In this document: piece by piece, positions 1 to 64,000 of the stretch
Layout of the letters: every line of letters starts with the position of its first letter
How positions within the stretch are numbered: the stretch's first letter is position 1
Source: Saururus chinensis
Taxonomy: Eukaryota; Streptophyta; Magnoliopsida; Piperales; Saururaceae
NCBI GenBank assembly: GCA_035235625.1
Contig: CP141146.1
Location: forward strand, 27,708,501-27,772,500
DNA: 64,000 bases
Reading direction: 5' to 3'
Position numbers and translations under genes: made by a program
Notes under the pieces: model-generated
Told to the model about the DNA's origin: nothing
Databases searched by the model: none
Seen by the model: the letters and a program-made list of their open reading frames with translations, nothing else

Positions 1-186
1 TTTAAAATAAACTTCCTAAATATAATATATTTTATTCTATATTTACTATTTATATATATAATAAATAAATATTAAATTTTTAATAAAAAGTAGTGTTAAT
101 AATATATTAAACTTTCACTATTTATATATGATATATTTTATTTCTTAAATTTTCTTATTAATTTTAAAATATAATTTATAAAAAAT

Positions 187-468
187 GAGGAGTGAAGAGA
201 GAGTGCATGGAGAGAGAGAGTGAGAGTGAGGAGAGAGAGAGAGTAGTGTGAGAGGGGGAGATAAAAGAGAGTGAGGAGAGAGAGAGAGGGAGAGAATGAG
301 AGAGGGTGGATAGAGAGGGAGGAGAGAGAGAGATGGAGGGAGGGAGAGGAGAGAGAGAGGGAGAGAGGAGAGAGAGAGGGAGTGGGTGGAGAGAGGAGAG
401 TTAGAGAGGAGGGAGAGGGGGTGAGGAGATAGAGTGGAGAGAGAGCGGTGAGGAGAGAGAGAGGGAAA
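187..468. repeat. GA-rich microsatellite block 1 in CACTA copy A
   Basis: Almost pure purine strand of GAGAGAG/GGAG words, no coding signal. Its counterpart in copy B lies at about 7865-8012, so the block was part of the element before the two copies separated. Confidence 0.8.
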
Positions 469-721
469 ATTTTTATTTTTTATAGTTTTTTATTTAAACT
501 TTAATTAAAAATAAATAAAAAATATATATTACGTCAGTAATACCACCAAGTATTAGCGACGTATAAGAATATACGTCAGTAATACCCTTAGTATTAGCGA
601 CGCTTATTCTTATGCATTGCTAATAACCTAAGTAATAGCAACACATAGGAATATGTCGCTAATACCTTATATTTTATTATATTAATTTTAAAATATGTAG
701 AGAACAAATAGAGAGGATATA

Positions 722-915
722 AAGAGAGGGGGAAGAGAGAGAGGAGAGAGAAAATGTAGAGAGAGAGGGTAGAGAGAGAAGGTGAGTAGAGAGACAAGAG
801 AGAGAAGGGAGAGAGAGATGAGAGAGAAAAGAGGAGAGAGAAAAAGAGGAGAGAGAGAGGAGAGGAGAGGGAGGGAGAGAAGAGAGAGGGAGGGAGAGAG
901 GGGGAGGAGAGGATA
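722..915. repeat. GA-rich microsatellite block 2 in CACTA copy A
   Basis: Purine-only tract of (GA)n and GGGAG words. The counterpart in copy B is at about 8508-8812. Open frames read through it are serine/leucine or arginine/glutamate low-complexity shadows. Confidence 0.75.
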
Positions 916-1090
916 GATTAATTCAATTTTAAAAATTTAAAATTATTTATAAATTATTAGATTTTAAAAATAATAAAAATGAAGTAAAATAAATATTATT
1001 ATATTTCTATGTGTCGCTAATAATATTTATTTTATTTATTTTTATTATTTTTAAAATAAATTTATAAAAATAAAAAACAAAAAAATTAAA

Positions 1091-1371
1091 ATGAGAGGAG
1101 AGAGGGGGAAAGAGAGAGGGTGAAGAGGGAGAGAGTGAGAGGAGAGAGAAGGAGAGAAGAGAGAGGGAAAGAGAGGAAAGAGAGAGGAGAGGGAGAAAGA
1201 GATGGATGAGAGATATCTAGAGAGAGAGGAGGAAAGAGAGAGAGAGAGAGAGGGGAGTGAGAGAGAGAGAGGAGGGAGGAGACAGAGAGAAGAGAGAGAG
1301 GTGTGGGAGAGAGGGAGGGAGAGAAGAGAGAGAGGAAGGAGAGAGGGAGAGAGAGAGATGAGAGAATGTGT
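1091..1371. repeat. GA-rich microsatellite block 3 in CACTA copy A
   Basis: Purine tract followed at 1378-1480 by tandem GCGACGCTTGTG...AAGCGT inverted motifs. The counterpart in copy B is at about 8992-9232, where the copy breaks off. Confidence 0.75.
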
Positions 1372-1544
1372 AGTGGGAAATAATAGTATTTGCGACGCTT
1401 GTGGATAAGCGTAACAAATAATACAGTTTTTGCGACGCTTGTGTATAAGCGTCACAAATGATAATAATTAACTACGAATAATAATCGTCGCAAACGTTTT
1501 GATAAAACAGTCACTAAAAGTCTTATTTTTGCGATGCCTAACCA

Positions 1545-2090
1545 AATTTCCCCCGCTGCATGTTGGCCTGCGAGCCCCTACTCTCCTCCCCCTGACGTTT
1601 TTCACCTGCTCCCTCACCCTCCTCACCTCCCCCTCCATGTGCCCGCTGTGTTTCGACCATCATCTCTCTCGCCCAGTTCCGCTCTCCGCCTCCCCTCCGA
1701 CCGATTGTTCCCCTGCCAGCCTTCCACCCGCCGCCCATCCAACACACTTTGCCCCCGACTGCCGTTTCTCGCCTTCTTGTGCCCCCCAGACACCCTCCGC
1801 TACCCGCGTCCGCCCCCAGCCACCCTGCTCTGCTCTGCCGCCCTTCCCCTCCCCGGTCCCCCCCTTCCCACCCCCGGCTCCCCCTTCTCCCCCGCCCCCC
1901 TCTATTTTTCAGAGGAGGGGAAGGAGAGGGGGGAGCAGGAGGGGACCTTTCTGAGGCCGGATAAAATAACATAAGTTATTGAAGAACAAAGGGGAAGGAG
2001 GGGGGACCCCGGGAGAGACGACGCCTCTCCCCCCCCCGATTGTGGCGGGGGGCCGGGATCCCGCCCCTCTCCCCTCCCCCGTCATCAGAC
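1545..2090. other. C-rich then G-rich core of CACTA copy A, no recognisable gene
   Basis: About 370 bases of pyrimidine-rich, C-rich sequence switch near 1905 into G-rich sequence, with CCCCCC and GGGGGG runs around 2010-2050. The open frames here are proline/serine-rich with no domain I recognise. The block is bordered by TAGCGACG-type repeats on both sides, so it is cargo inside the transposon. A short piece matching the neighbouring satellite lies inside it at 1961-1987. Origin unknown; possibly a captured, degraded GC-rich host segment. Confidence 0.5.
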
Positions 2091-2592
2091 TAATTTGCTT
2101 TAATATTTTAAGACTTATAGCGACGCTTTTAGAAGCGTCGCTGAAGCCTTTTTTTACTTATTAGCGACATTTGCTAGAGTGTAGATAATACATGGAATTT
2201 TATATTTTTTAATTATTTTTAATATTAGCGACGCTGAAAAAGCGTTGCTAATACACTAGGTAATAGCGACACATGTAATTATGCGTCGCTGATAAGCTAT
2301 TTTTAATTGTTTTTAAATAATTTTTTTCTTTAGCGGTGCATAGAATAATGTCCCTAATAAACGATCATTAGCGACGCTTATATTTATATGTCGCTAATAA
2401 TTGACTATTAGAGACACTTTTCTATGCATCGCTAAAAAAAATCATAAGTGACGTATAAATAAACGTTGCTAGTGGGTCGCTAATGAGTAATAGCGACTAT
2501 AGTATTATCGACGTTTTTTAAGCGTCGCTAATAACTAATAGCGACGTTTATAGTACTATTAGCGACACTTAAAAGTGAGGCTAATAGTACTA

Positions 2593-2607
2593 TTTGTTGT
2601 AGTGGAA
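2593..2607. repeat. Right TIR of CACTA copy A plus putative 3-bp TSD
   Basis: TTTGTTGTAGTG (2593-2604) is the terminal inverted repeat. It is followed by GAA (2605-2607), the expected 3-bp duplication length for CACTA elements. The satellite resumes immediately with a sequence matching the inner part of its repeat unit. Confidence 0.8.
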
Positions 2608-5600
2608 CCTCGATTTTAACCAATCAAAATGATATAATTAGACCAAAAGTTGTCTGATTAGTTTGTCGTTAAGTATATTTTATTCGTTCTTACGAACTTA
2701 GTAAATAAGTACGTGTTTCTTTAAAATAACTAAATATACATTTGTGACGAGCTTAGTTGTGTTCTAAAACTAGTTAAGCAAATAAAATAACATAAGTTAT
2801 TGAAGAACGGTCAAATTGTGGCATCGCTTTCTCAATTTGATTTGTAATTATGAACATAACAAATAATTAGGAGGACTTTTTAAACTTTAAACGATATAAC
2901 GATTTATGCAAATTCTTAATGAACTTCGGTTTTAATAGATTAAAAGGAAATAACTAGACCAAAAGTGGTCCAATTGGTTCATCATTTTGTGCGTTTGATT
3001 CATTCTTACGAACTTAGTAAATTTGTATGTATTTCTTTAAAAAAACTAAATATACATTCGTGACTAACTTTGGTGATTTGTTCTAAAACTAGTTAAGCGA
3101 ATAAAATTACATAAGTTAAGGAAGAACTATCAAATTGTTACATTGCTTTCTCCATTTTATTCAAAATTACAAACGTAACGAATAATTGGGAGGTCTTTCA
3201 AAACCTTAAACGATATAACAATTTCTGGACATTCTTAATGAACATCGGTTTTCATCGATTAAAAGGATATATAACTTGACCAAAAATGGTTCGATTAGTT
3301 CTTCGTTTAGTACGTTTGATTCATTCTTACAAACTTAGTAAATGAGTACATATTTCTTTAAAATAACTAAATATACATTCGTGATGAGCTTAGGTTCTTT
3401 GTTCTAAAACTAGTTAAGCAAAAAAAATCATATAAGTTAAGGAATAACGGTTAAAATGTGGCATCGCTTTCTCCATTTGGTTCATTTAAGTTTGTAATTA
3501 TGAATGTGCACTAATCGTTATGTGTAATTTTTTAACGAACTTCGGTTTTAATCGATTAAATAGAAATAACTTGACCAAAAGTGGTCCGATTGGTTCATCG
3601 TTTTGTGCGTTTGTTTCATGTTTGCAAACTTAGTTAATAAGTAGATATTTATTTAATAGAAACTAAATATACATTAGTGACTAGCTTTGGTGCTTTGTCC
3701 TAAAACTATTTAAGCAAATAAAATCACATAAGTTAAGGAAGAAGGATCAAATTGTGGAATTGATTTCTCCATTTAATTAATAATTACGAACATAACGAAT
3801 GATACAAAGGTTTTGCAAAACTTTAAATGATAATAATTTGTACACATTCTTAACGAACTTCGGTTTTAATTAATTAAAAGGATATAACTAGACTAAAAGT
3901 GGTTCGATTGTGGCAACATAAGTTATAGGAACAGTTAAGGAAGTGATAGACTAAAAGTGATAGATCCTTAGGACGTTCACAACATAAGGATATAACTAGA
4001 CTAAAAGTGAAAGACCCTTAGGACGTTCACAACATAAGTTAAGGAAGAACGGTCAAATTGTGACATCAGTTTCTCTAATTGATTTGTAATTACGAACGTA
4101 ACGAATGATTAGGATATCTTTTCAAACTTTAAACGATATAACAAATTCTGGACATTCTTAAGGAACTTCGGTTTTCATCGATTAAAATGATATAACTAGA
4201 CCAAAAGTTGTCCAATTAGTTCATAGTTTAGTGCGTTTGATTTATTTTACGAACTTAGTAAATGAATACGTATTTCATTAAAAAAACTAAATATACATTC
4301 ATGACGAGCTTAGGTGCTTTCTTCAAAAACGAGTTAAGCAAATAAAATCACATAAGTTATAGAAGAACGGTTAAATTGTGGCATCGCTTTCTCTATTTCA
4401 TTCATAATTACGAACGTAATAAAGTGTAGGAGGACTTTTAAAAATTTAAACTATATAACGATTTTTGCACATTCTTAATGAATTTTAGTTTTAATCGATT
4501 AAAATGAAATAACTTGACCAAAAGTGGTCCAATTGGTTTGTCTTCTAGTGCGTTTGATTCGCTCTTATGAACTTAGTAAATTAGTATGTATTTTTTTAAA
4601 AGAACTAAATATACATTCGGAACTAGCATTGGTGCTTTGTTCTAAAACTAGTTAAGCAAATAAATTCACATAAGTTAAAAAAATGGTCAAATTGTTGCAT
4701 CACTTTCTCCATTTAATTTATAATTACGAATGTAACAAATGATTGGGTGGTATTTCAAAACTTTTAATGATATAACGATTTGTATATATTCTTAACAAAC
4801 TTCGGTTTTAATCGATTAAAAAGATATAACTAGACCAAAAGTTGTCCGATTGGTTCATCATTTAGTGCGTTTAATTCCTTATTACGAACTAAATGAGTAA
4901 GTATTTTTTAAAAACAACTAAAAATACATTCCTGATGAACGATATGTTCACATTCTTAATGAACTTCGATTTTAATCGATTAAAATGATATAACTAGACC
5001 AAAAGTGGTGAGATTGGTTCGTCGTTTAGTGCATTTGATTCGTTCTTACAAACCTAGTATCTAAGTACGTATTTATTTAAAGCAAATAAATATACATTCG
5101 TGACGAGCTTGGTTGCTTTTTTTCTAAAACTAGTTAAGCGAATAAAATCACATAAGTTAAGGAAGAATGGTCAAATGGTGGCATCGTTTTCTTTATTTAA
5201 TTCATAATTACAACCATAACAAAAGATTAGGATGTCTTTTTAAATCTTAAATGGTCTAACGATTTATAGACATTTTAAACAAACTTTGGTTTTAATCGAT
5301 TAAAAGGAATTGATTTGACAAAAAGTTATCTGATTAGTTCGTTGTTTTGTACGTTTGATTCTAAAACTAGTTAAGCAAATAAGTACGTATTTCTTTAAAT
5401 AAACTAAGTATACATTCATGACTAACTTAGGTGCTTTGTTTTAAAACTAGTTAAGCGAATAAAATAACATATGGTAAGGAAGAACGGTCAAATTGTTGCA
5501 TCGCTTTCTATATTTTATTCATAATTACAAATGTAATGAATGATTGGGAGGTCTTTCAAAATATTAAATGATCTAACAATTTGTACACATTCTTAACGAA

Positions 5601-6559
5601 ATTCGGTTTTTATCAATCCAAGGGATATCACAAGACCAAAAGTGGTTCGATTAGTTCGTCGTTTAGTGCGTTTGATTCGTTCTTACGAACTTAGTAAATG
5701 AGTATGTATTTATTTAAAATAACTAAATATACATTAGTGACAAGCTTGGTTGCTTTGTTCTAAAACTAGTTAAGCAAATAAAATAACATAACTTAAGGAA
5801 GAACAGTAAAATTGTGGCATCACTTTCACCATTTGATTCGTATTTACGAACATAACAAATGATTAAGAGGTCTTTTAATACTATAAATGATATAACGATT
5901 CGTGCGCATTCTTAACGAACTTCGGTTTTAACCGATTAAAAAGATATAACTTAACCAAAAGTGGTTTGATTTCTTTGTCGTTTAGTACATTTTATTCATT
6001 CCTACAAATTTAGTAAATGAGTAAGTATTTTTTTTAAACAACTAAATATATAATCGTGATAAGATTGGGTGATTTTCTCTAAAACTAGTTAATCGAATAA
6101 AATCATATAAGTTAAGGAAGAACTGTAAAATTATGGCATTGCTTTCTCTATTTGATTCATAATTATGAACATAACAATTGTTAGGAGGTCTTTTTAAACT
6201 TTAAATGATATAACAACTTGTGCAAATTCTTACAGAACTTCGGTTCTAATCGATTAGAAGGATATAACAAGACCAAAAGTGGTTCGATTGGTTCATCGTC
6301 ATTTAGTACATTTTATTCATTCTTACGAACTTTGTAAATGAGTGCATATTATTTTAAAACAGCTGAATATACACTTGTGACGAGCTTAGGTGCTTTGTTC
6401 GAAAACTAGTTAAGCGAATAAAATCACATAAGTTAGGGAAGAACGGTCAAATATTGACATCGCTTTCTCCATTTGATTAGTAATTACGAGCATAAGAAAT
6501 GATTAGGAGGCTTTTTTAAACTTTAAACGATATAACGATTTTTGCACATTCCTAACGAA
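2605..6559. repeat. AT-rich tandem satellite, ~315-bp unit, array 1
   Basis: The phrase CGGTTTTAATCGATTAAAAG recurs with variations at about 2930, 3244, 3544, 3861, 4170, 4487, 4802, 4968, 5289, 5603, 5926 and 6241, giving spacings of 300-323 bases except one short unit (about 166). Other words shared by every unit are GACCAAAAGTGGTCCGATT, AAATATACATTCGTGACGAG and AAACTTTAAACGATATAACG. Units are diverged from one another by substitutions and small indels, so the array is not freshly homogenised. No coding potential. The same family continues at 57372-64000. Confidence 0.9.
3939..4040. repeat. 50-bp tandem duplication of foreign sequence inside satellite array 1
   Basis: Two copies of a ~38-base segment start at 3951 and 4001, sharing CTTAGGACGTTCACAACATA. 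The word GGACGTTCACAACAT is not part of the satellite consensus. The segment sits between two ordinary satellite pieces. Confidence 0.6.
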
Positions 6560-6571
6560 CACTACAACAAA
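6557..6571. repeat. Left TIR of CACTA copy B plus putative 3-bp TSD
   Basis: GAA at 6557-6559, then CACTACAACAAA. The TIR is a perfect reverse complement of the right TIR of copy A. The insertion point within the satellite unit (after AACGAA, before CTTCGG) is the same as that of copy A. Confidence 0.8.
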
Positions 6572-6950
6572 ATGTAGTATTAGCGATGCAAAACCAAGCG
6601 TCGCTAAAAACAACTACTTGCAACACATAAAAAAACGTCGCAAAAAAAAAGAACTATTAGCGACAAATTTTCTTATGCATCGCTAATAGTCATATATTAG
6701 CGACGCTTAGTTTAACGTGTCACTAATACTAATCATATTAGTTATGTTTTATTATAAGCGTTGCTAATAGTTCCTCTATTTGCAATGCTTTACACAAATG
6801 TTGCTAAAAGTTATATATTTAAAAAAAAATCATAACTATTTGCCACACTTTTTTTAAGCGTAGCTAATGGCTTTCATAATAGCAATGCTTTTGTAAAAGC
6901 ATCGCTAATAGTCTTGCTATTAGCGATGCTTAAAAAAACGTCACTAATAG

Positions 6951-7535
6951 TGATGTGCAGCGTAGAGAAAGAAGATGAGTGCCAAAGCAATAATGAACTC
7001 TGAACGGAACTTGCTGAGAGGAAAGATCACAAGGAGTGCGACGACTTCCTTAAGCTTTAGGTATCTAAGCTTGAGGGCATCTGAAACTAAGTCTCCAAGG
7101 AGAGATAGCCAGGGAAGATAGGTTCTGAGAGTTGCTTATACTCCAGACATAATTTTAAGATGAACAAGTCAAAACTCCATTTTCATTACTTAGAAAGCCT
7201 TATATAGGCTTAATTTCGTACAAACATTTGAAATAAAGTGAAAACTAGACCCTAAAAACATTAAATGTCTTAAAACAAGTCCCTAAGTAGACTACATATG
7301 AAAAAGTGCCTTGGCTACAACAACTTGCTTTAATTAATGAGGCCTTGGGACTCCAAAAGTTGCAGGTCAGGAAAAGAATTTTTGTAGTTGGGCTCAATTA
7401 ATCCTTGGCTTTTGGTCTTCTCCTAGATTCTTGGGCTTCTTCTTAAAATATGGACGATGGGCCTTTAGCTAGGCTTTCAATGGCTTTGCTGCATCCAACT
7501 TGTCCAAGTACTTGTCAGTATTATGATTCACATCA
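6951..7535 (-). mobile_element. Solo LTR (family S1, TGATGTG...CACATCA), copy 1
   Basis: A 585-base unit starts TGATGTG and ends CACATCA, with a perfect 5-bp target duplication AATAG at 6946-6950 and 7536-7540. TG...CA ends, a 5-bp duplication and no internal coding sequence identify a solo LTR left after recombination of an LTR retrotransposon. A TATA-like word (GCCTATATAAGG on the minus strand, about 7199-7210) suggests minus orientation. A second copy lies at 53668-54209. It is inserted between subterminal repeats of CACTA copy B and is therefore younger than that copy. Superfamily cannot be assigned from the LTR alone. Confidence 0.85.
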
Positions 7536-7864
7536 AATAGTTATGAATGAAATTTTTTTTATCAGTGACGCTTGCAAAGTGTCACAAATACCATTAATAA
7601 TTGCAACACTTGTTTAAAAGCATAGCTAATTGCTTTATTAATTAATTTTATTTAATAAATAATAAATAAATATTAAAAAAATTAAAATAAACTTCCTAAA
7701 TATAATACATTTTATTCTATATTTACTATTTGTATATATAATAAATAAATATTAAATTTTTAATAAAAAATAGTGTTAGTAATAGATTAAACTTTCATTA
7801 TTTATATATGAAATATTTTATTTCTTAAAATTTCTTATTAATTTTAAAATATAATTTATAATAA

Positions 7865-8012
7865 ACGGAGAGTGAAGAGAGAGTGAATGGAGAGAGAGAG
7901 AGTGAGAAGGTGAGGAGAGAGAGGGATCGAAGGGAGAGTAGAGAGAGGGAGAGAAGAGAGAGAGATGGATAGAGGGAGAGAGTAGAGAGAGGAGAGAGAG
8001 TAGAGAGGGAAA
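7865..8012. repeat. GA-rich microsatellite block in CACTA copy B
   Basis: Purine tract, counterpart of 187-468 in copy A but shorter, so microsatellite length has drifted between copies. Confidence 0.75.
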
Positions 8013-8105
8013 AATTTTATTTTTTAAATTTTTATTTAAAAATTAATTAATAAATAAATAAAAATGTATTACGCCGCTAATACTGCCAATATTAGCGACG
8101 TATAA

Positions 8106-8308
8106 GAGGAGAGAGGAGAGAGAACAAATAGAGGATATAGAGAGAGGGGGGGAGAGAGAGGAGAGAGGAGACAGGGAGGGAGAGAGAAGAGGAGAGAGAG
8201 GAGGAGAGAGAGGAGGGAGAGAGAGAGGAGAGAGGGAGAAAGAGGGAGGAGAGGTAGAGGAGAGAGAGATGGTGGAGAGAGGAGAGAGAGAGAGTAGATA
8301 GGGAAAAT
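8106..8308. repeat. GA-rich microsatellite block, extra in CACTA copy B
   Basis: Purine tract following the TTAGCGACGTATAAG word. In copy A the corresponding place (about 560-720) holds no long GA block, so this is either an internal duplication in B or a loss in A. The following 8310-8480 repeats the AT-rich spacer and TAGCGACGC motifs. Confidence 0.6.
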
Positions 8309-8507
8309 TTTAATTTTTTATAATTTTATTTAGAAATTAATTAAAATAAATAAATAAAAATATATTATCGATGTGTATGAATATACGTTGCTAATACCCT
8401 TAGTATTAGCGACGCATACTCCTATGCATCGCTAATAACCTAAGTAATAGCAACACATATTCCTACGCATTGTTATTACCTTATAATTTATCATATTAAA
8501 TTTAAAA

Positions 8508-8812
8508 TATGTAGAGAGAGAAAAAATAGAGAGGATATATATTTATAGAGAGAGAGAAGAGAGGGAGAGAGAGGAGAGAGATAGGGAGAGAGAGAGAGAG
8601 GGAAAGGGAGAGGGAGAGGGAGAGGGAGAGGAGAGTGTGTGTAGAGAGAGAGGTGAGAGAGAGAGAGAGAGGAGAAAAAGAGGGTAGAGAGAGAAGGTGA
8701 GTAGAGAGACAAGAGAGAGAAGGGAGAGAGCTATGAGAGAGAAAAGAGGAAAGAGAGGGTGAGGAGAGAGAGAGAGGGAGGAGACAGAGAGGGGGGGGGG
8801 AGAGGATAGATT
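8508..8812. repeat. GA-rich microsatellite block in CACTA copy B
   Basis: Purine tract, counterpart of 722-915 in copy A, expanded here by GGGAGA repeats around 8600-8635 and ending in a G run near 8790. Confidence 0.7.
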
Positions 8813-8991
8813 AATTCAATTTTAAAATTTTAAATTTATTTATAAATTATAAGATTTTAAAAATAATTAAAAAGAAATAAAATGAATATTATTAGCAAAG
8901 CATTTATGCGTTGCTAATAATATTTAATTTATTTATTTTTATTATTTTTAAAATAAATTTATAAAAATAAAAAACAAAAAAATTAAAATTA

Positions 8992-9232
8992 GAGGAGATA
9001 TAGTGTGTAGAGAGGGGGAAAGAGAGAGGGTGAAGAGAGAGAGAAGAGAGGAAAGAGAGAGAGGAGAGGGAGAGAGAGAGGAGGAGGAGGAGAGAGAGAG
9101 GAGGGAGGAGAAGAGAGAGAGAGAGAGGAGAGAGGAGAGAGAGGAGAGGGAGGAGAGAGAGAGAGAGAGGAATGAGATGAGAGGGAGGAGAGAGCGAGAT
9201 GAGGGAGGAGAGAGAAGGGAGGGAGAGACAGG
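8992..9232. repeat. GA-rich block at the CACTA/gypsy junction
   Basis: Counterpart of 1091-1371 in copy A. It ends abruptly where retrotransposon protease sequence starts. Confidence 0.7.
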
Positions 9233-11060
9233 GTGGACTTGTTGTATGTTGAGACCACCCTCAACAATCAGCGGGTCAAGGCATTGATCGATAGTGGGGC
9301 AACCCACAACTTCCTATCTAAGAAGTTGGTGGACTCAAGCAAGTTCGTGGTGATGGAGGCACAAGCAAAAATCAAAGCGGTGAACTCGGATGCAACCCTT
9401 GTCAGCGGCATTGTCAACCATGTCGATGGGCGGATAGGGAAGTGGTCGGGAAAGCCTAACTTTACCATGGTTTCCCTTGATGATTTTCAGGTTGTGCTCG
9501 GTATGGACTTCTTACAAAAGGCAAAGGTCTCCATCATTCCACATCTTGGAGGGCTGTTCATAGGCGATGAACATGCCCCTTCCTTCGTTCCATGTAGGAA
9601 GGAGGAGAGGTCGGCCCAATTGCTGTATGCAATGCAACTGACCAAAGGCTTGAGGAAAGGCCAGGAGACGTACTTGGTCCCCATTACGAAGCTGGGAGAA
9701 GAGCCCATAGGAAGAACAGAATTCCTACACAAGTCAGTGACCTACTGACTGAATTTGCGGATGTCATGCCACCTGAACTACCGCAAGTTCTTCCACCAAG
9801 CAATACGGTGGATCATGAGATCAAACTCTTGCTGGGAAATCGTCCTCTCGCAAGAGCCCCTTATCGTATGGCTCCCCCAGAATTGAAGGAACTTTGGATG
9901 CAGCTTGATGAGTTGCTGCAAGCGGGTTTCATCTGTCCCTCGAAAGCTCCCTTTGGTGCCCCAGTGCTATTCCAAAAGAAGCAAGACGGTTTGCTGCAGT
10001 TGTGTGTCAACTACCGGGCTCTCAACAAGATTACTGTAAAAAACAAGTACCCGGTGCCTTTGGTTGCTGATTTGTTCAATATGCTGGCCAAAGCTTCATA
10101 CTTTACAAAGCTTGATCTTCGTTTAGGTTATTGGCAAGTGCGGATTGCGCAAGGGGATGAACCTAAGACGACTATGGTGACACGGTATGGTTCTTATGAA
10201 TTCCTAGTTATGCCATTCGGCTTAGCCAATGCCCTTGCTACTTTTTGTACGCTGATGAATGATGTGTTTAGACCCAACCTCGACCGCTTTGGGGGAGTAT
10301 GTTTGGATGATATGGTTGTGTACAGCCAGCCAGTCCTTAGATGAACACTTGGGACATTTATGGATTGTGTTGGAACGGTTAAGGGAACATCATTTGTACT
10401 TAAAGTTGGAAAAGTGTAGTTTTTCCCAGGAAGAAATCTTCTTCCTTGGCCATCGTATCGCAGGGCATGGTGCGGATGAATATGAAGAAGATCAAAGCCA
10501 TCATGGAGTGGCCTGCTCCCACAAAAGTGCCCGGGTTGCGGTCCTTCCTTGGACTAGCCAACTACTATTGGTGCTTCATCAAGAGCTACTCAAAGAAGGT
10601 GGCGGTGCTGACTGATCTCTTGAAGAAGGACAAACCTTGGCGATGGACGAACAAATGCCGAGAGGCATTCGTGAGACTAAAGGAGGTCATTGTATCGGAG
10701 CCTATTCTAAAGGTGCCGGAGTTCGATGTACCATTTGAGGTACAAATCGATGCCTCTGATCGTGCTATTGGAGGTGTGCTCATTCAAGATGGTCATCCCG
10801 TGGCTATGAGAGCCGAAAGCTGAATGAGATGGAGCCCTCTGCCCTTGAGAAAGAGGTGACTACGGTGGTGCATTGCTTGTGCACATGGAGACACTATATG
10901 CTGGGAGGTAAATTTATAGTCCAGACTGGCAATGTCGCCACAAGCTATTTTTCCATGCAGAAGAAGCTCACAGCGAAGCAAGCCCGATGGCTAGAATTCC
11001 TTGTGGAGTTTGATTATGAGCTGCAATACAAACTGGGCAAAGCCAACATAATGGGCCGAT
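9233..11060 (+). mobile_element. Fossil 1: protease, reverse transcriptase and RNase H parts
   Basis: Protease part about 9233-9748 with the catalytic DSGATHNFLS motif. Reverse transcriptase part from about 9766, recognised by [38 protein letters not shown] and a DDMVVYS active-site region. RNase H part about 10640-11060 with [14 protein letters not shown]. These are established Ty3/gypsy pol signatures. This is a fossil, not an expressed gene. Confidence 0.85.
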
Positions 11061-13060
11061 GCCCTCAGCCGCCGAATGGACCCGGAGGCGATGCTAGCTG
11101 CCTTAGTGCAAGTCTTGGGAGACTTGCTGCACCAAGTGGTGCAGGCGATGCAGAAAGACCAAGTTTGCATGCGGCTGCTACAAGCAGTGAAGGACAGTGT
11201 GATTTGAAGATTTTGGACCGAAGATGGGGCGCTGTACGCCAATGGAGGGTGCCTCTTTATTCCAAATGCAAACGGCTTGAGGCGAAAGTTGCTGCAAGAA
11301 GCTCATGATGCAACATGGGCTGGACATCCGGGAGAAGAGCGCACATTTGCTCTCTTCAACCACAACTATTACTGGCCACATATGAGAGAAGACGTGGAGC
11401 AGTATGTACGCACTTGTTTGGTGTGTCAGTAGGACAAAGTTGAAAGGCAGAAAACAGTGGGTTTACTTGAACCCTTACCTATACTGGAGAGGCCTTGGAT
11501 AAGTCTATCTATGGACATTACCACCGGGCTCCCAACGGTAAAAGGCTTTGGGTCGATCATGGTGGTCGTGGATAGATTCTCAAAGTACGGTACATTCATC
11601 ACAGCACCTAAAGTTTGCACGGCAAAAATTTCAGCGGAACTTTTCTTCAAGAACATCGTCAAACTTTGGGGACTTCCGGTGGATACGGTTAGTGATCGCG
11701 ACACCCGGTTTACGGGCAGGTTTTGGATGCAACTCTTTGAGATGCTCAGCACCAAGCTGAACTTCTCAACCAGCAACCACCTGCAAACCGACAAACAAAC
11801 TGAAAGGGTGAACACCATCTTGGAAGAATAACTAAGGCATTATGTCACTGCCAATAATCAAAATTGGGTGGATTTCTAGGAGATAGTGCAGTTCTGCTAC
11901 AACCTACAAAAGAGCTCATCTACGGGAAAGAGTCCCTTCGAGTTGGCGACGCCCTCAGCTGCCGAATGGATCCGGAGGTGATGTTAGCTGCCTTAGTGCA
12001 AGTCTCGGGAGACTTGCTGGAGCAAGTGGTGCAGGCGATGCAGAAAGACCAAGTTTGCATGCGGCTGCTACAAGCAGTGAAGGACGGTGTGATTCGAAAA
12101 TTTTGGACCGAGGATGGAGCACTGTATGCCAAGGTAGGACACCTCTTTATTCCAAATGCAGACTGCTTGAGGCGAAAGTTGCTGCAAGAAGCTCATGATG
12201 CAACGTGGGCTGGACATCCGGGAGAAGAGCGTACATTTGCTCTCTTCAACCACAACTATTACTGGCTACATATGAGAGAAGACGTGGAGCAGTATGTACG
12301 CACTTGTTTGGTGTGTCAGTAGGACAAAGTTGAAAGGCAGAAAACAGCGGGTTTACTTGAACCCTTACCTATACTGGAGAGGCCTTGGATAAGTCCATCT
12401 ATGGACTTTACCTCAAGGCTCCCAACGGTAAAAGGCTTTGGGTCGATCATGGTGGTCGTGGATAGATTCTCGAAGTACGGTACATTCATCGCAGCACCTA
12501 AAGTTTGCACGGCAAAAATTTCAGTGGAACTTTTCTATAGGAACATCGTCAAACTTTGGGGACTTCCGGTGGATACGGTTAGTGATCGCGACACCCGGTT
12601 TACGGGCAGGTTTTGGATGCAACTCTTTGAGATGCTTGGCACCAAGCTGAACTTCTCAACCAGAAACCACCCGCAAACCGACGAACAAACTGAAAAGGTG
12701 AACGCCATCTTGGAAGAATACCTAAGGCATTATGTGACTGCCAATAATCAAAATTGGGTGGATCTCTTGGAGATAGCGCAGTTCTGCTACAACCTACAAA
12801 AGAGCTCATCTACGGGAAAGAGTCCTTCGAGTTGGCGACGGGCCAACAACCACTTACTCCAAACGATGTGGCTCTACAGCGTGCGGGAGAATGCTGCCTG
12901 GCAGCCTACAAGCTGGCTAGGGTGTGGACAGAACAAATGGAGGAAGCGCGGGACTACCTCGAAAAAGCAGTCAAGAGGATGAAAAGAAATGCAGATCAGC
13001 ACCAACAAGCTCTTGAATTTCAGGTTGGGGAGCAGGTGATGCTCAAAATCACTGCTTAGG
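11060..13060 (+). mobile_element. Fossil 1: integrase part, present twice in tandem
   Basis: Signatures are a zinc-binding H-H-C-C region (HPGEERTFALFNHNYYW and CLVCQ), the core beginning MDFTSRLPTVKGFGSIMVVV, the SDRDTRFTGRFW stretch and NHPQTDEQTE. The second repeat continues into the C-terminal part (KRMKRNADQHQQALEFQVGE). The two repeats differ at only scattered positions, so the duplication is younger than the insertion. Confidence 0.8.
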
Positions 13061-13104
13061 TTTGGTAGAAGATGTCAAGGCGGGTGATTCAAAGGGAACT
13101 TAAC

Positions 13105-13561
13105 TGTGCCCAAGGGGCTGCCTAGGCTATCCGTCACCCAAGCTGACTTGGCTGTCCGATGCCAAGTCTAGGGGGTAGCCACCCCTTTTCTCTATGAGAC
13201 AAGTTGAGGGGCTAACAACGAGGAACATGGGAGTGGTGGCCGACAGTTATGAAAGTGGTTGTTGCACACTTTCTGGCATAACCATAAGACAGTTATATAC
13301 GGTTATGGACGATTACGTATGAACTAGTGGGCTAAGTCATAGGGGTCATGTTATAATGGCTTGGTTACGGCCAGCGGGTATAAAATGGTTGGTATAAAAG
13401 GGTGGGAAAATAATGTAAGCTCCTGCTGAAAACGTATTGAGCAAGTGGGCTTGGGTTTTGGCACTAAAATTCAAACCTAAGTGCGTGTACGACACAAAGT
13501 GCAAAATAACTAGAGGACATTTCAGGCGTTGGAAATCTAGTGAAATCCTAGCCCTGTGACA
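13105..13561 (+). mobile_element. LTR-like tail of fossil 1 (tentative)
   Basis: Directly after the integrase part lies non-coding sequence that could run from TGTGCCC (13105) to GTGACA (13561). It contains a strong TATA-like GGTATAAAAGGG at 13391-13402. Position and TATA fit a 3' LTR, but without a second copy in the window the ends are guesses. Confidence 0.4.
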
Positions 13562-14282
13562 CTAGCCGTGGTCGAACTTGCACGTCGCAGGCCACCTACC
13601 ACCTCACCTGCCAAGCACATGTCCAAGTTGGATAAAGGTGGGAGCAAGATGGGATGAGGGCGACTTCTTTTTTCTCTGAAACCAAGCCCTCAAAGATCGA
13701 AGAACCCACATGAAGTTCGATCCTTTTTTTCGACCATTTCAAATCGATTCTTGATTTGTTTGGCAGACTTCGAATGCTGGGGGATTGGATTGCCTTTCGA
13801 CCTTAGGGAAAGAAAATTGACAGTTGTTGGGAGAGGAAGACTGGGTGTTTTTAACCCCCTTCAAGTTCAAACACATTCCCATATGATGTGAATCATCATT
13901 CCCCATTCTTCTCCTTCAGATTTCCCTCCACAGATTCCAGCAAGAGGCGATTCGTTAGTCCAGAAAAGGAGGTGTTTCGTATGAGGTTCCCCGTGGCAGC
14001 CGTTCTTCCCTCTGACGGCCACACCCTGACCATTGCTCCCGTGGTTTCATAAGGATTGAATCAATTCCATCATTGGATTTACTTTTTCCACTCTTAAAAT
14101 GGGCATTTTATTACATTTTCTAGTATTATTTGGTATACAGCGTTGGCGTTTGGGATGGTCATCTTCTGCATGTCATTTATTTTTTTTGGGTTCATTTCTT
14201 TTTCCAGTGGAAACCCATTTTGGTTTTTTCTTTCCATTTCTTTTGATCTCTTCAATCTCTGTTAATTCAGTCATGGAATTTA
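13562..14282. other. Unassigned unique-looking sequence, no gene recognised
   Basis: Mixed composition, not a repeat seen elsewhere in the window. A short open frame starts at 13981 (MRFPVAAVLPSDG) and stops within about 25 codons; I do not recognise it. T-rich sequence at 14080-14280 resembles an intron or UTR. It may be the edge of an old host locus, because the same style of sequence resumes after the 3.6-kb insertion at 17891. Confidence 0.35.
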
Positions 14283-17200
14283 TGTAACGTCCAGGAATTT
14301 TCTAAATTCCCGAAGTCGTACATGGGGAAATTAGGGTGTAGGACCCCTTGATCTTCCCGTGAGAATAACCTGATCATCAGTTGGAAGTGGTAGCTGAATC
14401 ATATATAGATGAAAAATAGACGGAAAGAGCTTCAAAAAACCACCAAGAATGCTTGAAACGGAGTTCGGATGAGGGAGATACGATCGTTTGAAGTTGAACA
14501 TATCATATAGGGCCCATTTACCCGAATTAAACGTACAACTGGGCCGTTTAAATCGTTTTGCAGGCCTGATTATTTAGCATTCCGAAATTGGGTTTTTGGG
14601 GCTAAATTTTAATGGGATTAGGAGTCCTAATCCCATGCCTATAAAAATAAATAATTAGGGTTTTTTGAAAAAAAAGGGAGTGGGGGACGGCGAAGTGAAG
14701 GAAGAAGAGGAAAAGGAATTTTTCGGCGAGACTCCGGCGAAGCGTTGGCGGCGATGGATTGACAGCAAATCGGTAATCACGGTAGGATCATCGTATAAAC
14801 TTTATTATCTTGTATGATTAAGAGGTTTAGGTATATAATTGTTTTAATTTCTTAATTAGTATTAATCCATTAGTTAACTAAAAAGAACACACCGGTTGCC
14901 CTTGTCTGGATTTGGACTCCGGCCGGCAAGCACTGCCTACCCGCGACGGGGGACTGGGTCCCTGAGATTCACCGCCCGGCGGCGAATCGAACAAGCCCTG
15001 CCCCTGACTCCATTCGTGACGGCTATTACACCCCCGGCGGTTCTACTCGCAGGCAGGAGTGAGCGAAACCAGGTGGTTTCGATGGCGGTCGATGGCCACC
15101 GGACAGCAGCGAGGCTGGGCCCGTCAGATCCTCCGCTTAGAGGCGATCTGACCAGGGCCGGCCTTGCTCTCGTTCATGGCAGCCATGGTGCCCATTGACG
15201 GTCGGAAACTGGCCGTCTCAGTAAAAATTTCAGTTCGGCGTCGTTAGGTCGTCGGTTCCAGATTTGGCCGCCTCGCTCCGGTGGAAGTCTTCCGCTGTTA
15301 ATGAGATCTCCAGGCCGGTGGCTGGAGGGTCGGGCACCCATAGCCCAGCGGGCGTCTCCACGGGGAAGACGACCCGCAGGCAGGTCTGCGGGTCCGGCTC
15401 GTTCCGGGCTGGAACTGCAGATCCGGCTCGGGTCGGTTTAATAAAAAAATAACACCCACTGAACCGGGTCCGGTTCAGTAGGGTTTAGACTTTGAAAAAT
15501 TCAGTAAAAATGCTTAAGGACCCCAAGAAGTGTGGGAGTATTATGAGAAAGTTTCAGGCCCGGGAAAAATCCCAGGTGCTGTAAAATGACCCTTTTACCC
15601 CTTATGGTTTAATTATTGTACGAAAATCACTTACCTAATTTAGGGGCTCCGGTTCAGGAGCCTATGAGTTGATCTAATATTTGGGAAAATTCTTAGTGAG
15701 AGTTTAATGAGTAAATTAATTATAGGCCAAATCTCATAGCGAGGAAAAATCCCAGTGAGGGGGTAATTGACCATTTTGTCTCTAGGTTTAATCGTAAACC
15801 ATTAAGTCAACCTGGGTCAGTTCAAGGGGTTCACGACCCCGTCACACGCCAGGAAAATTATATAGAGTCCTTGAAGGCTAGTAGTACCCTTGAGTTGAAT
15901 TTTGGACTAATCGGATGTCATTAAGGCCTTAAACCAAATGATAGAAATACCCTTTGAGCGGACCCGCCCACATTCATGTGAATGGAAGCGCAAGTCAGTT
16001 TGAGAGTGGAGCCTTTTGAGAGGATTATGACTCAAAATAAATAAAAGGGTAGTGTGATGACCAGAATGACCCAAGGGAGGGTAGCATACCCTAAGGGGTA
16101 GAATTACCCTAATGCCCTTAAGGGTAGTATTTTCCGTTTCTATCAAAACTAATAACCTAACTACTAAGCGTTAGGGTACGTTATAGTGGCATGGAACGGC
16201 TTCAAAAGGAAGGGGTGTGACTAGTAAGTGACACGAAGACCTTGTCAGGTCATTGTATCATGGGAAGCAAGAGGAATGACCCTCATTCTCAAGGTTTAGG
16301 GCAGCGGATTACTTGTGTCTGCAATTGAGTACATCAATCGACTAGAGTGTTATATGTAAATCGCGGGATGCGTTAAAGTTGTTTACACTCTTGGGCTTGA
16401 ACTAGTTAAGCCCTAGCCCTGCAAATGAGTACAACGGGACTTTATTCATTCTTTATGCATTGGTGTGAATGTATGTTATTTATGTTGATTATGCTGGTGC
16501 ATGCTTTTATTGTTGATGCTTTAATTTATATCGGTAACTTAAGATTAAAGAGGTTTAATCAAGAGACATGGGTTGCCGTTGGATTGGGGGAGAACGTCTA
16601 ATCAAGATAAAGACTAAAATACCCTTTTTAGGGTTGGGACCAGTTCATGGAGTGAACGGGGCCCTGACATAGAATCTTACCTTGGTTAATGAACCGAGGG
16701 TGATTATGGGATGATCTACGAGTCATAGCTCAGTGGATGAGCTATTTATTGGGCCGATTCACAAGGTGAAGAGGACCCAAATGGTTTAGTGGATACTTGG
16801 CTGGATAAAAATAATCTAGTCTAAGTTCAGATGTTTGGCAGAGTCAATGGTCATAAAGACCTGAGGCTTCTATGGATAATGCTGGAGATTGCGATATGCT
16901 TCTTCATCGCCACGATGATTTGGGTATTGACCATAGGGTCTTTACCGCGGGTCTCCCGCAGGTCTTCCCAGGACTATTTAGTACATACAAAAAGCGGAGT
17001 TGTATGAGCATCATGGAAGGCTTGTGCTTCTTGCCAATCTGTGTCCATGAGCATAGTTGGGATCCTCTTCCCCAGATTCGTGGCAGGCTATTGAGAGCCC
17101 TGGGGATTTGGGTCAAGCTACTCCAAAGTTGGAGTCATTTGTTTGGAGATTTCTCGAGGGGCGAGTCATCTCTGAGTTATAGATTTGATAGTATTAATTG

Positions 17201-17890
17201 TCCAACAAGAGATGTGAGATAATTAATAACATTGTTTAATATTGCTTGTTAATTAGACAAGTGGAACGATTAAATGACTTACTAAAATGTAAGTTAAATA
17301 TACTTAAACATTGCATGTGTGGTGCTATGCTTATTAGGATAGAGTAGTTTCTAGGCAGAACTACGTCTGGATCCGATCTTGTTGGAAACATTGGAGATGT
17401 TGTCTAATGAGTACATAGGCAACTAACATCGGGTGATGTTGGCTCGATCCGAATATTAATAAAACCTTTTGTCCTTTGGAAGCTCTTCTCCTAAAGGCGG
17501 AGATGCTTCATTGTGGTTGTGGTTGTTGTTTGGTTTGCTTTGTTGCAGGTTTTCCAGGCGACAACGAGTGAGACCAAGATTGACACATATAGGATGAAGT
17601 TTCTTCGTGTCTGCAACTCGGGTACGTAAGTGTACCTTTAGCGTGAGAATCAACTTGTTATTTATTTTCAGATGGATGACAGACTTGTACTTAGATGGAT
17701 GAACTGTTATTTATGAATTTTTAGATGCATAATAATATTATACGATTTAATATTCGTATTTGTGAACCCCAGTTATCATGACCTGGATATTTAATCGAAT
17801 AGTTTGTTTTGTGTTTAAGAAAGAAAAAAAAATTCCGCTACTTACCGTTCGTGCTATTTAAAAATGCTTTTGAAAATCCGGGTTGTGACA
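14283..17890 (+). mobile_element. 3.6-kb TG...CA unit with perfect 5-bp TSD, probable long solo LTR
   Basis: Begins TGTAACGTCCAGGAATTTTC and ends GAAAATCCGGGTTGTGACA. The termini are imperfect inverted repeats of the TGTAAC...GTGACA kind common in plant Ty3/gypsy LTRs. ATTTA flanks it at 14278-14282 and 17891-17895, a perfect 5-bp duplication. I see no direct repeat of either end inside and no gag or pol motif, so it is either one very long LTR left after recombination or a non-autonomous element whose LTRs I failed to pair. GC-rich stretches around 14900-15450 contain open frames without recognisable domains. Confidence 0.7.
14639..14651 (+). promoter_or_regulatory. TATA-like box inside the 3.6-kb LTR-like unit
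   Basis: CCTATAAAAATAAATAA lies about 360 bases from the left end, followed by a purine-rich leader and a GGCGA-rich stretch. The position fits the end of U3 in plus orientation. Inferred from sequence only. Confidence 0.4.
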
Positions 17891-19566
17891 ATTTAGGTCT
17901 TTGAATGAGATTGTTTCTAGCTGTTCGAATCATATTCATTTGGTTAGAAAATGTGAAATGCTAATGTTTCTCCCCAAATTGTGTACCGAGCAGTATTGGT
18001 ATATTTGCTAATATAGACCATCGATTTCTTGTTCGAAGTGCTAACTTGCGTTTTCCTTGTGTATCTGCCATTTTCTTTTTGATTGTTTTCCATTTTTATG
18101 TTTTTCACTGAAATTACTTGTTTAGGGTTTTGAGCCTAAACAACAATTGTGTAGTCATTTTGCTATTATCCTTTTTTAGGGTTTTGAGCTTAAAGAACGT
18201 TTGCTAGTCCTTGAGTAGAGTTTTGAGCCTTACAAAAAATATTGTGGTATTTCTGTTGTTTTATGGTTTAGGATTTTCACTAAATTCCTTATTATCTCTG
18301 TGCGGTTTTATTAGGTATTCACTTATTTGTTCTCCATTTAACACCTTCTCCCTCATTTTATATAATATGTTTTGATAGTTTTCCATTTTAATTGATCATC
18401 ATGTTTCCAAGTCTTATTTTTTCCATGGTATCAGTTTTTTTTTTCTAATGGGAGTCTTGTTGTTTTAGACTTTATAACATTTTTAACTAAACTCTTTATA
18501 TCCATTTTCCTCATGCCTTCCTGCATTCTATTTCACAGGTTTTGGAGTGTTTTGGCTTTTTGAATGATCTATATTTTTTACCAATGTGGCACTTTATTGT
18601 GTTCTTTCTGATTTTTTCAAGTGTTATTTTGGTGCTAGTGTTTTATTTAGCGTTTTTGAGCATAATGCAAAGTTATGTCGTCATTCTATTGTTTATTTCT
18701 AGGAGTTTCACCTGATTTTTTTTAATGTCCTCTCCTGAATAGGATGTGCGATTTTGCTGAGCATGTTTGTTATTAACTGTATTAGTCACTTTTCATTCCT
18801 CACTCAACATTTTGGCAAAGATTATTTGGTTTCCTCAAGTTTTTTGTGACAGATTCCTTCATTTTATGATCAGTGAGCCCATATCTTGCTTTCTTCTAAA
18901 CATTGTGTTGTTTTATAAACTTGGTTGTTATTTGGTTTCCTCAAGTTTTTTTGTGACTGAGAGTGAGCCCATACCTAGCTTTTCTTCTAAATGCTGTGTT
19001 GTGTTAGTATACACTTGGTTGAAGTATCATACGCCCTTTAATACTGTTTATGCCCCCCAATTTTTTTTATCTCATCATTTATTGTTTTTGTTAAAGTCAA
19101 AGTCAGTAAAGTATTACTACTACAAAGGTTGCATGACCTAATGTCGGACGTGCTTAAGCATTTTGATTATCTAACCTCTATGTATCTTGGAGTTGAATAT
19201 ATGGACATGCCATGATGAGAAACCTATTTAATAACAGGGACTTATCTGGTATAGATTTTGTCATTTTCGTTTGGGGAGTATTTTTGGGCTGCATAATTTT
19301 ATTTAATATGTGTTATACAATAATGTAATTTCTAGTTTTTTGTAAAGAACTTTAAGCCTCTCATTTTTTTTCCGTTCAAACCTATCCACTTTTCAAATTT
19401 GTCCCTTCCAAGAACATTTTCGTTGCAACTGTGACTTATGTCTTGCCTTTGATTTAATTGATGTTTAATGTTAGTGTTACCATTGTTTGATTGTTTTCTG
19501 TCCCTTTCATCCTAGAGGTAAGGAAAGAGTCCAATAAATTGTAAAAATAAACAAATTTGTCAATTT
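17891..19566. other. T-rich intron-like sequence, no gene seen
   Basis: Strongly T-biased top strand with frequent TTTTGAGCCT, TTTAGGGTTTTGAG and similar words, typical of plant introns. A ~100-base local direct repeat is visible: TTATTTGGTTTCCTCAAG occurs at about 18820 and again at about 18928, each followed by TTTTTTGTGA and later GTGAGCCCATA. Open frames here are T-rich and not protein-like. It may be intron of the locus that continues to the right. Confidence 0.5.
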
Positions 19567-19838
19567 TAGGTTCTTAACTTTGGGAGTTGGCTGGTTTTAT
19601 CAACCATATTGCACACCCTTGATTATATTGAAAAGATATTCTAGACAATTACTGCACTTTCATGAATATTGGATGCCAAACTTTTTTTAAGATTCTACTA
19701 ACCTGAATAGAGATCAATACTCTATGAATGATTGGAGCACTTGACAGTGTGTTGTTACTTCAAAATTTTCTATTTATTTTTAATTATGTTTATAAAAAGA
19801 AGGAAAAATGTTCTTGATTTGTAAGCTATTTTTTCCAG

Positions 19839-20935
19839 AAGCTCAGAAGTACTGTTTATTTTATAATTTCTGAAGCAAATGAAACATCTTGTGGGAGCGA
19901 GATACACATGAAGTCCATTTCACAACAATGTCCAAGTGTGCCTATGAACAAACCTCTTATTACTAGAGTGACTATGACAATGCGTTGCGTGCAGCAAGAG
20001 AGTTAACCTCTCGGGTCGCTGATTCTTTAAAGGTACAACTTCTTTTTTGTTATTGTCTAATGCAAATTAATGATTTGAGAATTTTCTAAAGTAGTTGTAA
20101 CCAGAAATATGTATATATGTGTCCATGTTAGGAAACTTGCTATTCGATCTTCAACATGGGAAATACAAGTTATTTATAAAGGATTTTAAGCATTTGTACT
20201 ACTCCATTTTCCCTATGCAGATGGATGTATTTCTATATTCTGTGTTTTACATATTCTTCAAGCAATACCTAGACATATGGAGAACAAGTTTGATAAACAT
20301 TGGCCTACCTCTTGGTTAATTCATTGACTCTATTGTATAGAACTTCCTTATTATCTTGATAGCTATTGCCTTATTAATCAGCCATGAGTTGGTTTGCTAT
20401 GTGATTGTGGCTATCATCCCTGAACTCAAAAACAATAATAATGAATATGATGCCATATTGACTGTTCTGTTTTAAGTGAAGCTAGCTTTTCCCTATTTTC
20501 CATGACATCTAAACTTGCATACAGTAAAGAGTGGGCATCTTGTTTTTTCTATCTGTGTTTGAGTCATTGTTCAATATTTCCATTGCCATTAATTTGTGTT
20601 GTACTCATTTATGTGAAGTCACCATTCATTATTTTCCACTCAAACCTTTTTCCATATCTTGACATGTCCATGCTATGTTTTATTAGTTAAACCGTGTAGA
20701 TTTTCCATGATTGCTTCCATCATGTAGCTGATGGGATGCTTAATTTTTTTTTCATGGTTAAATTGCCAAGCTTATATTTGAAGTTCATAATGTTCTTTCA
20801 TATGTTCTAACATAAACTTTTACAGGGTTTGATGGGTATCTTAAACATCCAACTAATGTAGTGTCTGCTGTAAACCTTGTCATGCCAATTGGACTCGCTG
20901 TTGAGTTTTGTGTACATATTGTGCATGCTTTCTCG
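19839..20935 (+). pseudogene. NPC1-like sterol transporter fragment, copy 1 (dead)
   Basis: Three exon-like blocks keep introns between them. 19839-20032 ends with ALRAARELTSRVADSLK before a GT donor. 20221-20314 encodes YSVFYIFFKQYLDIWRT. 20826-20935 encodes LMGILNIQL, then VSAVNLVMPIGLAVEFCVHI. In NPC1 proteins these blocks are consecutive near the C-terminus, where a second Patched-type membrane bundle begins; NPC1 moves sterols out of late endosomes or vacuolar compartments. Here they are only ~130 codons of a protein of roughly 1300. The third block has a one-base loss after ILNIQL that moves the reading frame, and TAG follows; the first block has a stop and frame change before ALRAARE. 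The identification is firm from the motifs; the copy cannot make the protein. Confidence 0.8.
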
Positions 20936-21014
20936 GTTAGTATCATTATCTTGTGCTTCTGTTAAGAAGTGTCATCTGTGCCGAATCATTAACGTATTAT
21001 ATCTTTTGTGTGAT

Positions 21015-21113
21015 GGGAAAGAGGGATCCGTTATTCAAGAGATGTATTCAGCAGCTCTTCTTATGTTACAGGAGCTTCAGAAACGTGGAATATGCGTTAT
21101 GGAAGGTTTATGA
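21015..21113 (+). pseudogene. Remnant of unidentified dsRNA-binding-like gene, copy 1
   Basis: The first ~25 bases match the start of the exon at 23346 and 26241; the rest matches the end of the last exon (LLMLQELQKRGICVMEGL then stop). The ~650 bases between, including two exons, are gone. The acceptor AG before it has been changed to GG. Confidence 0.6.
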
Positions 21114-21486
21114 CACATAAATAGGTAAGTATTTTTTTACAACCTTAAGTTATTTATATTCATTGTAAATGTGTCAAGTGGTGGCATCAGGAGTGAAGCT
21201 GTTTTTTCTTTTCAACTCCAATAATTTCATCATTTAGATAAATTCATTTGATTAACAGATGTAACCTTTATCCAAAGTTTCCTAAGGATTCTATGAACAA
21301 GAACATTGTATATTCTTTCTAGTTAATATCTACATTCAAATGAGAACATTGCTCATTTTATTATCGATACATAAAAAAATGCAATGAAGCTATTTTTTCC
21401 ATGAAAATTTACTGCATTTGAAAATCAATATGAGCTTATTATTATCAAATTAGAATTGGTTTAAATTTTTGCTTTTTATGTCTACA

Positions 21487-21735
21487 GGTGCTAGAACATT
21501 TGGCATTCATAAAGCAAGATCTATTAGTTACTAAGGAAAAAAAAGGAAATATGAAAAGGAGGAAAAAGAATTAGGAAAAAAAACGAGTGAAAAAAAGAAA
21601 AAAGGAGGAAAAAAAATGAGGGAAAAAAAATAAAAAATGAAAAGGATGAAAAACAACAAAATTTCCATCAACTTATATGAGAAAAGAAAAAAAGAAAATA
21701 AAGGAGAAAAGAAAATTAGGAAAAAAATGATCTCC
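21487..21735 (+). repeat. Exon-like FIKQ segment plus polypurine tract, copy 1
   Basis: An acceptor-like CTACAG precedes VLEHLAFIKQDLLVT (21487-21533). It is followed by ~200 bases of almost pure purine, AAAAGGAAAAAG-type, on the top strand. Then comes a conserved phrase TCATGCATTCGTTTAGACCT. The parent gene of the FIKQ segment is not recognised. Confidence 0.6.
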
Positions 21736-22217
21736 CTGCCCCTCCGCCACATGATCTCTACTTCATGCATTCGTTTAGACCTAGAGGTGAGACCCTATAT
21801 CACTTGTTTATCTTTTTATTGAATTTACAGTATAGACTAACTACTGCAAAGCTAGTACCACATATGATTACATTCTAAATTCTTTAGGTTATCTCTATGT
21901 TAGGCAAATAACTTTATTTAATCAGTAGCCTTATTATATATTTTTAGGTTCTTAACTTTGGGAGTTGAATGCTTTTATCAACTATATGGCACACCCTTGA
22001 TTATATTGAAAAGATATTATAGATAATTACTATGCTTACATGAATATTGGCCGCCAAACTTTTTTTAAGATTGTACTAACCTGAATAGATATCAATACTC
22101 TTTGAATGATTGGAGCACTTGACAGTGTGTTGTTACTTCAATATTTTCTGTTTATTTTAATTGATGTTTAAAAAATAAAGGAAAAATTGTTCTTCATTTG
22201 CAGGCTATTTTTTCCAG

Positions 22218-23264
22218 TAGCTCAGAAGTACTATTTATTTTATAATGTCTGAAGCAAATGAAACATACTGTAGGAGTGAGAGACACATGAAGTCCATTTT
22301 GCATCAATGTCCAAAATAAACCTCTAATTACTAGAGTGACAATGTCAATGGGTTGCGTGCAACAAGAGAGTTAACCTCTCGGGTCTCTGATTTGAGAATC
22401 TTCTAAAGTAGTTGTAACTAGAAATATGTATATATGTGTACATGTTTGGAAGCTTGTTGTTCCAGCATCAACATGGGAAATGGAAGTGATTTTATAAAGA
22501 ATTTTAAGCATTTCTACTTAAACTTTTTAGCTATGCAGATGGAAGTACTTCCATATTCTGTGTTTTACATATTCTTCGAGCAATACCTAGACATATGGAG
22601 AACAACTTTGATCAACATTGGCCTTTCTCTTTGTTAGTTCATTCACTCTATTGTATAGAACTTTCTTATTATCTTGATAGCTATTACCTTATTAATCTGC
22701 CATGAGTTGGTCTACTATGTGATTGTCGCTATCATCCCGGAAGGCAAATACAATAATAATGAATATGATGCCGTATTGATTGTTCTGTTTTAAGTGCAGG
22801 TAGCTTTTCCCTGTTTTCTATCACATCTAAAATTGCATACAGTAAAGAGTGGGCATCTTGTATTTTCTATCTGTGTTGGAGTCATTGTTCAATATTTCCA
22901 TTGCCATTAATTTGTGTTGTACTCATTTATGCGAAGTCACCATTCATTATTTTCCACTTGAACCTTTTTCCATATATTGACATGTCCATGCTGTGTTTTC
23001 CTAGTTAAACCCTGTAGATTTTCCATGATTGTTTGTCTGCTTCCATCATGTAGCTGATAGGATGCTTACTTCTTATTTTTTCGTGTTTAAACTGCTGAGC
23101 TTATATTTGAAGTTCATAATATTCTCTCATATATTCTAACATAAACTTTTGCAAGGTGTTATGGCTATCTTAAACATCCAACTAATGTAGTGTCTGCTGT
23201 AAACCTTGTCATGTCAATTGGACTCGCTGTTGAGTTTTGTGTACATATTCTGCATGCTTTCTCT
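22218..23264 (+). pseudogene. NPC1-like sterol transporter fragment, copy 2 (dead)
   Basis: Same three blocks as copy 1. At 22218-22390 the first block runs into intron-derived sequence because the donor region is deleted. 22539-22632 encodes YSVFYIFFEQYLDIWRT, closer to the usual NPC1 sequence (FEQYLDIW) than copy 1. 23155-23264 encodes MAILNIQL then NLVMSIGLAVEFCVHI, with the same one-base frame break and in-frame TAG as copy 1; the splice acceptor before it is altered (GCAAGG where copy 3 has GCAGG). Confidence 0.8.
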
Positions 23265-23345
23265 GTCAGTATCATTATCTTGTGCTTCAATTAAGAAGTG
23301 TCATATGTGCCGAATCATTAACATATTATATCTTTTGTGTGACAG

Positions 23346-24079
23346 GAAAGAAGGATCTGTTATTTGAAAGATGCATATAAAAGGAAAGATTGTTAAAAAG
23401 ATGTTGTAATTATGTCACAAACCTCATCAGTTGATGGTGAAAGCGTAGGACCACCCTCAGCCAAAAAGCAAAAGATCGCTGAAAATCTATCTCCATTGGA
23501 CTCACTGCCAGATGCTGGCTCTAGAACTACCAAGAATAGTGAAGTTCATGTTTCAGGTAAAAGTGTTTTTTTATGGATCTAAGTATAACTGTTGCTTATA
23601 TGCTCATTACAGCTTGATTCAAGTATTGAAGCATATGATTTATGGATGATATTCTTATTTTTGCAGTGTCTATCATCGTTAGCATGGCTAAAGGGGGCCC
23701 ACGTAGAGCTGTTTATGATTTATGTAAAAACTTTCAGTGGCCATTGCCAAAGTTCTTATGTAGCAAACATAAATCAAAGTAAGTACAATCAGTGCTAGGC
23801 TTGCTTTCAAATCATAAATAGTTTTTAATTCTTTTGTCATTACTTACGAGGGTTTGCACTTTTCTCACAGGTAACTTAAAATTGTGAGCAATGGGCCTGA
23901 TCCCAGGAATGGGTATATAGGTTTTGTGTGGACAATTAATTTTACACATACCCAATATTTGGTGTATCGTGCTCACAGGGCAAAAACGTGCTGATAAAAA
24001 TAGTTCGCAAGATTCAACAGCTCTTCTTATGTTACAGTTGCTTCAGAAACATGGAATATGCGTTATGGAAGGTTTATGA
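23346..24079 (+). pseudogene. Unidentified gene fragment, dsRNA-binding-like, copy 2
   Basis: Three exon-like blocks with canonical splice borders: 23346-23556, 23667-23778 and 23871-24079. Block 1 contains MSQTSSVDGESVGPPSAKKQ, with a basic, nuclear-signal-like KKQK. Block 2, in phase with it, reads KGGPRRAVYDLCKNFQWP. Block 3 ends with LLMLQLLQKHGICVMEGL and TGA. The pattern of GGPRxxLYxLCKxxQWP followed downstream by a DKKSSQDSAA-type helix resembles the layout of a double-stranded-RNA-binding fold, but I cannot name the family. Block 3 opens with an in-frame stop (AAG TAA), so this copy is broken. It is fused downstream of an NPC1-like fragment in each tandem unit, which is not a normal gene order for one protein. 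Confidence 0.5.
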
Positions 24080-24453
24080 CACAGAAATAGTAAGTATTTT
24101 TTTACAACCTTAAGTTATTTTATATTCATTGTAAATGTTTCAAGTGGTGGCATCAGGAGTGAAGCTGCCTTTTCTTTTCAACTCCAATAATTTCTTCATC
24201 TAGATAAATTCATTTGATCAATAGATGTAACCTTTATCCAAAGTTTCCTAAGGATTCTATAAACAAGAACACTGTTTACTCTTTCTAGTTAATATCTACA
24301 TTCAAATGAGAACATTGCTCATTTTATTATCGATACATAAAAAAATGCAATGAAGCTATTTTTTCCATGAAAATTTACTGCATTTGAAAATCAATATGAG
24401 CATATTATTATCAAATTAGATTTGGTTTAAATTTTTGCTTTTTATGTCTACAG

Positions 24454-24690
24454 GTGCTAGAACATTTGGCATTCATAAAGCAAGATCTATTAGTTACTAA
24501 GGAAAAAAAAACAAGGGAAAAAAAGGAAAAAAATGAAAAGGAGGAAAAAGAATGAGGGAAAAAAAACGAGGGAAAAAATGAAAAGGATGAAAAAGAACAA
24601 AATTTCCATCATATGACTTATATGAAAAAAGAAAAAAAGAAAAGAAAGGAGAAAAGGAAAAAAGAAAAGAAAGGACAAAAGGAAAAAAGG
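24454..24690 (+). repeat. Exon-like FIKQ segment plus polypurine tract, copy 2
   Basis: Same arrangement as at 21487: VLEHLAFIKQDLLVT then a purine tract of AAAAAGGAAAAAAATGAAAAGG words, interrupted by the conserved TTTCCATCATATGACTTAT phrase. Confidence 0.6.
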
Positions 24691-25130
24691 ATCTCCCATC
24701 CCCTCTGCCACATGATCTCAGCTTCATGCATTCGTTTAGACCTAGAAGTGAGACCCTATATCACTTGTTTCTCTATTTATTAAGTATACAATATAGACTA
24801 ACTACTACACAGCTAGTACCACATATGATGACATTCTAAATTCTTTAGGTTCTCTCTATGTTAGGCAAATATCTTTATTTAATCTTTATTATCAACCATA
24901 TGACAGATCCTCGATTATATTCAAAAGATATTATAGATAATTACTGTCCTTGCATGAATCTTGGACGCCAAACTTTTTTTAAGATTGTACTAACCTGAAT
25001 AGATATCAATACTCTATGAATGATTGGAGCACTTGACAGTGTGTTGTTACTTCAACATTTTCTATTTATTTTCAATGATATTTATAAATAAAGGAAAAAA
25101 TGTTCTTGATTTGCAGGCTATTTTTTCCAG

Positions 25131-26159
25131 TAGCTCAGAAGTACTGTTTATTTTATAATTTCTAAAGCAAAAGAAACATCCTGTAGGAGCGAGATACACA
25201 TGAAATCCATTTCGCAACAATGTCCAAGTGTGCCTCTGAACAAACCTCTTATTACTAGAGTGACTATGTCAATGCGTTGTGTGCAGGAAGAGAGTTAACC
25301 TCTCGGGTCTCTAATTCTTTAAAGGTACAACTTCTTTTTTGTTATTGTCTAATGCAAATTAATGATTACCATAAATATGTATATATGTGTACATGTTTGG
25401 AAGCTTACTATTCCAGCTTCAACATGGGAAATGCAAGTGATTTTATAAAGGATTTTAAGCATTTGTACTTATCCTTTTTCCCTAAGCAGAAGGAAGTATT
25501 TCCATATTCTGTGTTTCACATATTCTTTGAGGAATACCTAGACATATGGAGAACAACTTTCATAAGCTTTGGCCTAGCTCTTGATAACTATTACCTTATT
25601 AATTTGCCATGAATTGGTCTGCTATGTGATTGTGGCTATCATCCCGGAAGGCAAATACAATAATAATGAATATGATGCCATATTGATTGTTTTGTTTTAA
25701 GTGTAGGTAGTTTTTCCTAGTTTTCTATCACATCTAAAATTGAATACAGTAAAGAGTGGGCATCTTGTATTTTCTATCTGTGTTTGAGTCATTGTTCAAT
25801 ATTTCCATTGCCATTAATTTGTGTTGTACTCATTTATGTGAAGTCACCATTCATTATTTTCCACTTGAACCCTTTTCCATATCTTGACATGTCCATGTTG
25901 TGTTTTATTAGTTAAACCCTATAGATTTTCCATGACTGCTTCCATCTTGTAACTGATGGGATGCTTAATTTTTTTTCGTGATTAAACTGTCGGGCATATA
26001 TTTGAAGTTCATAATATTCTCTTATATGTTCTATCACAAACTTTTGCAGGCTGTTATGGCTATCTTAAACATCCAACTAATGCAGTGTCTGCTGTAAACC
26101 TTGTCATGTCAATTGGATTCTCTTTTGAGTTTTGTGTACATATTGTGCATGCTTTCTCG
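25131..26159 (+). pseudogene. NPC1-like sterol transporter fragment, copy 3 (dead)
   Basis: 25131-25324, 25490-25582 and 26050-26159 are the counterparts of the three blocks. The middle block encodes YSVFHIFFEEYLDIWRT and its 3' end is fused to later intron sequence by a deletion. The third block encodes MAILNIQL and, in another frame, AVSAVNLVMSIGFSFEFCVH. It keeps NA (AATGCA) where copies 1 and 2 have TAG, but shares the one-base loss. Confidence 0.8.
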
Positions 26160-26240
26160 GTCAGTATCATTATCTTATGCTTCTATTTAGAAGTGTCATC
26201 TTTGCTGAATCATTAACGTATTACATCTTTTGTGTGACAG

Positions 26241-26973
26241 GAAAGAAGGATCTGTTATTCGAGAGATGCATATAAAAGGAAAGAGTGTGAAAAAGATGTT
26301 GTAATTATTATGTCACAAACCTCATCAGTTGATGGTGAAAGTGTAGGACCACCCTCATCCAAAAGGCAAAGGATCTCTGAAAATCTATCTCCTTTGGACT
26401 CACTACCAGACGTTGGCTCTAAAACTACCAAGAATAGTTCATGTTCCAGGTAAAAGTGTTTTTTTTATGGGTCTAGGTAAAACTGTTGCTTATATGCTCA
26501 ATACAGCTTGATTCAAGTATTGAAGCATATGACTTATGGATAATATTCTTATTTTTGCAGTGTCTATTATCATTAGCATGGCTAAAGGGGGCCCATGTAG
26601 AGCTCTATATGATTTATGTAAAAAATTTCAGTGGCCATTGCAAAAGTTCATATGTAGTGAACATAAATCAAAGTAAGTACAATAAGTGCTAGGCTTGCTT
26701 TCAAGTCATAAATAGTTTTTAAGCCTTTTGTCTTTACTTACCAGGGTTTGCACTTTTCTCACAGGTCACTAGAAATTGTGAGCGATGGGCCTGATCCCAG
26801 GAATGGGTATATAAGTTTTGTGTGGACAATTAATTTTACACATACCCAATTTTGGGGGTATCGAGCTCACAGGGCAAAAACGTGCTGATAAAAAAAGTTC
26901 GCAAGATTCAGCAACTCTTCTCATGTTACAGGATCTTCAGAGATGTGGAAGATGTGTTATGGAAGGTTTATGA
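26241..26973 (+). pseudogene. Unidentified gene fragment, dsRNA-binding-like, copy 3
   Basis: Blocks at 26241-26449, 26561-26672 and 26765-26973. Block 1: SVDGESVGPPSSKRQRI. Block 2: KGGPCRALYDLCKKFQWP. Block 3 lacks the stop found at its start in copy 2 and reads SLEIVSDGPDPRNGYISF, then needs a frame change to reach ELTGQKRADKKSSQDSATLL. This is the best preserved of the three copies but still not an open gene. Function not assigned. Confidence 0.5.
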
Positions 26974-27346
26974 CACAGAAGTGGTATGTTTTTTTACACA
27001 GACTTAAGTTATTTCTATTCTTTGTAAATGTGTCAAGTGGTGGCATCAGGAGTAATGCTTTTTTTTTCATTTCAACTCCACTAATTCTTCATTTAGATAA
27101 ATTCATTTGATCAACATATGTAACCTTTATCCAAAGTTTCAAAAGGATTTATGAACAAGAACATTGTATATTATTTCTAGTAAATATCTACATTCAATTG
27201 AGAACATTGCTCATTTTATTGACGATACATAAAAAAATGCAATGAAGCTATTTTTTCCCAGAAAATTTGCGGAATTTGAAAATCAATATGAGCTAATTAT
27301 TATCAAATTAGATTTTGTTTAAATTTTTGCTTTTTTATGTCTACAG

Positions 27347-27895
27347 GTGCTTGAACATTTGGCATTCATAAAGCAATATCTATTAGTTACTAATTTCTTC
27401 ATTTAGATAAGTTCATTTGATCAACAGATGTAACCTTTATCCAAAGTTTTTTAGGGATTCTATGAACAAGAACATTGTATATTCTTTCAAGTAAATATCT
27501 ACATTCAAATGAGAACATTGCTCATTTTATTATACATAAAAAACATGCAATGAAGCTGTTTTTTCCCTGAAAATTTGCTGCATTTAAAAATCAATATTAG
27601 CTAATTATTATAAAATTAGACTTGGTTTAAAATTTTACTTTTTTATGTCTACAGGTGCATGAACATTTGGCATTATGCAAGATCTATTAGTTACTTCAAT
27701 GGAAAAAAAATAAGGGAAAAAAAGGAAAAATGAAAAGGAGGAAAAAGAATGAGGGGAAAAAAGAAAAAAATGAAAAGAAGGTAAAAGAATGAGTAAAAAA
27801 ATGAGGGGAAAAAATGAAAAGGAGGAAAAAGAACAGAATTTCCATCATATGACTTATATGAGAAGAGAAAAGAAAGGAGAAAAGGGAAAAAAGGA
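27347..27895 (+). repeat. Duplicated FIKQ segment plus polypurine tract, copy 3
   Basis: Two FIKQ-type segments (27347 and 27655) caused by a local ~305-base duplication. Only the second is followed by the purine tract (27702-27895). The second has lost part of the segment (GGCATTATGCAAGATC). Confidence 0.6.
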
Positions 27896-28107
27896 TCTCC
27901 CATCCCCTCCGCCACATGATCTCTGCTTCATGCATTCGTTTAGACCTAGAGGCGAGACCCTATATCACTTGTTTCTCTATTTATTTAATATATAGTATAG
28001 ACTAACTACCGCACAGCTAGTACTACATATGATGACATTCTAAATTCTTTAGGTTCTCTCTATGTTAGGCAAATATCTTTATTTAATCAGTAGCCTTATT
28101 TTATATT

Positions 28108-28440
28108 TTTAGGTTCTTAACTTTGGGATTTTGCTGCTTTTATCAACCAAATGGCACACCCTTGATTATATTCAAAAGATATTCTAGCTAATTACTGTGC
28201 TTGCATGAATATTGGATGCCAAACTTTTTTTAAGATATTACTAACATTTATAGATATCAATACTCTATGAATGATTGGAGGAGGAGCACTTGACAGTGTT
28301 GTTACTTCAATATTTTCTATTTATTTTCAATGATGTTTATAAAATAAAGGAAAAATGTTCTTACTACTGTTTATTTTATAATTTTTAGAGCAAATGAAAC
28401 ATCCTATAGGAGTGAAACACACATGAAGTCTATTTCGCAA
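28108..28440 (+). repeat. Tandem gene-fragment unit, copy 4, partial
   Basis: Repeats the first ~330 bases of the unit, up to the CACATGAAGTCTATTTCGCA phrase that elsewhere opens the NPC1-like exon, then breaks off into unrelated sequence at about 28441. Confidence 0.75.
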
Positions 28441-29203
28441 CAATGGGTACAAACACATTACCTTGTGGACTCAGTGGCTGGGGGACTGGGATTGGGCTAA
28501 GAGTACCAGAAGGGGGATGTTGCCATGGAATATGCTTGTGGATACTACATATCTTCAACCCAGCTAGTGTCATGAAGTGCAACCTGCCTTGATGTAGAAT
28601 TGGGTTTGCTTGTGGATTTAGAATGCCATAGTTGAAATACAACGTTAGTTGTTTGGCCAATAATATGCAAAATTTGGAATCCAAAGTTAGTAAAAAAAAT
28701 GACGTTGACGGGAATGGAGAACAAGTAATTTTTGGATTTCATCGTACCACCTCTCGAGCTGGTCTTATGAAATCCAATCAAGCTAGTTTCTCTTCTCCTT
28801 TCCCTGGCTAGGGCAAACTGATCTTCGACGGAAGTATGCGTCTTTCCAGGAGAAGTGAGATCAGGCTCCGTCATCTACCTCTTTTCTAGTTCTAGGAACA
28901 TCTGATCCCCCAACTCTCCTCTCTTCTCTCTCCGTCCGACACCCTCTCTTCTCTCTTCCTCCACCATCCCCTGCTCCTTCACTTCTTCCCACTTCCCACG
29001 GCACGATCCTTCTCCTCTTCTTCTCACCATCGAGCTCGCAACCGGGCGCTTGGATCAGGAGTTTGAGTTTAAGAGTCAAATTTTTACAAGGCTTCCATTA
29101 TTCCATTAATTTTGTGGTACATATGAATAAGTAGAAATTATTTATTGTTTTCACTTTACAAATTATTCCATCCCTAATTTTGATGGTTTTTTTCTGAAAT
29201 CAG
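28441..29203. other. Unassigned sequence with a segment repeated at 31667
   Basis: About 28443-28600 matches 31670-31822 (shared words TACCAGAAGGGGGAT, ACTACATATCTTCAACCCAG). I do not recognise a protein in either strand. 28885-29050 is pyrimidine-rich, CTCTTCTCTCTCCG, of the kind found in plant 5' UTRs, and lies just upstream of the TVP38-like exons, so it may be the old leader of that gene. No splice or start could be fixed. Confidence 0.35.
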
Positions 29204-30692
29204 ATTCTTAGAACTCCAGCCATCCATTTAATCATGTCAGCTGGGCTTCTGTTTGGCAATGTTATAGGCACCATCATTGTTTCAATCAGTGGGATAGTAA
29301 GGAGGATGCATTTGGATATATTGTGATTGTTTGAAGGTTTTGCGGCCTTCATAGTTTTCTTAGTTTGTTTCCTTAATTTGCAGGTTATAGCAACTATTGC
29401 TTTCCTTATTTTTTGATATTTTGCACATTAAAGAATTCCTAAGTTTGTTGAAGGGAACAAAAAAAATTTAGCCATTGATAAGGCAGTTGGAGAGGATGGT
29501 TTCAAAGTTGTAACACTCCTCCGTTTGAGCCCTTTACTTCCTTCTTCACTTGGAAACTACCTTTATGGGTTGACTTAAGTGAATTTATGCCATACGTCTT
29601 GGGAAGGTTAGCATCACGCACTTAAAACATGTTTCTTTTTTGCGGTTTTCATTTAGAAATAGCGAATACCACTTCTTTTCAAGGAGCAAGAGTAACAAAT
29701 GAACTTAAAAGAAAAAATTGTATGAATTATCCTTGAGACAAAAGGATCAGCCAATAAACACCTTGACATGTTACCCTTTGATTATAAAATTATGATAATG
29801 AAAGTACTATTGTGTTTTCAGATGTCCCTAAATCACATTTTTAATTAGTATCACAAATTCTTTAACATTGTAATTATTTTGCAAATTTTTATTTTCTTAA
29901 TTTTTGAAATATATATTTTGTATTGATACGAAATGCAAAAAAATGTTCTGTGATGTATTTCTTGCTGAAATGTGTAGTTATTTTATATGGTTTACTTATT
30001 TTTAAGTATGTATTTGTATATTCACTAGAAATTTGCGCATAATACTACTAAGAATATAAAATTTACTGGTGGTATACACTTGTCTCATAGGTTGTGATTA
30101 AATTTTCTTAAGTTGAATCTCTTATTCTTGTTCTTCTGCATTATAATTTTTGTTCAACTATTCTAAAATGTTTCGGCTTCTCATGTTGATCATAACTTTC
30201 TTCACGCAGTTGGGTTGGGCATGCTTCAAAGAATGTGGGCTTATGTAAGTGCTGGTGCATTTGAGCAGGCAATTATTGTAAGTTTAGCATCTTTAGTGTT
30301 TCCTTTTAAAGTTATGAATCTTTATCGCTGAATGCTAATGTGATCCTTCACTATCATGTTAAGCATAATGTTCAGTTACGACTTTTAGAGATAATATATA
30401 TGGACTCGTGTTTTCAATTCGAACTATGGTATATGTAGCAGCTTTGGCATGATTGACTTACATTGACACATCAAACTTGTTGAGCATATAGTAGTTGGGG
30501 ACAAATAATACATGTAGTGTATGCAACCCCTCAAGTCATTGATCATCAAGTTTCTTATTGAATTATTTTTTGGTTGATATTGCTTTGTAGCAAGAGGAAT
30601 CTGAAGCTGGTTTGCTGGAGGAAATGATCACTCTTGGCCTTGGCCTCTTATTCACAGCTCTTGCTGCAACTTATATGACACGACTTGCTAAG
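29204..30692 (+). pseudogene. TVP38/TMEM64-like (VTT-domain) membrane protein pseudogene
   Basis: Four exon-like blocks with splice-like borders. 29204-29296: PAIHLIMSAGLLFGNVIG. 29384-29606: FVEGNKKNLAIDKAVGEDG, then VTLLRLSPLLPSSLGNYLYG. 30210-30277: GLGMLQRMWAYVSAGAFEQA. 30591-30692: LGLGLLFTALAATYMTRLAK. These follow the order and spacing of the VTT (SNARE-associated) domain of plant TVP38/TMEM64-type integral membrane proteins, which act in the Golgi or endomembrane system. The second block carries three in-frame stops (after LIF, after YFAH and after LYGLT). The N-terminal and extreme C-terminal exons are not seen. The stops make it a pseudogene; the family call is confident. Confidence 0.8.
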
Positions 30693-31666
30693 GTAGATTT
30701 TTCTTTTCTCATGTTCCTTACAAACTGGTGGAATATTCTCTTGGTAGGCAATGATTGATGGATTACATTGGCCTTGCCATCAAGTGAGTGGCCTACAAAT
30801 TCATGATGGCAAAATGGCAGTGCACTGGGATATTGTATCTTTAGGATATTTCTCATTTAGATTGGATAGGTAAGTTCTAATGAATTGGCATGTGATATTG
30901 TAGCTCATGTTGGATTTAGTGCCATCATTTAATTTATCTACTTTATGGTCATTGATGTTTTTGAGTTCGTATTTGATTTTATTGACTAGCTGATTATTAT
31001 ATAAAGGAATATGATGTCCAAATTGACGTTATACATGATAGCTTTTGACCCATCAATGCTGCAAATGGAACTGATGTGATTTGGATCTTTGTTTTCTTAG
31101 TACACACACATAGATATATATAGGTTATCTATAGATATTTATTTCTCTTGGAACTTTCAGCTCCCCTTTGTCTTCTCATGCAGTGTGTTACATTATCCTA
31201 TTTTAATGAGTTCGTCTAGTACACTTTGAGTTGGGTCTAAAATGTTTTGGTGACCATTATGGATGACTCACTTTGTAACTATAAAACTCATTTTAGGCTG
31301 CATTCGAAAATAAAAATTTGCTATTTAGTATCAAAATATATTTGGTTTTAATTTTTGCTTTTTATGTCCACAAGTCGTTGAAGATTTTGCATTCATAAAG
31401 CAAGATCCTTCAGTTACTATGAGAGGGAAGAAATTAAAAAAAAAAAAGAAGGAAAAAGAACAGAATTTCCATCATAGAACTTATATGTGAAAAAGAAAAA
31501 AAAAGGAAAAAAAGATTGCAATTCTGATTGGGGTAAGTTTGCCCACCAGCTCTCCTTCTTGTTGGTAAGTTTGTTTACTTATTTTATTTAGATTTTACAT
31601 TTTTGATGGGAGTGGTTTTTGTGTCAAGTCTTCATGAACAAAATTGACTTCCTTTTTAACATGATA
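30693..31666. other. Intron-like AT-rich sequence and first copy of a 3' duplication
   Basis: AT-rich, no gene. 30965-31525 has a diverged counterpart at 32010-32455 (shared: TATAAAGGAATAT, CAAATTGACGTTATACATGA, GCATTCATAAAGCAAGATCC). It ends with an FIKQ-type segment and a polypurine tract (31425-31525), the same pair of features as in the NPC1-like units. Confidence 0.55.
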
Positions 31667-31822
31667 ATTGTAGGTACAAGCTCATTACATCGTAGACTTA
31701 GTGGCTGGGCGGCTGGGAGTGCTCTAAGAGTACCAGAAGGGGGATTTTGCCATGGAACATGCTTGTGGGTACTACATATCTTCAACCCAGCCTTTGTCAT
31801 GAAGTTCAACCTGCCTTGATGG
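31667..31822 (+). repeat. Second copy of the 28443-28600 segment
   Basis: Near-identical to 28443-28600 but in a different neighbourhood. It reads through as GTSSLHRRLSGWAAGSALRV in one frame, which is not a protein I recognise and is not kept open in the other copy. Confidence 0.55.
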
Positions 31823-31927
31823 TAAAACACGGAAACCCTAAGGATCATTTTACTATTTTGTTTCTTGTTGAGACTCTTTTACAGAGGGTTAGTTAATCTT
31901 GATTTAAAAATGAAATGTTTGAATTTT

Positions 31928-32455
31928 AGAGTTGGTTTACCGGGAGGAAATGGTCAACTAGTGACTCTTGGCCTTGGCCTTTTGTTCACAACTCTTGCTG
32001 CAACTTGATATTATTGACTAGCTGATTTGTATATAAAGGAATATAATGTCCAAATTGACGTTATACATGATAGCTTTTGACCCACTGATGCTGCAAATGG
32101 AACTCATATATATATATATATATATTAGTCCTCTCGGTCCTTTCAGCACCCCTTTGTTTTCTCAAGCACATTATCTTATTTGAATGAGTTTGTCTAGTAC
32201 ACTCTGGGTTGGGTCCAATCTGTTTGCTGACGATTACTCACTTTGTAACTCTTAACACTCATTTTAGGCTGCATTTGAAAATCAAAATTAGCTAATTACT
32301 ATCAAAATATATTTGGTTTTAATTTGTGCTTTTTATGTCCACAGTTCGTTGAACATCTGGCATTTATAAAGCAAGGTCCTTCAGTTACTATGAGAGTGAA
32401 AAATTTTTTAAAAAAAAAGAAAAAAAGGAAAAGATGGAAAAAGAACAGAATTTCT
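31928..32455 (+). pseudogene. Duplicated 3' end of the TVP38-like pseudogene
   Basis: 31928-32009 repeats the last TVP38-like block (TLGLGLLFTTLAAT) but runs directly into sequence that at 30692-30990 is intron, so about 280 bases are missing relative to the first copy. The rest follows the first copy to the FIKQ-type segment (FVEHLAFIKQGPSVT at 32345) and a short purine tract (32396-32455). A short (TA)n run lies at 32107-32126. Confidence 0.65.
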
Positions 32456-34504
32456 ATCATAGATCTCCTAATGATTGTTCTTGTCGTTTTGTTTTTGTTT
32501 AGTTGTAGCTGTTACGAATTCTAGCTTGTTTAAAGTTGTTTTTTTTATATTGAAATGTGTACCCTTGCAAATTTAAGTGACTATCTCAGCTGCCCAAATT
32601 GTTATTGAGTTTACTCCATACAGAATTCACGATACAAATGTGATTTCATACCTCATGTTTTCTATAAAAATTTAATATTGGTGCCTTTTTTGAAACCTTG
32701 TGTAATTTTTTTGTTGTAGTCGTTTCAGGGGAGCAAGTGATCCCACTTTGAAATGCTTTTCAGCATGTTTTCTTGACATGCGGAAGATCACTAATTGTGC
32801 AGGTTTAATGGACTTGTTGTCTTAAAGTTATTTTTAATTGTTAATAATGCGACAGTCCTCCCCTAAGATGCAGAAAAGTGTTGTCAATAGAATTGTACTC
32901 ACAACTAGAACTTTCGAAGAGTAGTTGTAGTATAAATCTTATTCAATTCTGTTTTAAGATATGATGAACATACCAATAAAAAGAATGAGTGGTGCTAATA
33001 ATTATTTTGATAATTATATTTCTTTATTTCAATATTTTATTTATATTCATTAATTTTATATCCATTCATACTACACTTTTTTGGGCAACATAATATATAT
33101 ATATATATATATATTTGTTTTTGTGCTTATTTATTCGTATATATTTCTATGTTTATGGTATTTGTTTCTAGATTGGTATCATATTTCTATGAATTTTATA
33201 CTTTCTAGTATTTTCTTTTTATTTTTGCATTGAAATTTTCCATTTGTCTATTTATTAATTTCTAGGTATGTGTGTATTTTGAAAATACTGCAACATCTGA
33301 TCCCTCGGAGGCATATATTCTGCAATGCACATCCTCGACATTCATTGATGAAGTGCAATGAGATCTTAGGAACTGATTAGAATTTTCCCACTTGTCCGCC
33401 TAGCACCTGATCTATATTTGGCTCAATTGTCACTCTTTCAGCTGGCAACGTTCATTCTTTGTTTTGAAGAATAGTGTAGCTTATTGTCAACCCTAGATAT
33501 CTTGGCTCTGATTAAACTTTTAGTCCTAATCTCCTTCTGACCTTGTTGAGTGGTATTTACTATTTGAGTGTGCTGCAGAAACCAATTAGTGATACAGGGC
33601 CATCCTGGTACTAGGAAAAATTCACCTATGTAGTTTTGTCATGTTTTGTGTGAAAGGTCCATTGGTTTTACGTCTTTCTCTCTCAACATCATGTTACTAT
33701 TCTCTCTATTGTGCTACTTCTTATGATTATGATTGCTATTGTGAAATTGACATTTGACTTGGACAGAAGATAATAGCTGTACGGGAGTTCACTATAAATG
33801 TTCTTGTGAGACCATTCTAGTAATATGCATGCAGCATATTCAATATCTCTATAGATGATTAGACACTGACTGAACGCATTCAACATGTTCATGCATGTAT
33901 CAAACAATTCTGGTCTAATAGATGTACATTGGTAGTCTCATCTGTAATGTTTTACCACAATTTTTTGGTGTGTCAGGTCTTCATAAACAAATTTTTTCTT
34001 CATCAACTTGATAATTTCATGTACAATTATCATCATTTCAGGAATTCCAGAACTTAATGTTGCTGAAGTATGTGTATTGACTGTCCGATTAGATTAGGCA
34101 GATGGGATTTTTTTTGTTTGTTTCACCATTCTAATTGATTTCACTTGGGCTTTCTAAAACCCGAGCCACTCAACTAGCCACTATACTAGGAACTAGAGTT
34201 TTTCCTGCTGTATGATAAACCCCATAAGAGCTTTTTTCCTTTAGTGTGTATTTTTTATTTTCCTTTCTACCGAGTGTTTCATTCTTTACATTGGAAGTGT
34301 AGTTTTTATTTTAGAATTGAAGAAAATTAGCATGCTATGCTTCTTCATGTGCCTAGCCATTTTTGTGTTTGCAAAAGATTTTTCTTTCATTTGGAGAGAG
34401 GCTTGGTTTCAACAAATGATGTGCATTTTCACAAGCGGTTTGCTAATTTGTTAGGTTGGGTCCTTATCTTTTCTTTAAGAGTCAATGTTAATTTTAGTTT
34501 TTTC
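32456..34504. other. AT-rich intergenic or intronic DNA, no gene seen
   Basis: Low-complexity AT DNA with a (TA)n run at about 33093-33114. No protein motif, no repeat shared with the rest of the window that I can see. Confidence 0.5.
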
Positions 34505-36530
34505 TTATTTTGAATACATTTCTTTTATGCCTACATATTTATGTGAGAGATATTCATATATACACATTGATATATTTGTCTATATTTGTATAGATTTGTC
34601 ACCAATTTATTTATTTATTTGTCTCTCTTGATCCCCCTCCCTCCCTCTCCCTCTCTCTCTCCCTCTCCCTCTCTCTCCCTCCTAGTTCTATTGCTCGCAT
34701 GCTTGTACATGTGTTTTTCTATATTTGTATACGCTCATATATTTTTTAAGATTGGTACATATGTTTTTGTAATTTATTTTATTTGTAATCTCTATCTATC
34801 TCTCCTTCTCTCTCTCTCGCTCCCCCTCTCTCTCTTGCTCCCCCTCTCTTTCTCCCCGCTCTCTCTCTCTCTCTCTCTATCCCCACATACCTCCCCCCTC
34901 CCTCCCCCTCTCTCCCTCTCCCCCTCTCTCCCTGTCTCCCTCTCCCTCCCTATCCGCTCATACATGTATTTTTCTATATTTGTATATGCTCATATAGTTT
35001 TTTATGATTGTTAGTAAATTATTTGTATGCATTTCCTTTATGCCTACATATTTATGTGTTTATCGATATTCATATGTACACTTTGATATATTTGTCTATA
35101 TTTGTATAGATATGTCACAAATTTAATTATTTATCTCTCTATCTATATCTCTTTCTCCCCCCCCACCTCCCTCTCTCTCTTTCTCTCTCTCTCTTCTCTC
35201 CCTCCCTCCCCCTCCCTCTCTCTCTCTCCTAGTTCTATTGCTCACATGGTTATACATGTATTTTTCTATATTTGTATATGCTCATATATTTTTTAAGATT
35301 GGTACATATTTTTTTGTTTATTGAAATAAACAAGTACTTATTTTCAGGTTGTCTTTATTCTGATTAGGAATTTTTGGTCTTTATATGAAGACTAAAATAT
35401 ATTGAAATTGCTTATCATTTATCATGGTTAGATGGGTTTTTTAAGTATTTGGAAAATGTCCTCGAACTTTGTGTTGATGCATCTTAAAATGTGTTCTCTA
35501 GGCAGGATTCAGATTATTGATAACTGTTTTAGCCACGAAACAGTTGAGGAAATAATTGATGCACTGGTAATGTTTCTTGCTATTAGTTTGTATATCATGT
35601 AGGCTGTTCTTCCTCAGTTCATTAACATGTCTATGCAGGAAAATGAATTAGCACGGTGATATGATGAAAATATTGATTCAGCACTCAAGAAACTAAAACA
35701 AGCTTCACCATTAAGCTTGAAAGTTTCTTCTCTCTCTCCCTCCCTCCCTCTCTCTGTGTTTGTGTTTGCCTATTTTTTTCCTGATTTTCATGGCAAACAT
35801 ATGTATTAGGGGGCCAAACATGTATCAGTGTATTTGCCCGAAGGGTAACCTTGGTACGACATGAAAAGTGAAGCCCAATACAGTTGGGGCAGATCATACA
35901 AGTTGGAAGTTATAGAAGACAGGTTACCCAGCACCATACAGTGAGCACGTGCTTTCTCTCTCTCTCTCTCACTCTCTCTTTCTCTCTCTCTCTTGCCCTC
36001 TCCCTCCCTTCCTCTCCCTCTCTCCCCCCTTCTCTCTCTTTCCCCCCTCTCCTCTCTCTCTCTCTCTCTCTCTCTCCTAGTTCTATTGCTCACATGGTTA
36101 TACATGTGTTTTCTATATTTGTATATGCTCATATTTTTTAAGATTGGTACATACTTTTTTGTTTATAGAAATAAACAAGTACTTATTTATTTATAAAATT
36201 TACTTTCTTTGTAGAAAGAAATTTCTTTTAGGTGTGTTTATTGATATTGATATATTTATTTATCTCTCTCTTGCTCTCCCTCCTCTCTTTCTCTCTATCT
36301 CTCTCTCCTCACTTTCTCTCCTAGTTCTATTGCTCACATGCTTATACATGTGTTTTTCTATATTTGTATATGCTCATATATTTTTTAAAATTAGTACATA
36401 TTTTTTGTTTATAGAAATAAACAAGTTTAATTATTTATAAAATTTACTTTTTTTGTAAATTATTTGTATTCATTTATTTATGTGTGTTTATCAATATTCA
36501 TTTATTCACATTGATATAATATTTGTCTAT
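34505..36530. repeat. Composite minisatellite: TTTATGTG/TATTTGTATA words alternating with (CT)n
   Basis: A module recurs, with variation, near 34560-34760, 35040-35310, 36050-36200 and 36300-36440. It runs ATATTTGTCTATATTTGTATAG, a CT-rich tract, TAGTTCTATTGCTCACATG, TTTTTCTATATTTGTATATG, AAGATTGGTACATATTTTTT, then AGAAATAAACAAGTACTTAT. CT tracts vary from 30 to about 340 bases. Reading frames over it are serine/leucine low-complexity. Confidence 0.7.
35519..35730 (+). pseudogene. Coiled-coil gene fragment, first blocks (unidentified)
   Basis: Two exon-like pieces: 35519-35570 (DNCFSHETVEEIIDAL, followed by a GT) and 35638-35730 (ENELAR, stop, YDENIDSALKKLKQASPLS). The acidic/basic heptad-like pattern suggests a coiled coil continued at 37338 and 39788. 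TGA interrupts the second piece, so it is not functional. Parent gene not recognised. Confidence 0.4.
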
Positions 36531-36669
36531 ATCATCAGTTGATATATCTGTTGAGGAAAAGGATATCTCAGAAACCTCTGGTTTTCCCTAAATTCAATGT
36601 AAGAAATTCAAACCCAAATGTTGGGGTTGGAGGAGCTCAGAGGCATACAAGTCCGCAAGCTCTCTCTCT

Positions 36670-37623
36670 CTCTCTCTCTCTCTGTGGGTATCGACTGTTG
36701 TTGAGTTGATAATTTCCCTTCATCTTTATGGTTCTGAGTTTGTACAATGTCCCAGGAGTTTGGAGTCAACTCTATGCTAACATAGCCTGGAACCCTTACC
36801 AATGTCACACACTAATGCTAATTAGTCCCTATTTCGGCTTCCTCCTCACTGTTCAAACTGGGAGTGGTTTTGGAGTCACTAAAGAACCTGTCTTTTATAT
36901 GGTGGAATGAAGGGAATTTTTAAGGCAAGAAACTATCCATTTGCTGTTGTATCTCTTTCCAATGTTAAATATTCTTTTAACAGTGTATTTGTCGATGGAC
37001 ACCTGATTAAAGTTATACAAGTATTTGATGCTGATAAATTATAACGCTTTATATCATAGATCCCTTACTAATTTCCATTCAATTTACTTTTCTTTAAATT
37101 CTTAGTTTAGTTTTAGTTTAGGCAAAGAATCAATTATGTGATAGGTCCTGACATGTGATTTGCATGTACGTGTCTATATACAGTTGTCATAAAGCTAATA
37201 TCTTAATGATACATTGACAATGTGCTCTATTTTATTCATATTTGGAATTCAATATAACATTGTTGACAAAATGATGATAATAGAATGAACAAACTTCCAA
37301 GTAATTTGCTTATCTTCTTCATCTTCTTTGTTGTGTGTTGTGAAGTGAAATATGAGGCATTAGAGGCTGAAAACAGAGAACGTGATGGCATTGATATCCA
37401 GAAAGAATTGGAAGAGCTAAAATTGATATTTAAGGTAGAATTGTTCTTGTCATTATTTTTGAGATTATATTATTGTATAACATTGATGGATTGTTATTTT
37501 TTAAAATTTATGGGAGAGCATACTTCCTTCCGTGATATCGATGATAGAATGATTGAGGAGAAGGACAATGAAATCTCCAGACTCTTGAGTGATGGTATGT
37601 TCTTAGAATAATATCAACTGTGA
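36670..37623 (+). repeat. Segmental duplication, left copy
   Basis: 36690-37080 matches 39008-39400 (shared GGTATCGACTGTTGTTGAGT, GGAGTGGTTTTGGAGTCA). 37315-37620 matches 40010-40345. Intervening DNA differs: the right copy has an extra ~550 bases (about 39420-39960). Confidence 0.75.
37338..37600 (+). pseudogene. Coiled-coil gene fragment, left duplicate (golgin-like?)
   Basis: 37338-37436 encodes VKYEALEAENRERDGIDIQK and continues ELEELKL. 37509-37593 encodes GEHTSFRDIDDRMIEEKDNE, then ISRLLSD. Heptad-like charge pattern and the KDNEISRLL phrase are what golgin-type coiled coils look like, but I cannot prove the family. The two pieces are separated by a T-rich stretch with GT/AG-like borders. 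Compared with the right duplicate it lacks HYVKLQ at the end of the first piece. Confidence 0.4.
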
Positions 37624-37950
37624 TAGAGAGAGCGATCTCTCTTTTCTCTCAAGCACGCGTGCTCTCTCTCTCTCTCGTGTGCTCTCTCGCGAGCGCGCGT
37701 GCTCTCTCTTGAGCGTGCGTGCTCTCTTCTCTCTCTCTCATTCTCTCTCTCTAGCTCTCTCTCTCCCCCTCTCTCGCTTGCTCTCTATGTGTCTACCTCT
37801 CTCTCTCACACACACACGTGTGCATTCTCTCTCCAGCGCGCGTGCACTCTCTTGCTCTCCTCCCCCCTCTCTCTCCCCCCAACAAAGCATGCGCTCTCTC
37901 TCTCTCTGAGCATGCGTGCTCTCCCTCCCTCCCTCTCTCTCTCCTAGTTC
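37624..37950. repeat. Short GA/CT-palindrome array, likely seed of the main array
   Basis: Directly after the phrase TATGTTCTTAGAATAATATC and GTGATAGAGAGAG lies a run of CTCTCTC spaced by GCACGCGTGC, GCGAGCGCGCGTGC, GAGCGTGCGTGC and AGCATGCGTGC words. The same phrase precedes the main array at 40335. About 330 bases long, then the minisatellite of 34505-36530 resumes. Confidence 0.75.
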
Positions 37951-38760
37951 TATTGCTCATATGCTTATAAATGTGTTTTTCTAAGATTGGTACATATTAT
38001 TTTGTTTATAGAAATAAACAAGTACTTATTTATATATAAAATTTTATGCCTATATATTTATGTGTGTTTATCGATATTCATATATACACATTGATATATT
38101 TGTTTATATTTGTATAGATATATCACCAATTTATTTATTTCTCTCATCTCTCTCTCCCCTCCCTTTCGCTCTCGCTCTCCCCACTCTCCCTCTCTCTCTC
38201 TCCCTCTCTCTCTCTCTCTTAGTTCTATTTGTTCACATGCTTAGAAATGTGTTTTTCTATATTTGTATATATGTTCACATTTATTTTAAGATTGGTACAT
38301 ATTTTTTTGTCTATAGAAATAAACAAGTACTTAATTATAACCTTGGTGTGACATGAAAAGTGGAGCACAATAGAGTGGGGGTAGATCATAAAAGTTGGAA
38401 GTGACGGAAGACAGGATACCCATTTGGAAGTTAAAGTAGTGGAGCACCATACAGTGAGCACGTGCTCTCTCTCTCACACACATTCTCTCTCTCCCCCCTC
38501 TCTCACTCCTAGTTCTTTTGCTCACATACTTACATGTGTTTTTCTATATTTGTATATGCATATATTTTTTAAGATTGGAACATATTTTTTTTGTTTATAG
38601 AAATAAACAAGTACTTATTTATTTATAAAATTTACTTTTTTTTGTAAATTATTTATTTGTATTCATTTATACACATCGATATATTTATCTATATTTGTAT
38701 AGATATATCGCCAATTTATTTATTTATTTATCTCTCTCTCACACTCTCTCTCTCTACTTT
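37951..38760. repeat. Composite minisatellite, second block
   Basis: Further copies of the module at 34505-36530 (near 37945-38130, 38220-38340 and 38510-38740). The copy at 38340-38460 also repeats sequence from 35850-35945 (GACATGAAAAGTG...GCACCATACAGTGAGCACGT), showing that larger pieces were duplicated with it. Confidence 0.65.
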
Positions 38761-38997
38761 TTTTCTTTAATCATGTTGATTTGGTGTTTGAATTTTATTA
38801 ATTTTCGTACTAATCATGCTCACACTTTGCAAAAGCTGATATGAACATCAACATGTCTACAATCACTTTTATGCTGTTACAATGTTTATTTTATAACTAT
38901 AGGACATTTTACATATGACATCTTTTTTGTTGAAGCTGAACATTGTAAGTATCTCTCCCTCCCTCTCTGTCTCTCTCCCTCCCTCTTCCTCTCTCCT
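38761..38997. other. AT-rich spacer, nothing recognised
   Basis: Ends in a CT-rich tract (about 38950-39003) that leads into the right copy of the segmental duplication. Confidence 0.4.
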
Positions 38998-40345
38998 CTC
39001 TCTCTTTGGGTGTGGGTATCGACTGTTGTTGAGTTGATAATTTCCCTTCATCTTTATGGTTCTGAGTGTGCATTTGTACAATGTCCGAGGAGTTGGAGTC
39101 AACTCTATGCTAATTAGTCCCTATTCCGGCTTCCTCACAGTTCAAACTGGGAGTGGTTTTGGAGTCAGTAGAGAACCTGTCTCTTAGATGGTGGAATGAA
39201 GGGAATTTTTTAGGCAAGAAACTATCCATTTGCTTTTGTATCTCTTTCCAATGTTAAATATTCCTTTAATAATCATCAAGTTCTCATTTATTTCTAAGTT
39301 AACAATGTATTTGTAGATGGACGCCTGATTAAAGTTATGCAAGTATTTGATGCTAAGAAATTATAACGCTTTATATCAGAGATCCCTTACTAATTTGCAT
39401 TCAATATCATAATATATTGCTTCTTTTGCGGTGTATGGCCATGGGTAAAGAGGAAGAAGATTTAGGAGGACTATTATCACTGTTTACTCCTTTGGTGGGT
39501 GTTTTTGTATTTAACTTTTCTTTAAATTCTTAGTAGTTTGATTTTTTGTTTTTTTATGCATGTTTTTTAGATAGAAGATATTGCAATCGTTGAATGCCTC
39601 CATGTCCTTAAGCTCACGTGCTTGCAACCTTTTCAGCTCTTCTAATTCATCCGGATTTTTTATGCTGTTCTATATTCTACCTCAACATCTTGTTTGCAAC
39701 CTTTTCAGCCTATCTAATTCATCTGCTTCTTTTTAAAGTTGCTTAATATTTTTATAATAATCGCATAGAATTAATAGCGTGATTTCTCAGGAATTACAAT
39801 GGCATTTTAGAGATGTGACCATACATAACATGGAGCAGAAAACTAAACTTGTAGAAATGAAACTTGCATCAGCTAATACGCGCTTCCTCTTGGAGAAAGA
39901 CGAATGGCAAAAGACTTGAGAATGTCAAAAAATCATGGCGATGTAAGTTCTTCGTTTAAGTCATTTCATGTCTAGATCCATCCTGAGAAACAATGCACCC
40001 TTGCTTATCTTCTTCATCTTCTTTATTGTGTGTTGTGAACTGAAATATGAGGCATTAGAGGCTGAAAACAGAGAACGTGATGGCATTGATATCCAGAAAG
40101 AATTGGAAGAGCTAAAATTGCATTACGTGAAATTGCAGGTAGAATTGTTCTTGTCATTATTTTTGAGATTATATTATTGTATAACATTGATGGATTGTTA
40201 TTTTTTAAAATTTAAGGGAGAGCATACTTCCTTCCGTGATATCGCTGATAGAATGATTGTGAAGGACAATGAAATCTCCAAGACTCTTGAGTGATAACAA
40301 GAATCTTCGGCAGTCCATAGAATCATGGCCATTGGTATGTTCTTA
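38998..40345 (+). repeat. Segmental duplication, right copy
   Basis: Right partner of 36670-37623. It ends at the same phrase (TATGTTCTTAGAATAGTATT, GTGATAGAGAGA) from which the main GA/palindrome array starts. Confidence 0.75.
39788..40335 (+). pseudogene. Coiled-coil gene fragment, right duplicate (golgin-like?)
   Basis: Exon-like pieces: about 39790-39930 (ELQWHFRDVTIHNMEQKTKL, then MKLASANTRFLLEKDEWQKT and a stop), 40040-40138 (YEALEAENRERDGIDIQKEL, then HYVKLQ before GT), and 40215-40335 (GEHTSFRDIADRMIVKDNEI; in another frame NKNLRQSIES). The pieces form a plausible long coiled coil, but a TGA after DEWQKT and a frame change after NEISK show it is dead. The first piece has no counterpart in the left duplicate. 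Confidence 0.4.
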
Positions 40346-40367
40346 GAATAGTATTAACTGTGATAGA

Positions 40368-40400
<33 letters not shown>

Positions 40401-41878
40401 CAAGTGCCCTCTCTCTCTCTCTCCCTCCCTCAAGCATGCGCACTCGATAGAGAGGGAGAGGGGGGCGAGGAGCGAGCGAGAAAGACCCTCCTCTTTCTCG
40501 CTTGCTCTGCGCCCCCCTCTCGCTCCCTTTCTCGACCGAGCGTGCTCTCTCTTAAGCATGCGTGCTATCTCTTTGGAAAGAGGGCGCATGTTCTCTCTCA
40601 CTCGTGTGCACGTGCTCTCTCACCTCGTTCTTTCTCTCCTTTTTGCATGCGCGCTCGAGAGAGGAGGAGAAGAGAGGGAGCACGTGCGCAAGAGAGAGAG
40701 AGCGAGAGAGTAAACCCTAAACTCTCACACTCTCTCCACCTCTCTCACTCTCTCTCGCTTGAGCGCACGTGGCCTTCTCTCGCTCGTGTGCGCGTGCTGT
40801 CTCTCTCTCTCTCTCTCTCTCTCTCTTATAGTCTCCCTCTTGCTCTCACTCGCTCGTTCTCTCTTTCTCTAGCGTGCATGCTCTCTCTCGAGAGCGCGTG
40901 CTCTCTCACTTGAGCGTGCATTCTCTCTTTAGCGCGTGCTCTCGCTCAAGCATGCGTGCTTAATAGACAGGGAAGGGGGCGGGGAGCGAGCGTGAAAGAG
41001 AGCACATGTGCTCTCTCCCACCCCCTCTTTTTCGCTCGCTCCACACCCCCTCTCATGAGCCTGCATGCTCTCTTTTGAGCACACGTGCTCTTTCCCTATC
41101 TCTCGAGCATGTGTGCTCTTTCGCTATCTCTCAAGCACACGTGCTTTTTTCCTCTCTCGAGCACGTGTGCTCTCTTTCTCAAGCGTGCATGCTCTCCCTC
41201 TTGCTCGAGCGCGTGTGCTCTCTCTTGAGCATGCGTACTCTCTCTCATACTCTCTCTCTCTACTGTGTGCTCTCTTTCAAGCGTGTTGTCTCTATGGAAA
41301 GAGCGCGTGTGCTCTCTCGCTTGTAAGCACGTGCTCTCTCTCTCTCATTCTTTCTCTCTCTAGCATGCACGCTCGAGAGAGAATGAGGAGAAGAGAAGGA
41401 GCACGCGTGCTCGAGAGAGTAAACCCTAAACTCTCACACACTCTCTGTCCACCTCCCTCTCTCTCTCTCTCTCTCTCTCCCACTTGAGCACACATGCCCT
41501 CTCTCGCTCATGTGCGCGTGCTCTCTCGTTCGAGCACGCACACTTGATAGAGAGGGAGGGGGCGGGGAGCAAGTGAGAAAGACAGCACAGTGCTCTCTCC
41601 CACCCCCCTTCTTTTTCACTCGCTCCACATCCCACTCTCTCTCGAGCGTGCGTGCTTTCTTTTGAGCACGTGTGCTCTGTTCCCACTCTCTTAACATGCT
41701 CTCTCTCTCAAGCGCGTGTGCCCTCTCTCTGTAGCTCTCTCGCTCGTTCTCTTGAGCATGCACACTCGATAGAGATAGAGGGGGGCAGAGAGTGAGCGAG
41801 AAAGAGAGCACACAAGCTCTTTCTCACCCCCCCTCTTTTTTGCTCGCTCTACGCCCCCCTCCTCTCTCTCCCTTGAGC

Positions 41879-41913
<35 letters not shown>

Positions 41914-44900
41914 AGAGAGAGAGAGAGAGAGCATGTGCGCTCAAAAGAAGCATGAACGCTCGAGAGAGGGGGTGTGGAGCGAGAGAAAAAGAGGGGGGTG
42001 GGAGAGAGCACATGTGCTCTCTTTCTCGCTCGCTCCCCGCCCCCTCCCTCTCTATCAAGCGCTCAAACGAGAGAGAGCACATGCGCTCAAACGAGAGCAT
42101 GCACGTTTGAGAAAGAGAGAACGAGCGATAGAGAGAGCACGAGGGAGACTATAAGAGAGGGAACACGCGTGCTCGAGATAGAGAGAGAGCACACGCGCAC
42201 AAGAGAGAGGGCATGCACACTCAAGCGTGAGAGAGAGGTGGACAGAGAGAGTGTGAGAGTGCGCATGCTATAGAGAGAGAAAGAACGAAAGGTGAGAGAG
42301 CATGCACACAAGAGCAAGAGAGAGCACGCGCGCTTAAGTGAGAGAGCATGCGCGCTTAAGCGAGAGAGCACTCGCACTCGATAAAGTGCATGCACACTAG
42401 AAAAAGAGAGAACGAGTTAGAGAGAGCACGCGTTCACGAGCGAGAGAGGGCACCTGCGCTCAAGAGAGAGAGAGAGTGAGAGTTTTGGGTTTACTCTCTC
42501 TCTCGAGCGCGGATGCTAGAGAGAGAGAAATAACAAGAGGTGAGAGCATGCGCGCACGAGCGAGAGAGAGAATGCACGCTCTTTCCAGAGAGACAGCACG
42601 CATGCTCAAGAGAGAGCACACTCAGTCAAGAAAGGGGGGGCGCGGAGCAAACAAGAAAAAGGGGGGATCTTTCTCGCTTGCTCTGCGCCCCCCCTCTCCC
42701 TCTCTATCGAGTGCGCATGCTTGAGGGAGAGAGAGATACGAGCGAAAGCGAGAGGTAGAGAGAGAGCATGCACGCTCAAGAAAGAAAGAGCATGCGCTCT
42801 CTTGCTCATTTTCTCTCTAAGTCTTGAGCGCTCGTGCAAGAGAGAGAGAGAGAGAGAGAGCGAGCACGAGTGCTTGAGAGCACGCGAGTTTGAGAGAGAG
42901 CTGCACTCTCCAGAGAGAGAATGAACATGCACGCTTGAGAGAGCACGCGAGCTCGGGAGAGAGCTTGAATGCTCGAGAGAGAGAGAGAGATAACGAGCTA
43001 AAGAGAGCACGCACGCTGCGGAGAGAGAGAGTGGGAACGTAGAGCGAGCGACAAAGAGGGCGGTGAGAGAGCACGTGTGGTCTCTTTCTCACTCGCTCCC
43101 CGCCCCCCCTCTCTCTATCGAGCGCGTGTGCTCGAGAAAGAGAGAATGGGTGAGCAAGAGCTACAGAGAGAGAGCATGTACGCTGAAGAGAGAGGGAAAG
43201 AGCACTTGCGCTCAAAAGAAAGCATGCACGCTAGAGAGGGGGTGGGAGAGAGCGAGAAAGAGGGGGTCTTTCTCACTCACTCCTTGCCCCCCGCCTCCCT
43301 CTCTATTGAGTGTGCGTGGTCGAGGGAGAGAGAGAGAGAGAGAGAGAGGATGGGCGAGAGAGAGATAGAGAGAGAGCACACGCCCTTGAGCAAGAGAGAG
43401 CACACGCTCGAGCAAGAGAGAGCACGCGCTCTCTCGCTCGTTCTATCTCTCTATCTAACTCTTGAGCACATGTGCTCGAGAGAGAGCACACGCGTGCTGG
43501 AGAGAGCACGTGAGCTCATGAGAGAGCTTGCACTCTCAAGAGAGAGAAAGAGAGAGAATGAGCACACGTACTTAAGAGAGAGCACGCACACTCGGGAGAG
43601 AGAGGGAGGGCGGTGTAGACGAGCGATAAAGAGGGGGTGGTCAGAAAAAGCATACGTGCTCTCTTTCTCATGCCCCCTCCCCTCTATCTCGATCATGCGC
43701 GCGTGCTCGATAGAGAAAGAGAGAACAAGCGAGAGAGAGCTACAAAGAGAGAGAGAGAGAGATCACGCACGCTTAAGAGAGTACGTGCGCTCAAAAGAGA
43801 GAGTACATGAGCTCAAGAAAGAGGGAAAGAGCACGCACGCTGAAAAGAAAGCCCACATGCTTGAGAGAGGGGGTGTGGAGGCGTGGAGTGAGCAAAAAAG
43901 GGGGGTGGGAGAGAGCACATGTGCTCTCTTTCTCGCTAGCTCCCTGCCCCCTCCCTCTCTATCTACCGTGCGTGATCAAGCGAGAGAGAGCACGAGGGAG
44001 ACTATGAGAGAGAGAGAGAGAGCATGAGGGAGGCTATAAAAGTGAGAGGTGGACAGAGAGTGTGAGAGTTTAGGGTTTACTCTCTCTCTCTCTCTCTCGA
44101 GCGTGCGTGCTCCGTTTCTTCTCTTTCTCATTCTCTCTCGAGCGCACGTGCTAGAGAGAGAGAAAGAACGAGAGAGAGCACACACACACAAGCGAGAGAG
44201 AGCACGCACGCTGTTTCCAGAGAGACAGCACGCATTCTTCAGAGAGAGTACACTCGGTCAAGAAAGGGAGGTAGAGGGGGGTGCGGAGTGAGCGAGAAAG
44301 ATGGGTGATGAGAGAGAGCACACGTGCTCGAGAGAGATCTTGCACGCTCAAGGGAGAGAGAGAGAGAGAGGTGGTGAGAGAGAGCACACATGCTCATGCG
44401 AGAGAGAGTGCACGTGTGCTAAAGAGACCATGAGTGCTCGAGAGCACGCGCACTTCAAAGGGAGCACGTGCGACCGAAAGAGAGCACGCGCTCTTGATAA
44501 AGAGCATGAACACTAGAGAAAGAGAGAACGAGTAAGAGAGAGCACGTGCACTCCAGCTAGAGAGAGAGTGAGAGAGGTGGACAGAGAGAGTGTGAAAATT
44601 TTGGGTTTACACTCTCTCAAATGCATGTTCTCCCTCTCTTCTCCTTCTTGTTCTCTCTCGAGCGCATGTGCTAGAGAGAGAAAGAATGAAAGATGAGAGA
44701 GCACGTGCACACAAGCGAGAGAGAGCACACGTGCTCTTTACAGAGAGACAGCATGCATGCTCAAGATAGAGCACGCTCGGTCGAGAAATGGAGGGAGAGG
44801 GGGGCGCAGAGCATGCGAGAAAGTGGGGGGTCTTTCTTGCTCACTCTTCACCCCCCCTCTTTCTCTCTCTCTATCCAGTGCCCGTGCTCGAGGGAGATAG

Positions 44901-46822
44901 ATAGAGAGAATGAGTGAGAGAGAGCATGCACACTCGAGCGAGAGGACACACACGCTCTCTTCTCTATCTCTTAAGCGCACATGCTCAAGAGAGAAAGCAC
45001 ACACGCTTGAAAGAGCATGCGAGTTTGAGAGAGAGCACATGTGTTCTCTTTCTCACTCGCTCCCCACCCCCTCACTCTCTATCAAGCATGCGGGCTAGAG
45101 AAAGAGAGAACGAGCAAAGAGCACGCTCGGTCAAGAAAGGGAGGGAGAGCGGGGGGGCGAAGCAAGCGAGAAAGAGGGGGGGTTGTCTCACTCGCTCCTT
45201 GCCCCCCCTCTCCCTCTCTATCGAGTGCGTGTGGTCAAGGGAGATAGAGAGAGAGCATGCGCGCTCGAGCAAGAGAGAGCACACGCTCTCTCGCTCGTTC
45301 TATCTCTCTATCTAACTCTTGAGCACACGCGCACTTAAGAGAGCACGCGAGTTCATGAGAGAGCTTGGACGCTCAAGAGAGAGAGAGAGAGAATGAGCAT
45401 GCGCGCTAAAGAGAGAGCACGCACTCTCGGGAGAGAGAGGGAGGGTGGCGTAGACGAGCGACAAAGAGGGGGGGGGGGTCAGAAAGAGCATACATGCTCT
45501 CTTTCTCACACGCTCCTCCCCCTTTATCTCTATCAAGTGTGCGTGCTCGAGAGAGGGAGAAAGAGAGAACGAGTTAGAGAGAGATAGAGAGATAACACGC
45601 CCGCTTGAGAGAGAGTACGTGCGCTCAAGAAAGAGGGGAAGAGCATGCGCACTCAAAAGAGGGGGGTGGGAGAGAGCACATGTTCTCTTTTTCTCGCTCG
45701 CTCCCCGCCCCTCCCTCTCAATCTAGTGCGCGTGATCAAGAGAGAAAGAGCACGCGCGCTCAATCGAGAGAAAGCATGCGTGCTCGAAAGAGAGCATGCG
45801 TTTTAGAGAAAGAGAGAACGAACGGGAGAGAGCATGAAGGAGACTATAAGAGAGAGAGCACGCGTGCTCAAGAGAGAGAGAGAGAGCATGCATGCACAAC
45901 TGAGAGAGAGAGAGAGAGAGAGAGAGTGAGAGAGGTGGACAGAGGAGTGTGATGGTTTAGGGTTTACTCTCTCTCTCTTGAGCCTGCGTGTTCTCTCTCT
46001 TCTCCTTCTCGTTCTCTCTCAAGCGTGCATGCTAGAGAGAGAAAGAACAAGAGAGAGCACACGCACACAAGTGCACAAGCGAGAGAGAGCACGCACACTC
46101 TTTCTAGAGAGACAGCATGCATGCTCAAGAGAGAGCACGCTTGGTCTAGAAAGGGAGGGAGAGGGGGGCGCGGAGCGAGCGAGAAAGAGGGGGGGTGAGA
46201 GAGAGCACACACGCTTGAGAGAGAGCTTGTACGCTCACGGGAGAGAGAGAATTAGCATGCTCACTGAGGGAGGGGGTGTAGAGCTATCGACATAGAGGGG
46301 GGGGGGGGGTGAGAGAGAGCATGTGTGCTCTTTCTCGCTCGCTCCCCACCCCCCCTCTATCTCAATTGAGCGCGCATGGTCGAGATATAGAGAGAAAGAG
46401 AGAACAAGCGAGAGATAGCTACAGAGAGAGAGAAAGAGCACAAGCGCTTGAGAGAGAGAGCACGTGTGCTCAAGAGAGAGGGAAAGAGCATGCGCGGTCA
46501 AAAGAAAGCATGCACACTTGAGAGAGGGTGGTGTGGACCGAGCGAAAAAGAGGGCGGGTGGGAGAGAGCACATGTGCTCTCTTTCTCTCTCGCTCCCCGC
46601 CCCCTTCTTCTCTATCAATCGCGCATGCTCAAGCGAGAGAAAGCACGGTGCTAAAGAGAGCACGCGCGCTCTAGCGAGAGAAAACATGTGCGCTTGAAAG
46701 AAATAATGCGCGCTAGAGAAAGAGAGAATGAGTGAGAGAGAGAGCACAAAGGAGACTATAAGAGATAGCATGCGTGCTCGAGAGAGGGAGCATGCACGCA
46801 CGAGTGAGAGAGGGAACACACG

Positions 46823-46856
<34 letters not shown>

Positions 46857-46986
46857 GGACAGAGAGAGTGTGAGAATTTAGGGTTTTCTCTCTCTCTCGA
46901 GCGCGCGCTCTCCCTCTCTTCTCCTTCTTGTTCTCTCTTGAGTGCGTGTGCTAGAGAGAGGGTACAGAGCGAGCAAGAAAGAGGGG
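40346..46986. repeat. Main GA/palindrome array, left segment
   Basis: About 6.6 kb built almost entirely of (GA)n or (CT)n runs of 6-30 bases separated by short self-complementary words: GAGCACGCGTGCTC, GAGCATGCGTGCTC, GCACATGTGC and variants with CGCGCG cores. Higher-order units can be followed by a telobox-like TTTAGGGTTTA preceded by GAGGTGGACAGAGAGAGTGT. These occur at 42483, 44069, 44599, 45956 and 46877 on the top strand, and as TAAACCCTAAA at 40711 and 41420 on the opposite strand. Other landmarks of each unit are CTTTCCAGAGAGACAGCACG, GGAGGGAGAGGGGGGCG and CTCGCTCGCTCCCCGCCCCC. Every long open frame here is an Arg/Glu or Ser/Leu shadow. No gene. Confidence 0.9.
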
Positions 46987-46991
46987 GTCTT

Positions 46992-47318
46992 TGTTGTGCC
47001 CGGTGCGGGCACAATCGGTACACAGGAGTTCTACGCAGGGAAAGAGAAAGAAATAGGAAGAAAGGAGAGAAATAACTGGAGTCCTATTAGCATAACCCGA
47101 ACACAAGGAGGGAGATGACCCTTTATGGGGAGTCACACCCTCCCACTTTGGGAATTGTGCCACTAGTGGGCCCGGCTATCCCGTGGTCCACTAGTGCGCC
47201 CATTACAGTTTAACAGTAAAACATAAATATAGATCATTCTCAACACAAGGGAAACTAACCTAATGTTCATAAATAAATAAAGATAAATAAATGAGGAATC
47301 ATGTGAGCGTGCACAACA
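46992..47318 (-). repeat. 3' LTR of fossil 2
   Basis: Left LTR on the map, 327 bases, TGTTGTGCCC...GTGCACAACA. The inner border on the minus strand is preceded by GTGGTGGAG, a possible polypurine tract. Confidence 0.88.
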
Positions 47319-47348
47319 CTCCACCACGCTTCCGCACATGCCTTGTCC

Positions 47349-50300
47349 TCAAGACTTCCAAGCTGGGTAGCAAGACATGAACTCATCCTCTGGCATCCAT
47401 GTGGCCTCCTCAAGTGTTTGTCCCTGCCAAGAAATCAGAACCTCAATAATAATGCGACCGGAACGGCGGACACGATGTTTATCGAGTAGCGAGGCATGAA
47501 CCGGGTCGGAGGCAGCAACTGGGCCCATCAGGGGTGGTGGTGGAGCATCCGTGGCCAAAGAGGTGTCTCCTATGCAACGACGCAGCCTGGAGACATGAAA
47601 GACAGGGTGGACCATAGAACCCGGCGGCAAGGTAAGGCGATAAGCCACTGGACCAATATGCTCCTCCACAGCATAGGGCCCATGGAAATGGGGGGCGAAC
47701 TTGGCATGTTCAGGCTGAAACAAGGATGTCTGATGCTGAGGAAGAACAAAGACATAAACCATGTCGCCCACCGCGAACTCCCGGTCAGTGTGATGACCAT
47801 CATAAATCTACTTCATCCTGTTCTGAGCCGAAGACAAGTTCTCCTTAAGCTGTCTAAGAACCTCGTCCCTTGTCTGGAGCATATAATCGACCTCAGCCAC
47901 CGAAGCGCGATGAGGAACATACGATAACACCGTCGGGGGCGGCTGTCCATACAATACCTCAAAAGGAGTGAAACCGGCACGAGTATGACAAGCGGTGTTA
48001 TAATACTACTCCGCCCAAGGAAGAAGCTGAAGCCATCGGCGGGGTTGAGACATAGTGAAATAGCGCAGGTACTGCTCTAAGCATCGATTTACCACCTCTG
48101 TCTGACCATCCGTCTGAGGGTGATAACCGGTGCTCATGTGAAGAGAGGTGCCCTGTAAAGTGAAAAACTCCCGCCAAAATTGAGATATGAAAACCCAGTC
48201 GCGATCAGAGACAATAGTGCGAGGCATACCGTGTAGCTTGGCCACCTCCTGGACATAGAGTTCGGCCACTGACTTGGCAGTGAAGGGATGTCCCAGAGCA
48301 CAAAAGTGAGCGTACTTGGATAGCCGGTCCGCCACAACCATAATCACCGACTTGCCCTGCACCAAGGGCAGGGCCTCCACGAAGTCCATAGAAACGTCCT
48401 CCCAAACCTTATCGGGAATAGGCAAGGGCTGAAGCAAACCCGCAGGAGAGGCTGTGGTGGCTTTAGCTCTCTAACAGACATCACAAGCGGCCACATACTC
48501 AGTAACAACCCGGTGAATTCCCTACCACATAAAACTCTGACTGGCCCGCTTATAATCCCTCATGACCGGCCACGGGAGTGTCATGGAAGTGGGAGAGGAT
48601 ACACCGGCGAAGATCAGCCACATCGGGTACCCATAGGCGGTCCTTCCAAAAGAGAAGGGCATCCTTCCATGCAAAGAATGGCCGAGCAGCTGGGTCGGTC
48701 TGGAGGGAAGTAATCAAGGTGCGGGTCGGAGGGTCATCCTGGTACGCCTGTTTTAACTCAGCAAGAAAGGGGCAAGCTGGATTGGAAAGAACCAAACACA
48801 ACCCGGGTGAAGAACGGCGAGAAAGTGCATCAGCCACGGTGTTTTTTGATCCTTTCTTGTACACGACCTCATAATCATAGCCAAGAAGCTTGCTAACCCA
48901 CCACTGCTATGACAGAGTGGACACCCACTATTCGGGGAAATACTTCAGGGGCTGGTGGTCAGTGCGGATTAGGAACCTGCGGCCAAGCAAATAAGGCCTC
49001 CACTTGTTGACCGCAAGGATGATGGCCAACATCTCCTTCTCATATACTGACAAGGACAGGGAACAACCAGCCAAAGCTTTGCTAAAGTAAGTAATGGGCC
49101 GCTCATCCTGCAGTAACACCGCCCCCAGGCCGGCTGAAATCAGGAAGGATCAGAATAGGGGCGGATGCCATAGCCCTCTTCAGTTCGGCAAAGGCCGCTT
49201 GGGCAGCTCGGACCAGCTGAATGCCCCCTTCTTCAACAGCTCTGTAAGGGGGCGAGCAATCTCGCCATAGCAGTTAATGGACCACCGATAGTAGCTAGTG
49301 AGGTCGAGAAAGCTCCGAAGCGCCCGAACGCAAGTAGGGGCCGACCAGGAAAGCAGTCAGGCTGCCTTTGGAGGGTTAGTGGCGACACCATCATGAGAGA
49401 TGATATGGCCCAAGTATTCCACCTGTGGGCTGCCAAACGAATACTTCGAATGCTTAAGAAACAAAGAGTTATCTTTCAGAATAGCAAAGATAGACCTGAG
49501 ATGTTTGTTGTGTCCGGATCGGACACAAACGGTACCTAGCTTCACGAAGGAGAAAGGGAAGAAGTTTGGATGAGGGAAGAAGAGAAATAATTCTGAATTG
49601 CATAAACGTCCAAGGAGGAAGACAACCTCTTTTATAGGAGGCGGCCATTACAATCCCTTTAATTACGGACCACCATCTGGTCCATTACAATCATTAACGG
49701 ACCATTACAATCATTAATGGTCCGTTACAATCATTAAGGGTCCGTTACAATCATTAACTAAATCCCCTTGATTACGCTTTATTACATCACAAAAGGAAAT
49801 GACCAAAAAGTAAAGTAAGCCATAATATAGTAGGTCCTAAAATGGAAAGTAGTGCATGGTGGGGAAGATGTCTCGTGGCGTACACAACAATGCTCCAAGT
49901 GGTCCGCCCATGACTTGCTATAGATAAGGATATCATCGAAGAACACCAAGATGATGCGGCGGAGGAAGGGCCAGAAGAGATCATTCATGAGGCTCTGAAA
50001 TGTGGAGGGGGCGTTGGTCAGGCCAAATGGCATGACAAGGAACTCAAAGTGGCTGTCATGAGTCCGGAAGGCCGTCTTGTGCACATCAGCGGCTTGCACT
50101 CGTATCTGATGCTCCAGCCAGCTCATCCAGAAGCTCTTCAATCACCGGTATAGGGTACTTGTCCTTGACAGTGATAGCATTTAAGGCCCGGTAGTCAACA
50201 CAGAATCGCCATGTGCCATCTTTCTTTTGCACGAGTAACACCGGGGAGGAGAAAGAGCTCGTGCTCGAATGAATGATACCGGAGTGAAGCATGTCCACCA

Positions 50301-51156
50301 CAAGATGCTCTATCTCTGCCTTCTGAATGTGCGGGTAGCGGTACGGCCAGACATTGGCCAGAGAGGCCCCTGGCAGTATAGGAATATAGTGATCATGAGG
50401 CCGCACCGGAGGCAGCCCATGCGGTTCAGCAAACACCACACTATGCTCTACCAATAAGTCAATAAGATCCTGCGGTAACTCATCTTGAAGGACTTCGACC
50501 GTTGCCCGCTATTGAAGGAGGAATCCCTGTGGGGCAAACCGAAACAAGGAACCTATCGACTGAGCAGAAAGGAGGGTGCCTGGCTGAGACCCCTGGAGCC
50601 GAACCCGCTGTCCTTGAACCTCGAAATTCATTACCATATCTTTAAAATTCCATAACATGTCCCCAAGCTCTTGGAGCCACTGCACCCCTAACACCATGTC
50701 CGCCCCTTTCATAGGCAGCAGAAAGAGGTCGGTAACGAAGGTGTGGCCCTGAATGGAGAGTGCTGCCTGGGTGCAGACCCCTGAGCTCCGAAGGTGCTTC
50801 CCGTCACTAATCAGCACGTCAAAGGGCTTCGAATCCGACACGAAGCAGCCTAGCCGTTGGGCTACTCTGTCGTTAATGAAGTTGTAGGTTTACCCACTGT
50901 CCATCAGAATAGCCACTTGCTGCCGCTTGAGGTGGCCCTGGACTCGCATCGTGCATGGAGTGAATGCCCCCGAGAAAGCATGGATAGAAATCTCTGGCAG
51001 CATGTCATCATAGTGCGACGAGTCAGACCTGTTTGCCACCTCCCTCTCCTCATCGACCTCCTCCACTAAAAGACTGCCCTTAACGGAACAACAGTGCCCC
51101 GGGACAAGCTTCTCATCATAGCGAAAGCAAAGCCCCTTCGACTGACGTTCCTCCAT
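47349..51156 (-). mobile_element. Fossil 2: zinc-knuckle-like and pol parts
   Basis: In order on the minus strand: GLCFRYDEKLVPGHCC (knuckle-like, about 51130-51090), protease (VAILMDSG, about 50900), reverse transcriptase (CVDYRALNAITVKDKYP near 50180; [12 protein letters not shown] near 49940), RNase H (ERPITYFSKALAG, RTDHQPLKY near 48950), integrase (HDTPVAGHEG near 48570; [19 protein letters not shown] near 48370; [24 protein letters not shown]), and a C-terminal tail with HPVFHVSRLRR and SWQGQTLEEATWMPEDEF, the chromodomain-like signature. This is a fossil. Confidence 0.85.
49506..49889. mobile_element. Nested solo LTR inside the reverse transcriptase part of fossil 2
   Basis: A 384-base unit with TGTTGTG...CACAACA ends, flanked by ATGTT (49501-49505) and ATGCT (49890-49894), a 5-bp duplication with one mismatch. 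It has no coding sequence. Its ends resemble those of fossil 2 but the interior differs (tandem GGTCCGTTACAATCATTAA words at 49680-49760), so it is a related but distinct LTR family. It is younger than fossil 2. Confidence 0.85.
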
Positions 51157-51260
51157 CTGGGCAGGAGTGAGCTAGCGAACAATTGGACCAGTTTGAGAGG
51201 GTTGCTGGCCAAAGCGGCCAACCACTGGGTTGCTGGCCGGGGCAGCAAGAGGGGAAGCAC

Positions 51261-52305
51261 TCACAGCAGCCCGGGGAAAAGTCCCCAGCCGGCCTCCACG
51301 TCGCTGTCTAGCCAGCTTCTCTTCTTCAATGCGTGCGTGGCGCATGACATCACGCATGCTGGAGCAGGGGAAATGACACATCTCTTCATAAATCTCTGGT
51401 TTGAGCCCCCTCTTGAACGTGGCACCAAGGCAGCCACTGGCCAATCTGGGAGACGGTTGGCCACCTTCATGAACTCCGTATAATAAGCCCAGACGGTGGT
51501 GGTTTGCCGAAGGGAGGAGGGCATCTTGTTGAAGTCTTGGAACTCATTTGGGCCAAACTGGATGCACAACTCGTCGGAGAAGGCGGCCCAAGTGGGGTAG
51601 CGCACCTCCTTTTCAAAACTATGGAACCATACTGAAGCGTCCCCGTCTAGGTGGAAGGCCGCTATGTGCAGTCTTTCAGCCTCCGAATGTGTTCCCTGGT
51701 AGGCGAAAAACTTCTCCGCCTTGTACAGCCACTCCACTGGGTCGTCGTCCCCATTGTACCGTGGGAACTGTAGGTGGGCCAAATGAGGTTCAGCCCCTCC
51801 ACGGGGTGCTCCGTGGGGTCCTGGGTACTCCTCCCAGTCATCCTCCATCTCCTGGAACAAGTTTTGAGGAGGCGGCATCATTGGGGCATTTTCCCGAACA
51901 CCTAGTGTGCCTCGCGTAACCCAGGCCTGGGCCTCCCATCCATGGCCTGATCGACTATGCCAAAGCGCACAGTACCATGGGGAAAGCACATATCTCGGTC
52001 CGCCGGTGCCGGAAGGTCAGAGGGGTGCAGTTCGGGGGCCAGGGATGGCCCCCCTTCTCCAAGAACACAGTTGGTGGTTTGGGAAAAAGGGGCGCTGAGC
52101 GCTCTGTTTGAAGCTCAGCCACGGCCAAGCCCAAAGCATCGACCTTGGCTACACCCATGCTCAAGGTCTGAATTTCCGCCATGATTTGTGCTAGAGTAGG
52201 CTCGCCGTTAGATTCTGGCACTGTCTTCGGGCTGTCCGTAGAGGCGAGAGCCTCCTTCTTGGGCTGAACTTCCGGGGCCGCGACAGCTTGTTTTCCTCGT
52301 GCCAT
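51261..52305 (-). mobile_element. Fossil 2: gag part
   Basis: The first ATG after the primer site opens MARGKQAVAAPEVQPKKE. The capsid-like region includes FPRYNGDDDPVEWLYKAEKF and LDGDASVWFHSFE, the typical plant gypsy gag core. This is a fossil. Confidence 0.8.
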
Positions 52306-52321
52306 GGCTAGGGATCTTAAA

Positions 52322-52335
52322 AGCTCTGGTACCAA
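52322..52335 (-). promoter_or_regulatory. Primer-binding site of fossil 2
   Basis: On the minus strand the 5' LTR is followed by TTGGTACCAGAGCT. It matches the initiator tRNA-Met type site TGGTATCAGAGC at all but one position. Confidence 0.8.
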
Positions 52336-52674
52336 TGTTGCGCCTGGTGCGGGCACAATTGGTACACAGGAGTTCTACGCAGGGAAAGGGAAAGAAGTAG
52401 GAAGAAAGGAGAGAAATAACTGGAGTTCTATTAAGCATAACCCGAACACAAGGAGGGAGACGACCCTTTATGGGGAGTCGCACCCTCCCACTTTGGGAAT
52501 CGTGCCGCTAATGGGCCTGGTTATCCCGTGGTCCACTAGCGCGCCCATCACAGTTTAACAGTAAAACATAAATATAGATCATTCTCAACACAAGGGAAAC
52601 TAACCTAATATTCATAAATAAATAAAGATAAATAAATGAGGAATCGTGTGAGCGTGCACAACACGTACACAACA
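52336..52674 (-). repeat. 5' LTR of fossil 2
   Basis: Right LTR on the map, 339 bases. It carries about 12 extra bases (CGTACACAACA) at its outer end compared with the 3' LTR, a small local duplication of the terminus. The target duplication follows directly. Confidence 0.88.
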
Positions 52675-52679
52675 GTCTT

Positions 52680-53667
52680 TCTCGCTCGCTCCTCACTCCT
52701 CGCCCTCCCTCTCCCTCTCTATCGAGTGCGCATGATCGAGGGAGAGCGAGAAAGAGCTTGAAAGAGAGAGCACGAGTGCTCAAGCAAGAGAGAGCACGCG
52801 CGCTTGAGCGAGAGAGCACACGCTCGAGCGAGAGAGAGCACGTGATCTCTCACTCCTTCTATTTCTCTATCTAACTCTTGAGCACACGTGCTCGAGAGAG
52901 AGTACACGCGCGCTTGAGAGAGCATGCAAGCTCGTGAGAGAGCTTGCACGCTCATGAGATAGAGAGAGTGAATGGGCACGCACTTTAAAGAGAGAGCAAG
53001 AATGCTCGGGAGAGAGAGGGAGGGTGGCGTAGATGAGCGACAAAGAGGGGGGGGTCAGAAAGAGCATATGTGCTCTCTTTCTAGTGGAGAGAGAGAGAGA
53101 GAGAGAGAGAGATAAAGAAAGAGAGAGAGAGAGAGAGAACGAGCGAGAGAGAGCACACGCTCTTGAGAGAGGGAGTACATGCACTCAAGAGAGGGAAAGT
53201 GCACACGCGCTCAAAAGAAAGCATGCATGCTCGAGAGAGGGGGGTGTGGAGCAAGCGAAAAAGAGCGGGGTGGGAGAGAACGCATGTGCTCTCTTTCTCG
53301 CTAGCTCCCCGCCCCTCCCTCTCTATCTAGCGCGCGTGCTCAAGCGAGAGGGAGCATGCGCGTTAAAGAGAGCATGTGCGCTATAGCAAGAGAGAATGTG
53401 CGTTAGAGAAAGAGAGAACGAGTGGGAGAGAGAGCACGAGAGAGACTATAAGAGAGAGAGCATGCATGCTCAGAGAGAGAGAGAGCACGCATGAGAGAGA
53501 GAGAGCACGCACAACCGAGAGAGGGCACGTGCGCTCAAGTGAGAGAGAGTGAGAGAGGTGGACAGAGAGAGTGTGAGAGTTTAGGGTTTACTCTCTCTCT
53601 CTCAAGCGCGCGTGCTCCCTCTCTTCTCCTTTATGTTCTCTCTTGAGCGCGCGTGCTAGAGAGAGAG
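52680..53667. repeat. Main GA/palindrome array, middle segment
   Basis: Continuation of the array after fossil 2; the sequence left and right of GTCTT joins a normal unit (GGGGGTCTTTCTCGCTCGCT). Contains a telobox-like motif at 53580-53590. Confidence 0.9.
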
Positions 53668-54209
53668 TGATGTGCAGCGCAGAGAAAGAAGATGAGTGCC
53701 AAAGCAATAATGAACTTTGAACGGAACTCGCTGAGAGGAAAGATCACAAGGATTACGATGACTTAAGCTTGAGGGCATCTGAAACTGTCTCTGAGGAGAG
53801 ATAGCCAAGGAAGATAGGTTCTAAGAGTTGCTGATACTCCAGACACAATTTTAAGATGAACAAGCCAAAAACTCCATTTTCATTACTTAGAAAGCCTTAT
53901 ATAGGCTTAATTTCATACAAGCATTTGAAATAACATTAAATGTCTTAAAACAAGTCCCTAGTAGACTACATATGAAAGAGTGCCTTGGCTGCAACAGCTT
54001 GCTTTAATTAATGAGGCCTTGGGACTCCAAAAGTTGCAGGCCAGGAAAAGAATCTTTGTGGTTGGGCTCAATTAATCCTTGGCTTTTGGTCTTCTCTTGG
54101 ATTCTTGGGCTTCTTCTTAAAATATGGGCGATGGGCCTTTAGCTGGGCTTTCAATGGCTTTGCTGCATCCAACTTGTCCAAGTACTTGTCAGCAATATGA
54201 TTCACATCA
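53668..54209 (-). mobile_element. Solo LTR (family S1), copy 2
   Basis: 542 bases, TGATGTGCAGC...CACATCA, the same family as 6951-7535 with several small deletions. Flanks GAGAG (53663-53667) and GAGAA (54210-54214) are a likely 5-bp duplication with one mismatch in GA-rich target DNA. It sits inside the GA/palindrome array, so it is younger than the array at this point. Confidence 0.8.
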
Positions 54210-54222
54210 GAGAAAGAGTAAG

Positions 54223-54257
<35 letters not shown>

Positions 54258-55767
54258 ACAAAGGCACAAGCGAGAGAGAGAGCACACGCACTCTTTCCAG
54301 AGAGACAGCACACATGCTAGAAGGAGAGTATGAGAGAGATAGAACACGCGCGCTTGAGAGAGAAGGAAAAAGCATGTGGGTTTGATTGCTAGGGAAAGAG
54401 CACACTCACTCAAAAGAGCTTGCATGCTTGAGAGAGAGGGGGGTGTTGAGTGAGCAAAAAAGAGGGGGTGAACATGTGATCTCTTTCTCGCTCTCTACCC
54501 ACTCCCTCCTCTCTATCAAGCGCGTGCTCGAGCGAGAGAGAGAACGAAAATGAGAGCATGTGCACTAAAGCGAGAGATAGCACGCGCACTCAAGCGATAC
54601 AGAGAGCACGCGCGCTCAAAAGAGAGCATGCGTGCTAGAGAGAGAACGAGAGAGAGAGCTAGAGGGGTAAAACGAGAGAGAGAGCACGCGTGCTCGAGGG
54701 AGAGAGCACGCGTGCACGAGGGAGAGAGCACGCGTGCTCGAGGGAGAGCACGCGTGCACGAGCGAGATAGCACACGTGCACGAGCGAGAGAGAGTGCATG
54801 CGCACTCAAGCAAGAGAGAGAGAGCGAGAAAGGCGGACACACAAAGAATGTGCGAGAGTTTAGGGTGTACTCTCACTTGAGCGCACGTGCTGTCTCGAGG
54901 GAGCATGCCCTCTCTCTTCTCTCTCATTCTCTCTCTCAAGTGTGCGTGCTCGAGTGAGAGAGAACATGCGCACTCGAGCGAGAGAACACATGCGCTCAAA
55001 ACAGATCACACTCGCTCGAGAAAAGGAAGGAGAGGGGGGCGGCGAGTGAGAAAGAGGGGGGTGAGAGAGCATGGGTACTCTCTATCTTACTTGAGTGAGA
55101 GCGAGAGAGCATGTGCTATCGAGAAAGGGAAAGAGCACGCATGCTCAAGAAAGAGACAGAGAGAGGGTGGGGGTGGGGGTGTGGAGCAAGAGAGAAAGAG
55201 GGGGGGTGAGAGAGAGAGCACATGTGCTCTCTTTCTTGCTCGCTCCCCACCCCTCTCAACCTCTCCATCGAGTGCACATGCTCGATCGAGAGAGAACGAG
55301 AGAGAGTAAGCACGCTCGATAGAGAGCACACGCACTAGAGAGAGAATGAGCGAGAGAGAGCTAGAGGGAGAGTATGAGAGACCATGCATGCATGAAAGAG
55401 AGAGAGCACGTGCGCTCAAGAGAGAGGGAAAGAGCACGCATGCTTGAGAGAGACAGCAAAGGAGCACGCCACTCAAAAGAGAGCATGCACGCTCTAGAGA
55501 GGGGTGTGGAGCAAGCGAAAAAGAGGGGGTGGGAGAGAGCAGATGTGCTCTCATTCTCGCTTGCTCCCTGCCCCCTCCTTCTCTATCAAGCGCGCGTGCT
55601 CGAGCAAGAGAGAGCACATGCGCTTAAGAGAGCATGCACTCTCAAGCGAGCGAGAGCACGCGCGCTCGAAGGAGAGCATGCGTGCTAGAGAAAGAGAGAA
55701 TGAATGAGAGAGAGAGAGAGAGTGAGAGTGAGAGAGGTGGACAAAGAGTGTGAGAGTTTAAGGTTTA

Positions 55768-55798
<31 letters not shown>

Positions 55799-56080
55799 GC
55801 GCACGTGCTCCCTCTCTTCTCCTTCTCGTTCTCTTTGGAGAGCGCGTACAAGAGAGAGAGAAAGATCGAAAGGTGAGAGAGCACGCGCGCACGAGTGAGG
55901 GAGAGCACTCTCGCTCTTTCCAGAGAGACAGCACACATGCTCAAGAGAGAACATGCTCGGTCGAGAATGGGAGGGAGAGGGGGGCGCTGAGCGGGCGAGA
56001 AAGGGGGGGTCTTTCTCGCTCACTCCTCACCCCCCTCTCCCTTTCTATTGAGTGTGCGATCTTGAGGGAGAGATAGGTGG

Positions 56081-56112
<32 letters not shown>

Positions 56113-57073
56113 GAGAGAGAGAGAACGAGTAACAGAGAGCATGCACGCTTGAGAGAGTACACGAGCTTTAGAAAGAGCTTGCACGCATGCTAAAGAGAGA
56201 GCATGCATGCTCGGGAGAGAGGAGGGGGCGTAGAGCGAGTGACAAAGAGGGGGTGAGAGAGAGCATGTGTGCTCTCTTTCTCATTCGCTCCCCGCCCCCC
56301 ACTATCTCTATCGAGCGCACGTGCGAGAGAGAGAGAGAGAAAGAGAGAACGTGCGAGAGATAGCTATAGAGAGAGAGAGAGCATGCGCTCTTGAGAGAGA
56401 GAGAGAAAGAGAGAGAGAGAGCACGTGCGCTCAAGCGAGAGGGAAAGAGCATGCACGCTCAAAAGAAAGAATGCACACTCGATAGAGAAGGGGTGTGGAG
56501 TGAGTGAAAAAGAGGGGAGGTGGGAGAGAGCACATGTGCTCTCTTTCTCTCTCGCTCCCCGTCCATTTCCTCTCTATCAAGCGTGCGTGCTCGAATGAGA
56601 GAGAGCACGCACGCTCTAGCGAGAGAGAGCACGCGTGCACGAAAGAGAGCATGTGCACTAGAGAAAGAGAGAACGAGCGAGAGAGAGAGAGAGAGCACGA
56701 GGGAGACTATAAGAGAGAGAGAGAGAGAGCACGCGTGCTCAAGTGTGAGAGAGAGAGTGAGAGAGGTGGACAGAGAGTGTGCGAGCATAGAGTTTACTCT
56801 CTCTCTCTCTCTCTTGAGCACGCGTTCTCCCTATCTTCTCCTTCTCATTCTCTCTCAAGTGCACGGGCTAGAGAGAGATAGAAAGAACGAGAGGAGAGAG
56901 AGCACACGCAAACAAGCGAGAGAGAGCACGCACGCTCTTTCCAGAGAGACAACATGCCTGCTCAAGAGAGAGCACGCTCAGTCGAGAAAGGGAGGGACAG
57001 GGGAGCGCGGAGCGAGCGAGAAAGAGGGGTGTTTTTTCTCGCTCACTCCGTGTCCCCCCTCTCCCTTTCGAGG

Positions 57074-57171
<98 letters not shown>

Positions 57172-57371
57172 ATGTGGAGCGAGCGAAAAAGAGGGGGTGG
57201 GAGAGAGCACATTTTCTCTCTTTCTCTCTCGCTCCCCGCCCCCATCCTCTCTATCAAGCATGCGTGTTTTAGTGAGAGAGAGCACGTGCACTAAAGAGAG
57301 GTTGCGCGTTCTAGCGAGAGAGAGCACAAGTGCTCAAAAGAAAGCATGCACGCTAGAGAAAGAGGGGCGGG
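54210..57371. repeat. Main GA/palindrome array, right segment
   Basis: Same composition as 40346-46986. Telobox-like motifs at 54859, 55757 and, degenerate, 56786. A very regular stretch at about 54675-54790 shows GAGAGAGCACGCGTGCTCGAGG-like units of 20-26 bases alternating CGTGCTCGAG and CGTGCACGAG. It ends at about 57371, where the ~315-bp satellite starts out of phase with the end of array 1. Confidence 0.9.
57072..57168. repeat. Pure (GA)n run
   Basis: About 97 bases of uninterrupted GA dinucleotide, the longest perfect run in the window. It falls between the GGAGGGACAGGGGAGCGCGG and GGATGTGGAGCGAGCG landmarks of a unit. Confidence 0.9.
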
Positions 57372-60300
57372 GGAGGTCTCTTAAATCTTTAAACGATATA
57401 AGTTAAGGAAGAACCGTCAAATTGTGGAATCACTTTATCAACAAACGTAACAAATGAATGTGAGGCATCTTTAAACTGTAAACGAATAATGATTCCCACA
57501 CATTCTTAACTTACATCAGTTTTTATCGATAAAAATATATAACATGACCAAAAGGGGTCCGATTAGTTTGTTGTTTAGTCTGTTTGATTTATTCTTTTGA
57601 AATTAGTAAATAAGTATGTATTCATTTAAAATAATTAAATATTTATTCGCGACAAGCTTTGGTACTTTGTTCTAAATCTACTTAAGTGAATTAAATTATA
57701 TAAGTTAAGGAAGAACTATCAAATTGTTGAATTACTTTGTTAATTTAATTTGTTTATAAATGTAGCAAATAAATGAGAGGTCTCTTTAAACTTTAAACAA
57801 TGTAACGATTTATGCACATTCATAATTACTTCCATTTTAATATAATAAAAAAAAGATAACTTGTGCAAAAGTGGGATTCATTCTTTCGATCACTTTGGTT
57901 CGTCATTTAGTACATTTAATTCATTCTTTCGAACTTTGCAAATAACTATGTAGTTATCTAAAATAATTAAATATACATTTGTGACGAGCTTAGTGCTTTC
58001 TTCTAAATCTAGTCAAGCGCATGAAATCATATAAATTAAGGAAGAATGGTTAAATTGTGGAATCACTTTGTCAAATTGATTCGTTATTACAAACATAGTA
58101 AATGAGGTCTCTTTAAACTTTAAACAATATAATGATTTGTACGCATTCTTAACTTACTTAAGTTTAATCGATCAAAAGGATATAACTTGACCAAAAGGGG
58201 TCTGATTCGTTCGTCGTTTAGTACATTTCTTATTCATTCTTTTGAACTTTGCAAATGAGTACATATTTATTTAAAATAATTCAATATACATTCGTGACGA
58301 GCTCTAAAGCTAGTTAAGCGACCATATAAAAGGAAGAACGGTCAAATTGTGGAATCACTTTTTAAATTTTATTTGTTATTACAAACGTAACAAATGAATT
58401 GGAGGTCTCCTTAAAGTTTAAACGATATAAAATTTTTTGCACATTTTTAACTTGCTTCGGTTTTAATCGCTCAAAAAGATATAACTTGACCAAAAGTAGT
58501 CCGATTGAATCATCATTTAGTACATTTTTTTCATTCATTTCAACTCAGCAAATGAGTATGTATTCATTTAAGACAATTAAATATATATTATTGACGAGCT
58601 TTGGTGCTTTGTTTTAAATCTACTTAAGCAAATGAAATCATATAAATTAAGGAAGAACGGTTAAATTGTGGAGTCTCTTTATCAATTTGATTCATTATTA
58701 CAAACGTAACAAATGAATTATAGTTCTCTTTAAACTTTAAACGATATAATAATTTGTACACATTCTTAACTTATTTCCGTTTTTAATAGATCAAAGGATA
58801 TAACTTTACTAAATGGGGTACGATTTGTTTGTCGTTTAGTAAATTTTATTTATTTTTTTAAACTTAACAAATGAGAACATATTTATTTAAAATAATTAAA
58901 TATACATTCGTAATGAGCATTGGTACTTTGTTCTAAATCTAGTTAAGCGAATGAAATCATATAAGTTAGTGAAGAATGGTCAAACTGTGGAGTCACTTTG
59001 TAAATTTGATTCGTTATTATGAACGTCATAAATGAATACAAGGTGTCTTCAAACTTTAAATGATATAACAATTTGTGCACATTCTTAACTTAATCGATTT
59101 TAATCGATCAAAAGGATATAACTTGACCAAAAGGGTCCGATTGGTTTGCCGTTTAGTACGTTTGATTTATTATTTTGAACTTAGTAAATGAGTACATATT
59201 CATTGAAAATAATAAAATATACATTCATGATGAGCTATAGTGCTTTGTTCTAAATCTAGTTAAGCGAATAAAATAATATAAATTAAGAAAGAATGGTCAA
59301 ATTGTGGAATCACTTTATTAATTTAATTATTATTACAAAGGTAACAAATAAATGAGAGGTCTCTTTAAACTTTAAACAATATAACACTTTGTTCACATTA
59401 TTTACTTACTTTGGTTTTAATTGATCAAAAAATGATATACCTTGACTAAAAGTAGTCTAATTAGTTCATTGTTTAGTACATCTGATTCATTATTTCGAAC
59501 TTTATAAATGAGTACATATTTATTTAAAATAATTAAATATACATTTGTGACGAGCTTTGATGTTTTGGTCTTAATCAAGTTAAGTGAATGAAATTATATA
59601 AGTTAATAAAGAATGGTCAAAATGTTGAATCACTTTGTTAATTTATCTCGTTATTCCGAACGTAACGAATGAATAGGAGGTCTCTTTAAACTTTAAACGA
59701 TAGAATAGTGATTTGTGGACATTTTTAACTTCATTTTTAATCGATTAAAAGGATATAACTTGACCAAAAGTGGTTTGATTGGTTTGTCATTTTGTACATT
59801 TAATTTATTCTTTTGAACTTAGCAAATGAATACGATTTTATTTAAAACTATTTAATATACAATCATGACAAGCTTTGGTGTTTTATTCTAAATCAAGTTA
59901 TGCAAATGAAATCATATAAGTTAAGGAATAACGGTTAAATTGTGGAATCATTTTGTCAACATTCTTAACGTGCATCGGTTTTAATAAATTAAAAGGATAT
60001 AACTTAACCAAAATGGGCAGATTGATTTGTCGTTTAGTACGTTTGATTCATTTTTTTGAACTAAGCAAATGAGTACGTAGTAATTTAAAATAATTATATA
60101 TAAATTCATGAGGAGCTAGTGCTTTATTCTAAATCTAGTTAAGCGAATAAAATCATATTAGTTAAGAAAAAATGGTAAAATTGCGGTATCACTTTGTCAA
60201 TATCATTAATTATTACGAACGTAACAAATTAATAAGAGGACCCTTTAAACTTTAAACGATATAATGATTTGTACACATTTTTAACTTACATTGGTTTTAA

Positions 60301-61055
60301 TCGATTAAAAGGATAACTTGACCAAAAGTGGACCGACTGGTTCATCTTTTAGTATGTTTTATTTATTCTTTTGAACTTAGCAAATGTGTGCATAGTTATT
60401 TAAAAGAATTAAATGTACATTTGTGACGAGCTTTAGTGCTTTGCTCTAAATCTAGTTAAGTGAATGAAATCATATAAATTAAGGAAAAATGGTCAAATTG
60501 TGGGATCGCTTTGTTAATTTGATTAGTTATTACGAACATCACAAATGAATGGGAGGTCTCTTTAATCTTTAAACGATATAAAAATTTGTGCACATTCTTA
60601 ACTTACTTTAGTTTTAATTGATCAAAACGATATAACTTGTACGAAAGTGGTCTGATTAGTTCGTCGTTTAGTACGTATGATGCTTTCTTTTGAATTTAGC
60701 AAATGAGAATATATTCAGTTTAAACAAATAAATATACATAAGTGACGAGCTATGATGCTTTGTTCTAAATCAAGTTAAGCGAATGAAATAATATAATTAA
60801 GGTAGAACGGTCAAATTGAGGAATCACTTCATCAATTTGATTCATTATTACAACTTAACAAATAAGAGGTCTCTTTAAACTTTAAACGATATAAAGATTT
60901 GTGTACATTCTTAACTTACTTCGGTTTTAATCGATTAAAAAAATATACCTTAACCAAAAGGGATCCAATTGTTTTGTCGTTTAGTACGTTTGCTTTTTCT
61001 TTTAAAAAAAAATAGTACATATTCATTTAAAATAATTAAATATACATTTGTGACG
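57372..61055. repeat. ~315-bp satellite, array 2, diverged subfamily
   Basis: Units recur near 57512, 57830, 58163, 58460, 58776, 59093, 59412, 59730, 59968, 60293, 60610 and 60922. Diagnostic differences from array 1: GTGGAATCACTTTGTCAATT instead of GTGGCATCGCTTTCTCCATT, and TTCTAAATCTAGTTAAGCG instead of TTCTAAAACTAGTTAAGCG. One short unit (about 238 bases) lies near 59730-59968. No coding signal. Confidence 0.88.
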
Positions 61056-61425
61056 TGCAATGGTGGTGGTTGCTGTGGCAGTGGTGGGGGGGGGGGGGGG
61101 GCGGCGGTAGTGGTGGTGGTAGTAGCAGTGGTGGTGGTGGCTGTGGTGGTTGTGGTAGTGGCAGCGGTGGTGTCAGTGGCGGCGATGGTGGAGGCGGTGA
61201 CAATGATGGTAGTGGTAGTAACAGCAAGACATAAGTCTTTGCTGATTTTCTCCCAAAATTCATGGGTTGATGGGTGGAAAGTTTTTGGGGGAATTTTTCA
61301 TCTATTTTCTCTCAATTTTCGCTTTAGTTTCTCTTTCCCCGTTGCGCCAAATAGTGGTAACTAGGGGATTTTAAGAAGATTCCTTTCCCTTTCCCTACTT
61401 TCTACCAATCCAAACAGACCCTTAA
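61056..61425. other. (GGT)n-rich insert in satellite array 2
   Basis: Satellite sequence stops after TACATTTGTGACG. A GGT/GGC-rich stretch (61060-61235) with a run of about 14 G follows, then unique sequence ending CCAATCCAAACAGACCCTTAA, and the satellite resumes with TTAGCAAATGAG. Read on the minus strand the right border is TTAAGGGTCTGTTTGGATTGG, similar in style to ends of small plant transposons that start GGGTCTGTTTGG after a TTA target. I cannot find a matching left inverted repeat. Open frames here are glycine/valine or proline low-complexity. Confidence 0.5.
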
Positions 61426-62510
61426 TATTAGCAAATGAGAACATATTCATTTAAAATAATTAAATATACATTCGTAATGAGCTTTGGTGATTTGTTCTAA
61501 ATCTAGTTAAGTAAATAAAATCATATAAGTTAAGAAAGAACAGTTAAATTGTGGAGTCATTTTGTAAATTTTATTTGTTATTATGAACATCACAAATAAA
61601 TATGAGGTCTCTTTAAACATTAAATGATATAACAATTTGTGAACATTCTTAACTTACATCGGTTTTAATCGATTAAAAGGATATAACTTAACCAAATGTG
61701 TCTAATTTGTTCATCAGTACATTTTTTTATTCTTTTGAACTTAACAAATGAGTATGTATTTATTAAAAATAATTAAATATACATTCGTGATGAACTTTGA
61801 TGCTTTGTTCTAAACCTAGTTAAAGTGAATGAAAACATATAAGTTAAGGAAGAATGGTCAAATTGTTAAATTACTTTGTCAATTTGATTTGTTATTACTA
61901 ACGAAACTAATGAATGTGAGGTCTCTTTAAACTATAAACAATATAACGATTTGACCACATTCTTAACTTACTTCGGTTTTAATCGATCAAGTATACTTTG
62001 ACCAAAAGGAGTCCGATTAGTTCATCATTTTGTACATTTGATATGAGTACATATATTTAAAACAACTAAATATACATTCGTGACGAGATATGATGCATTG
62101 TTCTAATTTTAGTTAAGAGAATGAAATCAAATAAATTAATGAACGGTCAAATTGTTGAATGGCTTTGTTAATTTGATTCATTATTTCGAGCGTAACAAAT
62201 AAATAAGAGGTCTCTTTAAACTTTAAAGGATATAATGATTTGTACACATTATTAACTTACTTCAATTGTAATCGATCAAAAGGATAAAACCTGACCAAAA
62301 GTGGTCCGATTGGTTCATCATTTAGTATATTTGATTCATTATTTCAAACTTAGAAAATGAGTACATATTTATTTAAAACAATTACATATACATTCGTGAC
62401 GTTCTTTGGTGCTTTGTTCTTAATCAAGTTATGTGAATAAAAGTATATAAGTTAATGAAGAACGATCAAATTGTGGAATCACTTTGTTAATATGATTCGT
62501 GACGTTCTTT
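61426..62510. repeat. ~315-bp satellite, array 2 continued, diverged subfamily
   Basis: Units near 61655, 61975 and 62268 keep the AAATCTAGTTAAG and GTGGA(A/G)TCACTTTGT variants. The ~45 bases just right of the insert (AGCAAATGAGAACATATTCA...) duplicate the bases just left of it. Confidence 0.85.
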
Positions 62511-64000
62511 GGTGTTTTGTTCGTCATCTAGTACATTTGATTCATTCTTTCGAAACTACTTAAGTGTGTAAAATCACATATATTAATGAGGAACGGTCAA
62601 ATTGTGGCATCCCTTACTCCATTTGATTTGTAATTATGAACGTAACAAACGATTGGGAGGTCTTTTTAAACTTTAAACGATATAACGATTTGTTCACATT
62701 CTTAATGAACTTCGGTTTTGATCGATTAAAAGGATGTAACTAGACAAAAAGTTGTCCATTTGGTTCATCATTTAGTACATGTGATTTGTTCTTACGAACT
62801 TAGTAAATAAATACGTATTTATTTAAAACTACTAAATATACATTCGTGGCGAGCTTAGTTGCTTTGTTCTAAAACTAGTTAAGCAAATAAATTCACATAA
62901 GTTAAAGAAGAATGGTCAAATTGTGGCATCGCCCTCTCCATTTGATTTGTAATTACAAACCTAACAAGTGATTTTAAGTTTTAAATGATATACTGATTTG
63001 TGCATAATTTTAACGAACTTCGGTTTTAAACGATTAAAAGGAAATAACTAAACAAAAAGTGGTCCAATTGGTTCATCTTTTTGTGCATTTGATTCATTCT
63101 TATAAACTTAATAAATAAGTACATATTTCTTTAAAAGGACTTAATATACATTTGTAACTAGTTTTTGTGCTTTGTTCTAAAACTAATTAAGCCAACAAAA
63201 TCACATAAATTAAGGAAGGATGGTCAAATTGTGGCATCTCTTTATCCATTTGATTCGTAATTACGAACGTAACAAATGATTATGAGGTTTTTTACAAACT
63301 TTTAATGATATAATGTAACAAACATTAAACGATATAATGATTTATATACATTCTTAACGAATTTGGGTTTTAATCGATTACAAGGATATAATTAGACCAA
63401 AAGTGGTCAAATTGGTTTGTCGTTTAGTACGTTTCATTCATTCCTACAAACTTAGTAAATGACTAAGTATTTTTTTTTAAACAACTAAATATACATTCGT
63501 GATGAGATTAGGTGTTTTGCCCAAAAATAAGTTAAGCGAATCAAATCACATCAGTTAAACAAGAACGGTCAAATTGTGGCATCAATTTCTCCATTTGATT
63601 TGTAATTACAAATATAATAAATGATTATGAGGCATTTTTAAACTTTAAACCATATAATGATTTGTGCACATTCTTAACGAACTTTGATTTTTATCGATTA
63701 AAATGATATAATTAGACTAAAAATGATATAATTAGACTAAAAGTGGTCTGACTACTTTGTCATTTAGTGCATTTGATTTGTTCGTATGAACTTAGTAAAT
63801 AAGTATGTATTTCTTTAAAATAACTAAATATACATTCGTGACGAGCTTAGTTGTTTTATTCTAAAACTAGTTAAAGCGAATAAAATTACATAAGTTATAA
63901 AAAAATGGTCAAATTGTTGAACTGCTTTCTCCATTTGTTTCGTAATTACTAACGTAACAAATGATTTAGATGTCTTTTTAAATTTTAAACGATATAACAA
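62511..64000. repeat. ~315-bp satellite, array 2, subfamily as in array 1
   Basis: After an irregular junction near 62495-62580, where GTGACGTTCTTTGGT appears twice, units near 62714, 63024, 63366 and 63685 carry the array-1 variants GTGGCATC..CTCCATTTG and TTCTAAAACTAGTTAAGC. The array runs off the window. Confidence 0.85.

Follow-up and report, generated by a model that had tools for sequence, protein, structure and literature searches.

Palindromes and Z-DNA-like words in satellite DNA are often taken as selected structure. An array in Saururus chinensis, contained in a 64,000-nucleotide stretch of contig CP141146.1 (the window), alternates polypurine or polypyrimidine runs with short CG-rich self-complementary words, and raises the question of whether such words are kept for themselves or arise as a by-product of the way the repeat grew and decayed.

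Organization of the array and its insertions

Once its insertions are removed, the array at 40346-57371 counts 10,753 bp, in agreement with the roughly 10.8 kb given in the earlier note. The runs and self-complementary words described there were likewise borne out, all lying far above the levels found in 100 dinucleotide-preserving shuffles of the 10,753 array bases. Purine or pyrimidine runs of at least 12 cover 2,624 bases (493 in shuffles, maximum 638), stretches of (YR)5 or longer cover 338 bases (9.6, maximum 34), exact 14-bp palindromes number 14 (1.8, maximum 6), and the core pattern occurs 177 times (0.0, maximum 1) when counted on both strands, so that a symmetric core may count twice. 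The array is pyrimidine-rich on the plus strand from about 40400 to 41874 and purine-rich on that strand from 41874 to 57371, with an inverted match of 40409-41132 to 57108-56405. No gene belonging to the array was found, Rfam returned 0 matches, and the repeat is not named in any of the literature titles retrieved, which is weak evidence. The features are as follows.

40346..41874, minus strand: left array part, repeat as in the rest of the array with the purine strand on minus; run minimum at 41874
41461..42137: head-to-head switch, an imperfect inverted repeat with its axis at about 41799-41805 and a hairpin apex at about 41814
41875..46986, plus strand: main array, irregular modules with the purine strand on plus
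41967..42067, plus strand: one instance of hairpin B, carrying the conserved box, GTGCTCTCTTTCTCGCTCGCTCC, motif start 42004
42630..42698, plus strand: one instance of short-loop hairpin A, with a G-rich and a C-rich arm
46992-52674, minus strand: Ty3/gypsy LTR retrotransposon, GTCTT flanks at 46987-46991 and 52675-52679
49506..49889: solo-LTR-like piece within the gypsy element, TGTTGTGTCC...ACACAACA
52680..53667, plus strand: array continuation between the two insertions
53668..54209: LTR-like insertion of 542 bp, TGATGTG...CACATCA
54210..57371, plus strand: right array part, directly adjoining AT-rich 319-bp satellite sequence
54672..54792, plus strand: best local tandem of the basic cell, (GA)n plus core, 22-bp period, 5.6 copies

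The gypsy element, which separates the arms of a short-loop hairpin, has matching LTRs (46992-47319 and 52336-52664, 94.5% over 329) and minus-strand Pfam matches to gag, integrase and SH3, together with a weak chromo domain match below the curated cut-off. The start of the nested solo-LTR-like piece is also present on contig C3, in locus L041, and a second copy of the 542-bp insertion lies at 6949-7535 (88%). No target-site copies of the 542-bp insertion could be told apart from the surrounding GA sequence. At locus L042 the array is broken by a stretch of about 5 kb, probably another element, bordered on either side by the same 33-base word. This interruption, and the spread of copies across many contigs, would suit an array that is itself part of a mobile element, such as a long GA-rich terminal or untranslated region, instead of a satellite. 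We hold this to be quite improbable, given that the retroelement in the window lies within the array and has GTCTT flanks of its own and that the array ends have differing neighbours, a gene fragment and an AT satellite.

Core cells, spacing and CpG decay

The repeat cell is (GA)n followed by GAG-CA-(YR)3-CTC. Neighbouring cores no more than 34 bp apart are an even number of bases apart in all 76 cases (45 in a first set with overlaps removed and 31 from new loci), and at 35 to 60 bp 41 spacings are even and 7 odd. Even-only spacing is expected from GA slippage in 2-bp steps; slippage does not explain the large-scale polarity, pyrimidine then purine.

The composition of the cores was assessed in 448 orientation-fixed examples from 11 locus groups, of which the C11 229-bp group gave 0 and C8 only 4. 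Their YR steps are CG, TG or CA, with TA nearly absent (0.016 versus 0.098 expected), a deficit seen in all nine locus groups with enough cores. The A/T states of the six positions are correlated inside the three CpG steps (-0.41, -0.37 and -0.38) and elsewhere lie within +/-0.10. Perfect palindromes make up 0.094 of the cores versus 0.099 expected (sd 0.012), a value reached in 685 of 1000 permutations, and were also at chance in an earlier set of 580 inserts, some of them doubly counted where loci overlap (L017/L011, L019/L012, L003/L005). Palindrome frequency scatters by group, with 0/15 in the irregular C11 group (expected 0.133) and 0.125 versus 0.081 in C2. The same decay is apparent in an independent set of 40 units from C11, in which transitions amount to 0.120 at CpG versus 0.032 elsewhere, about 3.8 times background, and transversions to 0.020 versus 0.029.

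Given that TA is rare, that coupling of the A/T states is confined to the CpG steps and that palindromes occur at chance, both the palindromes and the Z-like alternation have the look of decayed CpG runs, a by-product and not a kept structure; the alternation survives since transitions preserve the purine and pyrimidine classes. TA avoidance could have a cause other than CpG decay. Selection for palindromes is unsupported, as their frequency is that expected from the state of each CpG step. The earlier note had proposed that the sequence can form triplexes, Z-DNA and cruciforms, and the motifs do permit triplex, Z-DNA and hairpins in principle; the chance-level palindromes and the lack of compensation in 27 strict hairpins (below) give no support to the idea that palindromes or alternation are kept for themselves.

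Hairpins, the orientation switch and a conserved word

Hairpin B is present in loci of C4, C5, C6, C7, C10 and C11. Neither it nor its box was found in the loci of C1, C2, C3 and C8, though cell or core is present there, so that hairpins do not characterize the family throughout. Pairing changes of the kind that would maintain a selected cruciform were absent from the 27 strict hairpins, in which the CpG steps of the arms vary independently (complementary outer steps 13 versus 12.6 expected, inner steps 8 versus 9.6). Loose searches had yielded hairpin covariation (698 rows, reached in 0 of 2000 shuffles; 235 and 68 rows, in 1 and 0 of 2000), which we attribute to true hairpins being pooled with plain (GA)n/(CT)n background, since the strict set shows none. 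Across the 40 C11 units, arm pairing is 0.8426 versus 0.8371, with 65 of 2000 shuffles reaching the observed value, at most weak compensation. The left arm of this hairpin carries a near-fixed mismatch (pair 10 is paired in 3%) and about 20 times the non-CpG divergence of the right arm.

These observations bear on the proposal that palindromes or hairpins are maintained by selection because cruciforms, Z-DNA or triplex serve some structural function, at centromeres for instance, where a role for non-B DNA has been put forward (PMC9070824). The AT-rich 319-bp satellite, which forms one region per contig, has GA arrays close to its clusters on C3, C4 and C7 (megabases away on C1, C2, C5, C10 and C11), and this proximity, the recurrence of hairpin B on six contigs and the slight pairing excess in C11 would be in keeping with such a role. 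Weighed against them are the chance-level palindromes, the independent CpG steps, the lopsided divergence and mismatch of the C11 left arm, and the four contigs whose loci have no hairpin B, and we consider structural selection improbable.

Hairpin-primed inversion is a possible origin of the orientation switch: the distance of the axis from a hairpin apex is about 3 bp in locus L015 and about 10-15 bp in the window, these two representing one event, but about 40 bp in C11, and the apex search was loose. A single common ancestor for the switch centres was rejected, as only the window and the locus at 27.93 Mb on C7 align end to end (87%, 844 bp).

Two stretches of the C11 229-bp unit are nearly invariant when CpGs are left out, and both carry AGAAAGAGAGCA, in opposite orientations. 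One is a hairpin arm, and since this box arm is constant while its partner drifts, sequence rather than pairing appears to be conserved. Non-CpG changes number 6/800 in the box stretch and 13/960 in the second stretch, versus 481/7734 overall. The low divergence of AGAAAGAGAGCA exceeds what the CpG-decay model requires. One possibility, which we advance tentatively and think rather unlikely, is that AGAAAGAGAGCA, within the box TGTGCTCTCTTTCTCGCT, and the GA runs are a candidate site for GAGA factors of the BBR/BPC type or for some unknown protein, the arrays acting as chromatin-nucleating or protein-sink DNA. Among non-simple 14-mers, TGTGCTCTCTTTCT is the most frequent across ten locus groups (61 times, in 7 of 10) and ranks 2 in both L054+L055 and L053; and AGAAAGAGA fits RGARAGRRA, a reported minimal BBR/BPC consensus (PMC6477699). 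However, any (AG)4A matches this consensus, and although its density in the array is high (36.9/kb, versus 0.2/kb at 9500-34000), the plain GA tract at 1-1365 is denser still (46.2/kb); in that paper the number of GAGA tetranucleotides proved a better predictor (PMC6477699). The box is also absent from 8 loci of C1, C2, C3 and C8. The units were located by the right arm with at most 3 substitutions, which caps that arm's divergence; even so, the run is complete, with spacings of 209-254 and no unit missed. CpG sites are no better kept in the right arm than in the left (0.113 versus 0.075), and the divergence of the left arm largely consists of a few variants common to 6-8 of the 40 units, as shared ancestry would give.

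Base skew switches around a replication origin, a likeness to the pyrimidine-to-purine switch seen here. Much of the family might be a satellite held together by the candidate protein-binding word AGAAAGAGAGCA, not by palindromes, the word being kept, twice per C11 unit and in opposite orientations, as the rest decays, with arrays running outward from the switch and marking initiation zones or chromatin nucleation sites; we think this improbable. Both this reading and that of a protein-binding site are made less likely by the missing box in the C1, C2, C3 and C8 loci and by the second stretch, which is as constant as the box.

The family across the genome

The array cell recurs on 10 of the 11 contigs of the 516-Mb genome. 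The plant nature of this genome is borne out by 28 chlorophyll a/b-binding matches. An exact search for GAGAGCACGCGTGCTC gave 31 occurrences, spread over 10 of the 11 contigs (reversed control 0), BLAST gave at least 497 family matches, and the hairpin box is present in exact form 83 times, over 6 contigs. An assembly artefact is very improbable. TTTAGGGx6 has 0 matches genome-wide, TTTAGGG is missing at both contig ends read and some contigs have round sizes, all of which mark the scaffolding as imperfect, but the recurrence of diverged copies on many contigs, the GTCTT-flanked insertion and the consistent mutation spectrum argue against a local artefact. A telomere link of the family was rejected, TTTAGGG standing in array context only at C7 loci among 14 sequences examined, and no subtelomeric position is claimed for C6 and C11, whose contig ends are without telomere repeats.

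The label of satellite given in the earlier note applies strictly to the C11 array, a 229-bp head-to-tail unit in 36.3 copies organized around a hairpin, with an identity of 0.883. It does not hold for the window, although arrays exist on several chromosomes: TRF (periods up to 500 bp) gave only local periods of 2-46 bp in the array and no constant unit, and the intervals between occurrences of the landmark TTTAGGGTTTA are irregular. Nor are its units homogenized, with mean identities of 0.668-0.712 within groups and 0.657-0.701 between them.

We consider it probable that the array in the window is old and belongs to a satellite family that arose from a compound dinucleotide cell, spread by slippage and block duplication and underwent CpG decay, and we read the family as an ageing, presumably heterochromatic one. 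The founding cell of about 20-28 bp would have been a GA run, then a CG run, deduced as the founding state, and a closing CTC. Such cells would have multiplied by slippage in 2-bp steps, and blocks of them, in many arrays including inverted segments (hairpins A and B), would have been duplicated into units of about 0.2-1.6 kb and carried to further chromosomes, with duplication on C7 extending across several hundred kb and unequal exchange possibly acting beside slippage. Before and after this spread, CpGs on either strand would have turned into TpG and CpA in the manner of methylated CpGs, presumably in methylated heterochromatin. Transitions would keep the purine and pyrimidine classes, leaving some cores palindromic by chance.

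Compound GA/CG microsatellites undergo dinucleotide slippage in 2-bp steps; the present family resembles them in this and differs in its higher-order units and its amplification on many chromosomes. The Drosophila AAGAG satellite has been linked to GAGA factor. It forms triplex in heterochromatin and is likewise purine-rich with triplex potential, but is a simple 5-bp repeat, whereas the present family has cells with CpG cores, larger units and, in many arrays, hairpins (PMC6316130). The Tribolium madens satellites in macro-dyad symmetries share the inverted arrangement and hairpin potential; those two satellites derive from an element of about 110 bp and occupy multi-megabase regions, whereas the present arrays are kb-sized, dinucleotide-based and decayed (PMC13081366). 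The Meloidogyne satellites also keep short motifs, one CENP-B box-like, amid diverged repeats (PMC3694981); the word here is of GA/CT type and lies in a hairpin arm.

With hundreds of cores in one genome, a simple test indicates that CpG decay can produce a pattern of this kind, with palindromes at chance, and the test is applicable to other satellites described as having much dyad symmetry. The unequal conservation of the two hairpin arms, in turn, may provide a concrete candidate for a binding site.

The GA/CG array, its relatives and its location

The GA feature in the window is best read as an ageing heterochromatic satellite family built of runs of GA and CG dinucleotides. The array of GA tracts and CG words that the earlier note put at about 10.8 kb is real, exceeding shuffled sequence on all four measures tried. 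It lies among the following features of the window:

40346-57371: GA/CG array, 10,753 bp without insertions
46992-52674: Ty3/gypsy element inserted in the array; GTCTT on both flanks, read in the sequence
53668-54209: LTR-like piece inserted in the array; second copy at 6949-7535
37306-37593 and 40001-40295: fragment present in two copies, 93.6% alike, with an open frame
2605-6560 and 57441-63742: AT-rich satellite of about 319 bp

The LTRs of the Ty3/gypsy element are 94.5% identical over 329 bases, and the element matches gag and integrase domains and, weakly, a chromo domain. The left edge of the array adjoins the duplicated fragment, which gave no Pfam match at E 0.01, and the right edge adjoins the 319-bp satellite. 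Both fragment copies are followed by GA-family sequence, in the case of 37306-37593 a short array. Several further repeats were observed in the window. Plain GA tracts at 1-1365 and 7682-9228, related and 81-87% alike, flank the AT satellite; large complex direct repeats of up to 1.8 kb, about 85-90% alike, occupy 19564-28362 (for example, 22672-24500 and 25579-27393); and repeated CT-tract units at 34505-38670, 82-91% alike, are mostly without CpG cores, which are present in the short stretch 37645-37727.

We searched the 516-Mb genome, which comprises 11 contigs (C1-C11, the window lying on C7 at 27708501-27772500); 28 matches to chlorophyll a/b-binding proteins mark it as that of a plant. 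A one-unit query gave at least 497 matches, the best on C7 at 27.64-27.99 Mb, followed by C11, C4, C6, C5 and C10. Exact matches to the pattern GTGCTCTCTTTCTYRCTYRCTCCCC number 83, spread over six contigs, and its reversed control has none. Many of those on C11 fall at intervals of about 230 bp, within a regular satellite of 229-bp units (36.3 copies) in which the mean pairwise identity of 40 units is 0.883. Copies in the window of the region containing the box, a constant motif of the hairpin B described below, resemble copies on other contigs about as closely as they resemble one another. Identity is as high as 0.965 in single pairs drawn from different C7 arrays, and thus these arrays were duplicated as blocks. 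Copies on C3 at 18725296, 18739582 and 18753903 lie at intervals of about 14.3 kb, a possible tandem segmental duplication; the two retrieved, L007 and L008, have nearly identical composition profiles.

A single exact 37-mer of the 319-bp repeat (24 matches) marks one region on each of 8 of the 11 contigs, spread over 3 Mb on C4, a distribution by which this repeat might be a centromeric satellite. The GA arrays lie near it on C3, C4 and C7 and megabases away on C1, C2, C5, C10 and C11; this distribution does not support a general centromeric role of the GA family. Telomere repeats were absent from the two contig ends read (L045, the start of C6, and L046, the end of C11), and a 42-base telomere pattern had no match in the genome, so that closeness to the C6 and C11 ends is not evidence for subtelomeres. 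Some contigs are of round size, and scaffold ends are probably incomplete.

The repeated cell and decay of its CpG steps

Inserts between purine runs are most frequently 11 bases long (71 inserts), then one base (68), and their profile is C-A-[CT][AG]-[CT][AG]-[CT][AG]-C-T-C (580 inserts, part of them double-counted). In a set of 448 such cores from 11 groups, with orientation fixed, overlaps removed and extra loci added, TA makes up 0.016 of the core steps versus 0.098 expected under independence, a deficit present in all nine groups with enough cores. Correlations within the three steps are -0.41, -0.37 and -0.38, and those between the remaining pairs of the six positions are within +/-0.10. 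The rarity of TA, together with this coupling, means that every step is CG, TG or CA, which as read from sequence is the signature of CpG having lost one C on either strand. Because such changes are transitions, the pyrimidine/purine alternation survives without selection. CpG decay is independently confirmed by the 40 units of the C11 satellite, where transitions are 0.120 at CpG versus 0.032 at other sites and transversions 0.020 versus 0.029.

Successive cores no more than 34 bp apart always lie an even number of bases from each other (45 of 45 cases in a first set, 31 of 31 in two additional loci), and at 35-60 bp the distance is even in 41 cases and odd in 7; the core-finding pattern does not impose even spacing. 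Slippage within the (GA)n linkers would leave such spacing.

Palindromes, hairpins and array polarity

If the palindromes were maintained, mirrored core positions would be expected to covary, and no covariation was found in the 448 cores. Perfect 8-bp palindromes make up 0.094 of cores versus 0.099 when CpG steps are permuted among cores, the observed fraction being attained in 685 of 1000 permutations. Fractions by group scatter both ways; the irregular C11 group, with 0 of 15, lies at one end and the window, with 0.164 versus 0.129 permuted, at the other. The family also contains two recurrent inverted-repeat modules, hairpin A, with a short loop, and hairpin B, with an apex such as CACATGTG. 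Hairpin B is present in C4, C5, C6, C7, C10 and C11 loci, and the loci read on C1, C2, C3 and C8 yielded none. CpG states in one arm do not depend on those in the other in 27 strict copies; a covariation signal from looser searches was attributed to background GA/CT runs. A non-B DNA potential, as raised in the earlier note, may exist, but it probably does not explain why the sequence has persisted. Separately, palindromes of at least 10 bp are in excess at 32001-34000 of the window (16 and 13 per kb versus 0-7 elsewhere).

Six clusters of GTGCTCTCTTTCTYRCTYRCTCCCC matches contain the box in both orientations, and in each of them minus-strand copies precede plus-strand copies, so that the plus strand is first rich in pyrimidines and then in purines. 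Clusters were delimited by distance, and C6, taken as one cluster, also has a plus-to-minus step. The six clusters are:

C4, 42.39 Mb
C5, 45.90 Mb
C7, 27.93 Mb
C11, 35.96 Mb
C6, 55-57 kb
C6, 68-87 kb

The window array has the same order. Two observations count against a regular polarity: the C4 array reverses internally, from plus at 42390700 to minus at 42392054, and the switches in the window and at C7 27.93 Mb are homologous.

A conserved word

Non-CpG divergence among the C11 units is 0.004 in the right hairpin arm, a value limited by locating units via that arm with up to 3 substitutions, 0.090 in the left arm, 0.024 in the loop and 0.059-0.083 in the rest; no unit was skipped in the run (spacings 209-254). 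Divergence at CpG sites is 0.113 in the right arm and 0.075 in the left, so the right arm is no better conserved there. Differing non-CpG letters number 6 of 800 in the box stretch, 13 of 960 in a second stretch and 481 of 7734 overall, and both stretches contain AGAAAGAGAGCA, in opposite orientations. Across ten locus groups the top non-simple 14-mer is TGTGCTCTCTTTCT (61 times, 7 groups), which ranks second in the retrieved loci L054 and L055 taken together and in L053. It includes a match to RGARAGRRA, reported in passages of PMC6477699 as a minimal BBR/BPC consensus; the same passages give GAGA tetranucleotides as the better predictor and link BBR/BPC proteins to Polycomb recruitment. By its consensus match, TGTGCTCTCTTTCT is a candidate BBR/BPC binding site. 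The unexpected part of the GA family is its single conserved word.
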